Positions 1-64,000 of a stretch of DNA of 64,000 bases are shown here, piece after piece. Position 1 is the stretch's first letter. Each line of letters starts with the position of its first letter. The notes beneath the pieces are model-generated. The model searched no databases. It was not told the DNA's origin and was given only the letters and a program-made list of their open reading frames with translations. The stretch is from Arboricoccus pini. GTDB taxonomy: Bacteria > Pseudomonadota > Alphaproteobacteria > Geminicoccales > Geminicoccaceae. The stretch is from positions 1-64,000 of the forward strand of contig NZ_FYEH01000013.1 in assembly GCF_900187945.1 (NCBI RefSeq), given 5' to 3'. A program made the position numbers and the translations under genes.

Positions 1-187
1 AGACGACTTTTTCCTTCGCGGCAGCGAGTACCGCCGCGTTGGTGTGGAGCTATCTATCCCCCACTCTCACCCAACGCAAGAGGGATGGGGGAGAATTTTG
101 ACAGTTTTTCGAAAAGGCCGTCCTCGACCTCAGCCCCCACGCTTTTCATGATAGCGCCCGAGGCTGACAAAAAATGGAGGGGCAACC

Positions 188-865
188 ATGCCGCCCGACG
201 ACCGAAAACTGCGCGAACGGATCGAGGCCAAGCTCTTCACCGCCGTCATCGGCGACGTCATGGACCAGCTCGGTCTGCTCCATCAGTTCCTGCCGCCCAC
301 CATTCGCGGGCTCAAGGATCGGATGCTGATCGGGCGCGCGATGCCTGTTCTCGAGGCGGACTGCCACGGCGACACCACTGGCAACGATGGCTCACCCGCA
401 GCCTTCGGCCTCATGTTCAAGGCACTGGATGATCTTTGCCAGGGCGAGGTCTATGTCACGACCGGTGCTTCGCCCACTTATGCCCTCTGGGGCGGCCTGA
501 TGAGCCGCAAGGCGCAGCAAGCCGGCGCCGCCGGCGCCGTCCTGGATGGCTTTCACCGCGACACGCGCGAGATCCTGGCCCTCGATTTCCCTGTCTTCTC
601 GAAGGGCGCTTATGCCCAGGACCAGCGCCTGCGCGGCCGCGTGATCGATTTCCGCTGTCCCATCGGCTTCAAGAACGGCGCCGTCGTCCAGCCAGGCGAC
701 ATGATCGTCGGCGACATCGACGGTGTCCTGGCGATCCCCGGGGACCGCGTCGAGGAGATCGTCCTGGCCGCGCTCGCGAAAGTGGAGGGCGAGGACGAGG
801 TACGCCGCCGGATCCAGGGCGGTCAGAGCACGGAGGCCATATTCCGCGAAACCGGCATCATGTAG
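188..865 (+). CDS. RraA family protein (RraA-like / HMG aldolase fold)
   Basis: A 225-residue protein of the RraA-like family, which contains divalent-metal-dependent 4-hydroxy-4-methyl-2-oxoglutarate or oxaloacetate aldolases/decarboxylases and the RNase E regulator RraA. Visible family traits are the N-terminal GDVMDQLG segment, the central GGLMSRKAQQAGAAGAVLDG segment (family GG-x-x-A-x-x-A-x-x-x-G-x-V-x-DG pattern) with its metal/substrate-binding loop, and the C-terminal GDIDGVLAIP segment. The start is supported by a ggagggg ribosome site just upstream. The length is usual for the family. The downstream gene is convergent, so no operon explains its substrate. An aldolase role is more likely than RNase regulation, but the exact reaction is not decided by the sequence. 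Confidence 0.85.
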   Translation: MPPDDRKLRERIEAKLFTAVIGDVMDQLGLLHQFLPPTIRGLKDRMLIGRAMPVLEADCHGDTTGNDGSPAAFGLMFKALDDLCQGEVYVTTGASPTYALWGGLMSRKAQQAGAAGAVLDGFHRDTREILALDFPVFSKGAYAQDQRLRGRVIDFRCPIGFKNGAVVQPGDMIVGDIDGVLAIPGDRVEEIVLAALAKVEGEDEVRRRIQGGQSTEAIFRETGIM

Positions 866-876
866 CGCTGAATGCG

Positions 877-2136
877 TCAGCCGATCGGCTGGCTGTCGCC
901 AAGCCTGGCTGCCTCGGCAAAGCTCTCGAGGCGAGCCAGGCCGGGGAACAGGCGGATCCAGAACAGGGCCACTGCGATCGTCCCGATCCCGCCCAGGACC
1001 ACGGCCGGGACCGCGCCGATGAGGTCCGCGAGCAGGCCCGATTCGAACTCGCCCAGCTGATTGGACGTGCCGACGAAGAGGAAATTGACGGCACTGACCC
1101 GCCCGCGCAGCGCCTCCGGCGTTGCCAGCTGCACGAGCGAGCTGCGCACGACCACGCTCACATTGTCTGCCGCCCCCATCACCATCAGGGCCACCAGGGA
1201 AAGCACGAGATCGCGCGACAGGCCAAAGACGATGGTGGCCAAACCGAAGGCAATGACGGCCGCGAACATCGTCCGGCCGACCCGCGCGCGGAGCGGTCTG
1301 AAGCCCAGGCAAGTCGCCATGGCGATGGCGCCCACCGCCGGTGCCGCGCGCAAAAATCCCAGGCCAAGCACGCCCGCGTGCAGCACCTGGTCGGCATAGA
1401 TGGGCAGGAGGGCGGTGGCCCCGCCCAGCAACACGGCAAAGAGATCGAGCGAGATCGAGCCCAGAACGATTTTCTGCCGTCTGATGAAGGCGATGCCGCC
1501 GAACAGATCCGCCAGCCGCGCGCCCTTCACGCCCTCAAGCCGCCGCAAGGGTCGGATCGCCAGCATGAGCAACGCCGCGGTCAGAAAGCAGAAGGCAGTG
1601 AGCGCGTAGGGCACGCCGGCACCGAAGGCGAAGAGCACGCCGCCGGCCGCCGGACCGGCGATGGTGGCCGCCTGGTTGGCTGAGCTCGAAAGCGCGGAGG
1701 CGCGCGGGAATTGCTCGGTCGTCACCAACCCCGGCAGAAGGGCCGCCATGGCCGGATTGAGGAAGGCGCGCGCACCCCCGACGACCATGACGGCCGCGTA
1801 GATCCAGCCCGTCGTCAGCCAGCCCTCCAGGCTCCCCAGCGTCAGAACGAGCGCGGCCAGCCCGGCACAGGTCTGCGAGACGGCGACGACGTAGCGGCGA
1901 TCAAAGCGATCCGCGGCCTGGCCGGCCGGCAGGGTCAAGAGCACCATCGGCGCGAACTGCGCCAAGCCGACGAGCCCCAGCGCCATGGCACTGTGGGTCA
2001 GGTCATAGACATGCCAGCCCACTGCAGCGGCAACGATCTGCAAGCCCATGCCCGCCAGCACGCGTGCCACCCAGAAGAGGAGGAAGGGTACGTGGCCCGC
2101 AAGCGGCGGGCCCTCGCCGGCGGTATCATCGATCAT
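877..2136 (-). CDS. MFS transporter, EntS-like
   Basis: A 419-residue major facilitator protein with about twelve hydrophobic segments. The N-terminal half carries the loop GQAADRFDRRYVV between helices 2 and 3, the MFS signature region. The overall pattern resembles the EntS/MFS_3 exporters of siderophores and small drugs. The start ATG at 2136 begins MIDDTAGEG; the frame is open further upstream, but that part lies antisense to the MarR gene and is not credible protein. It sits 56 bases downstream of the OhrR-like regulator on the same strand and may be co-transcribed with it. It probably exports a small molecule; the substrate is unknown. Confidence 0.85.
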   Translation of the reverse strand: MIDDTAGEGPPLAGHVPFLLFWVARVLAGMGLQIVAAAVGWHVYDLTHSAMALGLVGLAQFAPMVLLTLPAGQAADRFDRRYVVAVSQTCAGLAALVLTLGSLEGWLTTGWIYAAVMVVGGARAFLNPAMAALLPGLVTTEQFPRASALSSSANQAATIAGPAAGGVLFAFGAGVPYALTAFCFLTAALLMLAIRPLRRLEGVKGARLADLFGGIAFIRRQKIVLGSISLDLFAVLLGGATALLPIYADQVLHAGVLGLGFLRAAPAVGAIAMATCLGFRPLRARVGRTMFAAVIAFGLATIVFGLSRDLVLSLVALMVMGAADNVSVVVRSSLVQLATPEALRGRVSAVNFLFVGTSNQLGEFESGLLADLIGAVPAVVLGGIGTIAVALFWIRLFPGLARLESFAEAARLGDSQPIG

Positions 2137-2192
2137 GCAAGGCACTCCGCGCTCGGATCGGCGGGCCGGCTTCCTGTCAAAAGATCGTCCCG

Positions 2193-2657
2193 CTAACTCG
2201 CGGCTGCCGTTTCGGCCGTATCGGCGAACGTGTCCAGCCTGGCGCGAAGATCCCGGATCTCGCGAGTGAGCCTGGCCAGCTCCGTCGACCCGCAGCCCGC
2301 GGCCTGGGCGACACGCGCCGGCACCGGGCGCGCGCTGTCCTGCAATGCCCTGCCGGCCTCGGTCAGCTCCAGCCTCAGCTCGCGCTCGTCTGCAGGATTG
2401 CGCATCCGGCGAACGAGACCCGCTGCCTCCAGCCGCTTCAAGAGCGGCGTCAGCGTGCCGGAATCGAGAAACAGCGTCTGCCCCAGCGCCTTGACCGTCT
2501 GCCCCTCGCTGGCCCAGAGCGCACGCATCACCAGATATTGCGGATAGGTCAGGCCCAGTTTCTCCAGCAAGGGCTTGTAGACCCGGTTCATCGCATGTGC
2601 CGCCGTATAGAGCGAGAAGCAGAGCATCTCCTCGAGCGCGATCTCTTTCGTTGTCAC
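2193..2657 (-). CDS. ohrR: OhrR-type MarR regulator of organic peroxide resistance
   Basis: A winged-helix MarR-family repressor of about 154 residues. The reactive cysteine expected in OhrR is present near the N terminus (Cys13 in LCFSLY), followed by the family pattern RVYKPLLEKLGLTYPQYL and the DNA-binding region LGQTLFLDSGTLTPLLKRLE. In this family peroxide oxidises the cysteine and releases DNA. The frame is open to 2720, but GTG at 2657 (or TTG at 2660) follows a ggagagg ribosome site and gives the normal family length. It is divergent from the esterase and ohr genes, and two palindromic operator candidates lie between them. The pairing with ohr supports the assignment strongly. Confidence 0.9.
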   Translation of the reverse strand: MTTKEIALEEMLCFSLYTAAHAMNRVYKPLLEKLGLTYPQYLVMRALWASEGQTVKALGQTLFLDSGTLTPLLKRLEAAGLVRRMRNPADERELRLELTEAGRALQDSARPVPARVAQAAGCGSTELARLTREIRDLRARLDTFADTAETAAAS

Positions 2658-2747
2658 CAATGCGTCCTCTCCCAGCTCGAATCCTTGAAGAAATGGGGAC
2701 GGCCAAGGGATTGCGCGCAATTTATTAGCGCATGCCTGGCATGCGAA

Positions 2748-2760
2748 TGAATTAAATTGT
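2748..2760. promoter_or_regulatory. Candidate OhrR operator 1
   Basis: The bases TGAATTAAATTGT contain AATTAAATT, the reverse complement of the core AATTTAATT in the neighbouring site three bases away. AT-rich CAATT-N-AATTG palindromes are typical OhrR targets. The position is about 90 bases upstream of ohrR and 90 upstream of the esterase gene. Confidence 0.6.
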
Positions 2761-2762
2761 GA

Positions 2763-2775
2763 GCAATTTAATTGC
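2763..2775. promoter_or_regulatory. Candidate OhrR operator 2
   Basis: GCAATTTAATTGC is a perfect palindrome around one central base and matches the CAATT-N-AATTG form of OhrR sites. Together with the site at 2748-2760 it makes a double operator in the divergent promoter region, suited to repression of both ohrR and the esterase-ohr transcript. A weaker relative (CAATTTATTAG) occurs at 2718-2728. Confidence 0.65.
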
Positions 2776-2849
2776 GCACTATCTGAATTGGCGACGGCGC
2801 AACGACCTACGAGGACCGCTGCGAAACGTCAGCCAAAGGAGATCAATCA

Positions 2850-3869
2850 ATGAGCATCATCGGCAAAACCGTGGCAGCGGCGGCGCTGCTTGCCGTCACG
2901 AGCGGGGCGGCCTTGGCAGCCCCGGTCCTGGAACCCGCGACGCAAGCCTTCATCGACGCCCTCGCCAAGGGCGGCGGCGCGCCAATCTACCAGCTGAGCC
3001 CGGCGGACGCCCGCAATGTGCTGGCGGGAGCGCAGGCGGGCAAGGTCGCCAAGCCAGCGGTCGACATCGAGGATACCAGCTTTCCGGTCGGCCCGACCGG
3101 CAAGGTCGCGATCCGCATCGTTCGGCCGCAGCATGCCAAGGGCGACCTGCCGGCCGTCATCTACCTGCACGGCGGCGGATGGGTCCTGGGCGACAAGAAC
3201 ACCCATGATCGCCTGGTGCGCGAGCTCGCCGACAAGACCAAGGCGGCGATCGTCTTCGTCGACTATGATCGCTCGCCCGAGGCAAAATTCCCCGTCGCGA
3301 TCGAGCAGGCTTATGCTGCGGCGGTGCATATCCAGGACCATGCCCGGTCGCTTGGCATCGATCCCACCCGCCTGGCCGTCGCCGGCGACAGCGTCGGCGG
3401 CAACATGGCAGCGGCCCTCACGCTCCTGGCCAAAGAGCGGCATGGCCCTCGCTTTTTGAGCCAGGTCCTGTTCTATCCCGTGACGGACGCGAATTTCGAC
3501 AATGGCTCCTACCAGACGTTCGCCGACGGACCATGGCTGACGAAGCCTGCCATGGAGTGGTTCTGGAATGCCTATCTGCCCGACGCGTCGGCACGGCAGA
3601 ATCCGATCGCCACGCCTCTGAACGCCACGATCGAGCAACTTCGGGGCCTGCCGCCCGCGCTCGTCGTCACCGATGAGAACGACGTGCTGCGCGACGAAGG
3701 CGAGGCTTATGCAAGAAAGCTCGCAGCAGCGGGCGTGCGCGTCACCTCGACCCGCTACAACGGCACCATCCACGATTTCGTCATGCTGAACGCGCTGGCG
3801 GCAACACCGGCCAGCGAGGCGGCGATTGACCAGGCAGCGACAGTGCTCCGCCAGGCCTTCGCCCGCTGA
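2850..3869 (+). CDS. Secreted alpha/beta hydrolase, HSL-type esterase
   Basis: A 339-residue esterase of the hormone-sensitive-lipase (family IV) group. Residues 1-23 form a Sec signal peptide ending ALA-A, so the enzyme is probably periplasmic. The oxyanion-hole motif HGGGW is at 107-111, the nucleophile Ser181 sits in GDSVGG, Asp278 in DVLRDE and His308 in IHDF complete the triad. A good ribosome site (aaggag) precedes ATG 2850. It lies between the divergent OhrR regulator with its operators and the ohr gene 77 bases downstream, so it is probably peroxide-induced together with ohr. It may act on peroxidised or acylated esters; that part is inference. Confidence 0.88.
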   Translation: MSIIGKTVAAAALLAVTSGAALAAPVLEPATQAFIDALAKGGGAPIYQLSPADARNVLAGAQAGKVAKPAVDIEDTSFPVGPTGKVAIRIVRPQHAKGDLPAVIYLHGGGWVLGDKNTHDRLVRELADKTKAAIVFVDYDRSPEAKFPVAIEQAYAAAVHIQDHARSLGIDPTRLAVAGDSVGGNMAAALTLLAKERHGPRFLSQVLFYPVTDANFDNGSYQTFADGPWLTKPAMEWFWNAYLPDASARQNPIATPLNATIEQLRGLPPALVVTDENDVLRDEGEAYARKLAAAGVRVTSTRYNGTIHDFVMLNALAATPASEAAIDQAATVLRQAFAR

Positions 3870-3946
3870 GCGCGCCGTTCGCTTTGTCTTTTGACCTCAC
3901 CCCAGGGCCGCCGATCCCACGGCGACTCCTCCAAGGAGAAACGATA

Positions 3947-4378
3947 ATGTCAGTCGATGTGAAATACCGTACCCAGGCCACCGCCACCGGCGGTCGCGAC
4001 GGCCATGCCGCAACGCATGACGGCAGCCTCGACGTCAAATTGACGACGCCCAAGGAACTGGGGGGCGCCGGCGGCCCGGGCAACAATCCCGAGCAACTCT
4101 TCGCCGCCGGCTATGCCGCCTGCTTCATCGGCGCCATGAAGTTCGTAGCGGCGACGGAAGGCGGCGCGAAGGTGCCGAACGACGCCAGTGTCACCGCCTC
4201 AGTCGGCATCGGGCCGCGGTCGGAAGGCGGCTTCGGGCTCGACATCGCGCTCGACGTCAAACTTCCGGGCGTGCCGGCCGAAGTCGCGCGGACGCTGGTG
4301 GAAAAAGCGCACCAAGTCTGCCCCTACTCCAATGCCACCCGCAACAACGTCCCCGTCCGGCTGACCATCGCCGATTAA
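3947..4378 (+). CDS. ohr: Organic hydroperoxide resistance protein (Ohr, OsmC fold)
   Basis: A 143-residue peroxiredoxin-like thiol peroxidase that reduces organic hydroperoxides in the cytoplasm. The two redox cysteines are at Cys59 (GYAACF) and Cys125 (VCPYSNATR), and the conserved NPEQLFAAGYAAC segment is intact. The length is normal for Ohr. ATG 3947 has an aaggag ribosome site 8 bases upstream; an upstream TTG extension to 3884 has no support. It follows the esterase gene on the same strand and pairs functionally with ohrR. Confidence 0.95.
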   Translation: MSVDVKYRTQATATGGRDGHAATHDGSLDVKLTTPKELGGAGGPGNNPEQLFAAGYAACFIGAMKFVAATEGGAKVPNDASVTASVGIGPRSEGGFGLDIALDVKLPGVPAEVARTLVEKAHQVCPYSNATRNNVPVRLTIAD

Positions 4379-4446
4379 GTCAGCCAAGCGAGGCCGCCTA
4401 TGATCCCGGCACAGACCATGGGCGACCTTTGCCTCTCGGGGGACTT

Positions 4447-4473
4447 TATATACGCCCAACTGTTGCGTATATA
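4447..4473. promoter_or_regulatory. Inverted repeat upstream of the TetR gene
   Basis: TATATACG and CGTATATA form perfect 8-base arms around an 11-base spacer, 29 bases before the GTG start of the TetR-family gene. The place and symmetry suit an autoregulatory operator, possibly overlapping the promoter. Confidence 0.5.
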
Positions 4474-4502
4474 CACCATCGTCTAGTTAGGGAGCATCGG
4501 TC

Positions 4503-5123
4503 GTGGCCATCGGTCGACCGCGCGCGTTCGACATTGACGAGGCCCTGGACAAGGCACTCCTCGTCTTTTGGCAACAGGGCTATGAGGGGACCTCGCTCTC
4601 CGACCTGACGGCGGCCATGGGAATCAATCGTCCCAGCCTCTATGCCGCCTTCGGGAACAAGGAAGCGCTGTTTCGCAAGTCGCTGGATCGTTATTACGCG
4701 CGCGCCCGGGAAAAGATGGATACCGCCCTGGCCGAGCCCACGACGCGAGGCGTCGCCGAACGCCTTCTGGCCATCGTCATCGAACGCATCGCCGACCCAT
4801 GCAACCCTTCGGGCTGCATGATCGTCCAATGCCGCAGCGAGAAGACCGAGGCGATCCGTCGTGCACTGGATGATTGCCGGATCAGCGGCGAGGCGCGGCT
4901 TTGCGAGCGCTTCACCAAGGCTCGGGCCGAGGGCGACCTGCCGCCCGATATCGAGCCCCGTGACCTCGCCCGCTATCTGGCAACGGTGATCCAGGGCATG
5001 TCGATCCAGGCCGCGGGCGGCGCGGATGCCGCCGACCTGAAGCGTATCGCCGCCTTGGCGATTCGGGCTTGGCCAGTGCCCACCACAACGCCAAAGCGCG
5101 CCGGAAAATCCGTCGCCGCCTAA
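4503..5123 (+). CDS. TetR/AcrR family transcriptional regulator
   Basis: A 206-residue regulator. Residues 1-60 hold the TetR helix-turn-helix (segment [19 protein letters not shown] followed by GNKEALFRK), and the rest is a helical ligand domain with CNPSGCM near residue 100, seen in the YcdC/AefR-like branch of TetR proteins. The GTG start has a short AG-rich site (agggagc) upstream. It lies 138 bases before the RND pump genes on the same strand and most likely represses them and itself. The ligand is unknown. Confidence 0.85.
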
Positions 5124-5202
5124 AGGTCGCACGCGGCCTCTCATGATTTTCGTGGGCACGACCTTGACGCAGTGCACCACCATTCTTACTTCGCGCTAAT
5201 CT

Positions 5203-5216
5203 GTACCGCTTGGTAA
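5203..5216. promoter_or_regulatory. TACC-N4-GGTA operator candidate before the RND pump
   Basis: GTACCGCTTGGTAA contains TACC and GGTA arms around GCTT, the layout of many TetR-family pump operators (TTACC-N4-GGTAA type). It lies about 46 bases upstream of the membrane fusion protein start. A longer pair TTACTT...AAGTAA encloses it. Confidence 0.4.
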
Positions 5217-5261
5217 GTAATTCTATTGCTGCCGCGCGGTGTTCTCGATCCGCGAGGCACG

Positions 5262-6485
5262 ATGAGTGTGACCCCTCCCTCTTCCCCTGTCGCGGCCCGA
5301 ACCAGCCCCCGACATGCCCGTCGCTGGCTGGGAGCCGGCTTCCTGGCTCTTCTGGCCGTCGGCGGTGTCTTGAGCTTCGAGCAGTTCAGCCAAAGCACCG
5401 ATGCGGCCGAGACCGCCGCAGCACCTCCACCCCCTCAGGTAACCGTCGCCCACCCCTTGGAGCGCCAGGTTGCCGGCTCGACGGAATTCACCGGCCAATT
5501 CTCGGCGGTCGACTATGTCGAGATCCGCGCGCAGGTGAGCGGCTACCTGACCGAGATCCATTTTACCGACGGCCAGATCGTCAAGAAGGGCGATCTGCTC
5601 TTCGTCATCGATCCCCGCCCCTATGAAATTCAGCTGCAGCAGGCGCAGGCCCGGCTACAGACGGCCCAGGCCAACCTCGAACTTGCCAACAAGCAGCTCT
5701 CGCGCACCACCGAGCTGAAGCGCAGCGACTTCGCCTCGGGCGAGTTGCTCGACCAGCGGACCCAAGGGCAGCGATCGGCGCAAGCCGACCTTGACGACGC
5801 CAAGGCCGCCATCCGGGCAGCGGCGCTCAACGTCGAGTTCACCCATGTCATCGCTCCCTTGAGCGGCAAGATCAGCACGCATCGGGCCTCGATCGGCAGC
5901 CTCGTCAATGGTGGCCAGACTGCTTCCAGTTCGACGCTTCTAACGACGATCGTCTCGCTCGATCCGATCCATCTCGATTTCGAGATGAGCGAGAGCGACT
6001 ATCTGGCCTTTCGCCGCTACCAGCAGGACGTCGGCCCGACGGCGATCGATCGCAAGGTGGATGTCCGCCTGAGCGACGAGAAAGGCTGGCCCCGCCAGGG
6101 CATGCTCAGCTTCGTCGACAACCAGATCGACCGTGCCAGCGGCACCATCCACGCCCGGGCCGACATTCCCAATCCCGATCTCTTCATCGCCCCCGGACAA
6201 TTCGCCCGGCTGCGCCTGCCTACTTCGGCCGCGCGGAGCACGCTCCTCGTTCCCGATGCCGCCGTCATGCTCGATCAGTCGACGCAGCTCGTGCTGACGG
6301 TCAAGGCGGACGGCACGGTCGTCCCCAAGCCCGTCGAGCTCGGGCAACTGGTCGACGGGCTGCGGGTCGTCAAGTCCGGCCTGGCCCCCGCCGACCAGGT
6401 CATCATCAACGGCCTGATGTTGGCGCGTCCCGGCACCAAGGTGACACCGGCGCCAGGCTCGATCGAGCCGCAACCGGAAGGCTGA
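5262..6485 (+). CDS. RND efflux periplasmic adaptor (membrane fusion protein)
   Basis: A 407-residue AcrA/MexE-type adaptor. A single N-terminal hydrophobic anchor (around residues 22-40) is followed by the biotinyl-lipoyl-like hairpin region (VEIRAQVSGYLTEIHFTDGQIVKKGDLLF), a coiled-coil with Leu-Gln-Ala heptads, and a beta-barrel ending in a Pro-rich tail. It joins the inner-membrane pump to an outer-membrane channel. ATG 5262 is chosen; a TTG 36 bases upstream is less likely. The permease gene starts 10 bases downstream, so the two form an operon under the TetR regulator. No lipobox cysteine is seen. Confidence 0.9.
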   Translation: MSVTPPSSPVAARTSPRHARRWLGAGFLALLAVGGVLSFEQFSQSTDAAETAAAPPPPQVTVAHPLERQVAGSTEFTGQFSAVDYVEIRAQVSGYLTEIHFTDGQIVKKGDLLFVIDPRPYEIQLQQAQARLQTAQANLELANKQLSRTTELKRSDFASGELLDQRTQGQRSAQADLDDAKAAIRAAALNVEFTHVIAPLSGKISTHRASIGSLVNGGQTASSSTLLTTIVSLDPIHLDFEMSESDYLAFRRYQQDVGPTAIDRKVDVRLSDEKGWPRQGMLSFVDNQIDRASGTIHARADIPNPDLFIAPGQFARLRLPTSAARSTLLVPDAAVMLDQSTQLVLTVKADGTVVPKPVELGQLVDGLRVVKSGLAPADQVIINGLMLARPGTKVTPAPGSIEPQPEG

Positions 6486-6494
6486 GGAGCCCCC

Positions 6495-9400
6495 ATGCGC
6501 CTGTCCCACTTCTTCATCGACCGGCCGATCTTCGCAGCCGTCCTCTCGGTCTTCATCACGATCGTGGGTGCCGCCGCCTATTTCGCGCTGCCGACGGCCG
6601 AATATCCCGAGATCGCGCCGCCCACGGTGCAGATCACCACGACCTTCCCCGGCGCATCGGCCGAAACCGTCAGCAAGAGCGTCGCCACGCCGCTCGAGCA
6701 GCAGATCAACGGCGTGGAGAACATGCTCTACGTCAGCAGCCAGGCGACCGGCGATGGCAAGCTCACCATCACCGTCACCTTCAGGCTCGGCACCGACCTG
6801 GATACCGCCCAGGTGTTGACGCAAAACCGGGTCGCCATCGCCTTGCCGCGCCTGCCCGACGAGGTCCAGCGCCAGGGCGTCGTCGTGAAGAAGAGCAGCC
6901 CGGACATGCTGATCCTGGTGCATCTCTATTCGCCCGACCGCTCGCGCGACCAACTCTATATGTCGAACTACGCCACCTTGCGCGTCAAGGACGTGCTGGC
7001 GAGGCTTGAGGGCGTTGGCGACGTGCAGGTCTTCGGCGCGCGCGACTATGCGATGCGCGTCTGGCTCGATCCCGACAAGGTCGCTACCTATAATCTAACG
7101 GCCGGCGACGTCGTCAACGCGCTGCGCGCGCAGAACGTCCAGGTCTCGGCCGGCATCTTGAATCAGCCACCCATGCCGGGCGGCGCCGACGATGGCGCTT
7201 TCCAGCTGAACGTCCAGACGCTGGGCCGGCTGACCGAGCCCGCCCAATTCGCCGACATCATCATCAAGTCCGACGGCCAGGGCCGCGTCACCCGCGTGCG
7301 GGACGTCGGCCGGGTCGAACTCGGCGCCCAGGACTATGGCAGCAACGGCTATCTCGACACGCAGTCCGCCGTTCCGATCCTCGTCTACCAGCAACCAGGC
7401 TCCAACGCGCTGGCGACCGCCGACAGCGTGCGCGCGACGATGACCGAGCTTGCCAAGGATTTCCCCCCGGGGCTGGCCTATGACATCATCTACAACCCGA
7501 CCGAGTTCATCGCGCAATCGGTGCACGAGGTTCTCAAGACCATCATCGAGGCGATCGTCCTGGTCGTCATCGTCGTCATTCTCTTTCTCCAGACTTGGCG
7601 CGCCTCGATCGTGCCGATCATCGCCATCCCGATCTCCCTGGTCGGCACGCTGGCCGTCCTCCTGGCGATGGGCTTCTCGCTGAACAACCTTTCCTTGTTC
7701 GGCCTGGTGCTGGCGGTCGGCATCGTCGTCGACGATGCCATCGTCGTCGTCGAGAATGTCGAACGCAACCTGCATGCCGGGCTCTCGCCCCGGGAGGCGG
7801 CGCACCGGACGATGGACGAGGTGGGCGGGGCGCTCATCGCCATCGCTCTCACGCTTTGCGCCGTCTTCATACCCTCGGCCTTCATATCCGGCATCCAGGG
7901 CCAGTTCTTCCGTCAGTTCGCCGTCACGATCGCGGCCTCGACCGTCATTTCCTGCTTCGTCTCGTTGACGCTGAGCCCCGCTCTCTGCGCGCTGCTCTTC
8001 AAGCCACACGTGCACGAGGCGCATCGTCGCAAGACGCCCATCTATGCGCGGCCCATCACCCTCTTCTTCAAAGGTTTCAACGCCGTCTTCGCCTGGCTCT
8101 CGGACCGCTATGGGCGCCTCACCTCGCGCCTGATCCGGCTCTCGATCATCGTGCTTGTGGGTTATGCCGGCCTGATCGCACTGACGGGCTACCAGTTCAA
8201 CCGCGCGCCCCGCGGCTTCATCCCGAATCTCGATCAGGGCTACCTGATCACGGTCATCCAGCTCCCGCCGGGCGCCTCGCTGGCGCGGACCGACGAGGTC
8301 GTCCTCAAGGCAGCGCGCGACATGCTGGACGTGCCGGGCGTTCGCCACGTCGTACCGTTCTCGGGCTTCGATGGCGCCACCTTCACGAACGCCTCGAATG
8401 CCGGCGCCATCTTCTCCTCGCTGGCCCCCTTCGAGGAACGGGAGAAGCAGGGGCTGACGGCGGACGTCATCCTGGCCAGCCTGCGCCAGCGCCTGGCGGG
8501 CATCAACGATGCCTTCATCATCACCATTCCGCCGCCGCCCGTGCGCGGCATCGGCACGGCCGGCGGATTCAAGATGATGGTCCAGGACCGCGACGGCGCC
8601 GGGCCCCAGGCCCTCGAGGCAGCCGCCCAGCGCCTTAGCGCTGCCGCCAATCAGGTGCCTGGACTGGTCGGCGTGTTCTCGCTCTTCAGCACCAAGACGC
8701 CCACGATCTACGCCGATCTCGACCGGCTCAAGGCGGAGAAACTGGGCGTCACGCCGGCCAAGCTCTTCGAAACCCTCCAGGTCTATCTGGGCTCGGCCTA
8801 TGTCAACGATTTCAACTATCTCGGCCGCACCTACCAGGTGACCGCGCAGGCGGACGCGCCGTTCCGCCGCTCGCCCGAGGACATCAGCCGCCTCAAGACC
8901 CGCAACGAGAGCGGGGCCATGGTACCGATCGGGTCGATCGCCAACTTCAAGAGCGTCACCGGTCCCTACCGCGTGCCACGCTACAATCTCTATCCGGCGG
9001 CCGAGGTCCAGGGCAATGCCTTGCCAAACGTCTCCTCGGGCTACGTCCTATCGGCCATGGAGCAGACGGCGCGGGCGACGCTGCCACCGGGCATGAGCTT
9101 CGAGTGGACCGACCTCTCCTTCCAGCAAAAGGTGGCGGGCAATACCACGCTCCTCATCTTCGCGGCCTCGGTCCTCTTCGTCTTCCTCGTGCTGGCGGCC
9201 CAGTATGAGAGCTGGACCTTGCCGCTGGCCGTCATCCTGATCGTGCCCATGTGCCTTCTGGCCGCGGTGACCGGCCTTTTGATACGCGGCATGAGCGTCG
9301 ACATCCTGGCCCAGGTCGGCTTCGTCGTGCTCGTCGGCCTGGCCGCCAAGAACGCGATCTTGATCGTCGAGTTCGCCAAGCAGAACGAGGATGAAGGTGC

Positions 9401-9683
9401 CGCACCGGGCCAGGCGGCGATCGCCGCCGCGCGGATACGCCTCCGCCCGATCTTGATGACCTCGTTCGCCTTCATCCTAGGCGTGGTGCCGCTGGTCAGG
9501 GCGACGGGTGCTGGTGCCGAGATGCGCCAGTCGCTGGGCACGGCCGTCTTTGCCGGCATGCTGGGCGTCACCGTCTTCGGCCTCATCTTCACGCCCGTCT
9601 TCTATGCGGTGATCCGCAAGCTGGCGGGCCGCCGCCGGGTCCAAGACGTGCCTAGCAGCGGCCTCGCCCAGCCCGCGGAATAA
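6495..9683 (+). CDS. RND efflux permease, HAE-1 (AcrB/MexF-like)
   Basis: A 1062-residue inner-membrane proton-driven drug pump with the usual HAE-1 length. The N terminus RLSHFFIDRPIFAAVLS is typical. The proton-relay pair is visible in VVDDAIVVVENV and the partner lysine in GLAAKNAILIVEFAKQ. Two large periplasmic loops and twelve membrane segments can be followed. The gene is translated directly after the adaptor. The set lacks an outer-membrane factor in this window, so it must use a channel encoded elsewhere. Substrates are expected to be hydrophobic or amphiphilic compounds. Confidence 0.95.
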   Translation: MRLSHFFIDRPIFAAVLSVFITIVGAAAYFALPTAEYPEIAPPTVQITTTFPGASAETVSKSVATPLEQQINGVENMLYVSSQATGDGKLTITVTFRLGTDLDTAQVLTQNRVAIALPRLPDEVQRQGVVVKKSSPDMLILVHLYSPDRSRDQLYMSNYATLRVKDVLARLEGVGDVQVFGARDYAMRVWLDPDKVATYNLTAGDVVNALRAQNVQVSAGILNQPPMPGGADDGAFQLNVQTLGRLTEPAQFADIIIKSDGQGRVTRVRDVGRVELGAQDYGSNGYLDTQSAVPILVYQQPGSNALATADSVRATMTELAKDFPPGLAYDIIYNPTEFIAQSVHEVLKTIIEAIVLVVIVVILFLQTWRASIVPIIAIPISLVGTLAVLLAMGFSLNNLSLFGLVLAVGIVVDDAIVVVENVERNLHAGLSPREAAHRTMDEVGGALIAIALTLCAVFIPSAFISGIQGQFFRQFAVTIAASTVISCFVSLTLSPALCALLFKPHVHEAHRRKTPIYARPITLFFKGFNAVFAWLSDRYGRLTSRLIRLSIIVLVGYAGLIALTGYQFNRAPRGFIPNLDQGYLITVIQLPPGASLARTDEVVLKAARDMLDVPGVRHVVPFSGFDGATFTNASNAGAIFSSLAPFEEREKQGLTADVILASLRQRLAGINDAFIITIPPPPVRGIGTAGGFKMMVQDRDGAGPQALEAAAQRLSAAANQVPGLVGVFSLFSTKTPTIYADLDRLKAEKLGVTPAKLFETLQVYLGSAYVNDFNYLGRTYQVTAQADAPFRRSPEDISRLKTRNESGAMVPIGSIANFKSVTGPYRVPRYNLYPAAEVQGNALPNVSSGYVLSAMEQTARATLPPGMSFEWTDLSFQQKVAGNTTLLIFAASVLFVFLVLAAQYESWTLPLAVILIVPMCLLAAVTGLLIRGMSVDILAQVGFVVLVGLAAKNAILIVEFAKQNEDEGAAPGQAAIAAARIRLRPILMTSFAFILGVVPLVRATGAGAEMRQSLGTAVFAGMLGVTVFGLIFTPVFYAVIRKLAGRRRVQDVPSSGLAQPAE

Positions 9684-9690
9684 GGCGGGC

Positions 9691-10080
9691 TCAGCCGGGC
9701 CGGCTTGCCACGAGATCGATCTCGATCAGGGCGTCATAGGCAAGGCCCGTGACGCCCACGCAGGTCCGGGCCGGCAGGCGGCCGGCGGGAAAGAAGGAAC
9801 TCCAGACGGCGTTCATGGCGGCGTAGTCCTGCTTAAAGCGGGTAAGATAGATCCTGGCCATGACGACGTGCTCGAGATCGAGCTCCAGCCCGTTCAGCAC
9901 TGTGCGAAGATTGGCCATCACCGCCCGGGTCTGCGCCTCGATGCCCTCCGGCAGCACGCCCGGCGCCTCGGGCGTGTCGGGCATCTGGCCGGTGACAAAG
10001 ACGAAACCTTCCGCCTCGACGGCGTGGCTGAAGGGGGCCACCGGCCGGGGACCGCCGGCGATCATATGAAAGGCCATCAT
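9691..10080 (-). CDS. RidA family protein (reactive imine deaminase-like)
   Basis: A 129-residue YjgF/YER057c/UK114 protein. Typical segments are GQMPDTPE, QTRAVMANLRTVL, VVMARIYLTRF and the C-terminal PARTCVGVTGLAYDALIEIDLVA, where the arginine before T-C-V binds substrate carboxylates in RidA proteins. ATG 10080 (of an ATG-ATG pair) has a ggaaggg ribosome site; an upstream extension is not supported. The gene is convergent with the RND pump and lies 174 bases downstream of the hydratase gene on the same strand. It probably hydrolyses an enamine/imine or a related catabolic intermediate. Confidence 0.85.
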   Translation of the reverse strand: MMAFHMIAGGPRPVAPFSHAVEAEGFVFVTGQMPDTPEAPGVLPEGIEAQTRAVMANLRTVLNGLELDLEHVVMARIYLTRFKQDYAAMNAVWSSFFPAGRLPARTCVGVTGLAYDALIEIDLVASRPG

Positions 10081-10254
10081 CGAAGCGTTCCCTTCCTGTA
10101 CATCAAGCCCATGGTGGACTTCAGGCCTTGCCTTGAAGCCGATGGCGGTCCAAGGCGGGCTCCGGATCGAGAATGCGCGACTTCCAGCACCTCGCATGGC
10201 ACCGCTGATCACGAGGGGGCCGGACCTCTGCCGTCACGCCGGCGCGTCAGGCGA

Positions 10255-11013
10255 TCAGTCGATCCGCAGCTCCATGGAGCCGACGCCGTCGAAGACGGTC
10301 GTGATCTCGACCGGCGCGTCGACGAAGATGGTGCCGGTGGTCGAGCCGGAGGTGACGACGTCGCCGGCCTTCAGGCCCCCATGGCGGGCGGCCACGTGGT
10401 TCGCCAGCCAGACGAGGAGCCGCATCGTCTCGCCGGCAGAATTGCCGCCCACTTGGTCATGCGTGACCTTGTGGTCGATCTCCTGGTGCACATGGGTGGC
10501 GATCGAGACCACATCCTGCCAGGCGGTCAGCCCCGGGCCGATGACCAGCGCGCCGTGATTGCCCTGGTCGGCCAAATGGACCGGTGCCGGCTGGCTCTTG
10601 AAGACCTCGAACCTCAGATCGACGATTTCGATCGCCGGGTGGATCGAGCCGATGGCAGCCCGGACCTCCTCCTCGCCAAAGGGCGCCTCGCGCGCGGGAA
10701 GGTCCTTGGCGAAACGGTAGGCGAGTTCGGATTCGATGCCGATCTTGTGGAACATCGCGGCCGGCAGTCGTGCAACGTCGTCGAAGAAGGTCTCGGCCAG
10801 GATGGGCGCGCAATTGGGCTCGGCGGTCGGACTGGCCGCTCCCACCTTCCAGGCGACGATCCGGCCGCCCAGCCCGGCCGCGACCTCGTCTTGCACCTGA
10901 TAGGCCTCAAGGTCGCTGGCCGGCGCTTCCCCGGCCGGCAGACTGGTCAGCCAGACGCCATCGGCACGGGCCTGGAGGAGACGGGCGGCGGCGGGCTTGG
11001 GGTCGAAGCTCAT
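10255..11013 (-). CDS. 2-keto-4-pentenoate hydratase-like protein (FAH fold)
   Basis: A 252-residue protein of the MhpD/2-oxopent-4-enoate hydratase group within the fumarylacetoacetate hydrolase superfamily. Visible family segments are KVGAASPTAE near the N-terminal third, ESELAYRFAKDLP with metal-binding acidic residues, HPAIEIVDLR and the C-terminal GDVVTSGSTTGTIFVDAP. These enzymes hydrate dienols in meta-cleavage pathways. ATG 11013 has a gggaaag site; a much longer open frame upstream is antisense to the LLM gene. It is divergent from that monooxygenase, suggesting a small catabolic unit with it and RidA; the substrate is not known. Confidence 0.82.
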   Translation of the reverse strand: MSFDPKPAAARLLQARADGVWLTSLPAGEAPASDLEAYQVQDEVAAGLGGRIVAWKVGAASPTAEPNCAPILAETFFDDVARLPAAMFHKIGIESELAYRFAKDLPAREAPFGEEEVRAAIGSIHPAIEIVDLRFEVFKSQPAPVHLADQGNHGALVIGPGLTAWQDVVSIATHVHQEIDHKVTHDQVGGNSAGETMRLLVWLANHVAARHGGLKAGDVVTSGSTTGTIFVDAPVEITTVFDGVGSMELRID

Positions 11014-11196
11014 GGGCAAAGGCTTTCCCGATTTACCTACTTCCCCACTCCCTTCCTCCCTTGCGACAGGCTTGGCAATCCCGGCAAGGAGACGTCCTTT
11101 GCAAGGATCGCGGCTTCCATGCGCGAACACCCCTTTTCCCGCCGCCTCTAAGGCGCCACCCTCGGAGCTTGGCAGGTCATTCGAAGGAGACCACCC

Positions 11197-12516
11197 TTGG
11201 CCGACCCACGCCAGATGAAGCTCGGCTTGTCGCTCCGCTATCTGGGCTATCACATGGCGGCCTGGCGCCATCCGGACGTGCCGGCCGACGGTGCCATCCA
11301 TTTTGACTATTTCCTCAAGAGCGCCCGCAAGGCCGAGGCCGCCAGGTTCGACATGGTCTTCTTTGCCGACGGCATCGGCGTGCGCGCCGACGACAAGCCC
11401 GAGGGCTCGCTTTGTCGCGACATGAAGAATGCCGAGCTTGAACCCTTGACGCTGCTGGCGGCCCTTGGCGCCTGCACCAGCCATGTGGGCCTCGTGGCGA
11501 CTGCCTCCACCACCTATAACGAACCCTTCCATATCGCCCGCAAATTTGCCTCGATTGACCATATCTCGGGCGGTCGGGCCGGCTGGAACGTCGTCACCTC
11601 CTGGTCGGAGCAGGAGGCCTGGAACTTCAATCGCGATGCGCATCTGGGCTACGAGGAGCGCTATGAGCGGGCCCTGGAGTTTGTCGAGGTCGTCACCAAG
11701 CTCTGGGACAGCTGGGAGCCGGACGCGTTCATCCGCGACAAGGCATCCGGCGTCTTCTACGATCCGGCCAAGCTGCATGTGCCGCACCATGTGGGCAAGC
11801 ATTTCAAGGTGCGCGGACCGCTGAACTCGGCGCGCACGCCGCAGGGGCGCCCGGTCATCGTCCAGGCCGGTGCCTCCGAGCAGGGCCGCGAGATCGCCGC
11901 CCGTTATGCCGACGTCATCTATTCGGCGCCACACGCGCTGGATGCAGCCAAGGCCTTCTACGCCGACCTCAAGGCGCGCGCGGTCCGGCACGGCCGGCGG
12001 CCGGAGGATCTCCTGATCCTACCCGGCATCACGACTTATGTGGGCCACACCCGGGAGGAAGCCGCGGAGAAGCTGGCCTTCCTGCAGCGCCTGATCCATC
12101 CGCTCACGGGCCTGGCCACGCTCTACAACCATATGGGCGACTTGCGCGACCATGATCTGGACGGACCGGTCCCGCCACCCGTCAATCCCAGCATGCGCAG
12201 CATGGCGGCTGATCTCTACAAGGTAGCGCAAACGGAAAATCTGACTATCCGCCAGCTCTATGAGCGGGCGGCGGCGGGCAATGGCGGCCGGATCCTGGTC
12301 GGCACGCCAAACGAGATCGCCGACGACATGGAACGCTGGATGGACGAAGGCGCGGCCGACGGCTTCAATCTCTGCCCGGCCACGGTGCCGCCGGGCGTCG
12401 ACGACTTCATCGAGCTCGTCCTGCCCGAACTCAGGCGGCGGGGACGGTTTCGCCAAGCCTATGAGGGCCGCACGCTGCGCGAGAATCTGGGCCTTTTGCC
12501 CTTGGACCCATCCTGA
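11197..12516 (+). CDS. LLM-class flavin-dependent monooxygenase (NtaA/SnaA/DszA type)
   Basis: A 439-residue bacterial-luciferase-fold oxygenase that uses reduced FMN from a separate reductase. Family signs are the segment near residue 120 reading SGGRAGWNVVTSW, LGYEERYERALEFVEVV, the RTPQGRPVIVQAGASEQGREIAAR segment split around residue 215, and a C terminus FRQAYEGRTLRENLGL. The TTG start at 11197 is favoured because gaaggaga lies 7 bases upstream; ATG 11215 is the alternative. No flavin reductase is adjacent. Its neighbour across the divergent promoter is the hydratase. Members oxidise nitrilotriacetate, pristinamycin, dibenzothiophene sulfone or similar substrates. Confidence 0.88.
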   Translation: MADPRQMKLGLSLRYLGYHMAAWRHPDVPADGAIHFDYFLKSARKAEAARFDMVFFADGIGVRADDKPEGSLCRDMKNAELEPLTLLAALGACTSHVGLVATASTTYNEPFHIARKFASIDHISGGRAGWNVVTSWSEQEAWNFNRDAHLGYEERYERALEFVEVVTKLWDSWEPDAFIRDKASGVFYDPAKLHVPHHVGKHFKVRGPLNSARTPQGRPVIVQAGASEQGREIAARYADVIYSAPHALDAAKAFYADLKARAVRHGRRPEDLLILPGITTYVGHTREEAAEKLAFLQRLIHPLTGLATLYNHMGDLRDHDLDGPVPPPVNPSMRSMAADLYKVAQTENLTIRQLYERAAAGNGGRILVGTPNEIADDMERWMDEGAADGFNLCPATVPPGVDDFIELVLPELRRRGRFRQAYEGRTLRENLGLLPLDPS

Positions 12517-12536
12517 TCAGGCCGCGCGGCCGATCA
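12514..12536. terminator. Symmetric hairpin covering two convergent stop codons
   Basis: TGATC-A-GGCCGC is followed directly by GCGGCC-GATCA, giving 11 paired bases with one bulge. The stem contains the stop codon of the LLM gene and that of the convergent PhyH-like gene. No T-run follows on either strand, so it is a possible bidirectional end signal rather than a classical terminator. Confidence 0.35.
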
Positions 12537-13505
12537 TCCCAATCGGCCATATTCGTAGCTGGGATTGGCCGGCCTGGCACCGAACTCGAATTCGAGGATC
12601 AGCCGCGGCTTGTCCTCACATAGCGAACCCGTGTGAAAGACGAACGGGTCCTCGGCAAAACCCGTCCCGGCCTCCCCGATGATCGTCCGGAAGGCCTCCT
12701 CGCCATAGACGTCCTCCAGTTCCTCCGTGGGACGACCGACGGTCACCGTGAATTGCTGGCGCAACGGCCGTCGCCTGTGGCTACCGACAATGCATCGATG
12801 CGGGCCCGATTTCTCGTCGATGGGCGTCAGGTAGAAGAAGAATTTGAGCGTGCGCCACTCGTTCATGTCGAAGTGAAACTTGTCCTGCGCCACCGCATGC
12901 AGATCCGCGTCCGACACCCGCTTGGCGGGAAAGCTCCACCAGAGACGCGTACGGTTCCAGATCGGCTCTTGCCCCAGATAAGCCTCGGCGATGCTCAAGA
13001 GCACCGGATCGTTCCGCAGGCTCCGAATCTCCGGAGATTCCTCCACGGCCTCGAAATAATAGGCAGCGATTACATCGCGCTCCCGTGTCCTGTTCACGCT
13101 CTCGACATCCTCGGGCAGGAAGGGTTGGTCCTGCCGGTCGCGCGCATAGCAATGCTTTGCGAGCGCAAAGTTCCTGATGGCCGCGACCGTCTGGTCCTCG
13201 AGCCGCAGGCCAATGAAGACGCCCTGTGTGACCAGTCCGTCGACCGCTTTGTCCAGATCGATGGGCGAGAGCTGGTGGCTGGTTGCCGGACGGGGATGAC
13301 GATAGGCAGCCCGGTGCAGCAGGCGCTCGAGACGCCGTCCGGCCAGGGTCCGCGCACAGATGAACATCACAAGCCAGGAGGGCTTTTCCCGCACGTATCG
13401 CATGTAAGCCGGAGCCCGCGCGCGAACGCGTCGGAACAACGACGTCTGCGACAGCGTCAATCTATCAGCCGTCAAAGCCCTTCTCCGTCCTCGTCCATCA
13501 ACCAT
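12534..13505 (-). CDS. Phytanoyl-CoA dioxygenase (PhyH)-like Fe(II)/2-oxoglutarate oxygenase
   Basis: A protein of about 323 residues. The C-terminal two thirds show a PhyH-like double-stranded beta-helix: the iron-binding H-x-D in KFHFDMNEWRTLKFFFYL, the segment SGPHRCIVGSHRR, and a later histidine in FVFHTGSL with arginine in PRLILEFEF as probable 2-oxoglutarate ligand. The first 90 residues are basic and not recognised. ATG 13505 is used, but the start is uncertain because no good ribosome site is seen. PhyH-like proteins of this type often sit near polysaccharide or small-molecule gene sets. Here it is isolated, and an AT-rich region lies upstream. Confidence 0.7.
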   Translation of the reverse strand: MVDGRGRRRALTADRLTLSQTSLFRRVRARAPAYMRYVREKPSWLVMFICARTLAGRRLERLLHRAAYRHPRPATSHQLSPIDLDKAVDGLVTQGVFIGLRLEDQTVAAIRNFALAKHCYARDRQDQPFLPEDVESVNRTRERDVIAAYYFEAVEESPEIRSLRNDPVLLSIAEAYLGQEPIWNRTRLWWSFPAKRVSDADLHAVAQDKFHFDMNEWRTLKFFFYLTPIDEKSGPHRCIVGSHRRRPLRQQFTVTVGRPTEELEDVYGEEAFRTIIGEAGTGFAEDPFVFHTGSLCEDKPRLILEFEFGARPANPSYEYGRLG

Positions 13506-13834
13506 GAAGCGCAAAGAACGATATCGGAACGGCGCTCAATGCGCTGATCATCCACATGCTCGACAAATAACGTAAGCAACCTCTGATAGCGAAAGAAAAA
13601 ATGATTCAGCTCAAAATGTCGACAATATATGGAAATTATAGGATTTTATTCTGAATACACGCCGGATAAGTCCAATTTTTGGTTGGGCTCCGCATTTTCA
13701 ACAAGCGGCGACGCATGCCGCACATCAATAACCGATATCTAACGTCGTGGTTTTATTCCTTCGGCCGTCCCCTTCTGGCTAGCCTCTGATATCGACGCAA
13801 GGTTGATCGAGCCTGAGGCCTACCGATCTGGCGC
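13506..13834. other. AT-rich intergenic region, no gene seen
   Basis: This stretch of about 330 bases contains a clearly AT-rich part (about 13560-13760, with runs such as gaaagaaaaaatgatt and ggattttattctg) in an otherwise GC-rich window. It holds no convincing reading frame. It lies upstream of the PhyH-like gene and downstream of DUF4186, so it must contain at least the promoter of the former. The base composition may mark foreign or decayed DNA. Confidence 0.6.
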
Positions 13835-14245
13835 CTAGTCGTCCGGTTCCTGGCCGAGCAGGTCGAGCTGGCGCGCCGTCGGTGCTTCCTCGCCCGCGGA
13901 TTGTGCACGAAGCCAGCGCTCTATCAGGGCCAGGACACGCGCGCGATCGGCGGGCGTCAGGGCACTGCCCTTCTCAATACCGTACCATTTCGCGAGGCAG
14001 GAGCGGCAGCAGGTGGCCGTGGCGTGCTGAGCCGTGAAGACGGGGTGACCCTGCCAAGGCGTCTGGCGGCCATCCCGTGCTGGCTTGCCTGGCGCCAACC
14101 GGCGGTCGATGAACTCCGCGGCATGCGCCAGGACAACCGCCAGCCCTTTCGCGTACAGATAATCGCGATCGTGAGCCGAGAGCTTGAATTTGGCGCGAAA
14201 CGGGCTGGCGCGCAGCCGCGCCCAGATCACATCGTCTTCAGGCAT
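13835..14245 (-). CDS. DUF4186 family protein
   Basis: A 136-residue protein matching the DUF4186 pattern: [19 protein letters not shown], a segment [12 protein letters not shown], then [19 protein letters not shown] followed by [13 protein letters not shown]. The clustered cysteines and histidines ([11 protein letters not shown]) suggest metal binding or a redox role, but no function is established for the family that I can cite. ATG 14245 gives MPEDDVIW and overlaps the last 8 bases of the phosphoglycerate mutase gene, so the two are co-transcribed and probably translationally coupled. A longer upstream frame is antisense noise. Confidence 0.8.
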
Positions 14246-14942
14246 CCTCAAGGTCGCGAAGATAATAGTGACGGAGCGGATGCAACGCATCATCCAACTC
14301 GTAGACCAAAGGCTGGCCCGTCGGGATCTCGAGATCGACGATCGCATCGTCGGCAATCCCGTCCAGATATTTCACCAAGCCGCGCAGACTGTTGCCATGC
14401 GCCACCACCAGGGGTGTCTGACCTGCGCGCAGGGCCGGGGCAATGGCCTCCTCCCAGTAGGGAAGCGTGCGCGCGATCGTGTCCTTCAGGCTTTCCGCTC
14501 GCGGCATAGCCTCCTTGCCGATCGCACGGTAGCGCGCCTCCTGATCCGGCAGCCGCGTATCACCGTCGGGCAAGGGGGGTGGAGCGACATCGAAGCTGCG
14601 GCGCCAGAGATGCACCTGGGCCTCGCCGACATCGCGCGCGGCCTCGGCCTTGTTCAGCCCCTGCAAGGCGCCATAATGGCGCTCGTTCAATCGCCAGTGC
14701 GCCCGTGTCGGCAACCACATCCAGTCGCACTGCTCCTGCACGATCCAAAGGGTGCGGATCGCCCGACGGAGATAGGACGTGTAGCAGATGCTCGGTGCCA
14801 GATGATGGCGCCTTAGCTGCTCGGCTGCGCGCTCCGCCTCGCGATGACCCTGCTCGGACAGATCGACATCCGTCCAGCCGGTGAAACGGTTCTCCCGATT
14901 CCACGTGCTCTGGCCATGCCGCAGTAGCACCAGCTGTCGCAT
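14238..14942 (-). CDS. gpmA: 2,3-bisphosphoglycerate-dependent phosphoglycerate mutase
   Basis: A 234-residue glycolytic mutase interconverting 3- and 2-phosphoglycerate. The phospho-histidine motif [20 protein letters not shown] is at the N terminus, [12 protein letters not shown] and [13 protein letters not shown] follow, and the second catalytic histidine lies in [18 protein letters not shown] 14942 places the RHG motif at the usual distance from the N terminus; upstream in-frame codons add only a basic, unconserved leader. It is the first gene of a pair with the DUF4186 gene. RHYGALQG and the length separate it from generic histidine phosphatases. Confidence 0.92.
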
Positions 14943-15187
14943 TGTCCTCGCCCCTTGCCGCATCCCCGCCCTTCTAAGATAGGTAGAGCTCGCTCTCCGG
15001 ACGAGCGCCGCCCTGGACAAGAATTAGCCAGAGCTGCTCAACGCCGGGTCATCAAGCCGGCCCTCGGGGCTGATTGCGCGCCGCCGGCGCAGAAGGCTGG
15101 CAGGCGGCACGCTTCTTGTTTGATTAAACGTCCACTAGGTCGCGGCGTGGTTTTGGCCGCCATGGTAAGCACCGGAGACTCTCCATC

Positions 15188-17182
15188 ATGTCGTTGTCGT
15201 TGGATGCGGGCAGCCGCCCGTCCACGAGCATTGCCCATCCCCTCGATCCCCTAAGCGTCGAAGAGATCGGCAATGCGGCGTCTATCATCCGCGCGCATTA
15301 CAACTGGGGCGACGACCTGCGGGTAGAGACGATCGATCTCGAGGAAGCGGCCAAGGACGTCGTACGCGGCTTCAAGCCCGGCGCGCCGATCCAGCGAATC
15401 GCCACCTACAACGTCTATCGGCGTGGCGTCATGGGCGTGCATCAGGGCCGGATCGATCTCGGCAAGAGGGAGATCCTGGACGAGCATTTCCTGCCCGAGG
15501 CGCGCGCCATGGTCGCGGTCGAGGAAGTCCTGGCGATCGAGGCTACTGTTAAGGCCGACTCGCGCTTCCAGGCTGCCCTGGCAAGACGCGGCATCCTCGA
15601 CAAGCTCGACTTGATGTGCGTCGACCCATGGACCGTGGGTAGCTTCGGCCATACCATCGAGAGCGGCCGGCGGGTACTCAACTGCTTCATCTGGATGCGC
15701 GCCTTCGAGCTCGACAATTACTATGCCCATCCCGTCGAGGGGCTGCACGCCCTGGTCGACCTCTCGGATCTGACGATCCTCGAGGTGACGGACCATTTCG
15801 CCGAGAACGGCGACTATATTCCCGTGCCGATGACGCCGCTCAATTATGACGCATCGCTGCTCACTGCCTTTCGCGAACCTTCGGCGCCTTTGAATGTCGT
15901 GCAACCCGAAGGTCCGGGCTTCAAGGTCGAGGGCAACAAGGTCACCTGGGAGAACTGGGACTTCCATGTGGGCTTCAACGGCCGCGAGGGTCTGGTCCTG
16001 AACACGATCGGCTACACCCACAACGGCCAGCGGCGGCCGCTCGTCTATCGCGCCTCGATCGCGGAAATGGTCGTGCCCTACGGCACGCCGGAGCGCTCGC
16101 ATTACCGCAAGAACGTCTTTGACAGCGGCGAGATCGGCTTTGGCCGCATGGCCAATTCCCTGAAGCTCGGCTGCGACTGCCTGGGCGTCATCCATTATTT
16201 CGACGCCGTCGTGCCAACCTTGTTCGGCGATCCGCGCACCATCGAGAACTGCATCTGCCTGCATGAGGAAGACGACGGCCTGGCCTGGAAGCATTTCGAC
16301 GTCCGCACCGAGCGGACCGACGTGCGCCGGGCAAGGAAGCTCGTCATCTCGTCGATCTCGACCATCGGCAATTACGAATATGCCTCCTACTGGTATCTCC
16401 ACCAGGACGGCCGTATCGAATATGAGATGAAGGCAACCGGCATCATCAACACGGCCGCCTGCCACCCGGGCCAGCCCGGCAAGTTCGGCACCGAGGTTGC
16501 CCCCGGCATTGTCGGTCACATCCACCAGCACATTTTTTGTGCCAGGCTCGACGTCGAGATCGACGGGCCGAACAACACCGTCGTCGAATGCGACACCATC
16601 GTGCCCCCCATGGGCAGCGCCGAAAACCCCTACGGCAATGCCTTCTATGTCGAGCAGCGGGTGCTCAAGAGCGAGCTCGAGGCAATGCGGGACGTCGATT
16701 TCGACCGCATGCGCTTTTGGAAGGTGATCAACCCCGAGAAGACCAACTGGGTCGGCACGCCGGTCGGCTTCAAGCTCGAGGCGACCTCGCCCGTGAAGGC
16801 CTTCACCCACCCGGACAGCGTCTCCGGCAAACGCGGCCGCTTCATCCAGCACCAGCTCTGGGTGACGCCCTTCGCGCCCAATGAGCGTTTCCCCGCCGGC
16901 GAGTTCGTCAATCAGTCGACGGGCGACGACGGGCTCGAGGCCTGGATGCAGAAGGATCGCCCAGTCGAGAATACGGATATCGTGCTCTGGCACTCCTTCG
17001 GCCTGCATCACCTGCCGCGTCAGGAGGATCACCCGGTTCAGCCCTGCGTCGTCTGCGGTTTCAAGCTGATGCCCGCCGGCTTCTTCGACCAGAATCCCGT
17101 GATCGACCTGCCGCCCTCGGTCAATCACGCAAGCTGCAGCGCCTTTGACGACAAAGGCGGATCCAGCTGCTGTCATAGCTGA
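15188..17182 (+). CDS. Copper amine oxidase (primary-amine oxidase)
   Basis: A 664-residue copper/topaquinone amine oxidase that converts primary amines to aldehydes, ammonia and hydrogen peroxide. The topaquinone tyrosine is Tyr396 in TIGNYEYASYW. The catalytic base is Asp312 in FDSGEIGFG, 84 residues earlier as in the family. Copper ligands are in GHIHQHIF and LWHSFGLHHLPRQED. No signal peptide is seen, so the enzyme is probably cytoplasmic, like the actinobacterial phenylethylamine/tyramine types. The C terminus ends in an unusual Cys-rich tail (SCSAF...GSSCCHS). ATG 15188 follows ggagactctc. A class II aldolase gene follows after 71 bases. Confidence 0.93.
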   Translation: MSLSLDAGSRPSTSIAHPLDPLSVEEIGNAASIIRAHYNWGDDLRVETIDLEEAAKDVVRGFKPGAPIQRIATYNVYRRGVMGVHQGRIDLGKREILDEHFLPEARAMVAVEEVLAIEATVKADSRFQAALARRGILDKLDLMCVDPWTVGSFGHTIESGRRVLNCFIWMRAFELDNYYAHPVEGLHALVDLSDLTILEVTDHFAENGDYIPVPMTPLNYDASLLTAFREPSAPLNVVQPEGPGFKVEGNKVTWENWDFHVGFNGREGLVLNTIGYTHNGQRRPLVYRASIAEMVVPYGTPERSHYRKNVFDSGEIGFGRMANSLKLGCDCLGVIHYFDAVVPTLFGDPRTIENCICLHEEDDGLAWKHFDVRTERTDVRRARKLVISSISTIGNYEYASYWYLHQDGRIEYEMKATGIINTAACHPGQPGKFGTEVAPGIVGHIHQHIFCARLDVEIDGPNNTVVECDTIVPPMGSAENPYGNAFYVEQRVLKSELEAMRDVDFDRMRFWKVINPEKTNWVGTPVGFKLEATSPVKAFTHPDSVSGKRGRFIQHQLWVTPFAPNERFPAGEFVNQSTGDDGLEAWMQKDRPVENTDIVLWHSFGLHHLPRQEDHPVQPCVVCGFKLMPAGFFDQNPVIDLPPSVNHASCSAFDDKGGSSCCHS

Positions 17183-17192
17183 TCCCTGGAGC

Positions 17193-17212
17193 CTCCCCGC
17201 ACGGACGGGGAG
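17193..17212. terminator. GC-rich hairpin after the amine oxidase gene
   Basis: CTCCCCG and CGGGGAG form a perfect 7-base stem around a 6-base loop 11 bases after the amine oxidase stop codon. There is no T-run, so termination or mRNA protection is possible but not shown. Confidence 0.35.
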
Positions 17213-17253
17213 CGCTCGCCGCAATCTCGAGCTGGAAGCCAGGAGCCCGCAAG

Positions 17254-18039
17254 ATGGCACGATCCCTGTCGGCGGAGAGCCCGCACGGCTCCAACCAACC
17301 CGATCTCGACACCGAGGCCGTCTGGGAGGCAAGGCGGGATCTCGCGGCCTGCTTTCGCATGGCCGCGCGCCATGGGCTGGAGGAAGGCATCTGCAATCAC
17401 TTCTCGGCCCTGGTGCCAGGTTATGACGACCTCTTCCTCGTCAATCCCTATGGCTACGCGTTTCGCGAGATCACCGCGTCCGGGCTCCTGGTCTGCGACT
17501 TTCACGGCAATGTGGTAGCCGGCGACGGCGAGCCCGAAGCCACGGCGTTCTTCATCCACGCCCGCGTCCACAAGGCCCTGCCGCGGGCGAAGGTCGCGTT
17601 CCACACACACATGCCCTACGCCACCGCGCTCTCGATGACGGAGGGCGATCCTTTGATCTATGCCGGTCAGACCGCGCTCAAATTCTATGGCCGGACCAGG
17701 GTGGATCCCGATTATAACGGCCTTGCCCTCGACGAGCGCGAAGGCGACCGCATCGCCGCCGCGGCGGGCGATGCCGATATCGTCTTCATGAAGAACCACG
17801 GGGTCATGGTCCTGGCCCCCTCAATCGCCGTTGCCTGGGACGATCTCTATTATCTCGAGCGCGCCTGCGAGGTGCAGACGCTGGCACTCTCGACCGGCCG
17901 CCAGGTTCTGCCGGTCGACAGGGAGGTCGCCGAGGCGACGGCACGCCAGATGCAGGGCGGTGGCGACGAATCAGCCAGGCTGCATCTGGCTTCGGTCCGC
18001 CGGACGCTGGACCGCCTGGAGCCCGACTACCGGACCTGA
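17254..18039 (+). CDS. Class II aldolase/adducin family protein
   Basis: A 261-residue zinc-dependent aldolase-fold protein. Typical features are GLEEGICNHFSALVPG near residue 45, the substrate region NPYGYAFREITASGLLVCD, the metal-binding VAFHTHMPYATALSM and the later FMKNHGVMVLAPS. The length and pattern match the FucA/AraD superfamily members annotated as class II aldolase in catabolic operons. It follows the copper amine oxidase by 71 bases on the same strand and could process a product of amine oxidation, but this is inference. The start has an aggagccc site upstream. Confidence 0.85.
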   Translation: MARSLSAESPHGSNQPDLDTEAVWEARRDLAACFRMAARHGLEEGICNHFSALVPGYDDLFLVNPYGYAFREITASGLLVCDFHGNVVAGDGEPEATAFFIHARVHKALPRAKVAFHTHMPYATALSMTEGDPLIYAGQTALKFYGRTRVDPDYNGLALDEREGDRIAAAAGDADIVFMKNHGVMVLAPSIAVAWDDLYYLERACEVQTLALSTGRQVLPVDREVAEATARQMQGGGDESARLHLASVRRTLDRLEPDYRT

Positions 18040-18048
18040 AGCCCGAGC

Positions 18049-18426
18049 TCAGCTCAAGGGCTGGGTCAGCTGCCGATCGATGCCGGCGATGAACTCGCTG
18101 ATACCGGGCCAGCTCGTGATCCGGCCAACCTTCCTGGCCCCCTTGAAGAGAAAGAAGGTCGGAATGCCGTGGAGGCCGAAACGGGTCGCCATGTCCAGGT
18201 CGTCATAGACATTGGCATGCAGCCAGCGCACGTCCTGCCATTGGAAGCGCTCCGGCTGCTGCATCAAGGCGCGCTTGGCGACCTCGCAGTTCGGGCAGTT
18301 CCGGCCCCAGAGAAAGAGAATGGCGTAGCGAGGCGCATTCGGCTCGGCCAGGATCTCTTCCAGGTTGGCACTGGATACTGGCCGCATGGCGAAATGCGTG
18401 AAGAAGCCCGGCACCGCGCTTTCCAT
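18049..18426 (-). CDS. Thioredoxin-like protein with CPNC active site
   Basis: A 125-residue thioredoxin-fold protein. The active site reads WGRNCPNCEVAK, a CxxC motif, and the cis-proline loop is GIPTFFLFKGARKVGRITSW. No signal peptide is visible, so it is cytoplasmic. ATG 18426 (or TTG 18429) follows a gggagg site. It is convergent with the aldolase gene and divergent from the esterase gene. The N-terminal 20 residues (FFTHFAMRPV...) are not typical of TrxA, so it is probably a specialised thioredoxin rather than the housekeeping one. Confidence 0.85.
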   Translation of the reverse strand: MESAVPGFFTHFAMRPVSSANLEEILAEPNAPRYAILFLWGRNCPNCEVAKRALMQQPERFQWQDVRWLHANVYDDLDMATRFGLHGIPTFFLFKGARKVGRITSWPGISEFIAGIDRQLTQPLS

Positions 18427-18601
18427 CAAGATTGCCTCCCTTTCAGGTCATCATATGTATTTTCAGGATAGGAAATATCCATGTCCGCATGGTGCAGCCC
18501 ATGGCGGCTGGCGACAGCGCGACCATGACGTCCTACCTTGCCGCGTGACAAAATCTGCCCCAACCGTTTGCTGACGCGGCCAACGGCAAGAACGAGGGTG
18601 A

Positions 18602-19594
18602 ATGATGCGCGAGTTCGGCAAGATTCTGCGCAAGGCTGCGCAGCTCACCCAGTCCGGCAACTTCAAGGAGGCGAGTTCTGCCTTGATGGAGGGGCTGGGC
18701 ACGGCCACGTCCATGCCGCGTACGCGTGAACGGCCGGCCGCCCCGCCGGGGCGCTTTCTCTGGCGCGACCATGACGGTCCGACCGGTACGAGGCGCTACA
18801 AGCTCTATGTGCCGGCCGGCTATCGCGGTCAGGAGATGCCGCTGCTGCTCATGCTGCATGGCTGCACTCAGGCGCCCGACGATTTCGCCGAGGGCACGCG
18901 CATGAACCATCTAGCCGAGGATTTGCAGATCCTGGTTGCCTATCCGGCACAGGCCGGCGCCGCCAACCCGCAACGCTGCTGGAACTGGTTTCGGAAGGAA
19001 GATCAGGCGCAAGGCAGTGGCGAGCCCGCCATCATGGCCGGCATTGTCGAGGATATCATGCGCGACTATGGCGTCGACCGCCGCCGCATCTTCGCCGCCG
19101 GCCATTCCGCCGGTGGTGCTGCCGCCATGGTCCTGGGGCAGACCTATCCCAGCCTCTTCGCGGCGGTCGGGGTGAATGCCGGCCTGCCCTTCAAATCGGC
19201 GACCAATGCCGCCCAAGCCTTATCGGTCATGCGTGAGGGGCCATCCCTCGCGAACCTGCCACCGGGCGTCGGCCATCCGACAATTGTCTTTCATGGGGCC
19301 GTGGACAAGACGGTCAATCCCGCCAATGCCCGCGCGATCATCGCTCAGGCGCTGGGCCCCAATCCCGGCGTGCGCGCCGTGGTGGACGAACTGGGCACGG
19401 GAACCAGGCGCCCGGTCGAGCGGACCCGCTATCTGGATTCGGCAGGCAGATTGCGGGCCGAGCTCTGGCTGGTCGAAGGGCTGGGTCATGCCTGGTCGGG
19501 CGGCGAGACTCTTGCCAGCCACACGGACCCGCGCGGTCCCGATGCCAGTCGCGAGATGCTGCGCTTCTTCCTCGAACAGCCGACCGACAGCTAG
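18602..19594 (+). CDS. PHB depolymerase family esterase
   Basis: A 330-residue alpha/beta hydrolase of the poly(3-hydroxybutyrate) depolymerase (esterase_phb, LpqC-like) family. The core shows LLLMLHGCTQAPDDFAEGT, the lipase box GHSAGGAAAMVL, an acidic segment near VDKTVNPANA and the histidine in GLGHAWSGG. About 70 N-terminal residues without a signal peptide (KAAQLTQSGNFKEAS) precede the catalytic domain, a layout common in proteobacterial intracellular members. Substrates may be short-chain polyhydroxyalkanoates or feruloyl/acetyl esters. ATG 18602 is followed by a second ATG at 18605; either may be used. Confidence 0.87.
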   Translation: MMREFGKILRKAAQLTQSGNFKEASSALMEGLGTATSMPRTRERPAAPPGRFLWRDHDGPTGTRRYKLYVPAGYRGQEMPLLLMLHGCTQAPDDFAEGTRMNHLAEDLQILVAYPAQAGAANPQRCWNWFRKEDQAQGSGEPAIMAGIVEDIMRDYGVDRRRIFAAGHSAGGAAAMVLGQTYPSLFAAVGVNAGLPFKSATNAAQALSVMREGPSLANLPPGVGHPTIVFHGAVDKTVNPANARAIIAQALGPNPGVRAVVDELGTGTRRPVERTRYLDSAGRLRAELWLVEGLGHAWSGGETLASHTDPRGPDASREMLRFFLEQPTDS

Positions 19595-19659
19595 ATCGAA
19601 CACCCAGCACCCAGTCGCATGGCGATCGAGACGCCGGAGATGGCTCTAGCCGCCCGCGC

Positions 19660-20688
19660 CTAAGCCTCGTCCGCCTGCAGGCCCCAGGCATCCGATAAGG
19701 TGAACCCCGTCTGGAAGGGATCGCTCGCATCCATGCGCAGCGTCTCCTTGCCATAGACCCAGCCCCGGCCGGTAATGCGCGGGATGACGGCGGGCCGGCC
19801 TGCCACCGTCGTCTGGCCTATCGCCTCGACCTTGAACATGCCGCCCGTGACCGAGCGCGACCAGCGCGTGTCGCCGATGCCGACAAGACCGCGGGCAAAG
19901 AGGGTGGCAAGGTTGGCGGAGCTGCCTGTGCCGCAGGGCGAACGGTCCACGCGGCTGGCCAGCGTCGTGCAGGTACTGATGACGCCATCAGGCTGCGTGG
20001 AGCGGAACATGACATAGGCGATCTTGTCGATACCGGGCCGCAGCGGATGCTGGACCTTCACCTGCTGACTGATTAGAGCGTGCAGCCGCATGCCGATCTC
20101 GGCCAGGGCTCGACTATTGCCGGCGTCGATCGCAAGGCCGATCTGCTCGACGTCGACGATGGCATAATAGACTCCCCCAAAGGCGATATCGGCCTTGATC
20201 CTGCCCCATTCCGGCGTCTCGACCGGCAAGTCCAGCGACTCGGCAAAGGCCGGCACATTGTCCAGGCTGACCGATCGGCAGCTGCCGCCCTCGACATGGG
20301 CGATGGCCTCGATGCGCCCGGCCGGCGTATCGAGGCGGACCACGGTCTTTTCGCCCGTCGCCTCGACCCGGCCACTCTCGATCAATGCCGTGACGACGCA
20401 AATACAGTTGCTGCCCGACATCGGGTGTGCCCGGTCCGCCTGAAGGACGATGAAGCCCGCATGCGTGTCGGCCGAAGCGGGCGGGGTCAGAAGATTGACC
20501 GACATCTGGGCGAAGCCGCGCGGTTCACGCGTGACGATGCGCCTCAGGCTGTCATCGACCTGATTGATATGGTTCATCTTGTCGAGCAGCGTCGTACCCG
20601 GAATGTCCGGGGCTCCGCCGACGATCACCTTGCCGATCTCGCCCTCGCAATGAACCAGAAGAAGGTCGAGCGTGCGCTCCCACTGCAT
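19660..20688 (-). CDS. Proline racemase family enzyme, Ser/Cys active-site type
   Basis: A 342-residue member of the proline racemase superfamily, which contains proline racemases, 4-hydroxyproline 2-epimerases and trans-3-hydroxy-L-proline dehydratases. The position of the first catalytic cysteine is Ser91 (HPMSGSN), and the second is Cys252 (RSPCGTGSSAN). The Ser/Cys combination differs from the classical Cys/Cys racemase and from the Cys/Thr dehydratase. ATG 20688 gives MQWERT. It is the last gene of the minus-strand operon starting at the Rieske oxygenase and likely acts on a cyclic imino acid or hydroxy-imino acid from betaine demethylation. Specificity is uncertain. Confidence 0.85.
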   Translation of the reverse strand: MQWERTLDLLLVHCEGEIGKVIVGGAPDIPGTTLLDKMNHINQVDDSLRRIVTREPRGFAQMSVNLLTPPASADTHAGFIVLQADRAHPMSGSNCICVVTALIESGRVEATGEKTVVRLDTPAGRIEAIAHVEGGSCRSVSLDNVPAFAESLDLPVETPEWGRIKADIAFGGVYYAIVDVEQIGLAIDAGNSRALAEIGMRLHALISQQVKVQHPLRPGIDKIAYVMFRSTQPDGVISTCTTLASRVDRSPCGTGSSANLATLFARGLVGIGDTRWSRSVTGGMFKVEAIGQTTVAGRPAVIPRITGRGWVYGKETLRMDASDPFQTGFTLSDAWGLQADEA

Positions 20689-20714
20689 TGGGCCGGATTC
20701 CTGTCTTGGGTTGA

Positions 20715-21434
20715 TCAGACGTGGCGGGTGACGCCGCCATCGACGCGGATGTTTTGCCCCGTGATGTAACCCGCATCGTCGGAGAGAAGAAAGGCCGCCG
20801 TTTTCGCGATTTCGGCCATCTTGCCGATACGCTGCATCGGAATGGCTTCCGCCGTGCCGGGCTTGTGCTCCAGGCTGTCGATATAGCCGGGCAGGAGCGC
20901 GTTCATGCGGATATTCTCTGCCGCGTAGCGATCGGCGAAGAGCTTTGTGAAGCTGCCGACGGCCGCCCGGTAGGTGCAGGAAACCGGCAGGGCGTTCGTG
21001 GGCTCGAAGGCCGCAAAAGTCGTGATGTTGAGGAAGGCCCCCTTGCCCTGCTCGAGCATGATGGGGGTGACGAGCCTGGCCATGCGCAGGACGGAGAGGA
21101 CGATCATCTCGTGGCCGCTTAGCCATTTTGCCTCGTCCATCGCGAGGAGGTCGCCCTTGGGCGGGTGGCCGGTATGGTTGACGACGGCGTCGACGCGCCC
21201 GAAGCTGCTCCTGGCCGCGTCGACCAGCCGCTCCAGGTCGAAGGCATTCTCCGCCCGCCCCTCGATGCCGACGCCGCCCATTTCCGCCGCCAGCTCCTTG
21301 GCGCTTGCCGAGGGCGACATCAAGGCCAGTCTGTAGCCGCGCGCGTGCAGTTCACGGGCGATCGCCGCCCCCATGCCTCGGCCGCCGCCCGTAACGATGG
21401 CAACAGGGCTCGCCTGCTCGGACCCGCTCATCAT
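20715..21434 (-). CDS. SDR family oxidoreductase with altered YxxxK site
   Basis: A 239-residue short-chain dehydrogenase/reductase. The cofactor motif VTGGGRGMGAAIA is intact at the N terminus and the C-terminal DDAGYITGQNIRVDGG is classical. The active-site stretch reads SCTYRAAVGSFTKLF: compared with the usual YSASKAAV pattern, three residues including the catalytic lysine appear to be missing after the tyrosine. NAD(P)-linked activity is therefore uncertain. An aaggagg site precedes the ATG-ATG start. It sits between the DAO-like and proline-racemase genes in the betaine-type operon. Confidence 0.88.
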   Translation of the reverse strand: MMSGSEQASPVAIVTGGGRGMGAAIARELHARGYRLALMSPSASAKELAAEMGGVGIEGRAENAFDLERLVDAARSSFGRVDAVVNHTGHPPKGDLLAMDEAKWLSGHEMIVLSVLRMARLVTPIMLEQGKGAFLNITTFAAFEPTNALPVSCTYRAAVGSFTKLFADRYAAENIRMNALLPGYIDSLEHKPGTAEAIPMQRIGKMAEIAKTAAFLLSDDAGYITGQNIRVDGGVTRHV

Positions 21435-21515
21435 GCATTCCTCCTTGGTATCAAACGGAAGAAAGAGGGGTGTGGGAGCTCCGGCGTCAATGTCGGACGC
21501 GCCATGACGATAGGG

Positions 21516-22697
21516 TCAGGCCGCGAGCTCGAGCCCCGCCTCCGCACCCGGCTGGTACCAACCCTGGCGCCGCCGCCAGTCGGCCGGGACGTCCTTGAAT
21601 CGATCGAGCTTCAGGGTCGAGAGGTCGGCGAAGCCGCACTGGCCATCCATGACGAGGTCGCGGATCGCGTGGCCCGTGGCAGGCGAAAGCCCGAAGCCGA
21701 CGCTCGACATCGTGGCGACCGTGACATTCTCGGGCGAGCCCAGCCGTTCAAGGACCGGCCGGCCGTCCGGCGTGTTTTCGATCACACCCGCCCATGAGCG
21801 GATGACCCGGACATGGGCGGCCTTGGGGAAGAGCTCGTAGAGTCGGCGGGCGAGGTTGCGCAGAACGGGCGTGGAGGGACGCGGCGGCTCGCCTTCGGCC
21901 GGCACGTTCTCCAGCCATTCATGCGGGCCGCCGCCATAGGCGAGATTGCCGCGCAGCGTCTGCCGGCCATAGAGCCCGTTGCCATCGACACCCCCCAGGG
22001 GCATGAGCGGCAAGGGCTCGGTGACGATCATCTCGGCCCGTGCCGGCGCCATTGGCAGGTCCACGCCGACCATGGCCAGGAGGCCGCCGCATTGCGGCCC
22101 GGCGGCGACGACGAGCTGGTCGCAGGCAAATCGTCCGCGTGTCGTCAGCACGGCCTTGATCTTGCCGCCCTCGCTCTCGAGGCCGGTCACCGCGGTGTGC
22201 TGGAGAATGCGGCCGCCCAGATCCTGCAAGGCGAAGGCATAGGCCTGAACGGTGCGCTGCGGATTGGCATGGCCGCCAAAATGGAGATGCACGCCGCCAG
22301 CCGCATTGTCGCCGGCCAATGGCACGGCCTCCCGCACCTGCCGGGCGTCGAGCTCGTCCCACTTGAATTGCGGCGGCATCTTGCCCTGGATCATGCGCCG
22401 GTAGAACGTCACCTGGGTGGAATCGACCGAGAAGATGATCCGCTCGCGCTGATACTCGGTCGGATAGCCCAAAAGCTCGTCCATCTGTGGCCAAAGGCGC
22501 TGCTCCTCTTCGAAGAGCGGGCTCATGTAGTGGGTGCAGCCACCGCCATTGCGGCCGGAAGCCTCCCAGCCGACGATCCCCTTTTCGAGGACGAGCACGT
22601 CGACGCCCTCACGCGCGAGCCACCAGGCGGCCGAAAGCCCGGTGACGCCGCCGCCGATGATGATGACCGAAGCCCCGTTGCCGGACATGGCTGCCAT
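21516..22697 (-). CDS. FAD-dependent amine/imino-acid oxidase subunit (DAO family)
   Basis: A protein of about 393 residues in the D-amino-acid oxidase/glycine-sarcosine oxidase family. The FAD motif is SVIIIGGGVTGLSAAWWLA at the N terminus, followed by ASGRNGGG, and the C-terminal FAD-binding region reads SSVGFGLSPATGHAIRDLV. Such proteins are the catalytic beta subunits of HcnC, OoxB/NoxB opine oxidases and D-hydroxyproline dehydrogenases. The gene lies 16 bases after the FAD/[2Fe-2S] subunit gene. An earlier ATG at 22726 would overlap that gene and is a possible alternative start. It probably oxidises an N-methyl or cyclic amino acid. Confidence 0.85.
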   Translation of the reverse strand: MAAMSGNGASVIIIGGGVTGLSAAWWLAREGVDVLVLEKGIVGWEASGRNGGGCTHYMSPLFEEEQRLWPQMDELLGYPTEYQRERIIFSVDSTQVTFYRRMIQGKMPPQFKWDELDARQVREAVPLAGDNAAGGVHLHFGGHANPQRTVQAYAFALQDLGGRILQHTAVTGLESEGGKIKAVLTTRGRFACDQLVVAAGPQCGGLLAMVGVDLPMAPARAEMIVTEPLPLMPLGGVDGNGLYGRQTLRGNLAYGGGPHEWLENVPAEGEPPRPSTPVLRNLARRLYELFPKAAHVRVIRSWAGVIENTPDGRPVLERLGSPENVTVATMSSVGFGLSPATGHAIRDLVMDGQCGFADLSTLKLDRFKDVPADWRRRQGWYQPGAEAGLELAA

Positions 22698-22713
22698 TCC
22701 CAAGGAAGACTGA

Positions 22714-24318
22714 TCAGAGATGGACATTCTCGCCGAGCTGCTCGCGTTCTCGCTCGGTGCCGATGTCCTTGAAGTGGATCCACTGCGTCGGAATGCCGAA
22801 CCAGACGTCCCAGCCGGGCCCCATGTCCGGATGCTCCTCCATGTCCGCCAGCGTCGCCAGCGGCAAGGGTCGGACCGGCGCTCGATAGCCGGCAAGCGGC
22901 ACGGAGCCGGCCTCGGCACCGCTCTCGATCTCGAGCAGCATGGCCACCTGCTCGCGGCAACGCCTGGCCTGACACTGGCCCATGCAGGCCCGGGTCAGCC
23001 GCTTGACCTGATCCTGATTCAAAGGCCCGTCCTTGGCCAGCGTGCCGAGATCGCGTCTGCCCATGGCATTCCAGCGCCAGCCCAGGTAGCGCGGCGGCTG
23101 CACGCCCAGAAGCTCGCCGCGCGTGACTTCCTCGCAGACGCAGGCCAAGACGTCGCGACCACCCGTCGCCAGCATCGTCCGCATCCAAAAGCTGCGATAG
23201 GCAAGCACATCAGGGCCCGCCGGTGCCGGGGCTGCCGAGGATGCTTCAACCTCCCGGCCGAGCGAACGCAATGCCGCGAGGCTGGCGGCCTTACCCTGCG
23301 CTACGGCGTCGCCGCCCAGCCCCGCGCAGTCACCGGCGACATAGATCTGCGGCGCGTCGGTGGCGCCGTCGGCCCCGGCCTTGCCGATCCAGCCGCCACG
23401 TGTCGCATCCAGAACCGGTTTGAGGCCCAGGACGTCGAGAAGCTCGACCACGGGGACCACGCCCAGGGCCAGGCAGACCGTGTCGCAGGCGATCTCGCGC
23501 GAGGTACCCGAGCCATCGACCGCCGAAATTGTGAGACCAGTCACACCCTCTGCATTGCCTCGCGCTTTGAGCGGAACATGGCGGGTGATCAATTCGACCC
23601 CCTTCGCCGCCAATGCCGCCAAGAGGTCTGCCGGACCGGCGGGCTCGGAATGCGCCTCGATGATCGCCGCGACCTCAAGGCCGCGGGCGATGGCCAGCAA
23701 GGCTGTCTTTAGTGCCAGCTCGTCGCTGCCGATGACGACCAGCCGGCGCCCGGCGAAGGCATCGTAGCGGATGAGAAGCGCATGGAGCGCCTGGGCACCC
23801 ATGACCCCCGGCTGATCGGAACCCTCGAAGGAAAGATTGAGGTCGCGAGCACCCGTCGCCAGCACCAGGCGGTCGAAGCTTACGAGCCAGCTCCGGCTCT
23901 CATTGGCGAGACCGACGATCGGGCAAGGCAGCGAGTGGAGGCCCGGGGCCTCGATCCAGGCGCCCCAGGCATAAGTCGAGAGCTCGATCTCCACGCCGAG
24001 CTCGAAGGCGAGGGCCAGTTCCTCGTTGCTGCCCAGCACCTGCTCCAGCATGCGCTCCTGGTTCTGCACCGAGCCATCCATGCGGCCGCCGAACTGGAAG
24101 GGCACGTCCATCCCCATGAGGGCTGGCGAGATTGGATGCTCGTCGACCAGCATGACCGTGACGCCGGCGCGCGCACCCTCGATCGCCGCCGCGATCCCGG
24201 CTGGCCCCGCGCCGATGACCAACAACTGGGCGTGCTTCTCGGGGGCCTTGTACTTGCCGGCGATCGACTTGAAATCGGGCCGCTGGTCGTCGGGCAGCGG
24301 AAAGAAGGGGTAGGTCAT
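22714..24318 (-). CDS. FAD/NAD-binding oxidoreductase with C-terminal [2Fe-2S] BFD-like domain
   Basis: A 534-residue alpha subunit of the HcnB/OoxA/D-hydroxyproline-dehydrogenase type. The N-terminal FAD motif is LLVIGAGPAGIAAAIEGA at about residues 32-49, a second nucleotide motif LVVIGSDELALKTALL is central, and IYVAGDCAGLGGDAVAQG closes the flavin domain. The BFD-like iron-sulfur domain has CVCEEVTRGELL and later CMGQCQARRC. Its last 70 residues (YRAPVRPLPL, then PTQWIHFKDIG) match the family tail. ATG 24318 overlaps the stop of the PLP gene by four bases (ATGA). A small HcnA-like subunit is not seen in the operon. Confidence 0.87.
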   Translation of the reverse strand: MTYPFFPLPDDQRPDFKSIAGKYKAPEKHAQLLVIGAGPAGIAAAIEGARAGVTVMLVDEHPISPALMGMDVPFQFGGRMDGSVQNQERMLEQVLGSNEELALAFELGVEIELSTYAWGAWIEAPGLHSLPCPIVGLANESRSWLVSFDRLVLATGARDLNLSFEGSDQPGVMGAQALHALLIRYDAFAGRRLVVIGSDELALKTALLAIARGLEVAAIIEAHSEPAGPADLLAALAAKGVELITRHVPLKARGNAEGVTGLTISAVDGSGTSREIACDTVCLALGVVPVVELLDVLGLKPVLDATRGGWIGKAGADGATDAPQIYVAGDCAGLGGDAVAQGKAASLAALRSLGREVEASSAAPAPAGPDVLAYRSFWMRTMLATGGRDVLACVCEEVTRGELLGVQPPRYLGWRWNAMGRRDLGTLAKDGPLNQDQVKRLTRACMGQCQARRCREQVAMLLEIESGAEAGSVPLAGYRAPVRPLPLATLADMEEHPDMGPGWDVWFGIPTQWIHFKDIGTEREREQLGENVHL

Positions 24319-25586
24319 TGGATGGCTTCCAGCGCCTCTGAAAGATCGGCGATCAGGTCGTCGACATGCTCGATACCGACGGAGATACGCAGCGAGGAAT
24401 CGTCGACCCCCACTTCCTCGCGCCGCTCGCGCGGCACGGCATAATGCGTCGTGGTGGCCGAGTGGCAGATCAGGGATTCGGTGCCGCCCAGGCTGACCGC
24501 CATGCGAAAGACGCGCAATCGATCCAGGAAGGCGAAGGCCTCGGCCTCGCCGCCTGCGATCTTGAAACTGAAGGTCGAGCCGGCGGCGGCGCATTGGCGC
24601 TTGAAGAGCGCATGGCCGGCCTGGCCCTCCTCAAGCAGTCCCAGATAGGTAACGCTCTTGACCTTTGGATGGGCAGTAAGGAAGGCTGCGACCTTGGCAG
24701 CGTTCTCATTCGCCCGCTCGCTTCGAAGCGGCAATGTCTCGAGCGAGCGCAACAAGAGCCAACAATTATAGGGATCGAGATGACTTCCAAGCGTGGTGCG
24801 CAGCTTTCTGAGCTGACCCACGAGCTCCGCGCGGCCAGAGACGCAGCCGGCCAGGAGATCGCTGTGGCCGCCCGCGTATTTGGTGAGCGAGGTTAGGCAG
24901 AGATCTGCCCCCTGCTCCAGAGGTGATTGCTGGAGCGGGCCCAGGAAGGTGTTGTCGACGACGAGAACGGGCCGCCTGCCCTGGCGCAGCCGGATGGCAT
25001 CCGCGACGCGAACGGTCATCGCGATGTCGGACAGGCCGGCCGTCGGGTTGGCCGGCGTCTCGACCATGATGACGCCGATCGGCCCCGTGCGCATCGCCGC
25101 CTCGGCAGCGGCCATGACCACGCCTTCGTCCTGACCATCGGCAAAGCCCTCGGCCTTGACCTGGAACTGGCGCAAGAGATTATTCAAAAGACCATCGGTG
25201 CCGCCATAGATCGGCCGGCTGTAGAGCACCGTGTCGCCCGGCCGCAGGAAGGCCAGCATCGTCGCCGTGACGGCCGCCATGCCGCTATTGAAGACGGCCG
25301 CATCCTCGGCCTGATCCAGCGCCGCCATCCGGCTTTGCACCATGGCGAGGTTCGGATGGTCGAGCCGCGCATAGATGAAGCTCGTGGCATCGCCCGTCTT
25401 CTCCGGTACCGCGCCATCGAAAAAGGCTGCATGCGCGTCCTTGCCGGCCTGCGCGTTCGGGTAGACGAAGGTCGAGGAGGCATAGATGGGGGGCTTGGCC
25501 GCGCCATGGCCATAAGCCGGATCGTAACCTTGCGAGATCGCCAGCGTCTCGCGCCGGAGCGGCCGGTCGTGTCTCTGGCCGCTCAT
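24315..25586 (-). CDS. PLP-dependent Cys/Met metabolism enzyme (gamma-lyase/synthase type)
   Basis: A 423-residue fold-type I enzyme of the cystathionine gamma-synthase/gamma-lyase and methionine gamma-lyase group. The PLP lysine is Lys236 in [11 protein letters not shown], the ring-stacking tyrosine is Tyr127 in RPIYGGT, Asp211 lies in VVDNTF, and GTESLICH is the usual C-terminal motif. It overlaps the Rieske gene by four bases (ATGA) and the next gene in the same way. Sulfur amino-acid cleavage would be standard, yet its place between a Rieske oxygenase and an imino-acid dehydrogenase points to a specialised elimination of a gamma- or beta-substituted substrate. Confidence 0.88.
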
Positions 25587-26896
25587 GTCAGCGAGGCCGG
25601 GCTGCCTTCGGTCTCGTCGGCCGGCGGTGGCAAGGCGCAAACGCCGCCCGCGACCGGCGCCGCGCCATGGATCGTCGGCACGAAGGGCCGATTCTCACCC
25701 GTCACCACGTTGCGCGCCTCGTGGCAATACCAGTCGACGAAACGCTGGACCAACGATTCGGCCTCGTCGGAATAGCGGCCGGGCTTGTAGCCCACCGAGT
25801 TGACGCCGCGCTGGTTGGTCTCGACGAGATCGCGATCCTGTCGATTGGTGATGTCCCAAAGCTCGATCAGCTGATCGACGGCGTAATCCTGGCCTTCGAC
25901 GGCATCCTTGTGGACGAGCCATTTGCCGGTGACGACCGTTTCGTTCACGTCAGTCGGCATGGAGCTGAAGTAAAACACCATGTCGGCGGTGGCATGGGCG
26001 AAGCTGTGGATCTCGCTCGTCCAGCGGAGCGAGCCCACATCGCCACCTTCCTTCTCGATCAGAAGCTTCTTGACGGCTGGCTCGCCGTCCATGGTCATCG
26101 ACGTCATGCCGGCATTGAGCGGGAAGCGGGCCGCCTGCCACCATTCGCCCTCGGCGGGACCGATCGGCAGCCCGGCTGCCTCCATGCGGGCATTAAAGGC
26201 CAGGAGGCGCGGATCGTCCCCAGCCTCGAAATGCCGCTTGGTAAGTACGGGGAAGGTGACGGCCAGCTCGGGGTGACCAATCGCGCAGTGATAGCACTCG
26301 CGCGCATTCTCCATCACCAGCTTCCAGTTGCCCTTCTCCACCAGCGTCACCGTGGCCGCGACCTTGGCGTTCTTGATGTTGCAGGCCTCCAGCATCGGCC
26401 CGGCCTCGCGGCGAAAGGCCTCAAAGTCAGGCGCTTCCTCGGCCAGGCAGGCATAGATGCAGCCACCGGCCGTCTCGACATGGATCGCTCCCAGGCCATG
26501 CTGCGCCTTGTCGAAATCGGCCGGCATGCGGCCCGCATGGATCAGCCTGCCGTCGAGATCGAAAGTCCATTGGTGATAGGGGCAGACGATCCGGGAGCCC
26601 TTGCCGTGCCCCTCGGCGCATAGCTCTGCGCCACGATGCCGGCAGCTGTTATGGAAGCCGCGAATGACGTCGTCGCGGCCGCGGACGATGACGATCGGCG
26701 ACTTGCCAACCGTGAGCGCTAAGCGGGCACCGGGCGTTGGCAGTTCGCATTCAAAGCCGACCAGCAGCCAAGTGCGCCTGAATATGTGCTCGAGATCGAA
26801 GGCGAAGACCTCGGGATCGTTATAGAACGCCTGCGGCAGGCTGTAGCCCGTCCGGCGTTGATCCAGCAAAGCGGCGACTTTGGCAAAAGCGACCAT
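25583..26896 (-). CDS. Rieske oxygenase alpha subunit, quaternary-ammonium demethylase type
   Basis: A 437-residue terminal oxygenase. The Rieske cluster ligands are Cys85-x-His87 (CRHRG) and Cys105-x2-His108 (CPYHQW). The mononuclear iron site reads E200-CY-H203-CAIG-H208; the bridging residue is Glu instead of the usual Asp, a hallmark of CntA, GbcA and stachydrine demethylase, which act on carnitine and betaines. ATG 26896 follows ggagatagg. It is the first gene of a six-gene operon and divergent from a LysR gene. No ferredoxin reductase partner is encoded nearby. The substrate is probably an N-methylated amino acid. Confidence 0.9.
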   Translation of the reverse strand: MVAFAKVAALLDQRRTGYSLPQAFYNDPEVFAFDLEHIFRRTWLLVGFECELPTPGARLALTVGKSPIVIVRGRDDVIRGFHNSCRHRGAELCAEGHGKGSRIVCPYHQWTFDLDGRLIHAGRMPADFDKAQHGLGAIHVETAGGCIYACLAEEAPDFEAFRREAGPMLEACNIKNAKVAATVTLVEKGNWKLVMENARECYHCAIGHPELAVTFPVLTKRHFEAGDDPRLLAFNARMEAAGLPIGPAEGEWWQAARFPLNAGMTSMTMDGEPAVKKLLIEKEGGDVGSLRWTSEIHSFAHATADMVFYFSSMPTDVNETVVTGKWLVHKDAVEGQDYAVDQLIELWDITNRQDRDLVETNQRGVNSVGYKPGRYSDEAESLVQRFVDWYCHEARNVVTGENRPFVPTIHGAAPVAGGVCALPPPADETEGSPASLT

Positions 26897-26999
26897 ACCT
26901 ATCTCCAGCAAGGCTGGACGATGGCATTGTCACAAGATCCATCTTAGAAAAAATCGTATTTTCAGATCGGCCCATCGAATCTGATCAAAGCGTGCACTC

Positions 27000-27034
27000 G
27001 ACGGCCAGCCTGCGCATTATTTAGGCTGGCCGTC
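27000..27034. promoter_or_regulatory. 11-base inverted repeat between Rieske operon and lysR
   Basis: GACGGCCAGCC and GGCTGGCCGTC are perfect arms around a 13-base AT-rich spacer (tgcgcattattta). It lies in the divergent region, about 100 bases upstream of the Rieske gene and 46 bases before the likely lysR start. It could be a LysR operator or a leader hairpin of the lysR transcript. Confidence 0.55.
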
Positions 27035-27079
27035 CGGGCAGCAATGCGAGGGCGATCCTTCGAGGGAGGCTCAAATATT

Positions 27080-28021
27080 TTGCTGCGCCGCCATCTCCTA
27101 CCCCTGAACGCCCTGCGCGCCTTCGAGGCGGTCGCCAGCCAGCTCAGCTTCACCGGTGCCGCCAAAGCGCTCCACATCTCGCAAAGCGCGCTCAGCCGCC
27201 ATGTGAGCAAGCTCGAGGAATTGCTCGGACAGCAATTACTGGAGCGCCGGCCGCACGGGCTGGTCCTCACCAGAGCCGGCGCCTCGCTCCTGCCCGTGCT
27301 GCGCAAATCGTTTGACCGGCTGGAAGAGGTCTTGAGCACGATCGAGCAGGAGGGCCAAGGCAAGCCGCGGACGCTGCGGGTGCACATGCCGCCCTCCTTC
27401 CTCCACCAGCAGGGCCTGCAGATCCTGAGGGAGTTCCGCGCCCTGGTGCCCGATATCGTTATCGACGTCTCGAGCAGCAACGGCACCGGCCTGCCCACCC
27501 GCGACCTTGACGTCGCCGTCGTCTACGACCGGCCGCAGGCCGGCGATGCCGTGCGTGATCTCCTCTGGATGACGCGCGAGCAGCCTGCCTGTGCACCCGA
27601 CGTTGGCCGCCAGGCGGAGGGCCTGAGCCTACAGGAATTCCTTCTCGGCCAGCAACTCATCCACGTGAAGATGGAGGGCATGGATTCGAGCCTGCACTGG
27701 GCGAACTTCGCCCGCAGCCAGGGGCTTGCACTGCGCACCGACTCCGGCCTTGCCTTCGAGACCGCCACACTGGCGGTGCAGTTCGCCATGGGCGGCCTGG
27801 GCGTACTCCTCGTCGATACCGATCTCTTCGCTCGCGAACTTGCCGAGGGCCGGCTGGTCACACCGTTCGCCGAGACTTATGAGAGTGGCTATGGCTATTA
27901 TCTCACATTGCACCCCGAAGACATGGCCGACCCGGCGATAGCCCTGTTTCGCTCCTGGATGATCGAGCGTTTCGCCCGGGCCCGCCGGGAACGCCCGCGA
28001 GGGTCTAGCCTGCCATCATGA
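27080..28021 (+). CDS. LysR family transcriptional regulator (GcvA-like)
   Basis: A regulator of about 313 residues. The N-terminal helix-turn-helix reads LNALRAFEAVASQLSFTGAA then ALHISQSALSRHVSKLEELL, typical of GcvA-like LysR proteins, and the rest is a periplasmic-binding-like effector domain. TTG 27080 is favoured by alignment of LLRRHLLPLNALRAF with family starts and a gggagg site; ATG 27044 is an alternative. It is divergent from the Rieske operon and is its most likely regulator. Its last 17 bases overlap the convergent VOC gene. Confidence 0.87.
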   Translation: MLRRHLLPLNALRAFEAVASQLSFTGAAKALHISQSALSRHVSKLEELLGQQLLERRPHGLVLTRAGASLLPVLRKSFDRLEEVLSTIEQEGQGKPRTLRVHMPPSFLHQQGLQILREFRALVPDIVIDVSSSNGTGLPTRDLDVAVVYDRPQAGDAVRDLLWMTREQPACAPDVGRQAEGLSLQEFLLGQQLIHVKMEGMDSSLHWANFARSQGLALRTDSGLAFETATLAVQFAMGGLGVLLVDTDLFARELAEGRLVTPFAETYESGYGYYLTLHPEDMADPAIALFRSWMIERFARARRERPRGSSLPS

Positions 28022-28445
28022 TGCGGGCCGCCGGGAGGTCGCCCGAGCGGCCCCGGCAGCCGGCAGAGCTGGCCAGATGCCAGATGACGCCGCCCGTGTC
28101 CTGCACCACCGCGCAGCGCTCGCCGCCGCTCATCGTCAGCGGAGCTCGCAGCGGCGTGGCACCGCCGGCCACCGCGCGTGCGAAGGTGCGGCCGGCATCC
28201 CTGACCTTGACCTGCAGAACCGGTCGCGCGGCGATGCCGTCGGCGTCCCTGACCACAAGCTGGCTGTGACCCAGACGTATTTCCGCCTGCCGCATGCGGC
28301 CCGAGGCGTCGTCCTCACGCCTGACGATATCGGCTCCCAGAACGTTCAGCATGAACGCCAGGCTTTGCGGCAGCGCCTCCACCGCGATGGCATACTCCAC
28401 GCAAGGGGTCAGGCCCGGCATCTGAAGGGACATCACGTCAACCAC
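28005..28445 (-). CDS. VOC superfamily (glyoxalase-like) protein
   Basis: A 146-residue single-domain protein of the vicinal oxygen chelate fold, PhnB/glyoxalase-like. Segments TPCVEYAIAVEALPQSLAFML, MRQAEIRLGHSQLVVRDA and VQVKVRDAGRTFARAVAGGA follow the beta-alpha-beta-beta-beta pattern, and CAVVQDTGGVIWHLA is the usual end. Few metal ligands are obvious, so it may be a binding or resistance protein rather than an enzyme. It starts with GTG after an aggagg site and lies downstream of the ABC importer genes on the same strand, separated by 98 bases, so it probably belongs to that transcript. Confidence 0.7.
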   Translation of the reverse strand: MVDVMSLQMPGLTPCVEYAIAVEALPQSLAFMLNVLGADIVRREDDASGRMRQAEIRLGHSQLVVRDADGIAARPVLQVKVRDAGRTFARAVAGGATPLRAPLTMSGGERCAVVQDTGGVIWHLASSAGCRGRSGDLPAARIMMAG

Positions 28446-28543
28446 CGTTACGGCCTCCTGATCTCATTTTCGTTTCGAGGCAGGACAGGATGGCTTGAAC
28501 TTCCGGTCTTTGCACGACCAGATCGGGCAGGGTCGAGGCGATC

Positions 28544-30571
28544 TTATGGGTGGGCCGGCGTCAGCCGCCCGAGTTCGGCCCGCGGGATGTGGCAGCGTAT
28601 GCCGTGATCATCCTCGCTCTGCATGGGGGGCTCGGTCGTCTCGCAGATTTCACCAACCTTGCGCGGACAGCGCGTCTGGAAGACGCAGCCCGAAGGTGGG
28701 TTGAGCGGGCTCGGAATCTCGCCCTTGAGCTTGATCCTCTCGTTGCGGCGCCCGGTATGGGAGGGAACGGCCGAAAGGAGCGCTTCCGTATAGGGATGAT
28801 GTGGCCCGGTAAAGACCGCCTCCGCCGGACCCAGTTCCATCAGGCGGCCGAGATAAAGGACGGCGATGCGATCGGCGAGATAACGGACCACGCCCAGGTC
28901 ATGCGAGATGAAGACATAGCTCACCTGCCGCTGGTCCTGGAGCTCGGCCAGAAGGTTGAGAATCGCCGCCTGGACCGAGACGTCCAAGGCCGAGGTGGGT
29001 TCGTCGCAGACGACGATGCGCGGATTGCCGGCGAAGGCGCGGGCGATCGCCACGCGCTGCTTCAAGCCACCCGAGAGCTGCCTGGGCCGCAAGGCCAGAT
29101 GGCGCTCGGTCAGCCGCACGGCGCCAACAAGGCGCATCATTTCCTCGCGCAGCCTGCGGCCCCGCAGACCCGCCAGCCGGCTGAGCGCGCGACCGATGAG
29201 ATGGCGGACCGTATGCGCGCGGTTCAGGGCCGAATCCGGATTCTGGAAGACAATCTGCATCGCCTTGACGTGCTCGGTCGGCCGCTCGGCGGCCGTCGGC
29301 GCCAGCGCCTCGCCGTCGAGCTCGATGCGACCGCCGGCGTCGGGAGCGACCAGACCCAGAAGCAGCCGGGCCAAAGTCGTCTTGCCGCTGCCCGATTCGC
29401 CGACCAGGCCCAACGTCTGGCCGGGCTGCAGCGTCATCGACACGTCGCGTACGGCATGCAGTGGCTGGCCTCCGACATGATAGGTCTTGGACACGGCATC
29501 GAGTGCCAGTGCCGGCTGCCGCGCGGCGGCAGGGGCCGAGACGACGACTGGCCGCAGATCCTTGCCCGCGATGAAGTCGACATGGTCGTGATAATGACAG
29601 GCGCTTTGCCGGCCGCCCAGGTCATAAGCAGGCGGGGATTCGTCGTGACAGCGCTGGCGCGCCATGCTGCAACGCGGCGCGAAGCAACAGCCCTTGATGA
29701 TGGCCCCCGGAGGCGGCAGGAAGCCGGGGATCGTCTCCAGCGCACTCTTCCGCTTGGTGAGCCCTGCTTTGGGCAGGCAGCGCAGCAGGCTGGCCGTATA
29801 GGGGTGGCGCGGGTCGCTGAAGACCTGCTGGGCTGGCCCTTCCTCGACCAGGTGGCCGGCATAGAGCACGCCCACGCGATCGCAGATGCTGGCGATCGCA
29901 CCCAGATTATGGCTGATGAAGAGGATCGAGCTGTTGAAGTCGCGCCTGAGGTCCGCCACGAGGTCCAAGACCTCGGCCTCGACCGTGGCATCGAGGCCCG
30001 TCGTGGGCTCATCCAGGATCAGGAGACTGGGATCCTTGGCCAGCGCCATGGCGATGACGACACGCTGCTGCATGCCGCCCGAGAGTTGATGCGGATAACT
30101 GGCCATCACCCGGGCTGGCCCTGAGATCTGCACGCGGGCCAGCATGGCGTGCGCTCGTTCGACCGCTTCCTGGCCACCTTGACCCAGCACCTCGAACACC
30201 TCGAGCAATTGCCGGCCGACGGTCATGGATGGGTTGAGCGCCCGGCCGGCATCCTGATAAACCATCGAGATATCGTGGGCGCGCATGTGGCGGAGGGCCG
30301 GCGCATCGAGCCGGCGCAGGTCACGCCCGGCGACCTCGAGCTTGCCGCCCAGCACATGCCCGTTGCCGGGCAGTGTGTGGAGCACGGTGAGTGCCACGGT
30401 CGACTTGCCGCAGCCAGATTCGCCCACCAGGCCATAGGCCTCGCCGGGCTCGATACGGATGGAGACCTTAGAGAGAACGCGCATGTCCCGGCCGCGCGTG
30501 CGATAGGCCACATCGACCTTGTCGAGCAGCAAAGCGGGCGGCGGGCTCTGCTCCATCTGGATCATGCTCAT
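28544..30571 (-). CDS. Peptide/opine ABC importer, fused double ATPase (DppD-DppF type)
   Basis: A 675-residue protein carrying two complete ATPase domains. The first has Walker A GESGCGKST, signature LSGGMQQRVVIAMAL and Walker [13 protein letters not shown], followed by an oligopeptide-transporter C-terminal domain with a Cys cluster (CCFAPRCSMARQRC). The second has GESGSGKTT, LSGGLKQRVAIARAF and IVVCDEPTSALD with a similar tail (CVFQTRCPRK). The pair powers uptake through the two permeases encoded upstream. ATG 30571 overlaps the DppC stop (ATGA). Single-chain fusions occur in this class but differ from the separate ATPases of the second importer in this window. Confidence 0.92.
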   Translation of the reverse strand: MSMIQMEQSPPPALLLDKVDVAYRTRGRDMRVLSKVSIRIEPGEAYGLVGESGCGKSTVALTVLHTLPGNGHVLGGKLEVAGRDLRRLDAPALRHMRAHDISMVYQDAGRALNPSMTVGRQLLEVFEVLGQGGQEAVERAHAMLARVQISGPARVMASYPHQLSGGMQQRVVIAMALAKDPSLLILDEPTTGLDATVEAEVLDLVADLRRDFNSSILFISHNLGAIASICDRVGVLYAGHLVEEGPAQQVFSDPRHPYTASLLRCLPKAGLTKRKSALETIPGFLPPPGAIIKGCCFAPRCSMARQRCHDESPPAYDLGGRQSACHYHDHVDFIAGKDLRPVVVSAPAAARQPALALDAVSKTYHVGGQPLHAVRDVSMTLQPGQTLGLVGESGSGKTTLARLLLGLVAPDAGGRIELDGEALAPTAAERPTEHVKAMQIVFQNPDSALNRAHTVRHLIGRALSRLAGLRGRRLREEMMRLVGAVRLTERHLALRPRQLSGGLKQRVAIARAFAGNPRIVVCDEPTSALDVSVQAAILNLLAELQDQRQVSYVFISHDLGVVRYLADRIAVLYLGRLMELGPAEAVFTGPHHPYTEALLSAVPSHTGRRNERIKLKGEIPSPLNPPSGCVFQTRCPRKVGEICETTEPPMQSEDDHGIRCHIPRAELGRLTPAHP

Positions 30572-31458
30572 CCGGTCAACGCCCCGTGAATGCCTTCGGC
30601 CAGGAGATTGACGCCCACCACGAGAGAGCCGGTGGCCCCGGCGGCAAAGGCCACCGTCCACCAGTAGCCGCCAGCGATCACGCCATAGTTCTCCGAGATC
30701 GCGAGGCCCCAGTCGGGCGAAGGCGGCTGAATGCCAAAGCCCAAGAAACTCAAAGAGGCGACAAAGAAGATGGCGTAGCCGAGACGGACCGTCATCTCGA
30801 CCAGGATCGGCGGCAGGACGTTGGGGAGAATCTCCACGAACATGATGTGAAGGGCGTTCTCGCCGCGAATCTGAGCCGCATCCACATAATCGAGATCGCG
30901 TTCGCTCTGGACGGCCGCGCGCACCGTTCGGCCGATGAGGGGCGTGAAGACGAGGCCGATAACGACGATGACGGCAGGCGTGGAGGGTCCCAGCGCCACC
31001 AGGACCAGAAGTGCCACGACGATGAGCGGCAACGCCACCATGACCTCGATGACGCGGCTGACGAGCATATCGACAATGCCGCCGAAATAGCCGGTCACCA
31101 GCCCGACGATCGTACCGCAAATCGTGCCGACGATGGTGGCAAGCGGCGCGATCGTCAGGATGTCGCGCGCGCCGACAATGACGCGAGAGAATACATCGCG
31201 GCCGAGCTGGTCAGTGCCGAACCAATGGAGAGCATCGGGAGGCCCTAGCGTGTTCATCAGGTCGTCGGCGAAGGGGTCCAGGGGCACGACCCAGGGGCCG
31301 AAGATCGCGCAGCAAGCCCAAAAACCCGTAATGATCGCACCGACCCAGAAGGTGCCGGAACGAAACAGAAGGCTCCAACGGCTGCGGATCCGGGGCTCCT
31401 CGAAGACGATCGGCGTCGAGCCGGGCTCGGCATCGAGCATCGTGGTCTGGGCGGTCAT
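30568..31458 (-). CDS. Peptide/opine ABC importer permease, DppC type
   Basis: A 296-residue inner-membrane permease. About six membrane helices follow a hydrophilic N terminus. HWFGTDQLGRDVFSRVIVGAR and the EAA-loop region (DYVDAAQIRGENALHIMFVEIL) that docks the ATPase are typical of DppC/OppC. The C-terminal SFLGFGIQPPSPDWGLAI is a family signature. It overlaps both neighbours by four bases, so the three membrane and ATPase genes are translationally coupled. Confidence 0.93.
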   Translation of the reverse strand: MTAQTTMLDAEPGSTPIVFEEPRIRSRWSLLFRSGTFWVGAIITGFWACCAIFGPWVVPLDPFADDLMNTLGPPDALHWFGTDQLGRDVFSRVIVGARDILTIAPLATIVGTICGTIVGLVTGYFGGIVDMLVSRVIEVMVALPLIVVALLVLVALGPSTPAVIVVIGLVFTPLIGRTVRAAVQSERDLDYVDAAQIRGENALHIMFVEILPNVLPPILVEMTVRLGYAIFFVASLSFLGFGIQPPSPDWGLAISENYGVIAGGYWWTVAFAAGATGSLVVGVNLLAEGIHGALTG

Positions 31459-32417
31459 CGCAGGCTCGTCCGCGTGCGGGGATTGACGAGAAGGAAGATC
31501 AGGTCGGCAATCAGGACGGCGGCGATGAAGAGCGCGCCTATCGTCAGGATTCCGCCCTGCAGCATGGGGAAATCCTTGCCGCGCGCGGCTGTCAGGATGA
31601 GGCTGCCGATGCCCTGGTAGCGAAACAGGCCCTCGACGACGACGAGGCCGCCGATCAGGTAGCTGGTCTGGCTGGCGATGACGGTGATGGTCGGCAAGAG
31701 CGCGTTGCGCAGGACGTGGCGAATAATGACGGTGCGTCGGGGCAGCCCCTTGAGGATCGCCGTGCGGGTATAGTCCGAAGCCATCGCCTCGACCACGCCG
31801 GCCCGCGTCATCCGCGCGAAATAGCCAAAAAGGACGATGACGAGCGGCAGGCAGGGAAGGAGCAGATAATAGATCTGCGTAAGCGCGCCCGCATCCGCCG
31901 GAAAACTGGCGGAAAGCGGCAGCCAGCGCAGCCAGATCGCGAAGATCAGCAACAGCGCTATCGAGGAGACGAATTCGGGAATGACGGTGAGCGACAGGCT
32001 GGTCAGGCTGATCAGCTTGTCGGGCCAGCGACCGGCGAAGAGGGCCGCCACGATGCCGCCCAGGATGCTGAGCGGCACCACGATGACGAAGGCCAGGGCG
32101 GCCAGCTTGAGCGAATTGACCAGCGCATCGCGAACGAAGGGGGCGACGGGGGCCCTGAACGTGTAGGACGTCCCCATGTCGCCATGCAGCAGCTTGGTGA
32201 TCCATTCCCAATAGAGCGACAAAGCGGGCCGGTCGGCCCCCAGCTGGTGATTAAGGGCGTCGACGGCGCGCTGGTCGGCGAAGGGCCCAAGGATGGCGCG
32301 CGCCACGTTGCCCGGCAGCACCATGCAGCCGGCGAAGACGACGATGCTCAAAAGGAAGAGGGTCAGGACAGCCAGGCCCAGTCGCTTCAGGACAAAGCGG
32401 CCGATCGCCTTCCCCAT
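31455..32417 (-). CDS. Peptide/opine ABC importer permease, DppB type
   Basis: A 320-residue inner-membrane permease beginning with the DppB-like helix RFVLKRLGLAVLTLFLLSIVV split over residues 7-27. The ATPase-docking loop reads ASDYTRTAILKGLPRRTVI and the end GIGSLILTAARGKDFPMLQGG is usual. It is the second gene of the import operon, starting 3 bases after the stop of the substrate-binding protein gene. It pairs with the DppC-type protein to form the channel. Confidence 0.93.
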   Translation of the reverse strand: MGKAIGRFVLKRLGLAVLTLFLLSIVVFAGCMVLPGNVARAILGPFADQRAVDALNHQLGADRPALSLYWEWITKLLHGDMGTSYTFRAPVAPFVRDALVNSLKLAALAFVIVVPLSILGGIVAALFAGRWPDKLISLTSLSLTVIPEFVSSIALLLIFAIWLRWLPLSASFPADAGALTQIYYLLLPCLPLVIVLFGYFARMTRAGVVEAMASDYTRTAILKGLPRRTVIIRHVLRNALLPTITVIASQTSYLIGGLVVVEGLFRYQGIGSLILTAARGKDFPMLQGGILTIGALFIAAVLIADLIFLLVNPRTRTSLR

Positions 32418-32420
32418 GCC

Positions 32421-34082
32421 TCAGACGACCGATGCGTTCTGCAGGAAGAGCTGCGATAGGGCGGTTCCCGTTATACCTTTGACCTTCTTCGTCTGCGGGA
32501 TGAGGAAGTCGTAGAAATAGCCGAAGATGACCGGCACCTCGTCATTGAGGAGCGTCTCGATCTGCTTGGCGGTCTTGCGCTGGGTGTCGAGATCCACGGC
32601 CGCCACATAGTCCGCCACCAGCTTGTCATAGGCGGGATTCTTGAAGTGCGCCGAGTTCCAGCTGCCATTGCTGACAAGTGGGGCCGAGAGGATGACGTTG
32701 GGCGTCCCTCGATGACCATAATCCGTGATGCCGAGCTCACTATCCAGCCAGGGCGAGTTGCCATAGGTCGCGCTGCCATAATAGGCACCTTGATCCATCA
32801 CGTTGAGATTGATCTTGATGCCGATCTCGGCGGCCGCGTTCTTGATGAGCACGGCGTAGGTGGGAATCTCCTGGTATTGCTCCGTCGTCAGCGTCACCTC
32901 GAAGCCGTTCGGCACGCCAGCCTCGGCCAGGAGCTGCTTGGCTTTGGCGATGTCCTTCTGGCGCTGCGGTACGCTCCGGTCGGTCGAGGGATAGACGGGC
33001 GCCATCGGGCTGTCATTGCCAAGGTCGGACATGCCCCGAAACAGGCCTTTGACGATGGCCTGTCGATCCAGGGCCAAGGCCAGTGCCTGGCGGACCCGCT
33101 TGTCCTTGAAGTTGGCGGAATCGGTCCGCATGTGGACCTGGCGGTGCGTGGCGGCCTTGATCCGGTTGATCTCGATGTCGGGGTTGCTCAAGATGGCCTG
33201 GCCGCCTTGGACCACGACCTGCTGAAGCACGTCGACCTGGCCGCCCATGAGGGCCAGGATTTGCGGCTGCTGGTCGGCGTAGAAGCTGAACTCCAGCCGG
33301 TCGGGGAGAACGGCACCGCCCCAGTAATCTGGGTTCCTGACGAAGCTTGCTCCGACCTTGGGTGTATACTTCTCCATCCTGAAGGGCCCCGTCCCGTCGA
33401 AGCTCTTCTCATAGCCGCCATCGAAGGAGGCCGGCAGAATGATGGCGTTGTAATTGTCGGTCGAGACGGAATAGGGGAAATTACCGTTGGGCGCATCCAG
33501 GTGGAACTCGACCGTCAGGTCGTCGACTTTCTTGGTGTTGCCCTTGGAGAGCACGCCGCTGAAGACCGAGAGCGCGTTCGAGCTGTTGGCGGGATCAGCG
33601 AGACGGTCGAACGTGGCGACGACATCGTCCGCCGTCAGCGTCTTGCCGCTGTGGAACTTGACCCCCTGGCGCAGCTTGAAGGTCCAGACCGAGCCGTCCT
33701 TGTTGGGCTTCCAGGATTCCGCCAGCATCGGCTTCAAGATCAAGTCCGGACCGTCATAGATCAGGAAATCGCCCAGCTGCTGGATGATGATGAGCCCACC
33801 CGCATCGGCGATTGCCACCGGATCGATCGAGGCGGTGGGCACGGTCAGGCCGACGCGGATCGTGCCACCCGGATTGCCTGCCGCACGGGCGGCGGAGGGG
33901 AAGAGCGAGAGACCGCCACCGACAAGCCCGCTCATGAGAGGGGCCGACAGACCGAGGACGGCACCCCGCTGGAAAAAGCCTCGGCGGCTAAGCCGGCCCG
34001 CGTTGAACTCGTCGACGAGATGGTTCGCGACCTCGGTGCATCGCCGCCGCAGAGCGTCGCGATCGTCCTGTTGATGACCCAT
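32421..34082 (-). CDS. ABC substrate-binding protein, family 5 (peptide/opine)
   Basis: A 553-residue solute-binding protein of the SBP_bac_5 group. A long N terminus contains a twin-arginine motif SRRGFFQRGAVLGL followed by a hydrophobic stretch and AARAAG cleavage region, so export through Tat is likely. The mature part shows LAESWKPNKDGSVWTFKLRQ, then GVKFHSGKTLTADDVV and RQALALALDRQAIV, all family signatures. ATG 34082 has a gggggaag site. It is the first gene of the import operon and divergent from the biuret-hydrolase-like gene. The ligand may be a peptide, opine or betaine-type compound. Confidence 0.92.
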   Translation of the reverse strand: MGHQQDDRDALRRRCTEVANHLVDEFNAGRLSRRGFFQRGAVLGLSAPLMSGLVGGGLSLFPSAARAAGNPGGTIRVGLTVPTASIDPVAIADAGGLIIIQQLGDFLIYDGPDLILKPMLAESWKPNKDGSVWTFKLRQGVKFHSGKTLTADDVVATFDRLADPANSSNALSVFSGVLSKGNTKKVDDLTVEFHLDAPNGNFPYSVSTDNYNAIILPASFDGGYEKSFDGTGPFRMEKYTPKVGASFVRNPDYWGGAVLPDRLEFSFYADQQPQILALMGGQVDVLQQVVVQGGQAILSNPDIEINRIKAATHRQVHMRTDSANFKDKRVRQALALALDRQAIVKGLFRGMSDLGNDSPMAPVYPSTDRSVPQRQKDIAKAKQLLAEAGVPNGFEVTLTTEQYQEIPTYAVLIKNAAAEIGIKINLNVMDQGAYYGSATYGNSPWLDSELGITDYGHRGTPNVILSAPLVSNGSWNSAHFKNPAYDKLVADYVAAVDLDTQRKTAKQIETLLNDEVPVIFGYFYDFLIPQTKKVKGITGTALSQLFLQNASVV

Positions 34083-34222
34083 GGCGCTTCCCCCGCTCGA
34101 TTTCAGTTCATTAGACCGAGTGAAAGCAAGCCACATGCCGGCCAGCGGCGCAACCGTGGTCGGCTGGCCCACCTGTTGCTTTGAAACGGGGCCGATAATG
34201 GCAGCACCCGGGGAAACGCGGC

Positions 34223-34918
34223 ATGTCCCAAACGATCGCCTCCTGGCCCTATGCGTGGCCCTATGATGGCAGTCTCGATCCCGCCAACACAGCTTTGATC
34301 GTCATCGACATGCAGACCGATTTTTGCGGCATTGGCGGTTATGTCGATCGCATGGGCTACGATCTGGCGCTCACCCGCGCGCCGATCGAGCCGATCAGGA
34401 CGCTGTTAGAAGCGATGCGGGCCCAGGGCTTCCACATCATTCATACCCGCGAGGGCCATCGACCGGACCTCTCGGATCTGCCGGCCAACAAACGCTGGCG
34501 CTCGCGCCAGATCGGTGCCGGCATCGGCGATCCTGGACCCTGCGGCAAGATCCTGGTGCGCGGCGAGCCCGGCTGGGAGATCATCGACGAGTTGAAACCG
34601 CTCCCTGGCGAGATCATCATCGACAAACCCGGCAAGGGCAGCTTTTGCGCGACCGACCTCGAGCTCATCCTGCGCACGAAGGGCATCTCTAATTTAGTCC
34701 TTACGGGCATTACGACCGATGTCTGCGTCTCGACGACGATGCGCGAGGCCAACGACCGGGGCTTTGAGTGCCTCATCCTCGAAGACTGCTGCGCTGCAAC
34801 CGATCCCGCCAATCACAAGGCGGCAATCAACATGGTGACCATGCAGGGCGGCGTCTTCGGTGCCGTCGCAACGAGCGGCATTCTCCTTGAAGCGCTCACC
34901 AGCCGAAAGGCAGCCTAG
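34223..34918 (+). CDS. Cysteine hydrolase, biuret hydrolase-like (isochorismatase fold)
   Basis: A 231-residue cysteine hydrolase. The triad is Asp29 (VIDMQTDFC), Lys138 (KPGKGSF) and Cys168 (TDVCVSTTM). Several stretches ([40 protein letters not shown]) strongly resemble rhizobial biuret hydrolase as I remember it; RutB-like ureidoacrylate hydrolases are the next relatives. The expected reaction splits biuret or a close ureide to allophanate and ammonia. It is divergent from one importer's binding protein and stands 169 bases before the genes of a second importer with two amidases. The substrate is inferred. Confidence 0.85.
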
Positions 34919-35087
34919 GCAGGAAGATGGTCAAGGATTGCTCATCCGCCCCATTAAGATGAACGTCCTATGGGCAGACCCCACGAGGGTGCCGCGATCC
35001 TTCAACGAATGTTCAAGTTGGCATGGGCATTGCTACTCTGGCGGCACCCCGCCGTCCGCTTAAGGAAGTCCAGCCACGTCCACTTCG

Positions 35088-36098
35088 ATGATCGTGCTTC
35101 GACGGCTCGCCGAGGCGGTGCCCAGCCTTGTGGGCGTCGTAATCGTGACGTTCCTTCTTTCGCACGCCCTGCCAGGCGACCCCGCCGCCTATTTCGCTGG
35201 CCCCGCCGCCAACGCCGAATCGGTGGCGGAGGTACGCCGGACGCTCGGGCTCGATCGCAGCCTGCCGGTCCAGTTCGGTTATTATCTCTTGGATTTGGCA
35301 AAGGGTGATCTCGGGCACTCCTTGACGACGGGCCAGCCCGTAACGAGCGATCTGCTCCAACGCCTGCCGGCCTCAATGGAATTGACGCTGGCGGCTCTTA
35401 TCGTCGCCATCGCCGTCGCCTTGCCGCTCGGCATCGTCGCGGCCCTGCGGCCCAATTCACTGGCCGACCATTTCTGCCGGCTCACCGTCACGATCGGGGC
35501 GGCCTTCCCGACCTTCTTCGTGGGTCTGCTCCTGGTCTATCTGCTCTATTTCAAGCTCGGTCTCGTGCCGCAGCCTTTGGGGCGCCTGGACGAGATCTAT
35601 TTCACGCCTCCGCCTACGGTCACCGGCTTCTACCTGATCGACACGCTCCTGAACGGCGACGTTGACGCCTTTCGCGCGGCCCTGTCGCAATTGATCCTGC
35701 CGGCCGTCTCGCTGGCGCTTTTCGCCATGGCGCCGCTCGCCCGGATGACGCGGGCCGCAATGCTGACCGCCCTTGGCAGCGACTTCGTGCGCACCGCGCG
35801 CGCGAACGGGCTGCCGGCGCGCAAGGTTATCTTCACCTACGCGCTGCGGAGCGCCATGCTCTCCATCGTCAACGTTATGGGAATGGTCTTCTCCTTCCTC
35901 CTGGGCTCGAACGTCCTGATCGAGCAGGTCTTCGGCTGGCCCGGCATCGGCGCCTATGCGGTCAGCGCCGTGATCGCCTCCGACTACGCGGCCGTACAGG
36001 GCTTCGTCCTGATGATGGCCATCCTCTACGTGCTCCTCAATCTCGCGGTCGACCTCGCTGCCACGGCGATCGATCCCCGCGTGCGCTTCGAGAGCTGA
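35088..36098 (+). CDS. ABC importer permease, DppB type (second system)
   Basis: A 336-residue inner-membrane permease starting MIVLRRLAEAVPSLVGVVIV. HALPGDPAAYFAGP, the docking loop LGSDFVRTARANGLPARKVI and the end IEQVFGWPGIGAYAVSAVIA are DppB/GsiC signatures. A five-base gap separates it from the DppC-type gene. The order is permeases, two ATPases, amidase, binding protein and a second amidase, all on the plus strand and mostly overlapping. Confidence 0.93.
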   Translation: MIVLRRLAEAVPSLVGVVIVTFLLSHALPGDPAAYFAGPAANAESVAEVRRTLGLDRSLPVQFGYYLLDLAKGDLGHSLTTGQPVTSDLLQRLPASMELTLAALIVAIAVALPLGIVAALRPNSLADHFCRLTVTIGAAFPTFFVGLLLVYLLYFKLGLVPQPLGRLDEIYFTPPPTVTGFYLIDTLLNGDVDAFRAALSQLILPAVSLALFAMAPLARMTRAAMLTALGSDFVRTARANGLPARKVIFTYALRSAMLSIVNVMGMVFSFLLGSNVLIEQVFGWPGIGAYAVSAVIASDYAAVQGFVLMMAILYVLLNLAVDLAATAIDPRVRFES

Positions 36099-36102
36099 GC
36101 CG

Positions 36103-36954
36103 ATGGCCGTCTCGACGCTGATCCGCGACACGCGCTACGCCTTTGGACAGAATCCGCTGACCCTCATGGCAGCGATCCTCTTTGTCTTCCTCGTCGCCTG
36201 CGCCCTGCTTGGGCCCACCCTCGTCCCCTACGATCCGCTTGCCAGCGATGCCATGGCGAGGATGCAGCCGCCTTCGCTGGGTCATCCCTTCGGCACCGAT
36301 TCGCTCGGTCGCGACATGCTGAGCCGCACGATCGTGGCCACTCGCCTCGATCTCGGCATGGCCGTCTTCGCGGTTGCCCTCTCCTTCGTCGTCGGCACCG
36401 CGATGGGCGCGGTCGCGGGCTATCTGGGCGGCTGGATGGACAAGGTGATCGGCCGGATCTTCGATACCATCATGGCCTTTCCACTCTTCGTCCTCGCCAT
36501 GGGCATCGTCGCGGCGCTTGGCAACAGCGTCATCAACATCGTCATCGCGACGGCCGTCATCAATCTGCCTTTCTATGGCCGCTTCGCCCGTGCCGAAGTG
36601 AACGTCCGTCGCGACCTTGCCTTCATCGAGGCGGCGCGCATGGGCGGCAACGGGCCGATGAGCGTGATGGCCCGCCACATCGTGCCCAACATCCTCCCGC
36701 CCATGATGGTGCAGATCTCGCTCAACATGGGCTGGGCGATCCTGAACGCCGCCGGGCTTTCCTTCATCGGCCTGGGCGTCCGGCCGCCGGAGCCCGAATG
36801 GGGGATCATGGTCTCCGAGGGGGCCGCCTACATCTTCTCCGGCGAATGGTGGACGTTTGTCTTTCCCGGCATGGCGCTGGTCCTGGCGGTTTTTTGCTTC
36901 AACCTCCTGGGCGACGGGCTGCGCGACATGATCGATCCGAGGCGGCGCACATGA
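36103..36954 (+). CDS. ABC importer permease, DppC type (second system)
   Basis: A 283-residue permease with the DppC motif GHPFGTDSLGRDMLSRTIVA and the docking loop RRDLAFIEAARMGGNGPMSV. The C-terminal GLSFIGLGVRPPEPEWGIMV is diagnostic. The initiator lies 5 bases after the DppB stop, and the stop codon overlaps the ATPase start by four bases (ATGA), showing tight coupling. Confidence 0.93.
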   Translation: MAVSTLIRDTRYAFGQNPLTLMAAILFVFLVACALLGPTLVPYDPLASDAMARMQPPSLGHPFGTDSLGRDMLSRTIVATRLDLGMAVFAVALSFVVGTAMGAVAGYLGGWMDKVIGRIFDTIMAFPLFVLAMGIVAALGNSVINIVIATAVINLPFYGRFARAEVNVRRDLAFIEAARMGGNGPMSVMARHIVPNILPPMMVQISLNMGWAILNAAGLSFIGLGVRPPEPEWGIMVSEGAAYIFSGEWWTFVFPGMALVLAVFCFNLLGDGLRDMIDPRRRT

Positions 36955-37967
36955 AGGCCGGCCTCATGCGCGCTACCCACCCGGCCGAAGCCGCAGCGGC
37001 GCATGGCGTCCCGCTCCTTGAGGTCGACCGGCTGACGCTCGACTTCGCCACGCGCGGCGGCCGGGTCAAGGCCCTGGACCAGGTCGGCTTCACGCTGGAT
37101 CGCGGCCAGATCCTGGGGCTCGTCGGCGAGAGCGGCTCGGGCAAGTCCGTCACGGCCTTTGCCATCATGGACCTCTTGGACCAGGCAGCACGGATCGAGA
37201 CTGGCCAGATCCGCTTTACCGGCATCGACCTCCTGGCCAGGAAGCGCCGGGCGCTCAAGGAATTGCGCGGCCGGGAGATCGCCATGATCTTCCAGAGCCC
37301 ACGCACGGCCCTTCATCCGATCCGTAAGGTCGGCCACCAGATCGAGGACGTGCTGCGCGCCCACAGCTCGGTGCCGCCGGGCCTCCGCCGGCAAAAGGCG
37401 ATCGAGGCCCTGGAGCGGGTGCGCATCCCGGACCCGGCGCGGCGCTACGAGGCTTATCCCTTCGAGCTTTCGGGCGGCATGTGCCAGCGGGTCATGATCG
37501 CCATGGCGCTCTCGGCCGATCCCTCCCTCCTGATCGCCGACGAGCCCACCACCGGCCTCGATGTCACGACTCAGGCGGTCATCATGGATCTCATTCGCGA
37601 CCTCGTGCGCGAGAGCGGCATGTCCGTCCTCCTGATCACGCACGATCTGGCGATGGCCGGCGAATATTGCGATCGGATCGCCGTCATGCATGCGGGCCAC
37701 ATCGTCGAGACGGCTCCGGCCCATCTCCTCCTTCGCGAGCCCGCCCATCCCTATAGCGCCAAGCTGATCGCCGCCACGCCCGCCAAGGCTGCCAGCATCG
37801 AGGCGCTGGCCGCCATTCCGGGCAACCTGCCGGACCTGCGCCAGCCGCAGCCGCCCTGCCGCTTCAGCACCCGCTGCGAGCGCCATCGTCCCGACTGCGA
37901 CCAGCCTCCCTTGGACGCGGCCAGGCTGGGTCAGGATCATCTCGTGCTCTGCCGGCATCCCCTATGA
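36951..37967 (+). CDS. ABC importer ATPase, DppD type (second system)
   Basis: A 338-residue ATPase. Walker [10 protein letters not shown], signature [15 protein letters not shown], Walker [13 protein letters not shown] and the H-loop LLITHDLAM are all present, followed by the OppD/F C-terminal domain with cysteines ([14 protein letters not shown]). The ATG at 36951 overlaps the DppC stop; a longer open frame upstream is antisense to or within DppC and rejected. It works with the DppF-type partner that overlaps its end. Confidence 0.92.
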
Positions 37968-38953
37968 GCGACGCCCCGCTCCTCTCGGCCCTGGGCCTGA
38001 CCAAGTTCTTCAAGGTCGGCGGTCGCGAAGGCGGCCTCCTGCACGCCGTCGATCATGTCGACCTTTCGATCGGCCGCGGCGAGAGCATCGGGCTGGTCGG
38101 CGAATCCGGTTGCGGCAAGTCGACCCTGGCACGTGTCCTGGCCCACCTCACGCCACCCTCCGCGGGCCAACTCCGCTTCGAGGGCGTCGATATCGGCCAG
38201 ATCCCCGAGCGGCGCTTCGCCAGCCGTCCCGAACGGGCGCGAATCCAGATGGTCTTCCAGGATCCGACCGAGAGCCTGAACCCGCATCTTACGGTGGAAG
38301 GCGCCATCCTGGATCCAATCCGCCGCCTGCTGCCGGGCATGAGCGCGGCCAATGCGGCAGCCCGTGTCGACGAGGTCCTGGACCTCGTGGGGCTGCCGCT
38401 CGCCTTCAAGCCGCGCTATCCGCACCAGCTCTCGGGCGGCCAGCGGGCCCGCGTCGGCATCGCCCGGGCGATCGCCGTCGAGCCCGCGCTCCTGATCCTG
38501 GACGAGCCGACCTCGGCCCTGGACGTCTCCGTGCAAGCCGTGATCCTCAAGCTCCTGGCCGATCTGAGGACGAGGCTCGGCATGAGCTATCTCTTCGTCA
38601 GCCACGATCTCAATGTCGTGCGCCTGCTCTGCCAGCGCGTCGTCGTCATGTATCTGGGCAAGGTGATCGAAAGCGGGCCCGTGGAGCGCATCTTCGCCCA
38701 CCCGCGCCATCCCTATACCCGGGCCCTGCTGGCAGCCGTGCCCGATCCGGCGCGGCGCGACACCCGGCCCCCGCGCCTGGCCGGCAGCCCGAGCAGCCCG
38801 GTTAATCCCGACCCCAGGGTCTGCCGCTTCTACGGGCGCTGTCCGATCGGCACGGAGCGCTGTGCCGAGGACATGCCGAATCTGCGACCGATCGGGGCCG
38901 AGCATCTGGTCGCCTGTCATTATGCCGAACAACAGAAAGGCCTTGCCGCATGA
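37964..38953 (+). CDS. ABC importer ATPase, DppF type (second system)
   Basis: A 329-residue ATPase with Walker A GESGCGKST, signature LSGGQRARVGIARAI, Walker B LLILDEPTSALD and a C-terminal domain with CRFYGRCPIGTERC. It overlaps DppD by four bases at the start and the amidase gene by four at the end. The pair is separate here, whereas the first importer in the window has both domains in one chain. Confidence 0.92.
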   Translation: MSDAPLLSALGLTKFFKVGGREGGLLHAVDHVDLSIGRGESIGLVGESGCGKSTLARVLAHLTPPSAGQLRFEGVDIGQIPERRFASRPERARIQMVFQDPTESLNPHLTVEGAILDPIRRLLPGMSAANAAARVDEVLDLVGLPLAFKPRYPHQLSGGQRARVGIARAIAVEPALLILDEPTSALDVSVQAVILKLLADLRTRLGMSYLFVSHDLNVVRLLCQRVVVMYLGKVIESGPVERIFAHPRHPYTRALLAAVPDPARRDTRPPRLAGSPSSPVNPDPRVCRFYGRCPIGTERCAEDMPNLRPIGAEHLVACHYAEQQKGLAA

Positions 38954-40413
38954 GCCTCGACGCGAACGCGATCTGCAGGATGGAGGCAACCGAGCTCAGT
39001 GCGCGCATCAAGGCCAAGGAACTCTCGGCCGTCGAGGTGACCGAGGCGGTGCTGGCGCGCATGGAAAAGCTCGAGCCCCATCTCCACGCCTTCTGCACGC
39101 CAACGCCCGAGGTCGCCCGCGCCGCCGCCCTGGATGTCGAGACCCGAATCATGGCCGGCCAACCGGTTGGGCCGCTGGCCGGCGTCCCGGTCGGCATCAA
39201 GGACCTCGTCTGCACCAAGGGGATCCGGACCGTCAGCGGCTCCAAGCTCTACGAGGACTTCATTCCCGAGGAGGATGATATCGTCGTCGAGCGGCTGAAG
39301 GCCGCCGATGCGGTCATCATCGGCAAGACCAACGTACCGGAGTTCGGCTATAGCGGCGTTGGCCACAACCCCGTCTTCGAGACGACGCGCAACCCCTGGA
39401 ACCTCGCCATGACGCCCGGCGGCTCGAGTGCCGGGTCGGGCGCTTCGGTCGCGACGGGGGTGGCGCCCTTCGCCATCGGCAGCGATGGCGGTGGCTCGGT
39501 GCGTATTCCCGCGGCCCATTCGGGCCTCTTTGGCATGAAGGCCTCGATGGGCCGTGTGCCGCTCTATCCCGGCTGTCGCGACGAGCGCTATCCGGGCGTC
39601 TCCAGCTGGGAATCGCTGGAACATATCGGGCCGATGAGCCGGACGGTGGCCGACAGTGCCGCCATGCTGGCGGTGATCGCCTCGGGCCCGGACCCGCGCG
39701 ATCGCCACACTTTGCCCGGCCCCGAGTTCGACTGGAACGCCGTGGCCAAGCCGCGCGCCCTGAAGGGCCTGCGCATCGCCTACAGCGCCGACTGGGGCTA
39801 TGCGGCCGTCGATCCCGAGGTCCGCCGCGTCGTCGGCGAGGCGGTCAAGGTCTTCGAGAGCGACCTTGGCTGCATCGTCGAGGAGGCGCACCCGGGCTGG
39901 GAGAACCCGGGTGCCGCCTTCTGGGCCCTGGTCGCCATGGAGAGCGACCTCAAGGGCATGCGCGCCATGATCAAAGGACGCGAGCACGAAGTCTCGCCGC
40001 ACCTGGTCGCCATGCTGGAGCGTCCCTGGACGGCGGAGGAATTCACCGACGCCAACATCGCGAGGAAGGCGCTTTGCAACAAGATGTGGCGCTTCATGCA
40101 GCGCTACGACCTGCTGCTGACACCGACCTTGGCGGTCCCGCCCTTCCCCATACACATGCAGGGCCCCGAGAAGATCGAGGGCCGGATCGTCAATCCGGCG
40201 GACTGGCTCTGCTTCACCTTCCCAGTCAACATGACGGGCCAACCAGCCGCCAGCATCCCCGCCGGCTTCACCGCGGACGGTCTGCCGGTCGGCCTGCAGA
40301 TCATCGGTCGCCACCTGGACGATCCGCTCGTTCTTCAGGCCTCTGCCGCCTTCGAGGCCGCTCACCCCTGGAAGCATGTCTGGCCCGGCCTTTTGGCCGA
40401 GCTCGGCCTCTAG
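38950..40413 (+). CDS. Amidase signature family protein
   Basis: A 487-residue amidase with the Ser-cisSer-Lys triad: lysine in GVPVGIKDLVC, the cis-serine and nucleophile in TPGGSSAGSGASVA and GSDGGGSVRIPAA. The length fits general amidases (AtzE/GatA-like). It overlaps the DppF gene by four bases, so it is translated with the importer and probably cleaves an amide bond in the imported compound. No GatB/C or AtzG partner is nearby, which argues against tRNA amidotransferase or a bona fide AtzE complex. Confidence 0.9.
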   Translation: MSLDANAICRMEATELSARIKAKELSAVEVTEAVLARMEKLEPHLHAFCTPTPEVARAAALDVETRIMAGQPVGPLAGVPVGIKDLVCTKGIRTVSGSKLYEDFIPEEDDIVVERLKAADAVIIGKTNVPEFGYSGVGHNPVFETTRNPWNLAMTPGGSSAGSGASVATGVAPFAIGSDGGGSVRIPAAHSGLFGMKASMGRVPLYPGCRDERYPGVSSWESLEHIGPMSRTVADSAAMLAVIASGPDPRDRHTLPGPEFDWNAVAKPRALKGLRIAYSADWGYAAVDPEVRRVVGEAVKVFESDLGCIVEEAHPGWENPGAAFWALVAMESDLKGMRAMIKGREHEVSPHLVAMLERPWTAEEFTDANIARKALCNKMWRFMQRYDLLLTPTLAVPPFPIHMQGPEKIEGRIVNPADWLCFTFPVNMTGQPAASIPAGFTADGLPVGLQIIGRHLDDPLVLQASAAFEAAHPWKHVWPGLLAELGL

Positions 40414-40452
40414 TCTTTCGCCCCCGCCCTTTGACCTTTTGGAATTTCGCGC

Positions 40453-42060
40453 ATGCTCCCTCTCTCGCGTCGTGTCGCCATGGGGCTCCTGGGCTCCGCG
40501 GCGCTGCTGCCGGCCGTCAGCGCCAAGGCCGCCACACCCAAGAACGTCCTGATCGTTGTCGGCGAGCAGGGACCGAACTCGCTAGATACCATGCTGGCGG
40601 CCGCGAACGATTATACCCGCATGGTCGACTGGCAGATCTATGACCGGCTGGTGTCGCATGGCACCAAGCAGTTGCCGAACGGCGCGATTGGCTACGACAA
40701 AGACGTCATCAAGCCCGAACTCGCGACCAGCTGGGAGGTCAGCGAGGACGGCAAGACGATGATCTTCCATCTCAGGCAGGACGCCACCTTCCACGACGGC
40801 ACCCCGGTCACTGCCGATGACGTCAAATATTCCTTCGACCGCGCCGTCTCGGTGGGTGGCTTTCCGACGATCCAGATGGCGGCCGGTGCCCTGACCAAGC
40901 CTGAGCAGTTCTCGGTGGTCGACAAATATACCTTCAAGATCACCTTCGATGTGCCGAACAAGCTGACCCTGCCGGACCTGGCCGTGCCGGTTCCGGTCAT
41001 CGTCAACTCCAAGCTCGCCAAGGCGCATGCAACCGAGAAGGATCCCTGGGCGCTGGAATGGACCCAGCGCAACGATGCGGGCGGCGGTGCTTTCAAGGTG
41101 CAGAGCTGGAAACCCGGCGACCAGCTCGTCTTTGCCCGCTTCGATGATTGGAAATCCGGCCCAAAGCCGCAATTCGAGCGCGTCGTCTACCGTCAGGTGG
41201 CATCGCCCGGCACGCGCCGGGCCCTTCTCGAGAAGGGCGACGTCGACATCTCGGTGGGCCTGCCGCCCAAGGATTATGCCGAGCTTGCCAAGGCGGGCAA
41301 GCTCAAGGTCATCGGCACGCCCATCCAAAACGACCTCTTGTTCTTGGACATGAACGTCAAGCTGAAGCCCTTCGACAACCCGAAGGTGCGCGAGGCGATC
41401 GCCTACGCGATCCCCTATCAGCAGATCATGGACGCCGCCCTCTATAACCGGGGTGTCGCCATGTTCGGCGGCGATCCGGCCCAGCCCTTCGATGGCAGCT
41501 GGCCGCAGCCCTCGAAATTCAGCTACGACCCGGACAAGGCCAAGAAACTTCTGGCCGAGGCAGGCTATCCGGACGGGTTCTCGACCACGCTCTCCTACGA
41601 CCTCAGCCAGGCGACGACGCGCGAGCCCATCGCGATCCTGGTGCAGGAGGCGCTCCTCAAGATCGGCGTCAAGCTCGAGCTCGAGAAGGTGCCGGGTGCC
41701 AGCTGGTTCGCCAAGATGGGTGAGAAATCGATGCCCTTCGTCATCGGCGAATTCTATGGATGGCTGGATACGCCCGAATATTTCTTTTTTTGGACGTTCG
41801 ACGGCAAGAACAACTCCGTCTTCAACACAGCCAACTATCAAAATCCGGAGTTGGACGCGCTCATCGACAAGGCGCGCTACGAGAAGGACCAGGCGGCCTA
41901 TACGGGCCAGATCAAGCAAATGACCGAGATCGTCATGAAGGACATTCCCCGCATTCCGCTGGCCAGACTCTTCTATGACGTAGCGATGCAGTCAAACATC
42001 GCCAACTATGTCTATTGGTTCCACACCCAAATGGATTTTCGCACCCTCGGCAAGAATTGA
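40453..42060 (+). CDS. ABC substrate-binding protein, family 5 (second system)
   Basis: A 535-residue solute-binding protein. The N terminus LSRRVAMGLLGSAALLPAVS with AKAA cleavage region is a signal with a twin arginine. LATSWEVSEDGKTMIFHLRQ, then DATFHDGTPVTADDVKYSFD and KVREAIAYAIPYQQI are SBP_bac_5 signatures. It is placed between the two amidase genes and completes the second importer. Its ligand is unknown; the amidases and the biuret-hydrolase-like neighbour point to an amide- or ureide-bearing solute. Confidence 0.92.
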   Translation: MLPLSRRVAMGLLGSAALLPAVSAKAATPKNVLIVVGEQGPNSLDTMLAAANDYTRMVDWQIYDRLVSHGTKQLPNGAIGYDKDVIKPELATSWEVSEDGKTMIFHLRQDATFHDGTPVTADDVKYSFDRAVSVGGFPTIQMAAGALTKPEQFSVVDKYTFKITFDVPNKLTLPDLAVPVPVIVNSKLAKAHATEKDPWALEWTQRNDAGGGAFKVQSWKPGDQLVFARFDDWKSGPKPQFERVVYRQVASPGTRRALLEKGDVDISVGLPPKDYAELAKAGKLKVIGTPIQNDLLFLDMNVKLKPFDNPKVREAIAYAIPYQQIMDAALYNRGVAMFGGDPAQPFDGSWPQPSKFSYDPDKAKKLLAEAGYPDGFSTTLSYDLSQATTREPIAILVQEALLKIGVKLELEKVPGASWFAKMGEKSMPFVIGEFYGWLDTPEYFFFWTFDGKNNSVFNTANYQNPELDALIDKARYEKDQAAYTGQIKQMTEIVMKDIPRIPLARLFYDVAMQSNIANYVYWFHTQMDFRTLGKN

Positions 42061-42066
42061 ACCGCC

Positions 42067-43245
42067 ATGTCGAACTATGAAGGCGCTTTCGTTCCCGGTT
42101 CCGACATCGTCATCGCGGGCGCAGCCGAAGGCCCCCTCAAGGGCCTGACTCTGGCGGTCAAGGACCTCTTCGACCTTGCGGGCCACGTGACCGGATGCGG
42201 CAATCCGGACTGGGCCAGAAGCCACACGCCCGCCCTTCGCCACGCGCGGGCCGTGCAGCTTCTTCTCGATGCCGGCGCCGAGGTCGTCGGCAAGACGATC
42301 ACTGACGAGATTTCGCTGGGTCTCCTAGGCCGTAATCAGTTTGAAGGCACGCCCTTGAACCCGAAGGCTCCCGACCGCGTGCCGGGTGGCTCCTCCTCGG
42401 GCTCGGCCTCGGCTGTGGCGAGCGGCAAGGCCGATATTGCTCTTGGCACCGACAGCGGCGGCTCGGTCAGGACACCCGCCAGCTTCACGGGCATCTACGG
42501 CCTTCGCCCGACGCTTGGGCGCATCCCCATCGAGGGGATGATGGTGCAGTCGCCGAGCTTCGATACGGTAGGCTTTTTTTGCAGGCACGCCGATCTTCTC
42601 CCCCTGTTGGGCGACCTGCTGCTCGATGTGGCAACGCGCGTCGAGGGCAAGGTGGAATCGGTTCTCGTCGCAACCGATGCCTTCGCGCTCGGTGAAGGAC
42701 CGATCGCCGCCTCGGCACCGCTTCTCACGACGAGGCTGGATCGGCTAGGCTTACCGTGGCGCGAAATATCGCTGGCCGAGGGACGGCTTGCCACCTGGGT
42801 CGAGAGCCAACGGCTTTTGCAGATGGCCGAGTTCGGCGCCACCTTCGCCCCCTGGGTCGATCGCTGCGTGCCGCGCTTCTCGATCGAGGTCGGCCGCTCG
42901 CTGACGATGGCCTCCCTCCTCGACCAGAACCGCCTGCCGGCGGCACGGGCCGTGCGCGCGGAGGTCAAGGCGCGCCTTGACACCCTTTTGGAGGGTCGGC
43001 ACCTGATCTGCATCCCGACCACCCCCATCTTGCCGCCGCCACGCGATGACGGCCTGGCCGACATGCGCCGCGCGGTGGATCGCATCACCGAAATGACCTC
43101 GATCGCCGGCCTGACCGGCCTGCCGCAGATCAACCTGCCTCTGGGCGAGGCAGGCGGCATCCCCTTCGGCCTCTCCCTCATCGGCTGGCGCGGCGGCGAC
43201 GAGGTGCTGCTCGACATGGCGAGGCGATTGGAGGCGGCGGCCTAG
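42067..43245 (+). CDS. Short amidase signature family protein (AMI1-like)
   Basis: A 392-residue amidase, shorter than the 487-residue one upstream. The triad is visible as lysine in TLAVKDLFD, and the two serines in VPGGSSSGSASAVA and GTDSGGSVRTPAS. The compact form resembles the AMI1/indole-3-acetamide hydrolase-like branch and some allophanate-hydrolase-type amidase domains, but no AtzF C-terminal domain is present. It starts 6 bases after the binding-protein gene and is the last plus-strand gene of the import locus. The precise substrate is unknown. Confidence 0.87.
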   Translation: MSNYEGAFVPGSDIVIAGAAEGPLKGLTLAVKDLFDLAGHVTGCGNPDWARSHTPALRHARAVQLLLDAGAEVVGKTITDEISLGLLGRNQFEGTPLNPKAPDRVPGGSSSGSASAVASGKADIALGTDSGGSVRTPASFTGIYGLRPTLGRIPIEGMMVQSPSFDTVGFFCRHADLLPLLGDLLLDVATRVEGKVESVLVATDAFALGEGPIAASAPLLTTRLDRLGLPWREISLAEGRLATWVESQRLLQMAEFGATFAPWVDRCVPRFSIEVGRSLTMASLLDQNRLPAARAVRAEVKARLDTLLEGRHLICIPTTPILPPPRDDGLADMRRAVDRITEMTSIAGLTGLPQINLPLGEAGGIPFGLSLIGWRGGDEVLLDMARRLEAAA

Positions 43246-43285
43246 GCACGCCGGGTTGCATCGTCCTGGCGCGCTTTGCACCGGA

Positions 43286-43669
43286 TCACCGCGCAGCCAC
43301 TTGATGGCTTACATGCGCGCTGACGATGCGCCAGCCCTCGGGCAGGCGAACCCAGGTCTGGCTTTGGCGGCCATGCAGCTCGGCGCCCCCGCGGCGAAAT
43401 TCAGTATTCACGACCGCCATGTCGCGGCCGAACGTGGTGATTCGGGTCCCCTCCAGAATGCGCGTGGCGTTACCCCAATTGACGGCGCGACGATACTCAC
43501 GGATCGCCTGGATGCCGTGCAGGACCTCGGCCACGCCATAGCGCAGCGTCCGCGGATCGTCCCAGAACATGTGATCCAGGACCTCGACGTCGTTCGCGAC
43601 CAAAGCCTGCTCATAGCGGGCGAACAAAGCTTCGATTTCGGCGACGACGTCAGGCCGATTGATCTCCAT
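43286..43669 (-). CDS. HpxZ/AtzH-like protein (DUF3225, NTF2-like fold)
   Basis: A 127-residue protein with the pattern MEINRPDVVAEIEALFARYE, then FWDDPRTLRYGVAEVLHG, FGRDMAVVNTEFRR and GRQSQTWVRLPEGWRIVSAHVS. This matches the DUF3225 family, called HpxZ in oxalurate catabolism and AtzH in cyanuric-acid catabolism, where AtzH decarboxylates 1,3-dicarboxyurea. A perfect aaaggaggg site precedes ATG 43669. It is convergent with the amidase gene. Its presence supports a ureide or carboxyurea role for the neighbourhood. Confidence 0.85.
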   Translation of the reverse strand: MEINRPDVVAEIEALFARYEQALVANDVEVLDHMFWDDPRTLRYGVAEVLHGIQAIREYRRAVNWGNATRILEGTRITTFGRDMAVVNTEFRRGGAELHGRQSQTWVRLPEGWRIVSAHVSHQVAAR

Positions 43670-43858
43670 GTGTTCCCTCCTTTTGGCATTCGCGGGCGGG
43701 GCAAGCAAAAAGCTTGCGACGATCGCGCTTCCAAAAGGCTTCCTTGACTGGCTAGAGGCCCGTGGCGGCATCGACGCCCTGCATCGTCGGTCAGGTGGCC
43801 GCCGCTCGTGCCGCAACCTCCTCCGCCACGGCGGACGGATTGTCCGATGCATCGGCTT

Positions 43859-44890
43859 TCAAGCTGAGGCACTCACCGTCCGATTCCGCCCGCCGGTCTT
43901 GGCGCGATAGCAGGCATCGTCGGCCCGCTTCAGCAAGGCGGAGCCACCCTGCAGGGCGGCGTTCGAGACCACGCCGGCCGAAAAAGTATAGCTGACGCAA
44001 ATATCGCCAACCACGCAGGGGGTTTGCGCAAGGTCGGCGCGAATCCGCTCCAGGATCTCCATGGCCTGCTTCGCATCGCCACCAGGCATGACGAGCAGAA
44101 ATTCCTCACCGCCGATTCGCCCAAACGCATCCGAACGACGCACGCATGCACGCGCGCGGTTGGCAAAGTCGATGAGCACGCTGTCGCCGACCAAGTGGCC
44201 GAAATCATCGTTGATGGACTTGAAGTGATCGATATCCAAGATGGCCAGGGCCAGGGGCTCGGATTTGGCCAGCTCCGCCTCGAGCAACGCCATCATAAAG
44301 CGGCGATTGGCTAGCCCCGTGAGTTCGTCCGTCTGCGACGCCCGCTGCGCCAAGTCGCGCTCATGGCGTAAATGTCGATCCGAGGCCGCCAGTGCCGTGA
44401 TATCGACGGCGACGCAAAGCATGCTGCCATTGGCACCGAGCCCCTCGGTCATCCAAAGCCAACTGCCGTCCGTGAGATCGGCTTCAAACGCGCGAAATGA
44501 CGTCTTGCCGCGCCGGGATGTAGCCGAGGCCAGCCACTTCTCGAAATCATCCGCGACGATGGAGGCGCCATGCGCGTTGGCGAAATTGCGTCGCAGCATT
44601 TCCGTCCAGGTCGGATAGCTCCCATCATCGATGCCATAGGACCGGCGAAAGGCGGTATTGGCGAAGACGAGACGGTCGCTTCGATCGAAGATCGAGACCA
44701 GAACTGGCGACCCCATGACGAGCTCTGCCAGATGGATAGCAACGCTGCAAAAATCCGCCGAGACCCCGTCAGGCCGCCCAGGTGGAAGATGCGCGCTCCC
44801 GCCAGGCTCATCGGCCGATGAGCTTGATAGGCAGGGACCGTTGCCGCTCATTTCCCCACGGTTTTCTCGCCAGCCGACGCAAGCAGCCAT
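43859..44890 (-). CDS. PAS-GGDEF diguanylate cyclase
   Basis: A 343-residue signalling enzyme making cyclic di-GMP. A PAS-like domain (SPVLVSIFDRSDRLVFANTA and following, about residues 60-170) is followed by the GGDEF domain. The active site reads GGEEF at 260-264, and the product-inhibition site RxxD (Arg251-Asp254) lies five residues before it, so feedback control should work. DELTGLANRRF marks the domain start. No membrane segment is seen; the N-terminal 45 residues are low-complexity. The start is uncertain: ATG 44890 lacks a ribosome site, ATG 44851 is an alternative. Confidence 0.87.
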   Translation of the reverse strand: MAACVGWRENRGEMSGNGPCLSSSSADEPGGSAHLPPGRPDGVSADFCSVAIHLAELVMGSPVLVSIFDRSDRLVFANTAFRRSYGIDDGSYPTWTEMLRRNFANAHGASIVADDFEKWLASATSRRGKTSFRAFEADLTDGSWLWMTEGLGANGSMLCVAVDITALAASDRHLRHERDLAQRASQTDELTGLANRRFMMALLEAELAKSEPLALAILDIDHFKSINDDFGHLVGDSVLIDFANRARACVRRSDAFGRIGGEEFLLVMPGGDAKQAMEILERIRADLAQTPCVVGDICVSYTFSAGVVSNAALQGGSALLKRADDACYRAKTGGRNRTVSASA

Positions 44891-45231
44891 GGCAGCAATT
44901 TCTACCTCTCTGAACTCGTTTCTCGCGTCGAAGCGGGCGCGCCTAAGGCGCTCCTTTCGACAGCAGGTTCAAGTATAGCGCTCAGAGATTAATAGAATCT
45001 TGGGTTGAATTGCTTACGCAAGAATTATCGTCTTGCGTTTGTCTAAACTTAGCTGGCAAGGCTGTTCGCCGGATCGGATCGGCAGAGCGCCGTCTTCCCG
45101 GAGACGCGTTCCGCACGTTGCGACGAGCTGACCGGCAGGGCTCGACGTCGCGCAGCCACCGCGAGAGTCTTGCTGTAGGCTTGGCCGACAGCACCGGGGT
45201 CCTCTAGGAAGATCGCGGCCGGAACGGCGCC
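44891..45231. other. Intergenic region with an inverted repeat
   Basis: About 340 bases without a convincing gene between the diguanylate cyclase start and the FNR-type regulator stop. It holds the repeat ACGCAAGA (45016-45023) and TCTTGCGT (45031-45038), perfect 8-base arms with a 7-base loop, in a short AT-rich segment that probably contains the cyclase promoter. No T-run follows the hairpin on the minus strand, so an operator is more likely than a terminator. Confidence 0.5.
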
Positions 45232-45984
45232 TCAACTGAGGCCCGCTGCCAGGTTTTCGAGACGCTCCTGATCGAGAATCAAGATCTCGTTGGTCGAGGG
45301 CAGGTCGATCAGGCGCTGACCGCGCAACCTAGTGAAGGTACGGCTGACGGTTTCGATGGTGAGGCCTAGATAGTCGGCAATGTCGCTGCGTCCCATGGGC
45401 AGTTGGATATGGCGACGACTTGGCTTGCTACCCGGACACAGGCGTTGGCGGCCGAGGAGAAACGAGGCCAGGCGCTCGCGTGCCGTCTTGCGGCCGAGCA
45501 GCAGCATCTGATCCTGGGCTAGGGCCAGCTCCGCTGAGGCTCTCGCAAGAAGATGCTTTTCCATCGCCGGAAAACGCCGCAAAAGATCTTGCATGTCACC
45601 GCGTGTAAAATGGCAGAGATGTACTTCGCCGATGGCTTCCGCGCTGTAGCCATACGTCTCGACCACTGCCAGGCCGAGAAAATCCCCACGCTCGGCAAAG
45701 CCGGTGATCTGCCGCCGCCCGTCCGGTAGAAGCTTCGAGAGCCGTACCGTGCCATGGGTTATGTTGTAGAAGGCATCCGCGCGCTGTCCTTCCTCGATAA
45801 AGATCTCACCAGAGGCCTGACGCAACTTGCGCGCCGCCGCCATGAGGTGCCGCAATTCGTCGGTCTCGACGACGCCGCACACGCTATCCGCCCTCGCTTC
45901 GCAATAGATGCAAAGGTTTGTCGCCACGTTCACGAATGGCGAGGCCACGCGCGAGGTCAACATTTTCGCGAGCGATTTCGGCAT
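45232..45984 (-). CDS. FNR-type oxygen-sensing regulator (FnrN/FnrL-like)
   Basis: A 250-residue Crp/Fnr protein. The N-terminal cysteines Cys25, Cys28 and Cys36 have the C-x2-C-x7-C spacing of alphaproteobacterial FnrN, and Cys124 is the central ligand, so a [4Fe-4S] oxygen sensor is predicted. The recognition helix GRSDIADYLGLTIETVSRTF has the E-xx-SR set that binds TTGAT-N4-ATCAA. Two perfect boxes of this kind lie nearby, upstream of the CBS and ompW genes. It should activate these genes at low oxygen. Confidence 0.93.
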   Translation of the reverse strand: MPKSLAKMLTSRVASPFVNVATNLCIYCEARADSVCGVVETDELRHLMAAARKLRQASGEIFIEEGQRADAFYNITHGTVRLSKLLPDGRRQITGFAERGDFLGLAVVETYGYSAEAIGEVHLCHFTRGDMQDLLRRFPAMEKHLLARASAELALAQDQMLLLGRKTARERLASFLLGRQRLCPGSKPSRRHIQLPMGRSDIADYLGLTIETVSRTFTRLRGQRLIDLPSTNEILILDQERLENLAAGLS

Positions 45985-46394
45985 GGCGAATCAGTCGTTC
46001 CTGGATGATCAACACGTCTGCATATCAGATCATGCCACGCATGCCAGATTGGAAGAGGGACGGCGACAGGCTTCGCCGCTATCACCGCATGGCAGCCCAC
46101 ATGCATGCCGATGCCTGCACAGTTTTGCTGGGCGGATCACGCGCTGGCGCTGTCTGTCGCGATATTGATGCCGACCCTCCGGCATCGGCTTTTGCACGGG
46201 CGCCAAGGCCACGACCGAGGGCGGGATCGCGACATGCGTGCCTTCATCGGCAACGCGCCGCACCGTCAACGGCTGTTCGACGACTTCTTAATAATTAAGG
46301 GGAGACGCCGGTTTTCTTTGCCACGTCGACGTTGAAGCGCTCCAACTCGCAGGCTTGCTAGCCGCTGCCAACGCCAAGGGCGGCTCGACGCCGC
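45985..46394. other. Intergenic region, no gene recognised
   Basis: About 410 bases separate the FNR-type gene from the LLM fragment. Several frames of up to 126 codons are open, but none has a recognisable domain, codon pattern or ribosome site. The part 46285-46300 (cttaataattaagg) is AT-rich. I found no FNR box here. The stretch may contain the fnr promoter and remains of lost genes. Confidence 0.5.
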
Positions 46395-46637
46395 TCAATG
46401 GGTCCGGAGCGCCACGGCACCCAGCCTGATGTGCTTGCTGTATCCGGCCGCATGCGCCGCCAGGAGCAAGGGCGAGGCACTGATTGAATAATGAGTGAAA
46501 TGATGCTCGGCGCACCAGGCGATATCGAAGTCGGCATCCTCGGCGGTCTCGACCATGCGGCGTGTATCGCGAAGGACACCGACAATGGCGCCCGGTTTCT
46601 CGCGCGGCGACATAAGATTGAAGGTGCCGCACTTGAC
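46395..46637 (-). pseudogene. LLM flavin-dependent oxidoreductase, N-terminal fragment
   Basis: The minus-strand frame reads VKCGTFNLMSPREKPG, then RRMVETAEDADFDIAWCAEH and SISASPLLLAAHAAGYSKHI, ending RLGAVALRTH and a stop. This is the start of a luciferase-like monooxygenase, about 80 of the usual 340-400 residues. The codon at the natural start is GTC instead of ATG/GTG. The rest of the protein is absent downstream. It is not the copy at 11.2 kb, which is a different subfamily. Both the lost start and the truncation support a dead gene. Confidence 0.75.
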
Positions 46638-46728
46638 CGAATGAGACCCTCGTCAGGCGCGATCGTGCGGCATGATCAGCAAGGAGTATACCCGCTCGAT
46701 CGAAAAGGTCTCGTGCCAGCTTTCTCGC

Positions 46729-47316
46729 TCAGCAAGCCAGCCATCGATCGGCTTCCGCAAAGCGCCATGGCATGTCGGGTGTACGAGCTGGCAGCGATGC
46801 GCGGCTCGGCCGAACCTGTCGCGGCCTTGCCCCTGGCGTGCCGAGATCGGTGCGGGTGACGAGGCCCACCAGGCGATCCTGGCACAACACCGGCAGGCAA
46901 CCGATGCGATGGCCCTCCATGAGGCGATGGAGAGTAGCAAGCGGGGTCGATTCGTCGACGGCAATGACATCAGGCGTCATGATCAGTCTCGCGGGCTTGC
47001 CGCCGGTCGCCAGATAATCGGCCCAGCTCTGAGCGGCGGGCGCGTCTTGCACCCTGCGCGCAAGGCAGTGCTTGACGCAAAGAAAGTCGCTGCGCCGCAC
47101 GATGTCGCCGCGGCTTACGATGCCCAGGACCCGATCGGCCGTATCTACGATCGGCAGAATGTCGACGTTGAAGCGGCCCATACGCAAGATCAGGTCGAGC
47201 GAGCTCGCGTGCGGGCCCGCCGCTACGACCTGGCGGTTCATCAGCAAGCCGGCGGTGGCGGACTTGAGCCGCCAATCCGCCATCGCTTCGTTCAAAGCCA
47301 AGGACAGACTGGGCAT
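46729..47316 (-). CDS. CBS-domain pair protein
   Basis: A protein of about 195 residues with two CBS domains, cytoplasmic modules that sense adenine nucleotides. The first covers LLMNRQVVAAGPHASSLDLI to ILPIVDTADRVLGIVSRGDI, the second LIMTPDVIAVDESTPLATLH to CLPVLCQDRLVGLVTRTDL. The last 30 residues are basic and unusual. ATG 47316 is the likely start; the open frame extends into an FNR box and must not be coding there. The perfect box 71 bases upstream suggests induction at low oxygen. The C-terminal tail may be altered, so partial decay is possible. Confidence 0.7.
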   Translation of the reverse strand: MPSLSLALNEAMADWRLKSATAGLLMNRQVVAAGPHASSLDLILRMGRFNVDILPIVDTADRVLGIVSRGDIVRRSDFLCVKHCLARRVQDAPAAQSWADYLATGGKPARLIMTPDVIAVDESTPLATLHRLMEGHRIGCLPVLCQDRLVGLVTRTDLGTPGARPRQVRPSRASLPARTPDMPWRFAEADRWLAC

Positions 47317-47386
47317 AGTTCGTCTCGCTCTCAGGGACTTCGAGGAACAGGCACATGCAGGAAAGCACAGACTCGCTGGCGATACC

Positions 47387-47400
47387 TTGATTGAAATCAA
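47387..47400. promoter_or_regulatory. Perfect FNR box upstream of the CBS gene
   Basis: TTGATTGAAATCAA is TTGAT-N4-ATCAA with no mismatch. Its centre lies about 77 bases before ATG 47316 of the CBS-domain gene on the minus strand, a good place for FNR activation. Confidence 0.8.
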
Positions 47401-47577
47401 TCGATGCGCCCGATCGGCGCGATGGCATATCCGGGGCCGCCCAAGGCAGAGTCGCGGGCGCGGTAAAGCTTGGCGGCCAGAATGCGACAGGCTAGCGGGC
47501 GGACAGCCCCGCGAAGGCGCTACCTATCGTCCATCTACGATCGCGACAGGCGACGGGCACCCGCCTCAATGGGACGA

Positions 47578-48225
47578 CTAGAACTTGTAGCCCAACCCCA
47601 AGCCGATGAGCCAGGGATCGACATCGACCTTGGCGTCGATCGACCGGTTCACCTCGGCATTGGTATTGAGGAACAGCTTCTTGACGTCGACATTGAGATA
47701 CCAATTGCCGACGATCTGCACGTCCATGCCGGCCTGCAGCGCCCAGCCAAAGGAATTGTCGAACTTCAGGCTGTTGGCGATGCCGCTTTCCTTGCTGTCA
47801 TAGAAGATCGTGTAGTTGATGCCGGCCCCGACATAGGGGCTGAATTTGGCATCCGGCAGGAAATGCCATTGCGCAAGCAAGGTGGGCGGCAGGAGGCTCA
47901 CCCGGCCCAGCTTCTGGTCGCCCAGCGCGGTGTCCTTGACCTTGACGTCGTGCCGGGTCGTCGCGGCGATCAGTTCGGCCGCCAGATGCCGGGTGAAAAA
48001 ATAGGTGACGTCAAGCTCGGGAACGACCGTGTTGGAAAGATCCGTATCGCCGCCGATCTTGTCGATCTGCGCCTTGTCGGCCGGGATGACGCCCAGGCCC
48101 CGCAGGCGGATCATGACGTCCCCGCCCTGCTTGCCGTGCGTTGCGTTATCCGCCGCCATGGCGACACTGCTCGCACCCGCAAACAACGTTGCGGCAAGAA
48201 AGGCTCTCTGCAAACTGCGCTTCAT
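47578..48225 (-). CDS. ompW: OmpW family outer-membrane protein
   Basis: A 215-residue small beta-barrel protein. Residues 1-25 are a signal peptide ending AMA-A. GGDVMIRLRGLGVIP at the mature N terminus, PELDVTYFFTRHLAAELIAA, the LLPPTLLAQWHFLPD segment, SPYVGAGINYTIFYD and the end WLIGLGLGYKF with a terminal phenylalanine are all OmpW traits. It forms a narrow hydrophobic channel in the outer membrane. A perfect FNR box lies 87 bases upstream, matching the known FNR control of ompW in enterobacteria. Confidence 0.93.
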   Translation of the reverse strand: MKRSLQRAFLAATLFAGASSVAMAADNATHGKQGGDVMIRLRGLGVIPADKAQIDKIGGDTDLSNTVVPELDVTYFFTRHLAAELIAATTRHDVKVKDTALGDQKLGRVSLLPPTLLAQWHFLPDAKFSPYVGAGINYTIFYDSKESGIANSLKFDNSFGWALQAGMDVQIVGNWYLNVDVKKLFLNTNAEVNRSIDAKVDVDPWLIGLGLGYKF

Positions 48226-48311
48226 CGTTCGTCACCGCATGCCTGGTTGGCAGGCGGCCCCTACACCATTCAAGAATGGCAGAAGGTTAGCCGAACGTTC
48301 AGATGGGGCTT

Positions 48312-48325
48312 TTGATCCTGATCAA
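48312..48325. promoter_or_regulatory. Perfect FNR box upstream of ompW
   Basis: TTGATCCTGATCAA is a mismatch-free TTGAT-N4-ATCAA site, centred about 93 bases before ompW ATG 48225. It also lies near the 3' end of hutU, which runs the same way but ends at 48402, so ompW is the probable target. Confidence 0.85.
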
Positions 48326-48401
48326 GGCAGCCGCACAGCATGCGCCACCGCGACGATCAAGCCACATCCGACAATGCGATACTGGCCCTGCTTGGTCAGC
48401 A

Positions 48402-50072
48402 CTAGGCCAGCCCGGGCAGATCGAGCTGATACTGGCGGGCGCAGGCGATGGCCTCCTCATAGCCGGCATCGGCATGCCGCATCACGCCCGTGGCCGGATC
48501 GTTGTGCAGGACGCGGGCGAGGCGACGGTCGGCGGCCTCGCTGCCGTCGCAGACGATGACCATCCCGGCATGCTGGGAAAAGCCCATGCCCACGCCGCCG
48601 CCATGGTGGATGGAGACCCAGGTGGCGCCGGAGGCGCAGTTCAAGAGCGCGTTTAAAAGCGGCCAGTCGGAGACGGCATCGGAACCATCACGCATGGCCT
48701 CGGTCTCGCGGTTGGGCGAGGCGACGGAGCCCGAATCCAGATGATCGCGGCCGATGACGATGGGTGCCTTGAGCTCGCCCGAGCGGACCATCGCGTTGAA
48801 GGCCAGGCCGAGCCTAGCACGATCCCCCAGCCCCACCCAGCAGATGCGGGCTGGCAAGCCCTGGAAGCTGATCCTTGCCCTGGCCATGTCGAGCCAGCGA
48901 TGCAGGGACGCATTGTCGGCCAGGATCTCCTTCACCTTGGCGTCGGTCCTGAAAATATCCTCGGGATCGCCGGACAAGGCCGCCCAGCGGAAGGGACCGA
49001 TGCCCCGGCAAAAGAGGGGGCGGATATAGGCCGGCACGAATCCCGGAAAGGCAAAGGCGTCGACGACACCCATCTCCTTGGCCATCTGGCGGATATTATT
49101 GCCGTAATCCAGCGTCGGTACGCCCGCTTTGTGAAAGTCGAGCATGGCCTGGACATGAATCGCCATCGATTCCTTGGCGGCCCTGGTGACGGCTTCGGGA
49201 TCGAGGCGACCTTGCTCCTGATACGCTTCCCAGCTCCAGCCGATCGGTAGATAGCCGTGCAGAGGATCGTGCGCCGAGGTCTGATCGGTGACGATATCGG
49301 GCCGCACGCCGCGGCGGACCAGCTCCGGCAGGATCTCCGCAGCGTTGCCCAAAAGGGCAATCGAGCGCGCCTCCTTCCTGGCGCAAGCCTGCTCGATCAT
49401 GGCCAGCGCCTCGTCCAGGTCGCGCGCTTGGACGTCGACATAACGGGTGCGCAAGCGGAAATCGATGCCGGCCTGGCGACACTCGATGGTGAGCGAGGCG
49501 GCACCGGCGAAGCTTGCCGCCAGCGGCTGCGCGCCGCCCATGCCGCCAAGCCCGGCCGTCAGAATCCAGCGGCCGGCGAGCTCGCCGCCATAATGGCGTC
49601 GCCCCGCCTCGACGAAGGTCTCATAGGTCCCCTGCACGATGCCCTGGCTGCCGATATAGATCCATGACCCGGCCGTCATCTGGCCGTACATCATGAGCCC
49701 CTGACGATCGAGCTCGTTGAAATGCGCCCAGTCGGCCCAATGCGGGACGATGTTGGAATTGGCGATGAGCACGCGCGGCGCATCCACATGCGTGCGAAAC
49801 ACGCCGACCGGCTTGCCGGACTGAACGAGAAGGGTCTCGTCCTCCTCAAGCCTCGCGAGCGTGGCGGTGATTCTGTCGAACGACTCCCAGTCGCGCGCCG
49901 CGCGGCCTATGCCGCCATAGACGACAAGTTCCTTGGGATTCTCGGCCACGTCGGGATCGAGATTGTTCATGAGCATGCGCAAGGGCGCTTCGGTCTGCCA
50001 GCTCCTGGCCGTCAGCGTCGTGCCGCGCGGCGCGCGGATCTCGATGTCGCGAAAGCGCGTATTGCTCAGCAT
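48402..50072 (-). CDS. hutU: Urocanate hydratase
   Basis: A 556-residue enzyme converting urocanate to 4-imidazolone-5-propanoate with a tightly bound NAD. Segments [86 protein letters not shown] and [20 protein letters not shown] are all urocanase signatures, and the length is standard. It is transcribed away from the hutF-hutI-hutH genes, 77 bases after hutC on the same strand. A HutC-like operator lies 19 bases before its start. Confidence 0.97.
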
Positions 50073-50090
50073 GACGACCCCTTGCTCAAG

Positions 50091-50103
50091 TTGTATATGC
50101 AAG
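50091..50103. promoter_or_regulatory. HutC-like operator upstream of hutU
   Basis: TTGTATATGCAAG resembles the palindromic HutC target CTTGTATATACAAG. It lies between hutC and hutU and can bind the repressor to control hutU. Confidence 0.6.
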
Positions 50104-50149
50104 CTAGCGTGACGAATCGGGCTGTCAACGGAATTGCGGCGGCGAATGA

Positions 50150-50875
50150 TCAACCTGCCTGCTGTCGGCCCGCCAGCTTGTGCCGGCCGCCGGGAATGAG
50201 AAGCCGGACCGCCGTGACACCCCGTTCCGCCACGCGCGTACGCCGGCGCATCAGGAGACAGGGGTCCGTGCGCGCGATCGCCAGCAGCCGCGCCTCCCAG
50301 GCGGCGGGCAGGACGGCCTCGATCTCGTGCAGCGCCTCGGTCCAGGGAATGAGTGCTGTCAGATAGGCGTTGGGCGTCTGACGGGTGAAGTCCTGCTCGA
50401 GATAAGCGGGTGCCACGGCACCGTTCACGTAACGATCTTCGAGCTGGACCGGGATGTCGTCGGCGGCGTGGACGATGACCGAGTGGAAGACCGCATCGCC
50501 GATCCCTACGTCCAGGGCCTCGGCCACCTCCGGCGAGGCGCGCGTCGCATCCAGGCTGATGACCGCCGCAGTATGGCGACTGCCGCGCCGGGCGATCTCG
50601 TCCGCGATGTTGCCCACCTCGAAGATGCTGGACTGGCCCTTGCCCTGGGCGACGAAACTGCCCAGACCCTTGACGCGCACGATCCGCCCCTCGGCCGCCA
50701 GTTCGCGAAGCGCCCGGTTGATGGTCATCCGGCTGACGCCGAGCTGCGCCACCAGCTCGTTCTCGGACGGGATGCGATGACGTGGCGGCCAGTCGCCACT
50801 CTGGATGCGCCGCGCGATCAGGCGCTTGATTCCCTCATAGAGAGCAGTGCCGCCCTGCGCGCCGTCATTGCTCAT
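50150..50875 (-). CDS. hutC: Histidine utilisation repressor, GntR family
   Basis: A 241-residue GntR/HutC regulator. The winged helix reads [20 protein letters not shown] with [20 protein letters not shown], and the C-terminal UTRA domain ([20 protein letters not shown] and following) binds urocanate as inducer. ATG 50875 gives the usual length; a longer frame runs into the hutF promoter. It stands between hutU and hutF with operator-like sites on both sides, as expected for a local repressor. Confidence 0.95.
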
Positions 50876-50963
50876 GCTATCCTTGGCGAGGTCCAAATCT
50901 GCGATCCCTCGAGTGAGCGGGCCAGGAAAATCCTTGCCGTAGCGGAAAATCCAGTTATTCATC

Positions 50964-50975
50964 TTGTATAGGCAA
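50964..50975. promoter_or_regulatory. HutC-like operator between hutC and hutF
   Basis: TTGTATAGGCAA, in the sequence CTTGTATAGGCAAC, is an imperfect match to the HutC palindrome. It lies 19 bases before hutF and about 90 before hutC, so it may control both directions. Confidence 0.55.
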
Positions 50976-50993
50976 CACGGGCCGTTGCACAGC

Positions 50994-52355
50994 ATGAAAT
51001 CCCATCTTTACGCCTCAGAGGCTCTTCTGCCGACCGGCTGGGCCAAGGATGTGCGCCTCACGATCGATGAGGGGCGCATCCTCGAGGTCGTGCCAAACGT
51101 GCCGGCCGGGCAGGCGTCACGCGCGGCCGGCCCCGTGCTGCCGGCCATGGGCAATCTCCACAGCCATGCCTTCCAGCGCGCCATGGCGGGACTGGCGGAG
51201 CGAGCGGCCGACGGCAGCGACAGTTTTTGGACTTGGCGCGAGGCCATGTACCGGCTGGTCGGCCTCCTGCAGCCCGACGAAATCGAGGCGGTCTCGGCCA
51301 AGCTCTATCTGGAGCTCCTGAAAGGCGGCTTTTCCGCCGTGGCCGAGTTCCATTACCTGCACCATCAGCCGGATGGCCGGCCCTATGCCGACCCTGCCGA
51401 ACTCTCGCGGCGCGTCATGGCAGCGGCCGGACAGACGGGGATCGGCCTCACCTTGCTGCCGGTCTTCTACGCGCATGGCGATTTCGGCGGCCAGCCCGCA
51501 GCACCAGGCCAGGCGCGCTTCGTCCACGACGTGGAGGCCTATCTGCGCCTCCTGGATACCCTGGAAGATGATCTTCGGGCGATGAAGGCCGGGCTGGGCA
51601 TGGCCTTCCACTCGCTCCGCGCTGCCACGCCCGAGGAGATCGGCGCCATTCTGGCAGCCCGGCCAGGACCGACCCCCACGCATATTCACGTGGCCGAGCA
51701 GCCACGCGAGGTCGAGGCCTGCCTCGCCTGGAGCGGCCGTCGGCCGGTCCGCTTCCTGATGGACGTGGCACCGGTGGATGCCAATTGGTGCCTCGTCCAC
51801 GCGACCCACATGGACGAGGCGGAGATGAAGGCCCTTGCCGCGTCCGGCGCCGTGGTCGGCCTCTGCCCGATGACCGAGGCCAATCTCGGCGACGGCCTGT
51901 TTCCGGCCACGGCCTATCGCCAGCTTCAAGGTGCCTTCGGCATCGGCACGGACAGCCATGTGGCAACGGACGTGGCGAGCGAGCTGCAGCTGCTGGAACT
52001 GGGCCAGCGGCTGCGCGAGTTGAAGCGCAACCGTCTGGCGGACGGGCCGGGCCACTCGGTCGGCCGCAGCCTCTATGAGGCGGCCGGCGTCGGCGCCGGG
52101 CAGGCGCTTGCCCGTGGCTTCGGCCTGGCCCCGGGCATGCCGGCCGACTTTTTGGTCCTGGACGGCGACGATCCCTTCATCCAGGCGGCCTCGGGCGACC
52201 AGATCCTCGATCGCTGGATCTTCGCCCTGGGCCAGCGCGTCGTGCGCGACGTGATGGTGGCCGGCCGCTGGCGCATACGCGACAGGCACCATGCCGAGGA
52301 AGAGGTGATCGACCGGGCCTTTGCCCGCGTACTGCGACGACTGGCCGATGCCTGA
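50994..52355 (+). CDS. hutF: Formimidoylglutamate deiminase
   Basis: A 453-residue amidohydrolase that converts N-formimidoyl-L-glutamate to N-formyl-L-glutamate and ammonia, the branch used instead of HutG formiminoglutamase. Metal-binding NLHSHAFQRAMAG near residue 60, TPTHIHVAEQPREVEAC, CLVHATHMDEAEM and GIGTDSHVATDVASELQ are diagnostic. The length is usual. ATG 50994 is chosen; the upstream TTG overlaps the operator. It is the first gene of hutF-hutI-hutH. A HutG-type formylglutamate hydrolase is not in the window. Confidence 0.95.
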   Translation: MKSHLYASEALLPTGWAKDVRLTIDEGRILEVVPNVPAGQASRAAGPVLPAMGNLHSHAFQRAMAGLAERAADGSDSFWTWREAMYRLVGLLQPDEIEAVSAKLYLELLKGGFSAVAEFHYLHHQPDGRPYADPAELSRRVMAAAGQTGIGLTLLPVFYAHGDFGGQPAAPGQARFVHDVEAYLRLLDTLEDDLRAMKAGLGMAFHSLRAATPEEIGAILAARPGPTPTHIHVAEQPREVEACLAWSGRRPVRFLMDVAPVDANWCLVHATHMDEAEMKALAASGAVVGLCPMTEANLGDGLFPATAYRQLQGAFGIGTDSHVATDVASELQLLELGQRLRELKRNRLADGPGHSVGRSLYEAAGVGAGQALARGFGLAPGMPADFLVLDGDDPFIQAASGDQILDRWIFALGQRVVRDVMVAGRWRIRDRHHAEEEVIDRAFARVLRRLADA

Positions 52356-52382
52356 CCCTGCTCTCAAGCACGAAGGAAAGCG

Positions 52383-53594
52383 ATGATGCTGGCCGACACG
52401 ATCTGGACGCATGCGCGCCTCGCCACCATGGCGCAAGCGCGCGGGGGGCTTGGCATTGTCGAGGATGGTGCCATCGTCGCGCGCGACGGCCAGATCCTTT
52501 ATGCCGGCCCGGCAAAGGCGCTGCCGGCGGACCTGGATGCACGCCAGCGCATCGACCTTGAGGGTCGCTGGGTGACGCCGGGCCTCATCGACTGCCACAC
52601 CCATATCGTCCATGGCGGCGATCGGGCTATGGAATTCGAGATGCGCCTGGAAGGTGCGAGTTATGCCGACATTGCCGCTGCCGGCGGCGGCATCGTCTCA
52701 ACGGTACGCGACACGCGCGCCGCCGGCCGCGACAGTCTCGTGGCCCAGACGCTTCCCCGCCTCGATGCCCTGATCGCCGAGGGGGTGACGACGATCGAGG
52801 TGAAGTCGGGCTATGGCCTCGACGAGACCACCGAGCGCTGCATGCTTGAAGCGGCGGCGCTGCTCGGGCAGCGGCGAAAGGTGGACGTCGTGCGCACCTA
52901 TCTGGGCGCCCACGCCCTGCCGCCGGAAGCCCGCTCGGATCGGGAGGGCTATCTGGATCTGGTCTGCGAGCGGATGATTCCCTTGATCGCCGCCGAAGGC
53001 CTGGCCGATGCCGTGGATGCCTTCCTGGAAGGCATCGCATTCACGCAGGACGAGGTCAGCCGCGTGTTCCAAGCCGCCCGGCGGGCCGGCCTGCCGGTCA
53101 AGCTCCATGCCGATCAGCTCTCCGACCTTGGTGGCGCGGCGCTGGCCGCCAGCTTCAAGGCACTTTCAGCAGATCATCTGGAATATGCGAGCGAGGCCGG
53201 CGCCGCGGCGATGGGTGCCGCCGGCACGGTTGCCGTCATCCTGCCCGGCGCCTTCTATGTGCTGCGCGAGCGCCAGGCCCCGCCCATCGAGGCCTTCCGC
53301 CGCCACGGCGTGGCGCTTGCCGTCGCCACCGACTGCAATCCCGGCACGGCCCCCATCACCTCGATCCTGGCGACGATGAACATGGCCGCCACCTTCTTCC
53401 GCCTGACCGTCGAGGAATGTCTCCTGGGCGTGACGCGGGTGGCCGCGCAGGCCCTCGGGCGCTCGGCCCGAATAGGCACGCTCGAGCCCGGCAAAGCCTG
53501 CGATCTGGCGATCTGGGACATCGAACGCCCAGCCGAACTCGTCTATCGCCTGGGCTTCAACCCGCTGTGGCAAAGGATCTACCGGGGATCATGA
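52383..53594 (+). CDS. hutI: Imidazolonepropionase
   Basis: A 403-residue amidohydrolase opening the imidazolone ring to N-formimidoyl-L-glutamate. [20 protein letters not shown] is the N-terminal metal site with substrate residues, [20 protein letters not shown] follows, then [17 protein letters not shown] and [15 protein letters not shown]. These match HutI closely. It starts 27 bases after hutF and its stop overlaps the hutH start by four bases (ATGA). Confidence 0.96.
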
Positions 53595-55132
53595 CCCTCA
53601 CTCTGGTTCCAGGCGAGGTCAGCCTCGCGGCATGGCGGGAGCTCTACGAAGGGGCCGCCATCACCCTCGATCCCGCCTGCCGTCAAAGCGTGGAGCGGGC
53701 GGCCGCCACGGTCGCGGCGATCGTTGGCGACGGCCAGCCCGTTTACGGGATCAATACGGGCTTCGGCAAACTGGCGACAGTGAGGATCGCGTCCGGCGAC
53801 CTTGCCCGCCTGCAACACAACATCGTGGTCTCACATGCGGCGGGCGTGGGTGAGCCCTTGCCGGCACCGGTCACCCGGCTCGTCATGGGATTAAAGCTGG
53901 CGAGCCTGGCGCAGGGCGCATCGGGAGTTCGCTGGGCAGTGATCGAGCATCTCGCGGCCTGCCTCGCGGCCGATCTTCTACCGGTCATTCCGGCGCAGGG
54001 CTCCGTCGGCGCTTCCGGCGACCTCGCACCCCTTGCCCACCTGGCCTGCGCCCTCATCGGCATCGGCGAGGTGACGCTCAAAGGCAAGCCCATGGCGGCC
54101 GCCTCGGCGCTGTCGATTCTAGGCCTCCCCCCGCTCGAACTGGCGGCCAAGGAAGGCCTGGCCCTCTTGAACGGCACCCAGGTCTCGACCGCGCTGGCGC
54201 TGGCCGGCCTGTTTGCGGCCGAGGATGCTTTCCAAGCGGCCCTTGTCACGGGAGCGCTCGCGACTGACGCCGCGCGCGGGTCCGATGGCCCATTCGATCC
54301 GCGCATCCACGCCGTGCGGCGCCACCAAGGTCAGAGCGAGGTCGCGGCTACGTTGCGGGCTCTGATGGCGGAAAGCGGCATTCGACGCTCGCATCTCGTC
54401 AACGACGACCGGGTCCAGGACCCCTATTGCATCCGCTGCCAGCCGCAGGTCATGGGGGCCTGCCTCGACGTTCTACGCCAGGCGGCGGCGACGCTCGGCA
54501 TCGAGGCCAACGCCGTCTCCGACAATCCGCTCGTCTTCCCTGCGGCGAACGAGGTCATTTCCGGTGGTAATTTCCATGCCGCGCCCGTGGCCTTCGCCGC
54601 CGACATGATCGCGCTTGCGCTTTGCGAGATCGGCTCGATCACCGAGCGGCGGATTGCCATGCTGGTTGATCCGGCCCTCTCCGGCCTCCCCGCTTTTCTT
54701 ACCCCGGCTCCTGGCCTGAATTCGGGGTTCATGCTGCCGCAGGTAACGGCGGCGGCCCTGGTGGCGGAGAATAAGCAGCGAGCCCACCCGGCAAGCGTCG
54801 ATTCCATTCCAACCTCCGCCAACCAGGAGGACCACGTCTCGATGGCGACGCACGCCGCAAGGCGACTTTTGCCCATGGCCGAGAATCTCATCCAGGTCGT
54901 CGGCATCGAACTCCTCGCGGCCGCCCAGGGTTGCGATTTCCACGCTCCCCTTTCGACCAGCGAGGCGCTGGGCCGGGTGCACGCCGCCCTTCGTCAGCGC
55001 GTGCCGATGCTGAGGGAGGACCGGCTGATGGCGCCCGACATGAGCGCCGCCGCCGACCTCGTCAGAAGCGGTCAGATAGCACGGCTGGCGGGCCTGGAGC
55101 TGCCGGCTATTTCGCGCGAGCGCCGGACATGA
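53591..55132 (+). CDS. hutH: Histidine ammonia-lyase
   Basis: A 513-residue lyase making urocanate from histidine, the first step of the pathway. The tripeptide Ala-Ser-Gly that forms the MIO cofactor is in [27 protein letters not shown] near residue 55, [15 protein letters not shown] and [15 protein letters not shown] are further signatures. ATG 53591 overlaps hutI; a long upstream open frame is inside hutI and rejected. Its last 26 bases overlap a small antisense gene. Confidence 0.97.
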
Positions 55133-55253
55133 ACAGCATGACGGCCCCGCCGACGACCAGGGCGACGAGAATACCCCAAAGCCCGATCCACATTCCCGAA
55201 ACGATGCCGGCCAAAACGCCGATGATCATCGAGACGCCATAGCGCAAGGGCAT
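55107..55253 (-). CDS. Small membrane protein, 48 residues
   Basis: A short frame beginning [20 protein letters not shown] and ending LFMSGARAK. It contains two hydrophobic stretches (about residues 8-24 and 25-43) with Gly and Trp, so it can form a small helical hairpin in the membrane. A very good ribosome site (gaaggagatcgac) precedes ATG 55253. It is encoded antisense to the last 26 bases of hutH. I do not recognise the family. The ribosome site and clean hydrophobic pattern make it more likely real than chance. Confidence 0.65.
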
Positions 55254-55874
55254 GTCGATCTCCTTCTGTTCACATGCTCATTAATGGCCGACGCGGGCGG
55301 AAGTTGCCAAACCGGCGGGTGCAAGGTCGCAACCACCTAAGGTGGCAGCGATGATCCGGCCAGCCGACGCCGCGACCCTGTCGTAGTCAGCGGGCGGCAC
55401 CATGGCACCGATGAGGAAGACGGTAGCCAGGATCGGCGCGCCGCTTCGTGTCGCTTAGAAACGCGGTGTTCAAGATGGACTTGATACGGGCCCGACGGGA
55501 GATCGTGTCGCCGATCGAGCGGACTCGGCCCTCCAGCCGGGCGGTCCGCCTATCAGGCGGCGTGGTAGATTGACTGTCCTGTGGTCGCTCCACTGGACGG
55601 CGGCGACGGCCGGGGCATCCACGCATGCAGCCGGCGCAGTGGCCGAGACCGCATCGATGCCGGCGCGCCGGCCGCTGGCCAATGAACGTGCGTTGAGCCA
55701 TCCCGTCGACGCGATGGCAAGCAAACCGGCGGCAGGCGATCGACGACTCGGTTCCAGCGTCATCTGGATCGTCTGCCGGTTGGCCGACCTCCCGCCTGGC
55801 GGGAAGGGCATTCGCGGAACAGACCAGCTGGCCTGCACGCCGGCCCGGACGGGTTTCGGCGATCGTCGTCGCTT
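55254..55874. other. Intergenic region, no secure gene
   Basis: About 620 bases between the small membrane gene and the LysR gene. Open frames exist on both strands (for example 55470-55838 minus and 55570-55923 plus) but show no domain, no good ribosome site and atypical composition. A 40-codon minus-strand frame at 55281-55403 (start MVPPADYDRVAASAG) looks more protein-like, and the in-frame sequence continues open upstream of its ATG, so it may be the remnant of a larger gene. Confidence 0.5.
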
Positions 55875-56786
55875 TCAGCCGGCGATGGCCCAGGGCGACT
55901 TGCCCAGATGCAGCGCCAGATAGGTGCTGAGGGCCTCGACATGCGGCGGCCTCGGGCTGGAGGGCGGCGTGAGCACGTGGAGGGCGATGCCGGGCGGCGA
56001 CCAGTCCGGCATCACGGTCTCGAGGGTGCCGGTCAAAAGATCCTCCCAGATGAGGAACTCCGGTTGCAGCGCCAGTCCCAGCCCTTCCTTGACGGCCACG
56101 GCCAGCGCCTCGGCATTATTGGCGCGCAGCGGGCCTGAGGGAGCAATCGAGATCTCGGCGCCATCAAGATGTGTGAAGCGCCAGCGATCGGGATTGGGAA
56201 GGTTGGCATAGCTCAGACAGACATGCCGCTCGAGGTCGCGGGGATGCAAGGGGCGTCCGTGACGGGCGAGATAGGCGGGGCTGGCCACCAGGTGCCGACG
56301 GACCTGGCAGAGACGGCGGGCCCGCAGGCGCGAATCGGAGAGTGCCGCGATGCGCAGCGCCATGTCGTAGCCCTCGCCGATCAGGTCCACCTGCGCATCG
56401 GAGAGATGCAGGTCGATCGCGATCTCCGGGTGCTCCCGAAGGAAGGCTGGCAGCAGCGGGGCGACGTGGCCGATGCCGAACGACATTGGTACGGCCAGCC
56501 GGATCGTGCCGCGCATCGTCTTGCCGCTAGTCGTCGCCTCGGCCTCCTGCCCGGCCGCCAGGATGCGGGCCGCGCCGGCGAGCGCCTCCCGCCCGGTTTC
56601 AGTCAAGGCCAGTCGACGGGTGCTGCGGTGGAAAAGAGGACGACCCAGATGCGCCTCCAATCGTGTCACCGCCTTGGAAACGGTCCCTTTGGAAAGGCCG
56701 AGCTCGCTCGCGGCCCCGGCGAAAGAGCTGCGCTCGGCGACCTTGGCGAAGATCGCCCAGGCGGTGAAATCCGGAAGACGTTGCAT
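55875..56786 (-). CDS. LysR family transcriptional regulator
   Basis: A 303-residue LysR protein. The helix-turn-helix is FTAWAIFAKVAERSSFAGAA then LGLSKGTVSKAVTRLEAHLG, followed by RPLFHRSTRRLALTETG, a pattern common in the AaeR/DhcR-like branch that responds to aromatic compounds or quinones. It is divergent from the MhqO-MhqD pair with 120 bases between the starts and is the probable regulator of that pair. The effector domain has no feature that identifies the ligand. Confidence 0.9.
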   Translation of the reverse strand: MQRLPDFTAWAIFAKVAERSSFAGAASELGLSKGTVSKAVTRLEAHLGRPLFHRSTRRLALTETGREALAGAARILAAGQEAEATTSGKTMRGTIRLAVPMSFGIGHVAPLLPAFLREHPEIAIDLHLSDAQVDLIGEGYDMALRIAALSDSRLRARRLCQVRRHLVASPAYLARHGRPLHPRDLERHVCLSYANLPNPDRWRFTHLDGAEISIAPSGPLRANNAEALAVAVKEGLGLALQPEFLIWEDLLTGTLETVMPDWSPPGIALHVLTPPSSPRPPHVEALSTYLALHLGKSPWAIAG

Positions 56787-56798
56787 TGATCAAATCTG

Positions 56799-56813
56799 GA
56801 AACGATGTGTTTC
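56799..56813. promoter_or_regulatory. Palindrome in the LysR/mhqO divergent promoter
   Basis: GAAAC-gatgt-GTTTC has perfect 5-base arms with a 5-base spacer, 13 bases from the lysR start and 94 from the mhqO-like start. It is a plausible LysR binding site. Confidence 0.4.
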
Positions 56814-56906
56814 GATTATTTCTATTTTTGCGATGATCGGCAAGGTCCATCTCTGCCTCCAGAGAATGTGTGATAACGCATCACCATCATGACGAGGAAT
56901 GATCCG

Positions 56907-57860
56907 ATGGCTGGACTTGGGCTTCATCATGTGACGGCGATCAGTGGCCCGGCGCGCCGGACGCTCGATTTCTACGGCCGCGTCCTGGGCCTGCGGCTGG
57001 TCAAGAAGACCGTCAATTTCGACGATCCTGGCACCTATCATCTTTATTTCGGTGACGAGGGCGGCAGCCCGGGCTCGATCCTGACCTTCTTTCCTTGGGA
57101 ACATGCGGCACCCGGCCGTCTGGGTATCGGCACGACGGAGCGGACGCTCTTTCGCGTGCCCGAGGGCTCGATCGGCTTTTGGACCCAGCGTCTTTTGGTT
57201 GAGGGTGTGGCGCACGAGCAGCCGGTGCGGCGCTTCGGCCAGACCGTCCTTGCCTTCAAGGATCCGGATGGACTGAGCCTTGGCCTTGTCGGGGTGAGCG
57301 GGGCGGCGACGGAGCCGGGCTTTGCCAGCGCTGAGATCGCGGCCGCTGATGCCATTCGCGGTTTTGCGGGTGTGGCGCTGCTGATCGAGGCGGCCGAACC
57401 CACTGCTGCCATCCTTGTCGATGTCTTCGGCTACGAGGAGATCGGCCGGGAGGACGGAATCATTCGCCTAGAGGCCAAGGCCGGCATGGGTGGCATCGTC
57501 GACCTGCACGCGGCGGGCCCGTTCCTGCCCGCTCGACTTGGAGCCGGCAGCGTGCACCATATCGCGTTCCGGGCGGCCGACGACGCAGCCCAGGCCGCCA
57601 TGGCCGACAGGCTGCGCCAACGGCACGGATTGCTGACCACAGAGCAGAAGGACCGCAACTATTTCCGCTCGGTCTATTTCCGCGAGCCAGGCGGCGTCTT
57701 GTTCGAGATTGCCACCGACGCGCCCGGCTTCGCGGTCGATGAGGATCAGGCATCGCTGGGAGAGGCGCTGAAGCTGCCGCCCTTTCTCGAGCCCTATCGT
57801 CGCAGCATCGAGGCCAACCTGCCGGATCTCGGTCCGACGACGACTAAGGAGGTCGCGTGA
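56907..57860 (+). CDS. Ring-cleaving dioxygenase, MhqO-like (VOC fold)
   Basis: A 317-residue protein of the glyoxalase/bleomycin-resistance/extradiol dioxygenase fold. LHHVTAISGPARRTLDFYGR opens the first module with its metal histidine, and GSVHHIAFRAADDAA opens the second; FREPGGVLFEIATDAPGFAV holds the third ligand. These match MhqO-type hydroquinone dioxygenases used in quinone and methylhydroquinone resistance. ATG 56907 has gaggaa 7 bases upstream and is preferred to ATG 56889. The hydrolase gene overlaps its stop codon by one base. Confidence 0.85.
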   Translation: MAGLGLHHVTAISGPARRTLDFYGRVLGLRLVKKTVNFDDPGTYHLYFGDEGGSPGSILTFFPWEHAAPGRLGIGTTERTLFRVPEGSIGFWTQRLLVEGVAHEQPVRRFGQTVLAFKDPDGLSLGLVGVSGAATEPGFASAEIAAADAIRGFAGVALLIEAAEPTAAILVDVFGYEEIGREDGIIRLEAKAGMGGIVDLHAAGPFLPARLGAGSVHHIAFRAADDAAQAAMADRLRQRHGLLTTEQKDRNYFRSVYFREPGGVLFEIATDAPGFAVDEDQASLGEALKLPPFLEPYRRSIEANLPDLGPTTTKEVA

Positions 57861-58468
57861 TGACAGCGGCTCTTTCGTTCCAGCACGTCTTCGAGCCCGG
57901 AAGCGAGCCGCCGCTCCTGCTGTTGCACGGCACGGGCGGCGACGAGCATGACCTGCTGCCGGTCGGCCGGCTGCTGGCGCCCGGCCGGGCGCTTCTCTCG
58001 CCGCGCGGCCAAGTCCTCGAGCGGGGCGCGCCGCGCTTCTTTCGCCGGCTGGCCGAAGGGGTGTTCGACGAGGTGGACATCCGGCGGCGCGCGGCCGATC
58101 TCGCGGCCTTCGTCGGCGAAGCACGTGCGGCCTATGGTCTTTCAGCCCCCGTGGCGGTGGGCTTTTCCAACGGCGCGAACATGGCGGCGGCATTGCTGCT
58201 CCTGCATCCTGACGTGCTGGCGGGGGCCGTGCTGCTGCGCGCCATGGTGCCGCTCGACGAACCGGGCAGCGGTCCGCTCGATGGCCGTCCTGTCCTCATC
58301 CTCTCCGGCGCCATGGATCCGATCGTCCCCGAGGCGAATGCCCAGCAGCTGGCCCGCCAGCTGGAGGAGGCCGGAGCAAGGGTCCGCCACGAAATTTTGC
58401 CAGGTGGCCATAATCTCGGCCAGCAGGACGTGACGCGCGCCGCCGCCTGGCTGGGCGGGCTTCCCTAA
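57860..58468 (+). CDS. Alpha/beta hydrolase, MhqD-like carboxylesterase
   Basis: A 202-residue hydrolase of the phospholipase/carboxylesterase group. PLLLLHGTGGDEHDLLPVGR is typical, the nucleophile serine is in GFSNGANMAAA, the aspartate in SGAMDPIVP, and the histidine in PGGHNLGQQD. In Bacillus the analogous MhqD works with MhqO. An aaggaggt site lies before the overlapping start. The pair probably removes quinone or hydroquinone stress products. Confidence 0.87.
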   Translation: MTAALSFQHVFEPGSEPPLLLLHGTGGDEHDLLPVGRLLAPGRALLSPRGQVLERGAPRFFRRLAEGVFDEVDIRRRAADLAAFVGEARAAYGLSAPVAVGFSNGANMAAALLLLHPDVLAGAVLLRAMVPLDEPGSGPLDGRPVLILSGAMDPIVPEANAQQLARQLEEAGARVRHEILPGGHNLGQQDVTRAAAWLGGLP

Positions 58469-58541
58469 GTTCATGACACGAATATAGGATTGCGATCCGG
58501 TCCGGGCGTCAGGTGGACGAGCCGCGACGCCCGGTGCCGGA

Positions 58542-58840
58542 GACTTTCTTCGACTCATAGCCGTCGCTGCGGTCGGTGCCGTGATCGGCCTCAATCACGG
58601 CCTCACGAACAAGCCCTTGGGTCTTGCGGCCTCGTTTGCCTGGCGGCGGCGCTGATCACCGGCACCTCCTGTGCGGGGTTCGACGGTCGGCCGGACCCGG
58701 TGAGCCAGGCCCTTCAAGCGATCCGGGGCGTAATGGCGGGCTGGACTTCATTGATGCTGGCACAAGCGGCATCGCCATGAAGACGGCCTCGCATGTCGGT
58801 CGACCACTCGATCGCGGTCGCCACGGCCCAAGGCGATCAA
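58542..58840 (+). pseudogene. MgtC/SapB family relic with frameshifts
   Basis: Three plus-strand frames joined in order give a recognisable MgtC N-terminal domain: DFLRLIAVAAVGAVIGLNHG with LTNKPLGL, then GLVCLAAALITGTS with VSQALQAIRGVMAG, then LDFIDAGTSGI and a last part like AIAVATAQG. The functional family reads FLLRL...GALIGLERE...GLRTHALV...GIGFLGAG. At least two frameshifts, a stop codon in the first frame and no start or end show that the gene is dead. Confidence 0.6.
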
Positions 58841-58900
58841 GGTCCTCGAAACCTGCCTTGGGCCGTCGCTATAGGCTGTCACCCATGGCTGGGCGCAAGC

Positions 58901-61159
58901 TCAGGCGACTTCGACGATCATCGGATGATCGCTGACGCCGATCTGGACGTGATCGACGTTGTGGTAGGTGTTGATCGCGTCCGCCGAGATCAGCGGGTCG
59001 TAGACCTTGACCGTGCCATAGCTGTGCTGGAGGTCAACCTCGACGGTAGAGGTCGCCGCCTTGATCTCCGTCCGGGATGTGCTGTTCCACAAACTGGGCT
59101 CTGCCCACACGGCGATGTCATGCGCGCCGTTCGACTTTTCCATGACTACCGTATTACCGCTCTGCGGCAGGCCCTTGAGATCGTAGGAGAACGTATCGGT
59201 CGTGAACGACGCGGCGGTGCTACCCGAATCCTCAAGGATCGTCATCAGATTGTGGAGCCCGACGGCGGCCGGCTTCGCCTTCCAGTCGGAATCGAACAAG
59301 CCCCAGTTCGATCCCTCCTCACCCGGCCTGTCGAAAAGGTCGGCCAACTCATAAAGGATGGCACCGGCAAAGCCCTGCTTGGCAACATCCATGACGAGAT
59401 CGAGCGTGTATTTCGCTTGCACGCTCTCACTGACACCCATCGAGCCGCTGCCGGTATTGTACCCCGTCTCGGTGATCAGCGTGTTCTTGCCGTCGTCCAT
59501 CGAGTCCGAAGGCATCCGTCCATACTCGGCCAGCACGTCGGCGGGTGCCGTGCTACCGAAATAGACATGGGCGTTGCCCAGGTCCTCGTAGCTGTTCGCA
59601 TAGGGCTTGAAAGCGGAGGAATCCGACGCGGAAACACTGAAGGAGACGACCGGAATGTCGTGCAGATCGGACGCGTTATTGATCGCTTCGAAGATCGCCT
59701 TTTGCGTCGCGATCGCCCCGCTGACGCCCGAGGCGCCATTGAAGCTGACCGGCCAGAAATTGACCTCGTTCGGGCCTTCGATGGTGCGGATATGCGGCGC
59801 CAGCTCATGCATGTTCGCGAGCTGGTCCGACCATTTATTTACATTATTGTCGACGATGACGTCGAAATCGATCCCATGCGCTGCCAGAGTCTTCAAAAAC
59901 GGCATGTCGCCGTCGGAAGCGGTGGTACGAATATAGCCGATGCCCAAGTATTCCAGCGCGTTGACGAACGCTGCCTTGTCGCCATAGGCGGTATCAAGAT
60001 AGTTCGCGTGCTGATTGACGCCGATCAGATCGTGGAAATCGGCAGCACGGATCGACTTCAGGTTGTACGAATCCGCCGAATCGCTCGAGGACACCGTGAA
60101 CGATTTTGTCTGATTATAATACATGTTGGCCGAGACGTCGTAGACTTTGCCATCGTATTCGGCGGACTGGAAATACAGGTTGCGGTCCTGTGACGAATTT
60201 CTCCCCACAGCATCGTTGATGAAGTTGACATCGATCTTGTGTTCGCCGGAACCAAGATTTCCGGAAATGTCGAAGCGTTGCAGATCGCCCTTTGCATGAC
60301 TGCTCGTCACCGTATAAGTGTCGCCGAATTTCTTTCCATCGACATAGACGGTGAACTGGGCATCGCCCTGGAAAGAATCCTCGGACATCCACAAGGTCAG
60401 CTTGCCGCCCGAATCGCCGGAGGTGGTCGTACCCGCGCCCGAGTTCTCTATGGTGAAGGATTTAGTCTGGTAATTCAGCATTTCGGTAGACACTTGGTAG
60501 GTCTTGCCGTCGTATTCAGCTGAATGAAGGTAGAGATTACGATCCTTGCCAGATTCATGGTCGTAAAGATCGTTAATGAACTCAATGCCTATTTTGTGTT
60601 CGCCGCTGCCGAAATCGCCGTTGATGACGATTTTCTGAAGATCTCCTTTAGAGTGACTGCTCGTCACCGTGTAGGAATCGCCTATCTTCTCGCCGTCGAT
60701 ATAGAGGTTGAATTTCGCGTCACCGAGATAGGCATCCTCAGACATCCACAAGACAAGCTGGCCATCGGAGCTGCGCGACGAACTCGACGTTTGCGTTTGA
60801 ACATCGAAACTCATCGTGCCGGGTCGCCCTTGGCGTACGTTAAGATCAAAGTTCTCATCCTTATATTCATAGGAATCTAGGTATAAGTTTCGATCGTCAT
60901 CGGTAGACGGTCTATAGAGATCGTTAAGAAATGTGATATCGACGTGATGTATTCCTGATCTCCAGTCGCCTCGTATGACGAATTGTTCAACTTCATCCTT
61001 CCCATGTTGGGCAGATACGGTTTGTACGCCATCAATGGTGACACCATCAACCTTGATGATGAATTTTGCGTCGTCGAGATACTTATCCTGCGAGAGATTG
61101 ACGATAAAAGACGCGTCGCCGACGCCGAGGACTTTCATCTTAGCCACGGTTGTACTCAC
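58901..61159 (-). CDS. Glycosidase with three tandem CBM60-like modules
   Basis: A 752-residue protein. Three similar carbohydrate-binding modules occupy about residues 10-120, 134-237 and 252-355; each has a segment like FINDLY...DRNLYLHSAEYDGK and an acidic, probably calcium-binding pattern as in CBM60. A clan-A type TIM-barrel glycosidase domain follows (about 370-640), with acid/base Glu465 in EGPNEVNFW and nucleophile Glu564 in ITETGYNT. GTG 61159 is chosen because aaggag precedes it. No Sec or Tat signal is seen, so another secretion path may be used. GC content is lower than in its neighbours. Confidence 0.8.
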   Translation of the reverse strand: MSTTVAKMKVLGVGDASFIVNLSQDKYLDDAKFIIKVDGVTIDGVQTVSAQHGKDEVEQFVIRGDWRSGIHHVDITFLNDLYRPSTDDDRNLYLDSYEYKDENFDLNVRQGRPGTMSFDVQTQTSSSSRSSDGQLVLWMSEDAYLGDAKFNLYIDGEKIGDSYTVTSSHSKGDLQKIVINGDFGSGEHKIGIEFINDLYDHESGKDRNLYLHSAEYDGKTYQVSTEMLNYQTKSFTIENSGAGTTTSGDSGGKLTLWMSEDSFQGDAQFTVYVDGKKFGDTYTVTSSHAKGDLQRFDISGNLGSGEHKIDVNFINDAVGRNSSQDRNLYFQSAEYDGKVYDVSANMYYNQTKSFTVSSSDSADSYNLKSIRAADFHDLIGVNQHANYLDTAYGDKAAFVNALEYLGIGYIRTTASDGDMPFLKTLAAHGIDFDVIVDNNVNKWSDQLANMHELAPHIRTIEGPNEVNFWPVSFNGASGVSGAIATQKAIFEAINNASDLHDIPVVSFSVSASDSSAFKPYANSYEDLGNAHVYFGSTAPADVLAEYGRMPSDSMDDGKNTLITETGYNTGSGSMGVSESVQAKYTLDLVMDVAKQGFAGAILYELADLFDRPGEEGSNWGLFDSDWKAKPAAVGLHNLMTILEDSGSTAASFTTDTFSYDLKGLPQSGNTVVMEKSNGAHDIAVWAEPSLWNSTSRTEIKAATSTVEVDLQHSYGTVKVYDPLISADAINTYHNVDHVQIGVSDHPMIVEVA
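60095..60406 (-). repeat. CBM60-like module, copy 3
   Basis: Residues about 252-355. LTLWMSEDSFQGDAQFTVYV and TYTVTSSHAKGDLQRFDISG mirror copy 2. A short Ser/Asp linker separates it from the catalytic domain. Confidence 0.7.
60449..60760 (-). repeat. CBM60-like module, copy 2
   Basis: Residues about 134-237. LVLWMSEDAYLGDAKFNLYI and the segment SYTVTSSHSKGDLQKIVING correspond to the same segments of copy 3 with high identity, also at the DNA level. Confidence 0.7.
60800..61132 (-). repeat. CBM60-like module, copy 1
   Basis: Residues about 10-120 of the glycosidase. It is the most divergent copy (FLNDLYRPSTDDDRNLYLDS) and lacks the WMSEDAYLGDA-type start seen in the other two. Confidence 0.65.
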
Positions 61160-61351
61160 CAGGCGGCTCCTTCGCAGATTGAATTCCACCTTCGATTTAA
61201 AAACAGCAGACCATCAAGTAAAATACTTTATGTTTTCTAAAATTATCTGGGATATGTCTATGTATTCGTTATTTCTTTCATAGTCGTGTCGTCAACCGCC
61301 GTAGCTGACCGGACACTGGCCACGATAGCCGCCCATCTTCCTATTCGTGCC

Positions 61352-62746
61352 TCAATCCTGGCGGAGTACGACGGCGACAATCCGGTCCTCGAGCGGCAAC
61401 GACGGCAACGGTGTGCGACCTTCCACCGCATGCCGGACGAACGTGCCATCGGCGGCGTAACGGTGCCAGGCGACCGCGCGCAGCCCCGGTGACAGCGACA
61501 AAGAGAGGTCGCCTTCTGGCACTTCGATGTCGGTGAAAGGCTTGGTTGCCGAGGAGCTGCTGGCAACCTCGTGCCAGTAGAGGAGCACGAGATCCTGCAG
61601 CGAGCGACGCAGGAGAAGAGCGTGGACATATTGCGGCCGATCGTATCCCTCAGGAAGGCTGAAGGAGAGCTCGACGGGCGCTGGCAAAGATGAGGCGGGC
61701 GTGCCGTCCTGTCCGTCGTCCAACAGGTCGAGCAGGCCCTTGAGCGCTCGATAAGCCGGCTTTGGCGTCGCGTCGGCGCGAAGGAGGCCGAAATGGCTAT
61801 CGCGCTCTTGGCCTCCGGGATCGGGCCTAAGATCGATGATCTCATAGAGATAGGCGCGCTTGATGCCGAGGCGGAAATACTCGGCGACGAGGCGAGGCAT
61901 GTATTTGGCCTGCGTCGCCTCGGAAGAGCCGCCAGCGAATGTTGAATAGCCGGTCTCCGTGGCCGACATGGGCTTGGGCGCGAAGGGGGGAGCGTAGGTG
62001 GTGAAGTTGGCCGGGAACTCGTCCAGGGCCGCCGAAGGAAAGGTGGCCGAGCTGTAATATCGCGCGATGCCGCCATAGCGGAACGGCGGCGAGAAGGGAT
62101 TGCCGCCCGGATAAGGATGGAAATTACCCCAGTCGACGGCATCGGTCAGCGACCCGGCGGCGAAGGGGTTGGGGTAGCCGCCGCCGGGGTCGTACGTCCG
62201 ACCGAGGCTGGGGCCGATGATCGTGAGGTCGGCCAGATCGGGCGCCGACTTGAAGTAAGTGTAAAGGTCGCGCTGGTAGCTAAGGACACCTTCGGGAAAG
62301 CCCTGGCCGTGCCAACGATAGCGAGGGCCGCGCCAGAAGAGATCGGGCTCGTTCGGCCCCTCGATCGCCGCCAGCACCTTCGCTTTGGCATTGGCCTTGC
62401 GCACCAACGTAGCAATCGTGGCGGGGCTGCCATATTCCGGGCCGGCCGTCAGAAGGCTCATCACGCCTCGGGAGGCAAGCTCGGGCGCGAATTCGGGGTC
62501 ATACCCACGCAGATGCCTGACCCCCAGATCCACGATCGCCTGGGCTATTTGCTGCCGATAGCGGCCATAGCTCGTGTCCCGATAGTCCCAGTGCGCGCTG
62601 ACGCCGACACTGTCCAGAAAGTCGCGCGCTGTGCCACTCGGTTGCAGGGTCAGATGGCCCGTGGCCGCTGCCGCCCAGAGCCGGCGTGGGGCCAGGCCAA
62701 GCATCGCCGAGCCAGCGACCAGGGAGCGCCTTGTTACCTTCGCCAT
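61352..62746 (-). CDS. Tat-exported glycosidase related to the multi-module enzyme
   Basis: A 464-residue protein. The N terminus MAKVTRRSLVAGSAMLGLAP with AAAA cleavage region carries the twin-arginine motif, so periplasmic or extracellular action is expected. The TIM-barrel glycosidase domain has acid/base Glu133 in EGPNEPDLFW and nucleophile Glu264 in SATETGYSTF, the same arrangement as in the downstream gene, and both contain the pattern QAKY...LYE. ATG 62746 follows ggagaaag. It lies 364 bases from the divergent Wzz-like gene, which suggests processing of an exopolysaccharide. Confidence 0.8.
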   Translation of the reverse strand: MAKVTRRSLVAGSAMLGLAPRRLWAAAATGHLTLQPSGTARDFLDSVGVSAHWDYRDTSYGRYRQQIAQAIVDLGVRHLRGYDPEFAPELASRGVMSLLTAGPEYGSPATIATLVRKANAKAKVLAAIEGPNEPDLFWRGPRYRWHGQGFPEGVLSYQRDLYTYFKSAPDLADLTIIGPSLGRTYDPGGGYPNPFAAGSLTDAVDWGNFHPYPGGNPFSPPFRYGGIARYYSSATFPSAALDEFPANFTTYAPPFAPKPMSATETGYSTFAGGSSEATQAKYMPRLVAEYFRLGIKRAYLYEIIDLRPDPGGQERDSHFGLLRADATPKPAYRALKGLLDLLDDGQDGTPASSLPAPVELSFSLPEGYDRPQYVHALLLRRSLQDLVLLYWHEVASSSSATKPFTDIEVPEGDLSLSLSPGLRAVAWHRYAADGTFVRHAVEGRTPLPSLPLEDRIVAVVLRQD

Positions 62747-63110
62747 CACGTCTTTCTCCGGCTGCGCTTGTCCGCAGATGCTGCCTCGCGCGGCAGCGAC
62801 CCCGTTGCACCTGCCGCCATTCGGACGACATTTCGCTAAATTCAAATCTACGTACGTATCATGATAAGGTAGAGTGCCATCGGACTATTTCGTGCAGGAC
62901 GAAAGATGGCATTCTCTGTCCTGGCGACCAACCTTGCACCGCGACCGGCTCCACGGCGTGACGAGGCCAGTCTCCGTAGGGGGATCTCGGCCATGTGCAT
63001 GGGCGGCATATTCAGCCGCGATGCGGGCGGTGATCGCATATTGACCTTGTTGGCTATATTAGGCCTGACGCCGCCCTTTTCGCGCGGGCGCCTATGATGA
63101 TGGATCGGCG
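62747..63110. promoter_or_regulatory. Divergent promoter region with a TACGTACGTA palindrome
   Basis: The stretch holds no convincing gene. It separates the Tat glycosidase from the Wzz-like gene and must contain both promoters. A perfect 10-base palindrome TACGTACGTA at 62849-62858 sits in AT-rich sequence about 100 bases before the glycosidase start and is a candidate operator. Confidence 0.4.
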
Positions 63111-64000
63111 ATGAACGAAGCTATGACGAGAACAGGTGGCCTACCGCTGGAGATCAGCTGGGCTGACGTGCTGCGGGTCTGGCGGCGTTGGATCGTTGTG
63201 ATTGGCCTCATAGCGTTGGGCGGCGGCGCTGCTGCCGTCTATCTCGCGAGCCGCATCGAACCGACCTACGACACGCAGTCGGTCATCCTCTTCGACAGGC
63301 CGGACGCCGGCAAGATCAAGGGTGCAGCCGAGACCGCGCCCATCGATGCGTCGACGCGGGCCTGGCTGGTGCGCAGCCAGGTCGAGATCCTGCGCAGCAG
63401 CAACCTGGTGCGCGAGGTCGTCGACGAACTGCATCTGACCGACGAGCCCATGTTCCAGCCCAAGGGACCGGGCTTGGTCGGCACCGGTGTCGCCTATGCC
63501 AAGACCTTTCTGTCTCAATGGTTGCCAAGCCTGAAGCCGCAGCCCGTCGAGAACCTGGCCGATGCGGATTCGGTCACGCGCGAATATCTGAATCGCCTGA
63601 CGGTCCAGCAGGATCCCGACACCTATATCCTGCGCGTGGGCTTTCGCGCGCCCGACGCGGCGCTCGCCGCCAAGATCGCCAATGCGCATACCCAGGCCTA
63701 TTTCGCCTGGCTTCAGCAGCAGGGTGCTGGTGCTATCGGCGGCACGTCGGACTGGTTGAAGCAGGCCGTCGACAGCGCCCATGACCGCCTGATCACGGCT
63801 GAGAACAATGTCGAGGCCTATCGCTCGAAAAACGCTCTCGTCGACGTCGGCGGTCGCACCGCCCTGGAGCAGCAACTGGCGCAAATGAGCGCCGATCTCG
63901 CCGCTGCCCAGGCCGCCATGGTCTCCAAGCAGGCCCGCGCCAACGAGATCCTCCGCCTGCAGCAGGCGGGTCAGGTCGAGGGTATCGTCTCGATGTCGGG
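63111..64000 (+). CDS. Wzz/GumC-type polysaccharide chain-length protein, 5' part
   Basis: An open frame that runs off the window end (about 296 residues seen). A short cytoplasmic N terminus (LEISWADVLRVWRRWIVVIG) leads into a first membrane helix near residues 26-45, then PTYDTQSVILFDRP and the polymerase-associated periplasmic domain with TRAWLVRSQVEILRSSNLV, TYILRVGFRAPDAALAAKIA and a coiled-coil AENNVEAYRSKNALVDVGG. This is the layout of Wzz/GumC/ExoP proteins, often fused to a tyrosine kinase further on; whether a kinase follows cannot be seen. ATG 63123 is another possible start. Confidence 0.85.
   Translation, partial: MNEAMTRTGGLPLEISWADVLRVWRRWIVVIGLIALGGGAAAVYLASRIEPTYDTQSVILFDRPDAGKIKGAAETAPIDASTRAWLVRSQVEILRSSNLVREVVDELHLTDEPMFQPKGPGLVGTGVAYAKTFLSQWLPSLKPQPVENLADADSVTREYLNRLTVQQDPDTYILRVGFRAPDAALAAKIANAHTQAYFAWLQQQGAGAIGGTSDWLKQAVDSAHDRLITAENNVEAYRSKNALVDVGGRTALEQQLAQMSADLAAAQAAMVSKQARANEILRLQQAGQVEGIVSMS

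Follow-up and report, generated by a model that had tools for sequence, protein, structure and literature searches.

An alphaproteobacterial operon combining a Rieske oxygenase, a flavin enzyme pair and a gamma-lyase-family PLP enzyme, with a probable role in betaine catabolism

The genes for a Rieske oxygenase, a Cys/Met-type PLP enzyme and the FAD alpha and beta subunits, together with a divergent LysR-type regulator gene, form a conserved operon, found here in a 64,000-nucleotide stretch of Arboricoccus pini DNA (the window). We consider it fairly probable that this operon serves the catabolism of an N,N,N-trimethyl-alpha-amino acid with a leaving group on the gamma carbon. The Rieske enzyme would take off the first methyl, releasing formaldehyde, and the FAD alpha/beta pair would remove the second. 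The third would fall to an enzyme of the sarcosine oxidase type, either SoxBDAG or an N-methyl-amino-acid oxidase. A gamma-lyase-family enzyme needs a free amine to form the aldimine, so the PLP enzyme would act after full demethylation, expelling the gamma substituent to give 2-oxobutyrate and ammonia. The sequence of these steps, the choice of gamma over beta elimination and the nature of the substrate are all inferred. The original prediction was that a betaine-type substrate is N-demethylated and undergoes an elimination, and a demethylation ladder next to a gamma-lyase-family enzyme supports it. It also proposed that the combination may be a new pathway; in the open-access literature, among the top matches listed, there is no paper on it.

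Table 1. Features of the operon and its surroundings in the window
Feature	Position	Strand	Remarks
Rieske oxygenase (GbcA/stachydrine-demethylase-like)	25583..26896	(-)	proposed first demethylase (NMe3 -> NMe2)
Cys/Met-metabolism PLP enzyme (PRK07049 family)	24315..25586	(-)	proposed terminal gamma-lyase
FAD alpha subunit (Pyr_redox_2; SoxA-like in its middle part, lacks a folate domain)	22714..24318	(-)	with beta, proposed second demethylase
FAD beta subunit (DAO family, SoxB-like)	21516..22727	(-)	start candidates 22727, 22697, 22688
SDR-fold protein	20715..21434	(-)	Ser/Arg replace usual catalytic Tyr/Lys; outside conserved core
Proline-racemase-family protein (ProR)	19660..20688	(-)	Ser/Cys dyad like hydroxyproline epimerase 4lb0; outside conserved core
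LysR-type regulator (GcvA-like)	27044..28021	(+)	divergent from operon
Dpp/Opp-type ABC transporter, tandem ATPase domains	28544..31120	(-)	long ORF, real start downstream of 31120; clusters with ABC ATPases of other loci; read from translation
Two ABC permease genes	30568..32417	(-)	31455-32417 and adjoining part of ORF 30568-32211
Family-5 solute-binding protein	32421..34172	(-)	58-67% relatives adjoin operon in 9/52 loci

Six genes had been described at about this place; they are there, on the minus strand, and their family assignments hold. ATGA overlaps had been claimed for the genes following the Rieske gene; they are present at the Rieske/PLP and PLP/alpha junctions and at no other. Depending on the ATG chosen, alpha and beta overlap by 14 bp or are separated by 16 or 25 bp, and the gaps are 81 bp between beta and SDR and 26 bp between SDR and ProR. 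There is no reductase gene within the operon of the window, which counts against the proposed pathway. The first ABC permease (31455-32417) clusters with permeases of other loci and the second is read from translation. The loci with an adjoining relative of the solute-binding protein include Ancylobacter, Jiella, Aurantimonas and Fulvimarina among others.

We collected 80 loci via the FAD beta subunit, which is 66-73% identical over the best segment. Rieske, alpha and beta genes occur together in 55 of them, and 52 of these 55 also have the PLP gene. The order Rieske, PLP, alpha, beta is collinear in all 52 full-core loci, the presence of alpha in this set being a matter of selection, and conservation of the four-gene core is thus far above chance. 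The divergent LysR gene is found in 40 of the 49 loci with enough upstream DNA. Carriers of the operon include Novosphingobium capsulatum, Sphingomonas echinoides and Ancylobacter. Rieske, alpha and beta genes stand without a PLP gene in L041, L062 and L063, which indicates that the demethylation ladder exists without the PLP enzyme too. In 25 of the 80 loci there is no matching Rieske gene; as some of these have long flanks (e.g. L060, L061, L073, L097), the alpha/beta pair functions elsewhere too. At E 1e-60 a Rieske relative occurs in just 3 of 31 genomes of the order to which the window belongs, its own genome included, and in the other two the four-gene core does not lie near it.

The six genes had been read as one unit, and this is not supported: neither SDR nor ProR is a conserved companion of the core. 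At E 1e-5 none of the 80 loci contains a match to ProR. SDR is absent from the 52 core loci; its four weak matches come from three loci that lack a matching Rieske gene. A search of the 80 loci for the six-gene order yields no second case, nor does one appear among the neighbourhoods read after Rieske, PLP and ProR were searched singly in 385 genomes of the class. SDR and the proline racemase look private to this window. Where 2hq1 has YxxxK, the SDR reads SCTYR; it thus lacks the classical SDR motif, as does 4o6v. In ProR, MSGSN and SPCGTG align with 4lb0/4q2h and correspond to the Ser/Cys dyad described for hydroxyproline 2-epimerase in the available part of PMC4113996, making ProR a candidate epimerase. 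Among eight ProR neighbourhoods, one of them in the own genome, L178 has a hydroxyproline-type set by Pfam (DHDPS, DAO, ALDH). SDRs, about 30% identical, lie near ProR in three of the eight.

The Rieske protein has the predicted bridging-glutamate motif E200-C-Y-H203-C-A-I-G-H208, i.e. the ExxHxxxxH pattern of betaine- and carnitine-type enzymes, with E200 as the bridging Glu and H203 and H208 as the two His. In the alignment this Glu is common to 3n0q, 3vca/4qup (which we take to be stachydrine demethylases) and carnitine oxygenase 6y8j. Against the GbcA model NF058607 the window protein scores 432.8 bits and three other operon Rieskes score 404.8-424.2 bits, all below the curated cut-off of 670.

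A two-subunit flavin dehydrogenase had also been proposed; the flavin pair is more plausibly the ladder's second demethylase. Alpha and beta are distant relatives of SoxA (its middle part) and SoxB of heterotetrameric sarcosine oxidase; they score 127.3 bits against TIGR01372 (cut-off 1164) and 117.7 bits against TIGR01373 (cut-off 529), which places both outside the sarcosine oxidase subunit families. Unlike SoxA, alpha has 534 aa and lacks the folate-binding GCV_T domain, which Pfam does not find in it. In 43 of the 50 loci with enough flank a candidate third demethylase gene follows close downstream: SoxB within 2.5 kb in 24, DAO2 within 1.2 kb in 19, and never both. By gene content, these 43 loci thus encode three predicted demethylases leading from NMe3 to NH2. 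The SoxB and SoxA of L090 exceed their curated cut-offs. DAO2 is of the N-methyl-amino-acid oxidase type and nearest to N-methyl-L-tryptophan oxidase, scoring 153 bits in L055 and 181 in the own-genome homologue (cut-off 257). The latter, 55% identical, is the third demethylase candidate of the window genome; that it is unlinked counts against the proposed pathway.

The PLP enzyme had been called unexpected as a second gene, and this is borne out. It belongs to PRK07049 (NF005455; 537.8 bits, cut-off 504) and lies outside the methionine gamma-lyase (MGL) family TIGR01328 (338.1 bits, cut-off 549.7); by score MGL (338) precedes O-succinylhomoserine sulfhydrylase (289) and the cystathionine beta-lyase models (up to 253 bits). 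PLP-binding K236 aligns with K211 of MGL, and the alignment gives equivalents of MGL Y59, R61, Y114, D186, S208, T210, K211 and R375, residues whose roles and numbering we assume. The operon enzymes share fold family and PLP-binding residues with MGL and PRK07049 enzymes, but differ in their clade, in the residue at MGL Cys116 and in their operon linked to N-demethylases. The Cys116 position is Gly129 in the window protein and Cys in u122775. In a tree without support values, the operon PLP enzymes (window and 51 loci) form a clade apart from 27 non-operon ones. Seventeen columns discriminate the two groups; one of them, T264, aligns with MGL D241, and the window protein departs from the operon majority at two. 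In 13 of 16 non-operon PLP neighbourhoods there is no match to demethylase or betaine-transport queries; the other three, all of one genome family, have a dimethylglycine-dehydrogenase-like gene, which speaks for the proposed pathway. Canavanine gamma-lyase was weighed as an analogue and set aside.

Genes for C1 metabolism and quaternary-amine transport adjoin subsets of the 52 core loci: PurU 9, FdhA/FdhD 7, GbcB-type reductase 6, BCCT 5 and OpuAC 2. They are clumped by lineage, e.g. all seven FdhA loci are labelled Sphingomonadales. The set resembles a glycine betaine cluster to which a gamma-lyase-family enzyme has been added. In the flank tally (covering 90 of 113 ORFs), OpuAC (3) is the sole betaine-specific family among the 25 of 63 families listed.

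The head group that remains when the betaine lipid DGTS is deacylated, glyceryl-N,N,N-trimethylhomoserine, is the sole abundant natural N,N,N-trimethyl-alpha-amino acid with a gamma leaving group known to us, and we tentatively suggest it as the likeliest natural substrate. Three demethylations would be followed by ether cleavage by a specialised gamma-lyase, freeing glycerol. No glycerol- or homoserine-specific gene was found at the loci, so the substrate assignment rests on chemistry. Betaine lipids stand in for phosphatidylcholine in many algae and non-flowering plants. As far as the available part of a 2023 review goes (PMC9892843), DGTS is a lipid of green algae, lichens, mosses, ferns and certain fungi, whose ether-cleaving enzyme is called unidentified. 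In the open-access literature, among the top matches listed, there is no described enzyme cleaving the glyceryl-homoserine ether. If the assignment is true, the flow of carbon and nitrogen from algae, mosses and lichens to bacteria gains genes, markers and a test. Should the substrate be a different betaine, the literature searched still has no name for this pathway, in which a conserved demethylation ladder, spread across Alphaproteobacteria, brings its own gamma-lyase-family enzyme.

Ordinary glycine betaine demethylation, in which the PLP enzyme leaves the demethylated substrate alone and only aids methionine/homocysteine or C1 metabolism, is a rather unlikely account. Aerobic glycine betaine catabolism (gbcAB, dgcAB, soxBDAG, purU, BCCT) has the same Rieske first step and stepwise methyl removal, and its Sox third step, PurU and BCCT/OpuAC transport recur in subsets of the operon relatives; these neighbours are those of the clusters with gbcAB, soxBDAG, purU and BCCT in the accessible part of PMC12093977. 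In addition, the alpha/beta pair of L104 and L107 adjoins a GbcAB-like pair, with Rieskes at 542-543 bits against the GbcA model and no PLP gene. However, as far as that part of PMC12093977 describes the second step, it uses an NADH:flavin oxidoreductase and a DUF3483 protein, whereas the operon has a SoxA/SoxB-like pair, as well as a LysR regulator and the Cys/Met-type PLP enzyme. All four operon Rieskes tested stay below the GbcA cut-off, and the PLP gene, of a distinct clade, lies inside the operon in 52 of the 55 loci with Rieske, alpha and beta genes. Moreover, the genome of the window carries, apart from the operon, a GbcAB-like pair (C23; its Rieske, at 422 bits, is also under the GbcA cut-off), a DUF3483 DgcB-like gene and SoxB/SoxA on C8.

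A sulfur-containing betaine had been suggested; this is possible, but a homoserine betaine with an O-linked substituent is an equally good or better fit. Methionine betaine, for instance, would be demethylated to methionine and split by gamma-elimination into methanethiol and 2-oxobutyrate. The same ladder-plus-lyase logic applies, and apart from PRK07049 MGL is the closest named family, but Gly129 replaces Cys116, the MGL equivalog cut-off is not reached (338 of 549.7) and methionine betaine is a rare natural product; we regard it as unlikely. It is quite improbable that the six genes jointly break down a substituted or proline-type betaine, ProR acting as epimerase or dehydratase and SDR as the dehydrogenase. 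Their common strand and short gaps, the ProR dyad and the kinship of the Rieske protein with the solved demethylase 4qup speak for it, as in the stachydrine and hydroxyproline betaine pathways (Stc2, 4HypE). Against it, ProR is in none of the 80 loci, i.e. in this window only and not conserved with the core, SDR is in none of the 52 and lacks Tyr/Lys, and proline-type rings would offer the PLP enzyme no gamma leaving group. We know of no PLP gamma-lyase in those pathways. The nearness of DAO2 to N-methyl-L-tryptophan oxidase would suit hypaphorine (tryptophan betaine) or another aromatic betaine whose last steps are that oxidase and a beta-eliminating PLP reaction. SoxB replaces DAO2 in 24 of 50 loci, however, and C-C beta-elimination of tryptophan is, to our knowledge, foreign to the Cys/Met PLP family, so we hold this very improbable. 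Hardly to be expected is a route in which demethylation turns a histidine betaine (hercynine or ergothioneine) into a histidine and the PLP enzyme takes part only in a side reaction. It draws on three of the 16 non-operon PLP neighbourhoods, from one genome family (L158, L164, L165), where a 53% PLP relative adjoins one gene for an aromatic amino acid lyase and another for a urocanase-like protein (the latter by sequence start), suggesting histidine chemistry there; a dimethylglycine-dehydrogenase-like gene is nearby, and a 51-52% Rieske relative is present, unlinked, in the same genomes. At E 1e-10 neither the aromatic lyase nor the urocanase-like protein has a match in the 80 operon loci.

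An AceE-like E1 gene adjoins 8 of the 52 operons, seven of these loci being labelled Sphingomonas or relatives; the four proteins tested score 154-159 bits (PDH cut-off 860). MdeB is presumably a precedent, on which nothing was found in the literature searched. The genome of the window gives no match to BtaA (PF11899), and its organism is therefore not a DGTS producer of the known type. Some hydrolases near the operon look secreted (CocE 3/52, DUF3089 5/52, alpha/beta-hydrolase-like without Pfam match 6/52). They would be in keeping with a substrate that is acylated, but genes of this kind are widespread and these counts have no background rate. The habitats on record for the carriers (lichen, bog, palsa, bloom, pond), taken with no control set, are compatible with sources of DGTS.

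The conserved entity is not a six-gene operon, as the original prediction had it, but a four-gene core encoding the Rieske oxygenase, a Cys/Met-type PLP enzyme and the alpha and beta flavin subunits, together with a LysR gene. Genome contigs were scanned with the beta subunit, one of two short conserved peptides being required, and the best 80 loci of the 253 relatives found were kept; gene presence per locus was scored by tblastn with set identity cut-offs. Rieske, alpha and beta genes occur together in 55 of the 80 loci, and 52 of these have the PLP gene (absent from L041, L062 and L063). All 52 core loci share one gene order, Rieske, PLP, alpha, beta, with the four genes in the same direction and spanning at most 9 kb; a divergent LysR gene is found in 40 of the 49 loci with sufficient upstream DNA. 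The six-gene order expected elsewhere did not turn up: at E 1e-5 ProR (proline-racemase family) matches nothing in the 80 loci, and the SDR has four weak matches in three loci, all without a matching Rieske gene. Because neither was found with the core in these loci, the conserved unit is the core plus LysR, and for now claims about the core should not include SDR and ProR.

A matching Rieske gene is missing from 25 of the 80 loci, many of them truncated by contig ends; in some, for example L060, L061, L073, L089 and L097, none lies within 10 kb, and L106 has LysR and PLP without it. Six of the 52 core loci have a GbcB-type reductase gene downstream of the Rieske gene. Judged by record names, most carriers belong to Sphingomonadales, Caulobacterales, Acetobacterales or Rhizobiales-type genera. 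An annotated example lies on a Novosphingobium capsulatum plasmid. At E 1e-110, eight of 385 genomes of the class contain a relative of the Rieske protein; three of these eight (the own genome, G070 and G383) have the core. Within the window's order a relative at E 1e-60 occurs in 3 of 31 genomes, own genome counted, and in the two others the core is not near it. Ancylobacter loci L104 and L107 have the alpha/beta pair with an AraC/GlxA-type regulator and a GbcAB-like pair, without the PLP gene, perhaps a glycine-betaine form of the pair; L104 also holds ABC transport genes (by cluster). On a Mesorhizobium mediterraneum plasmid (L017), where the PLP gene is again absent, a Rieske relative (51%) and a VanB-type reductase adjoin a 62% relative of the window's ABC binding protein. 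L048, recorded as Mycobacterium sp. KBS0706, has many gene clusters in common with Inquilinus loci L047 and L049 and its species label may be wrong.

Operon and neighbouring features in the window
Feature	Position	Strand	Remark
Rieske, PLP, alpha, beta, SDR, ProR genes	26896 to 19660	-	six genes
LysR gene	27044-28021	+	divergent from operon
Dpp/Opp-type ABC transporter	28544-34172	-	on far side of LysR gene
PHB-depolymerase-type esterase	18602-19594	+	convergent with operon end
Copper amine oxidase adjoining class II aldolase-family protein	15188-18039	+	
Second Dpp-type ABC transporter (by clustering), isochorismatase-family hydrolase, two amidases	34223-43245	+	perhaps an amide-degrading island

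The proposed ATGA junctions hold for Rieske/PLP and PLP/alpha only. Depending on the beta start chosen (candidates 22727, 22697 and 22688), alpha and beta overlap by 14 bp or are 16 or 25 bp apart; gaps of 81 bp to SDR and then 26 bp to ProR follow. A simple consensus scan of 19500-27200 found no minus-strand promoter-like site and six terminator-like sites, versus 3.5 +/- 2.1 in shuffles. In some relatives the operon is adjoined by hydrolases of families other than the PHB-depolymerase type.

The Rieske protein has the predicted bridging glutamate and two histidines in place. It scores 432.8 bits with the glycine betaine monooxygenase model, below the cut-off of 670; among solved structures, 3n0q, 3vca and 4qup are nearest to it. 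The alpha and beta subunits distantly resemble SoxA and SoxB, respectively, but lack the folate domain. The SDR has Ser and Arg at the expected Tyr and Lys positions. ProR has a Ser/Cys dyad like 4lb0, which PMC4113996 names for an epimerase cluster.

The PLP protein passes PRK07049 (537.8 bits, cut-off 504). Its scores with methionine gamma-lyase (MGL, 338) and with O-succinylhomoserine sulfhydrylase (289) exceed those with the cystathionine beta-lyase models (maximum 253). Aligned with solved MGLs, it retains the equivalents of Y59, R61, Y114, D186, S208, T210, K211 and R375 and has Gly at the Cys116 position (MGL numbering). Of the 385 genomes of the class, 31 encode relatives at E 1e-80, among them the own genome and two other operon carriers. 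In a midpoint-rooted tree without support values, 52 operon proteins (the window and 51 loci) and 27 non-operon proteins form one clade each. Seventeen columns, one a gap column, discriminate the two groups, and the window protein departs from the operon majority at two. Column 75 directly follows the R61 equivalent, column 232 directly precedes that of S208 and column 264 is aligned with D241. The distinct clade and these columns point to a substrate unlike that of ordinary relatives.

Among 16 non-operon PLP neighbourhoods, 13 have no match to demethylase queries. Three, from one genome family, have a dimethylglycine-dehydrogenase-like gene, whose product carries DAO, FAO_M and GCV_T domains, as well as an aromatic amino acid lyase; their genomes have an unlinked Rieske relative. 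The lyase and a urocanase-like neighbour have no match in the 80 operon loci. In these three neighbourhoods (L158, L164 and L165) a 53% PLP relative adjoins the lyase, urocanase-like and dimethylglycine-dehydrogenase-like genes, perhaps a separate N-methyl histidine route.

The operon is best read as betaine catabolism in a conserved variant form that includes an enzyme of the gamma-lyase family, and no description of such a pathway was found among the matches listed, in mainly non-subscription literature. The original prediction is thus partly right, without SDR and ProR. The parts of the operon call for an N,N,N-trimethylated alpha-amino acid as the probable substrate, carrying a leaving group that most likely sits on the gamma carbon. 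Of the abundant natural compounds known to us, glyceryl-trimethylhomoserine, the head group of the betaine lipid DGTS, might fit best, a tentative assignment. DGTS is found in green algae, lichens, mosses, ferns and some fungi, and a 2023 review (PMC9892843) lists the enzyme that cleaves its ether bond as unidentified. A PLP lyase requires a primary amine, and for this reason its step would come last, after three demethylations. An AceE-like E1 gene, scoring far below the PDH cut-off, adjoins 8 of 52 operons (7 of the 8 Sphingomonas-type) and would suit a 2-oxoacid product.

Candidates for the third demethylase were counted where at least 1.5 kb of sequence follows beta, as it does in 50 core loci. 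In 24 of them a SoxB gene lies downstream in the same direction, within 2.5 kb; in 19 the gene is DAO2, within 1.2 kb, an N-methyl-amino-acid oxidase closest to N-methyl-L-tryptophan oxidase. No locus has both. Seven have neither, three of these with a SoxA relative on the opposite strand. In L090, SoxB (686, curated cut-off 529) and SoxA (1379, cut-off 1164) both pass. No third demethylase gene was found beside the window's operon; the own genome has an unlinked 55% DAO2 homologue (contig C15), and glycine-betaine-type genes away from the operon, a GbcAB-like pair on C23 and, on C8, SoxB/SoxA together with a DUF3483 gene.

A fatty-acid-desaturase-family gene near the operon, recalling MocD of rhizopine catabolism, was seen in L034, L036, L038, L039, L040, L045, L046, L052, L053, L055, L067 and L078, accompanied in 11 of the 12 by a PhnD-like binding protein. 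Other neighbours of the 52 core operons, in lineage-clumped counts, are PurU (9), formate dehydrogenase with FdhD (7), BCCT (5), OpuAC (2) and the window-type ABC binding protein (9). Glycine betaine clusters contain genes of the same kinds, namely gbcAB, soxBDAG, purU and BCCT (PMC12093977).
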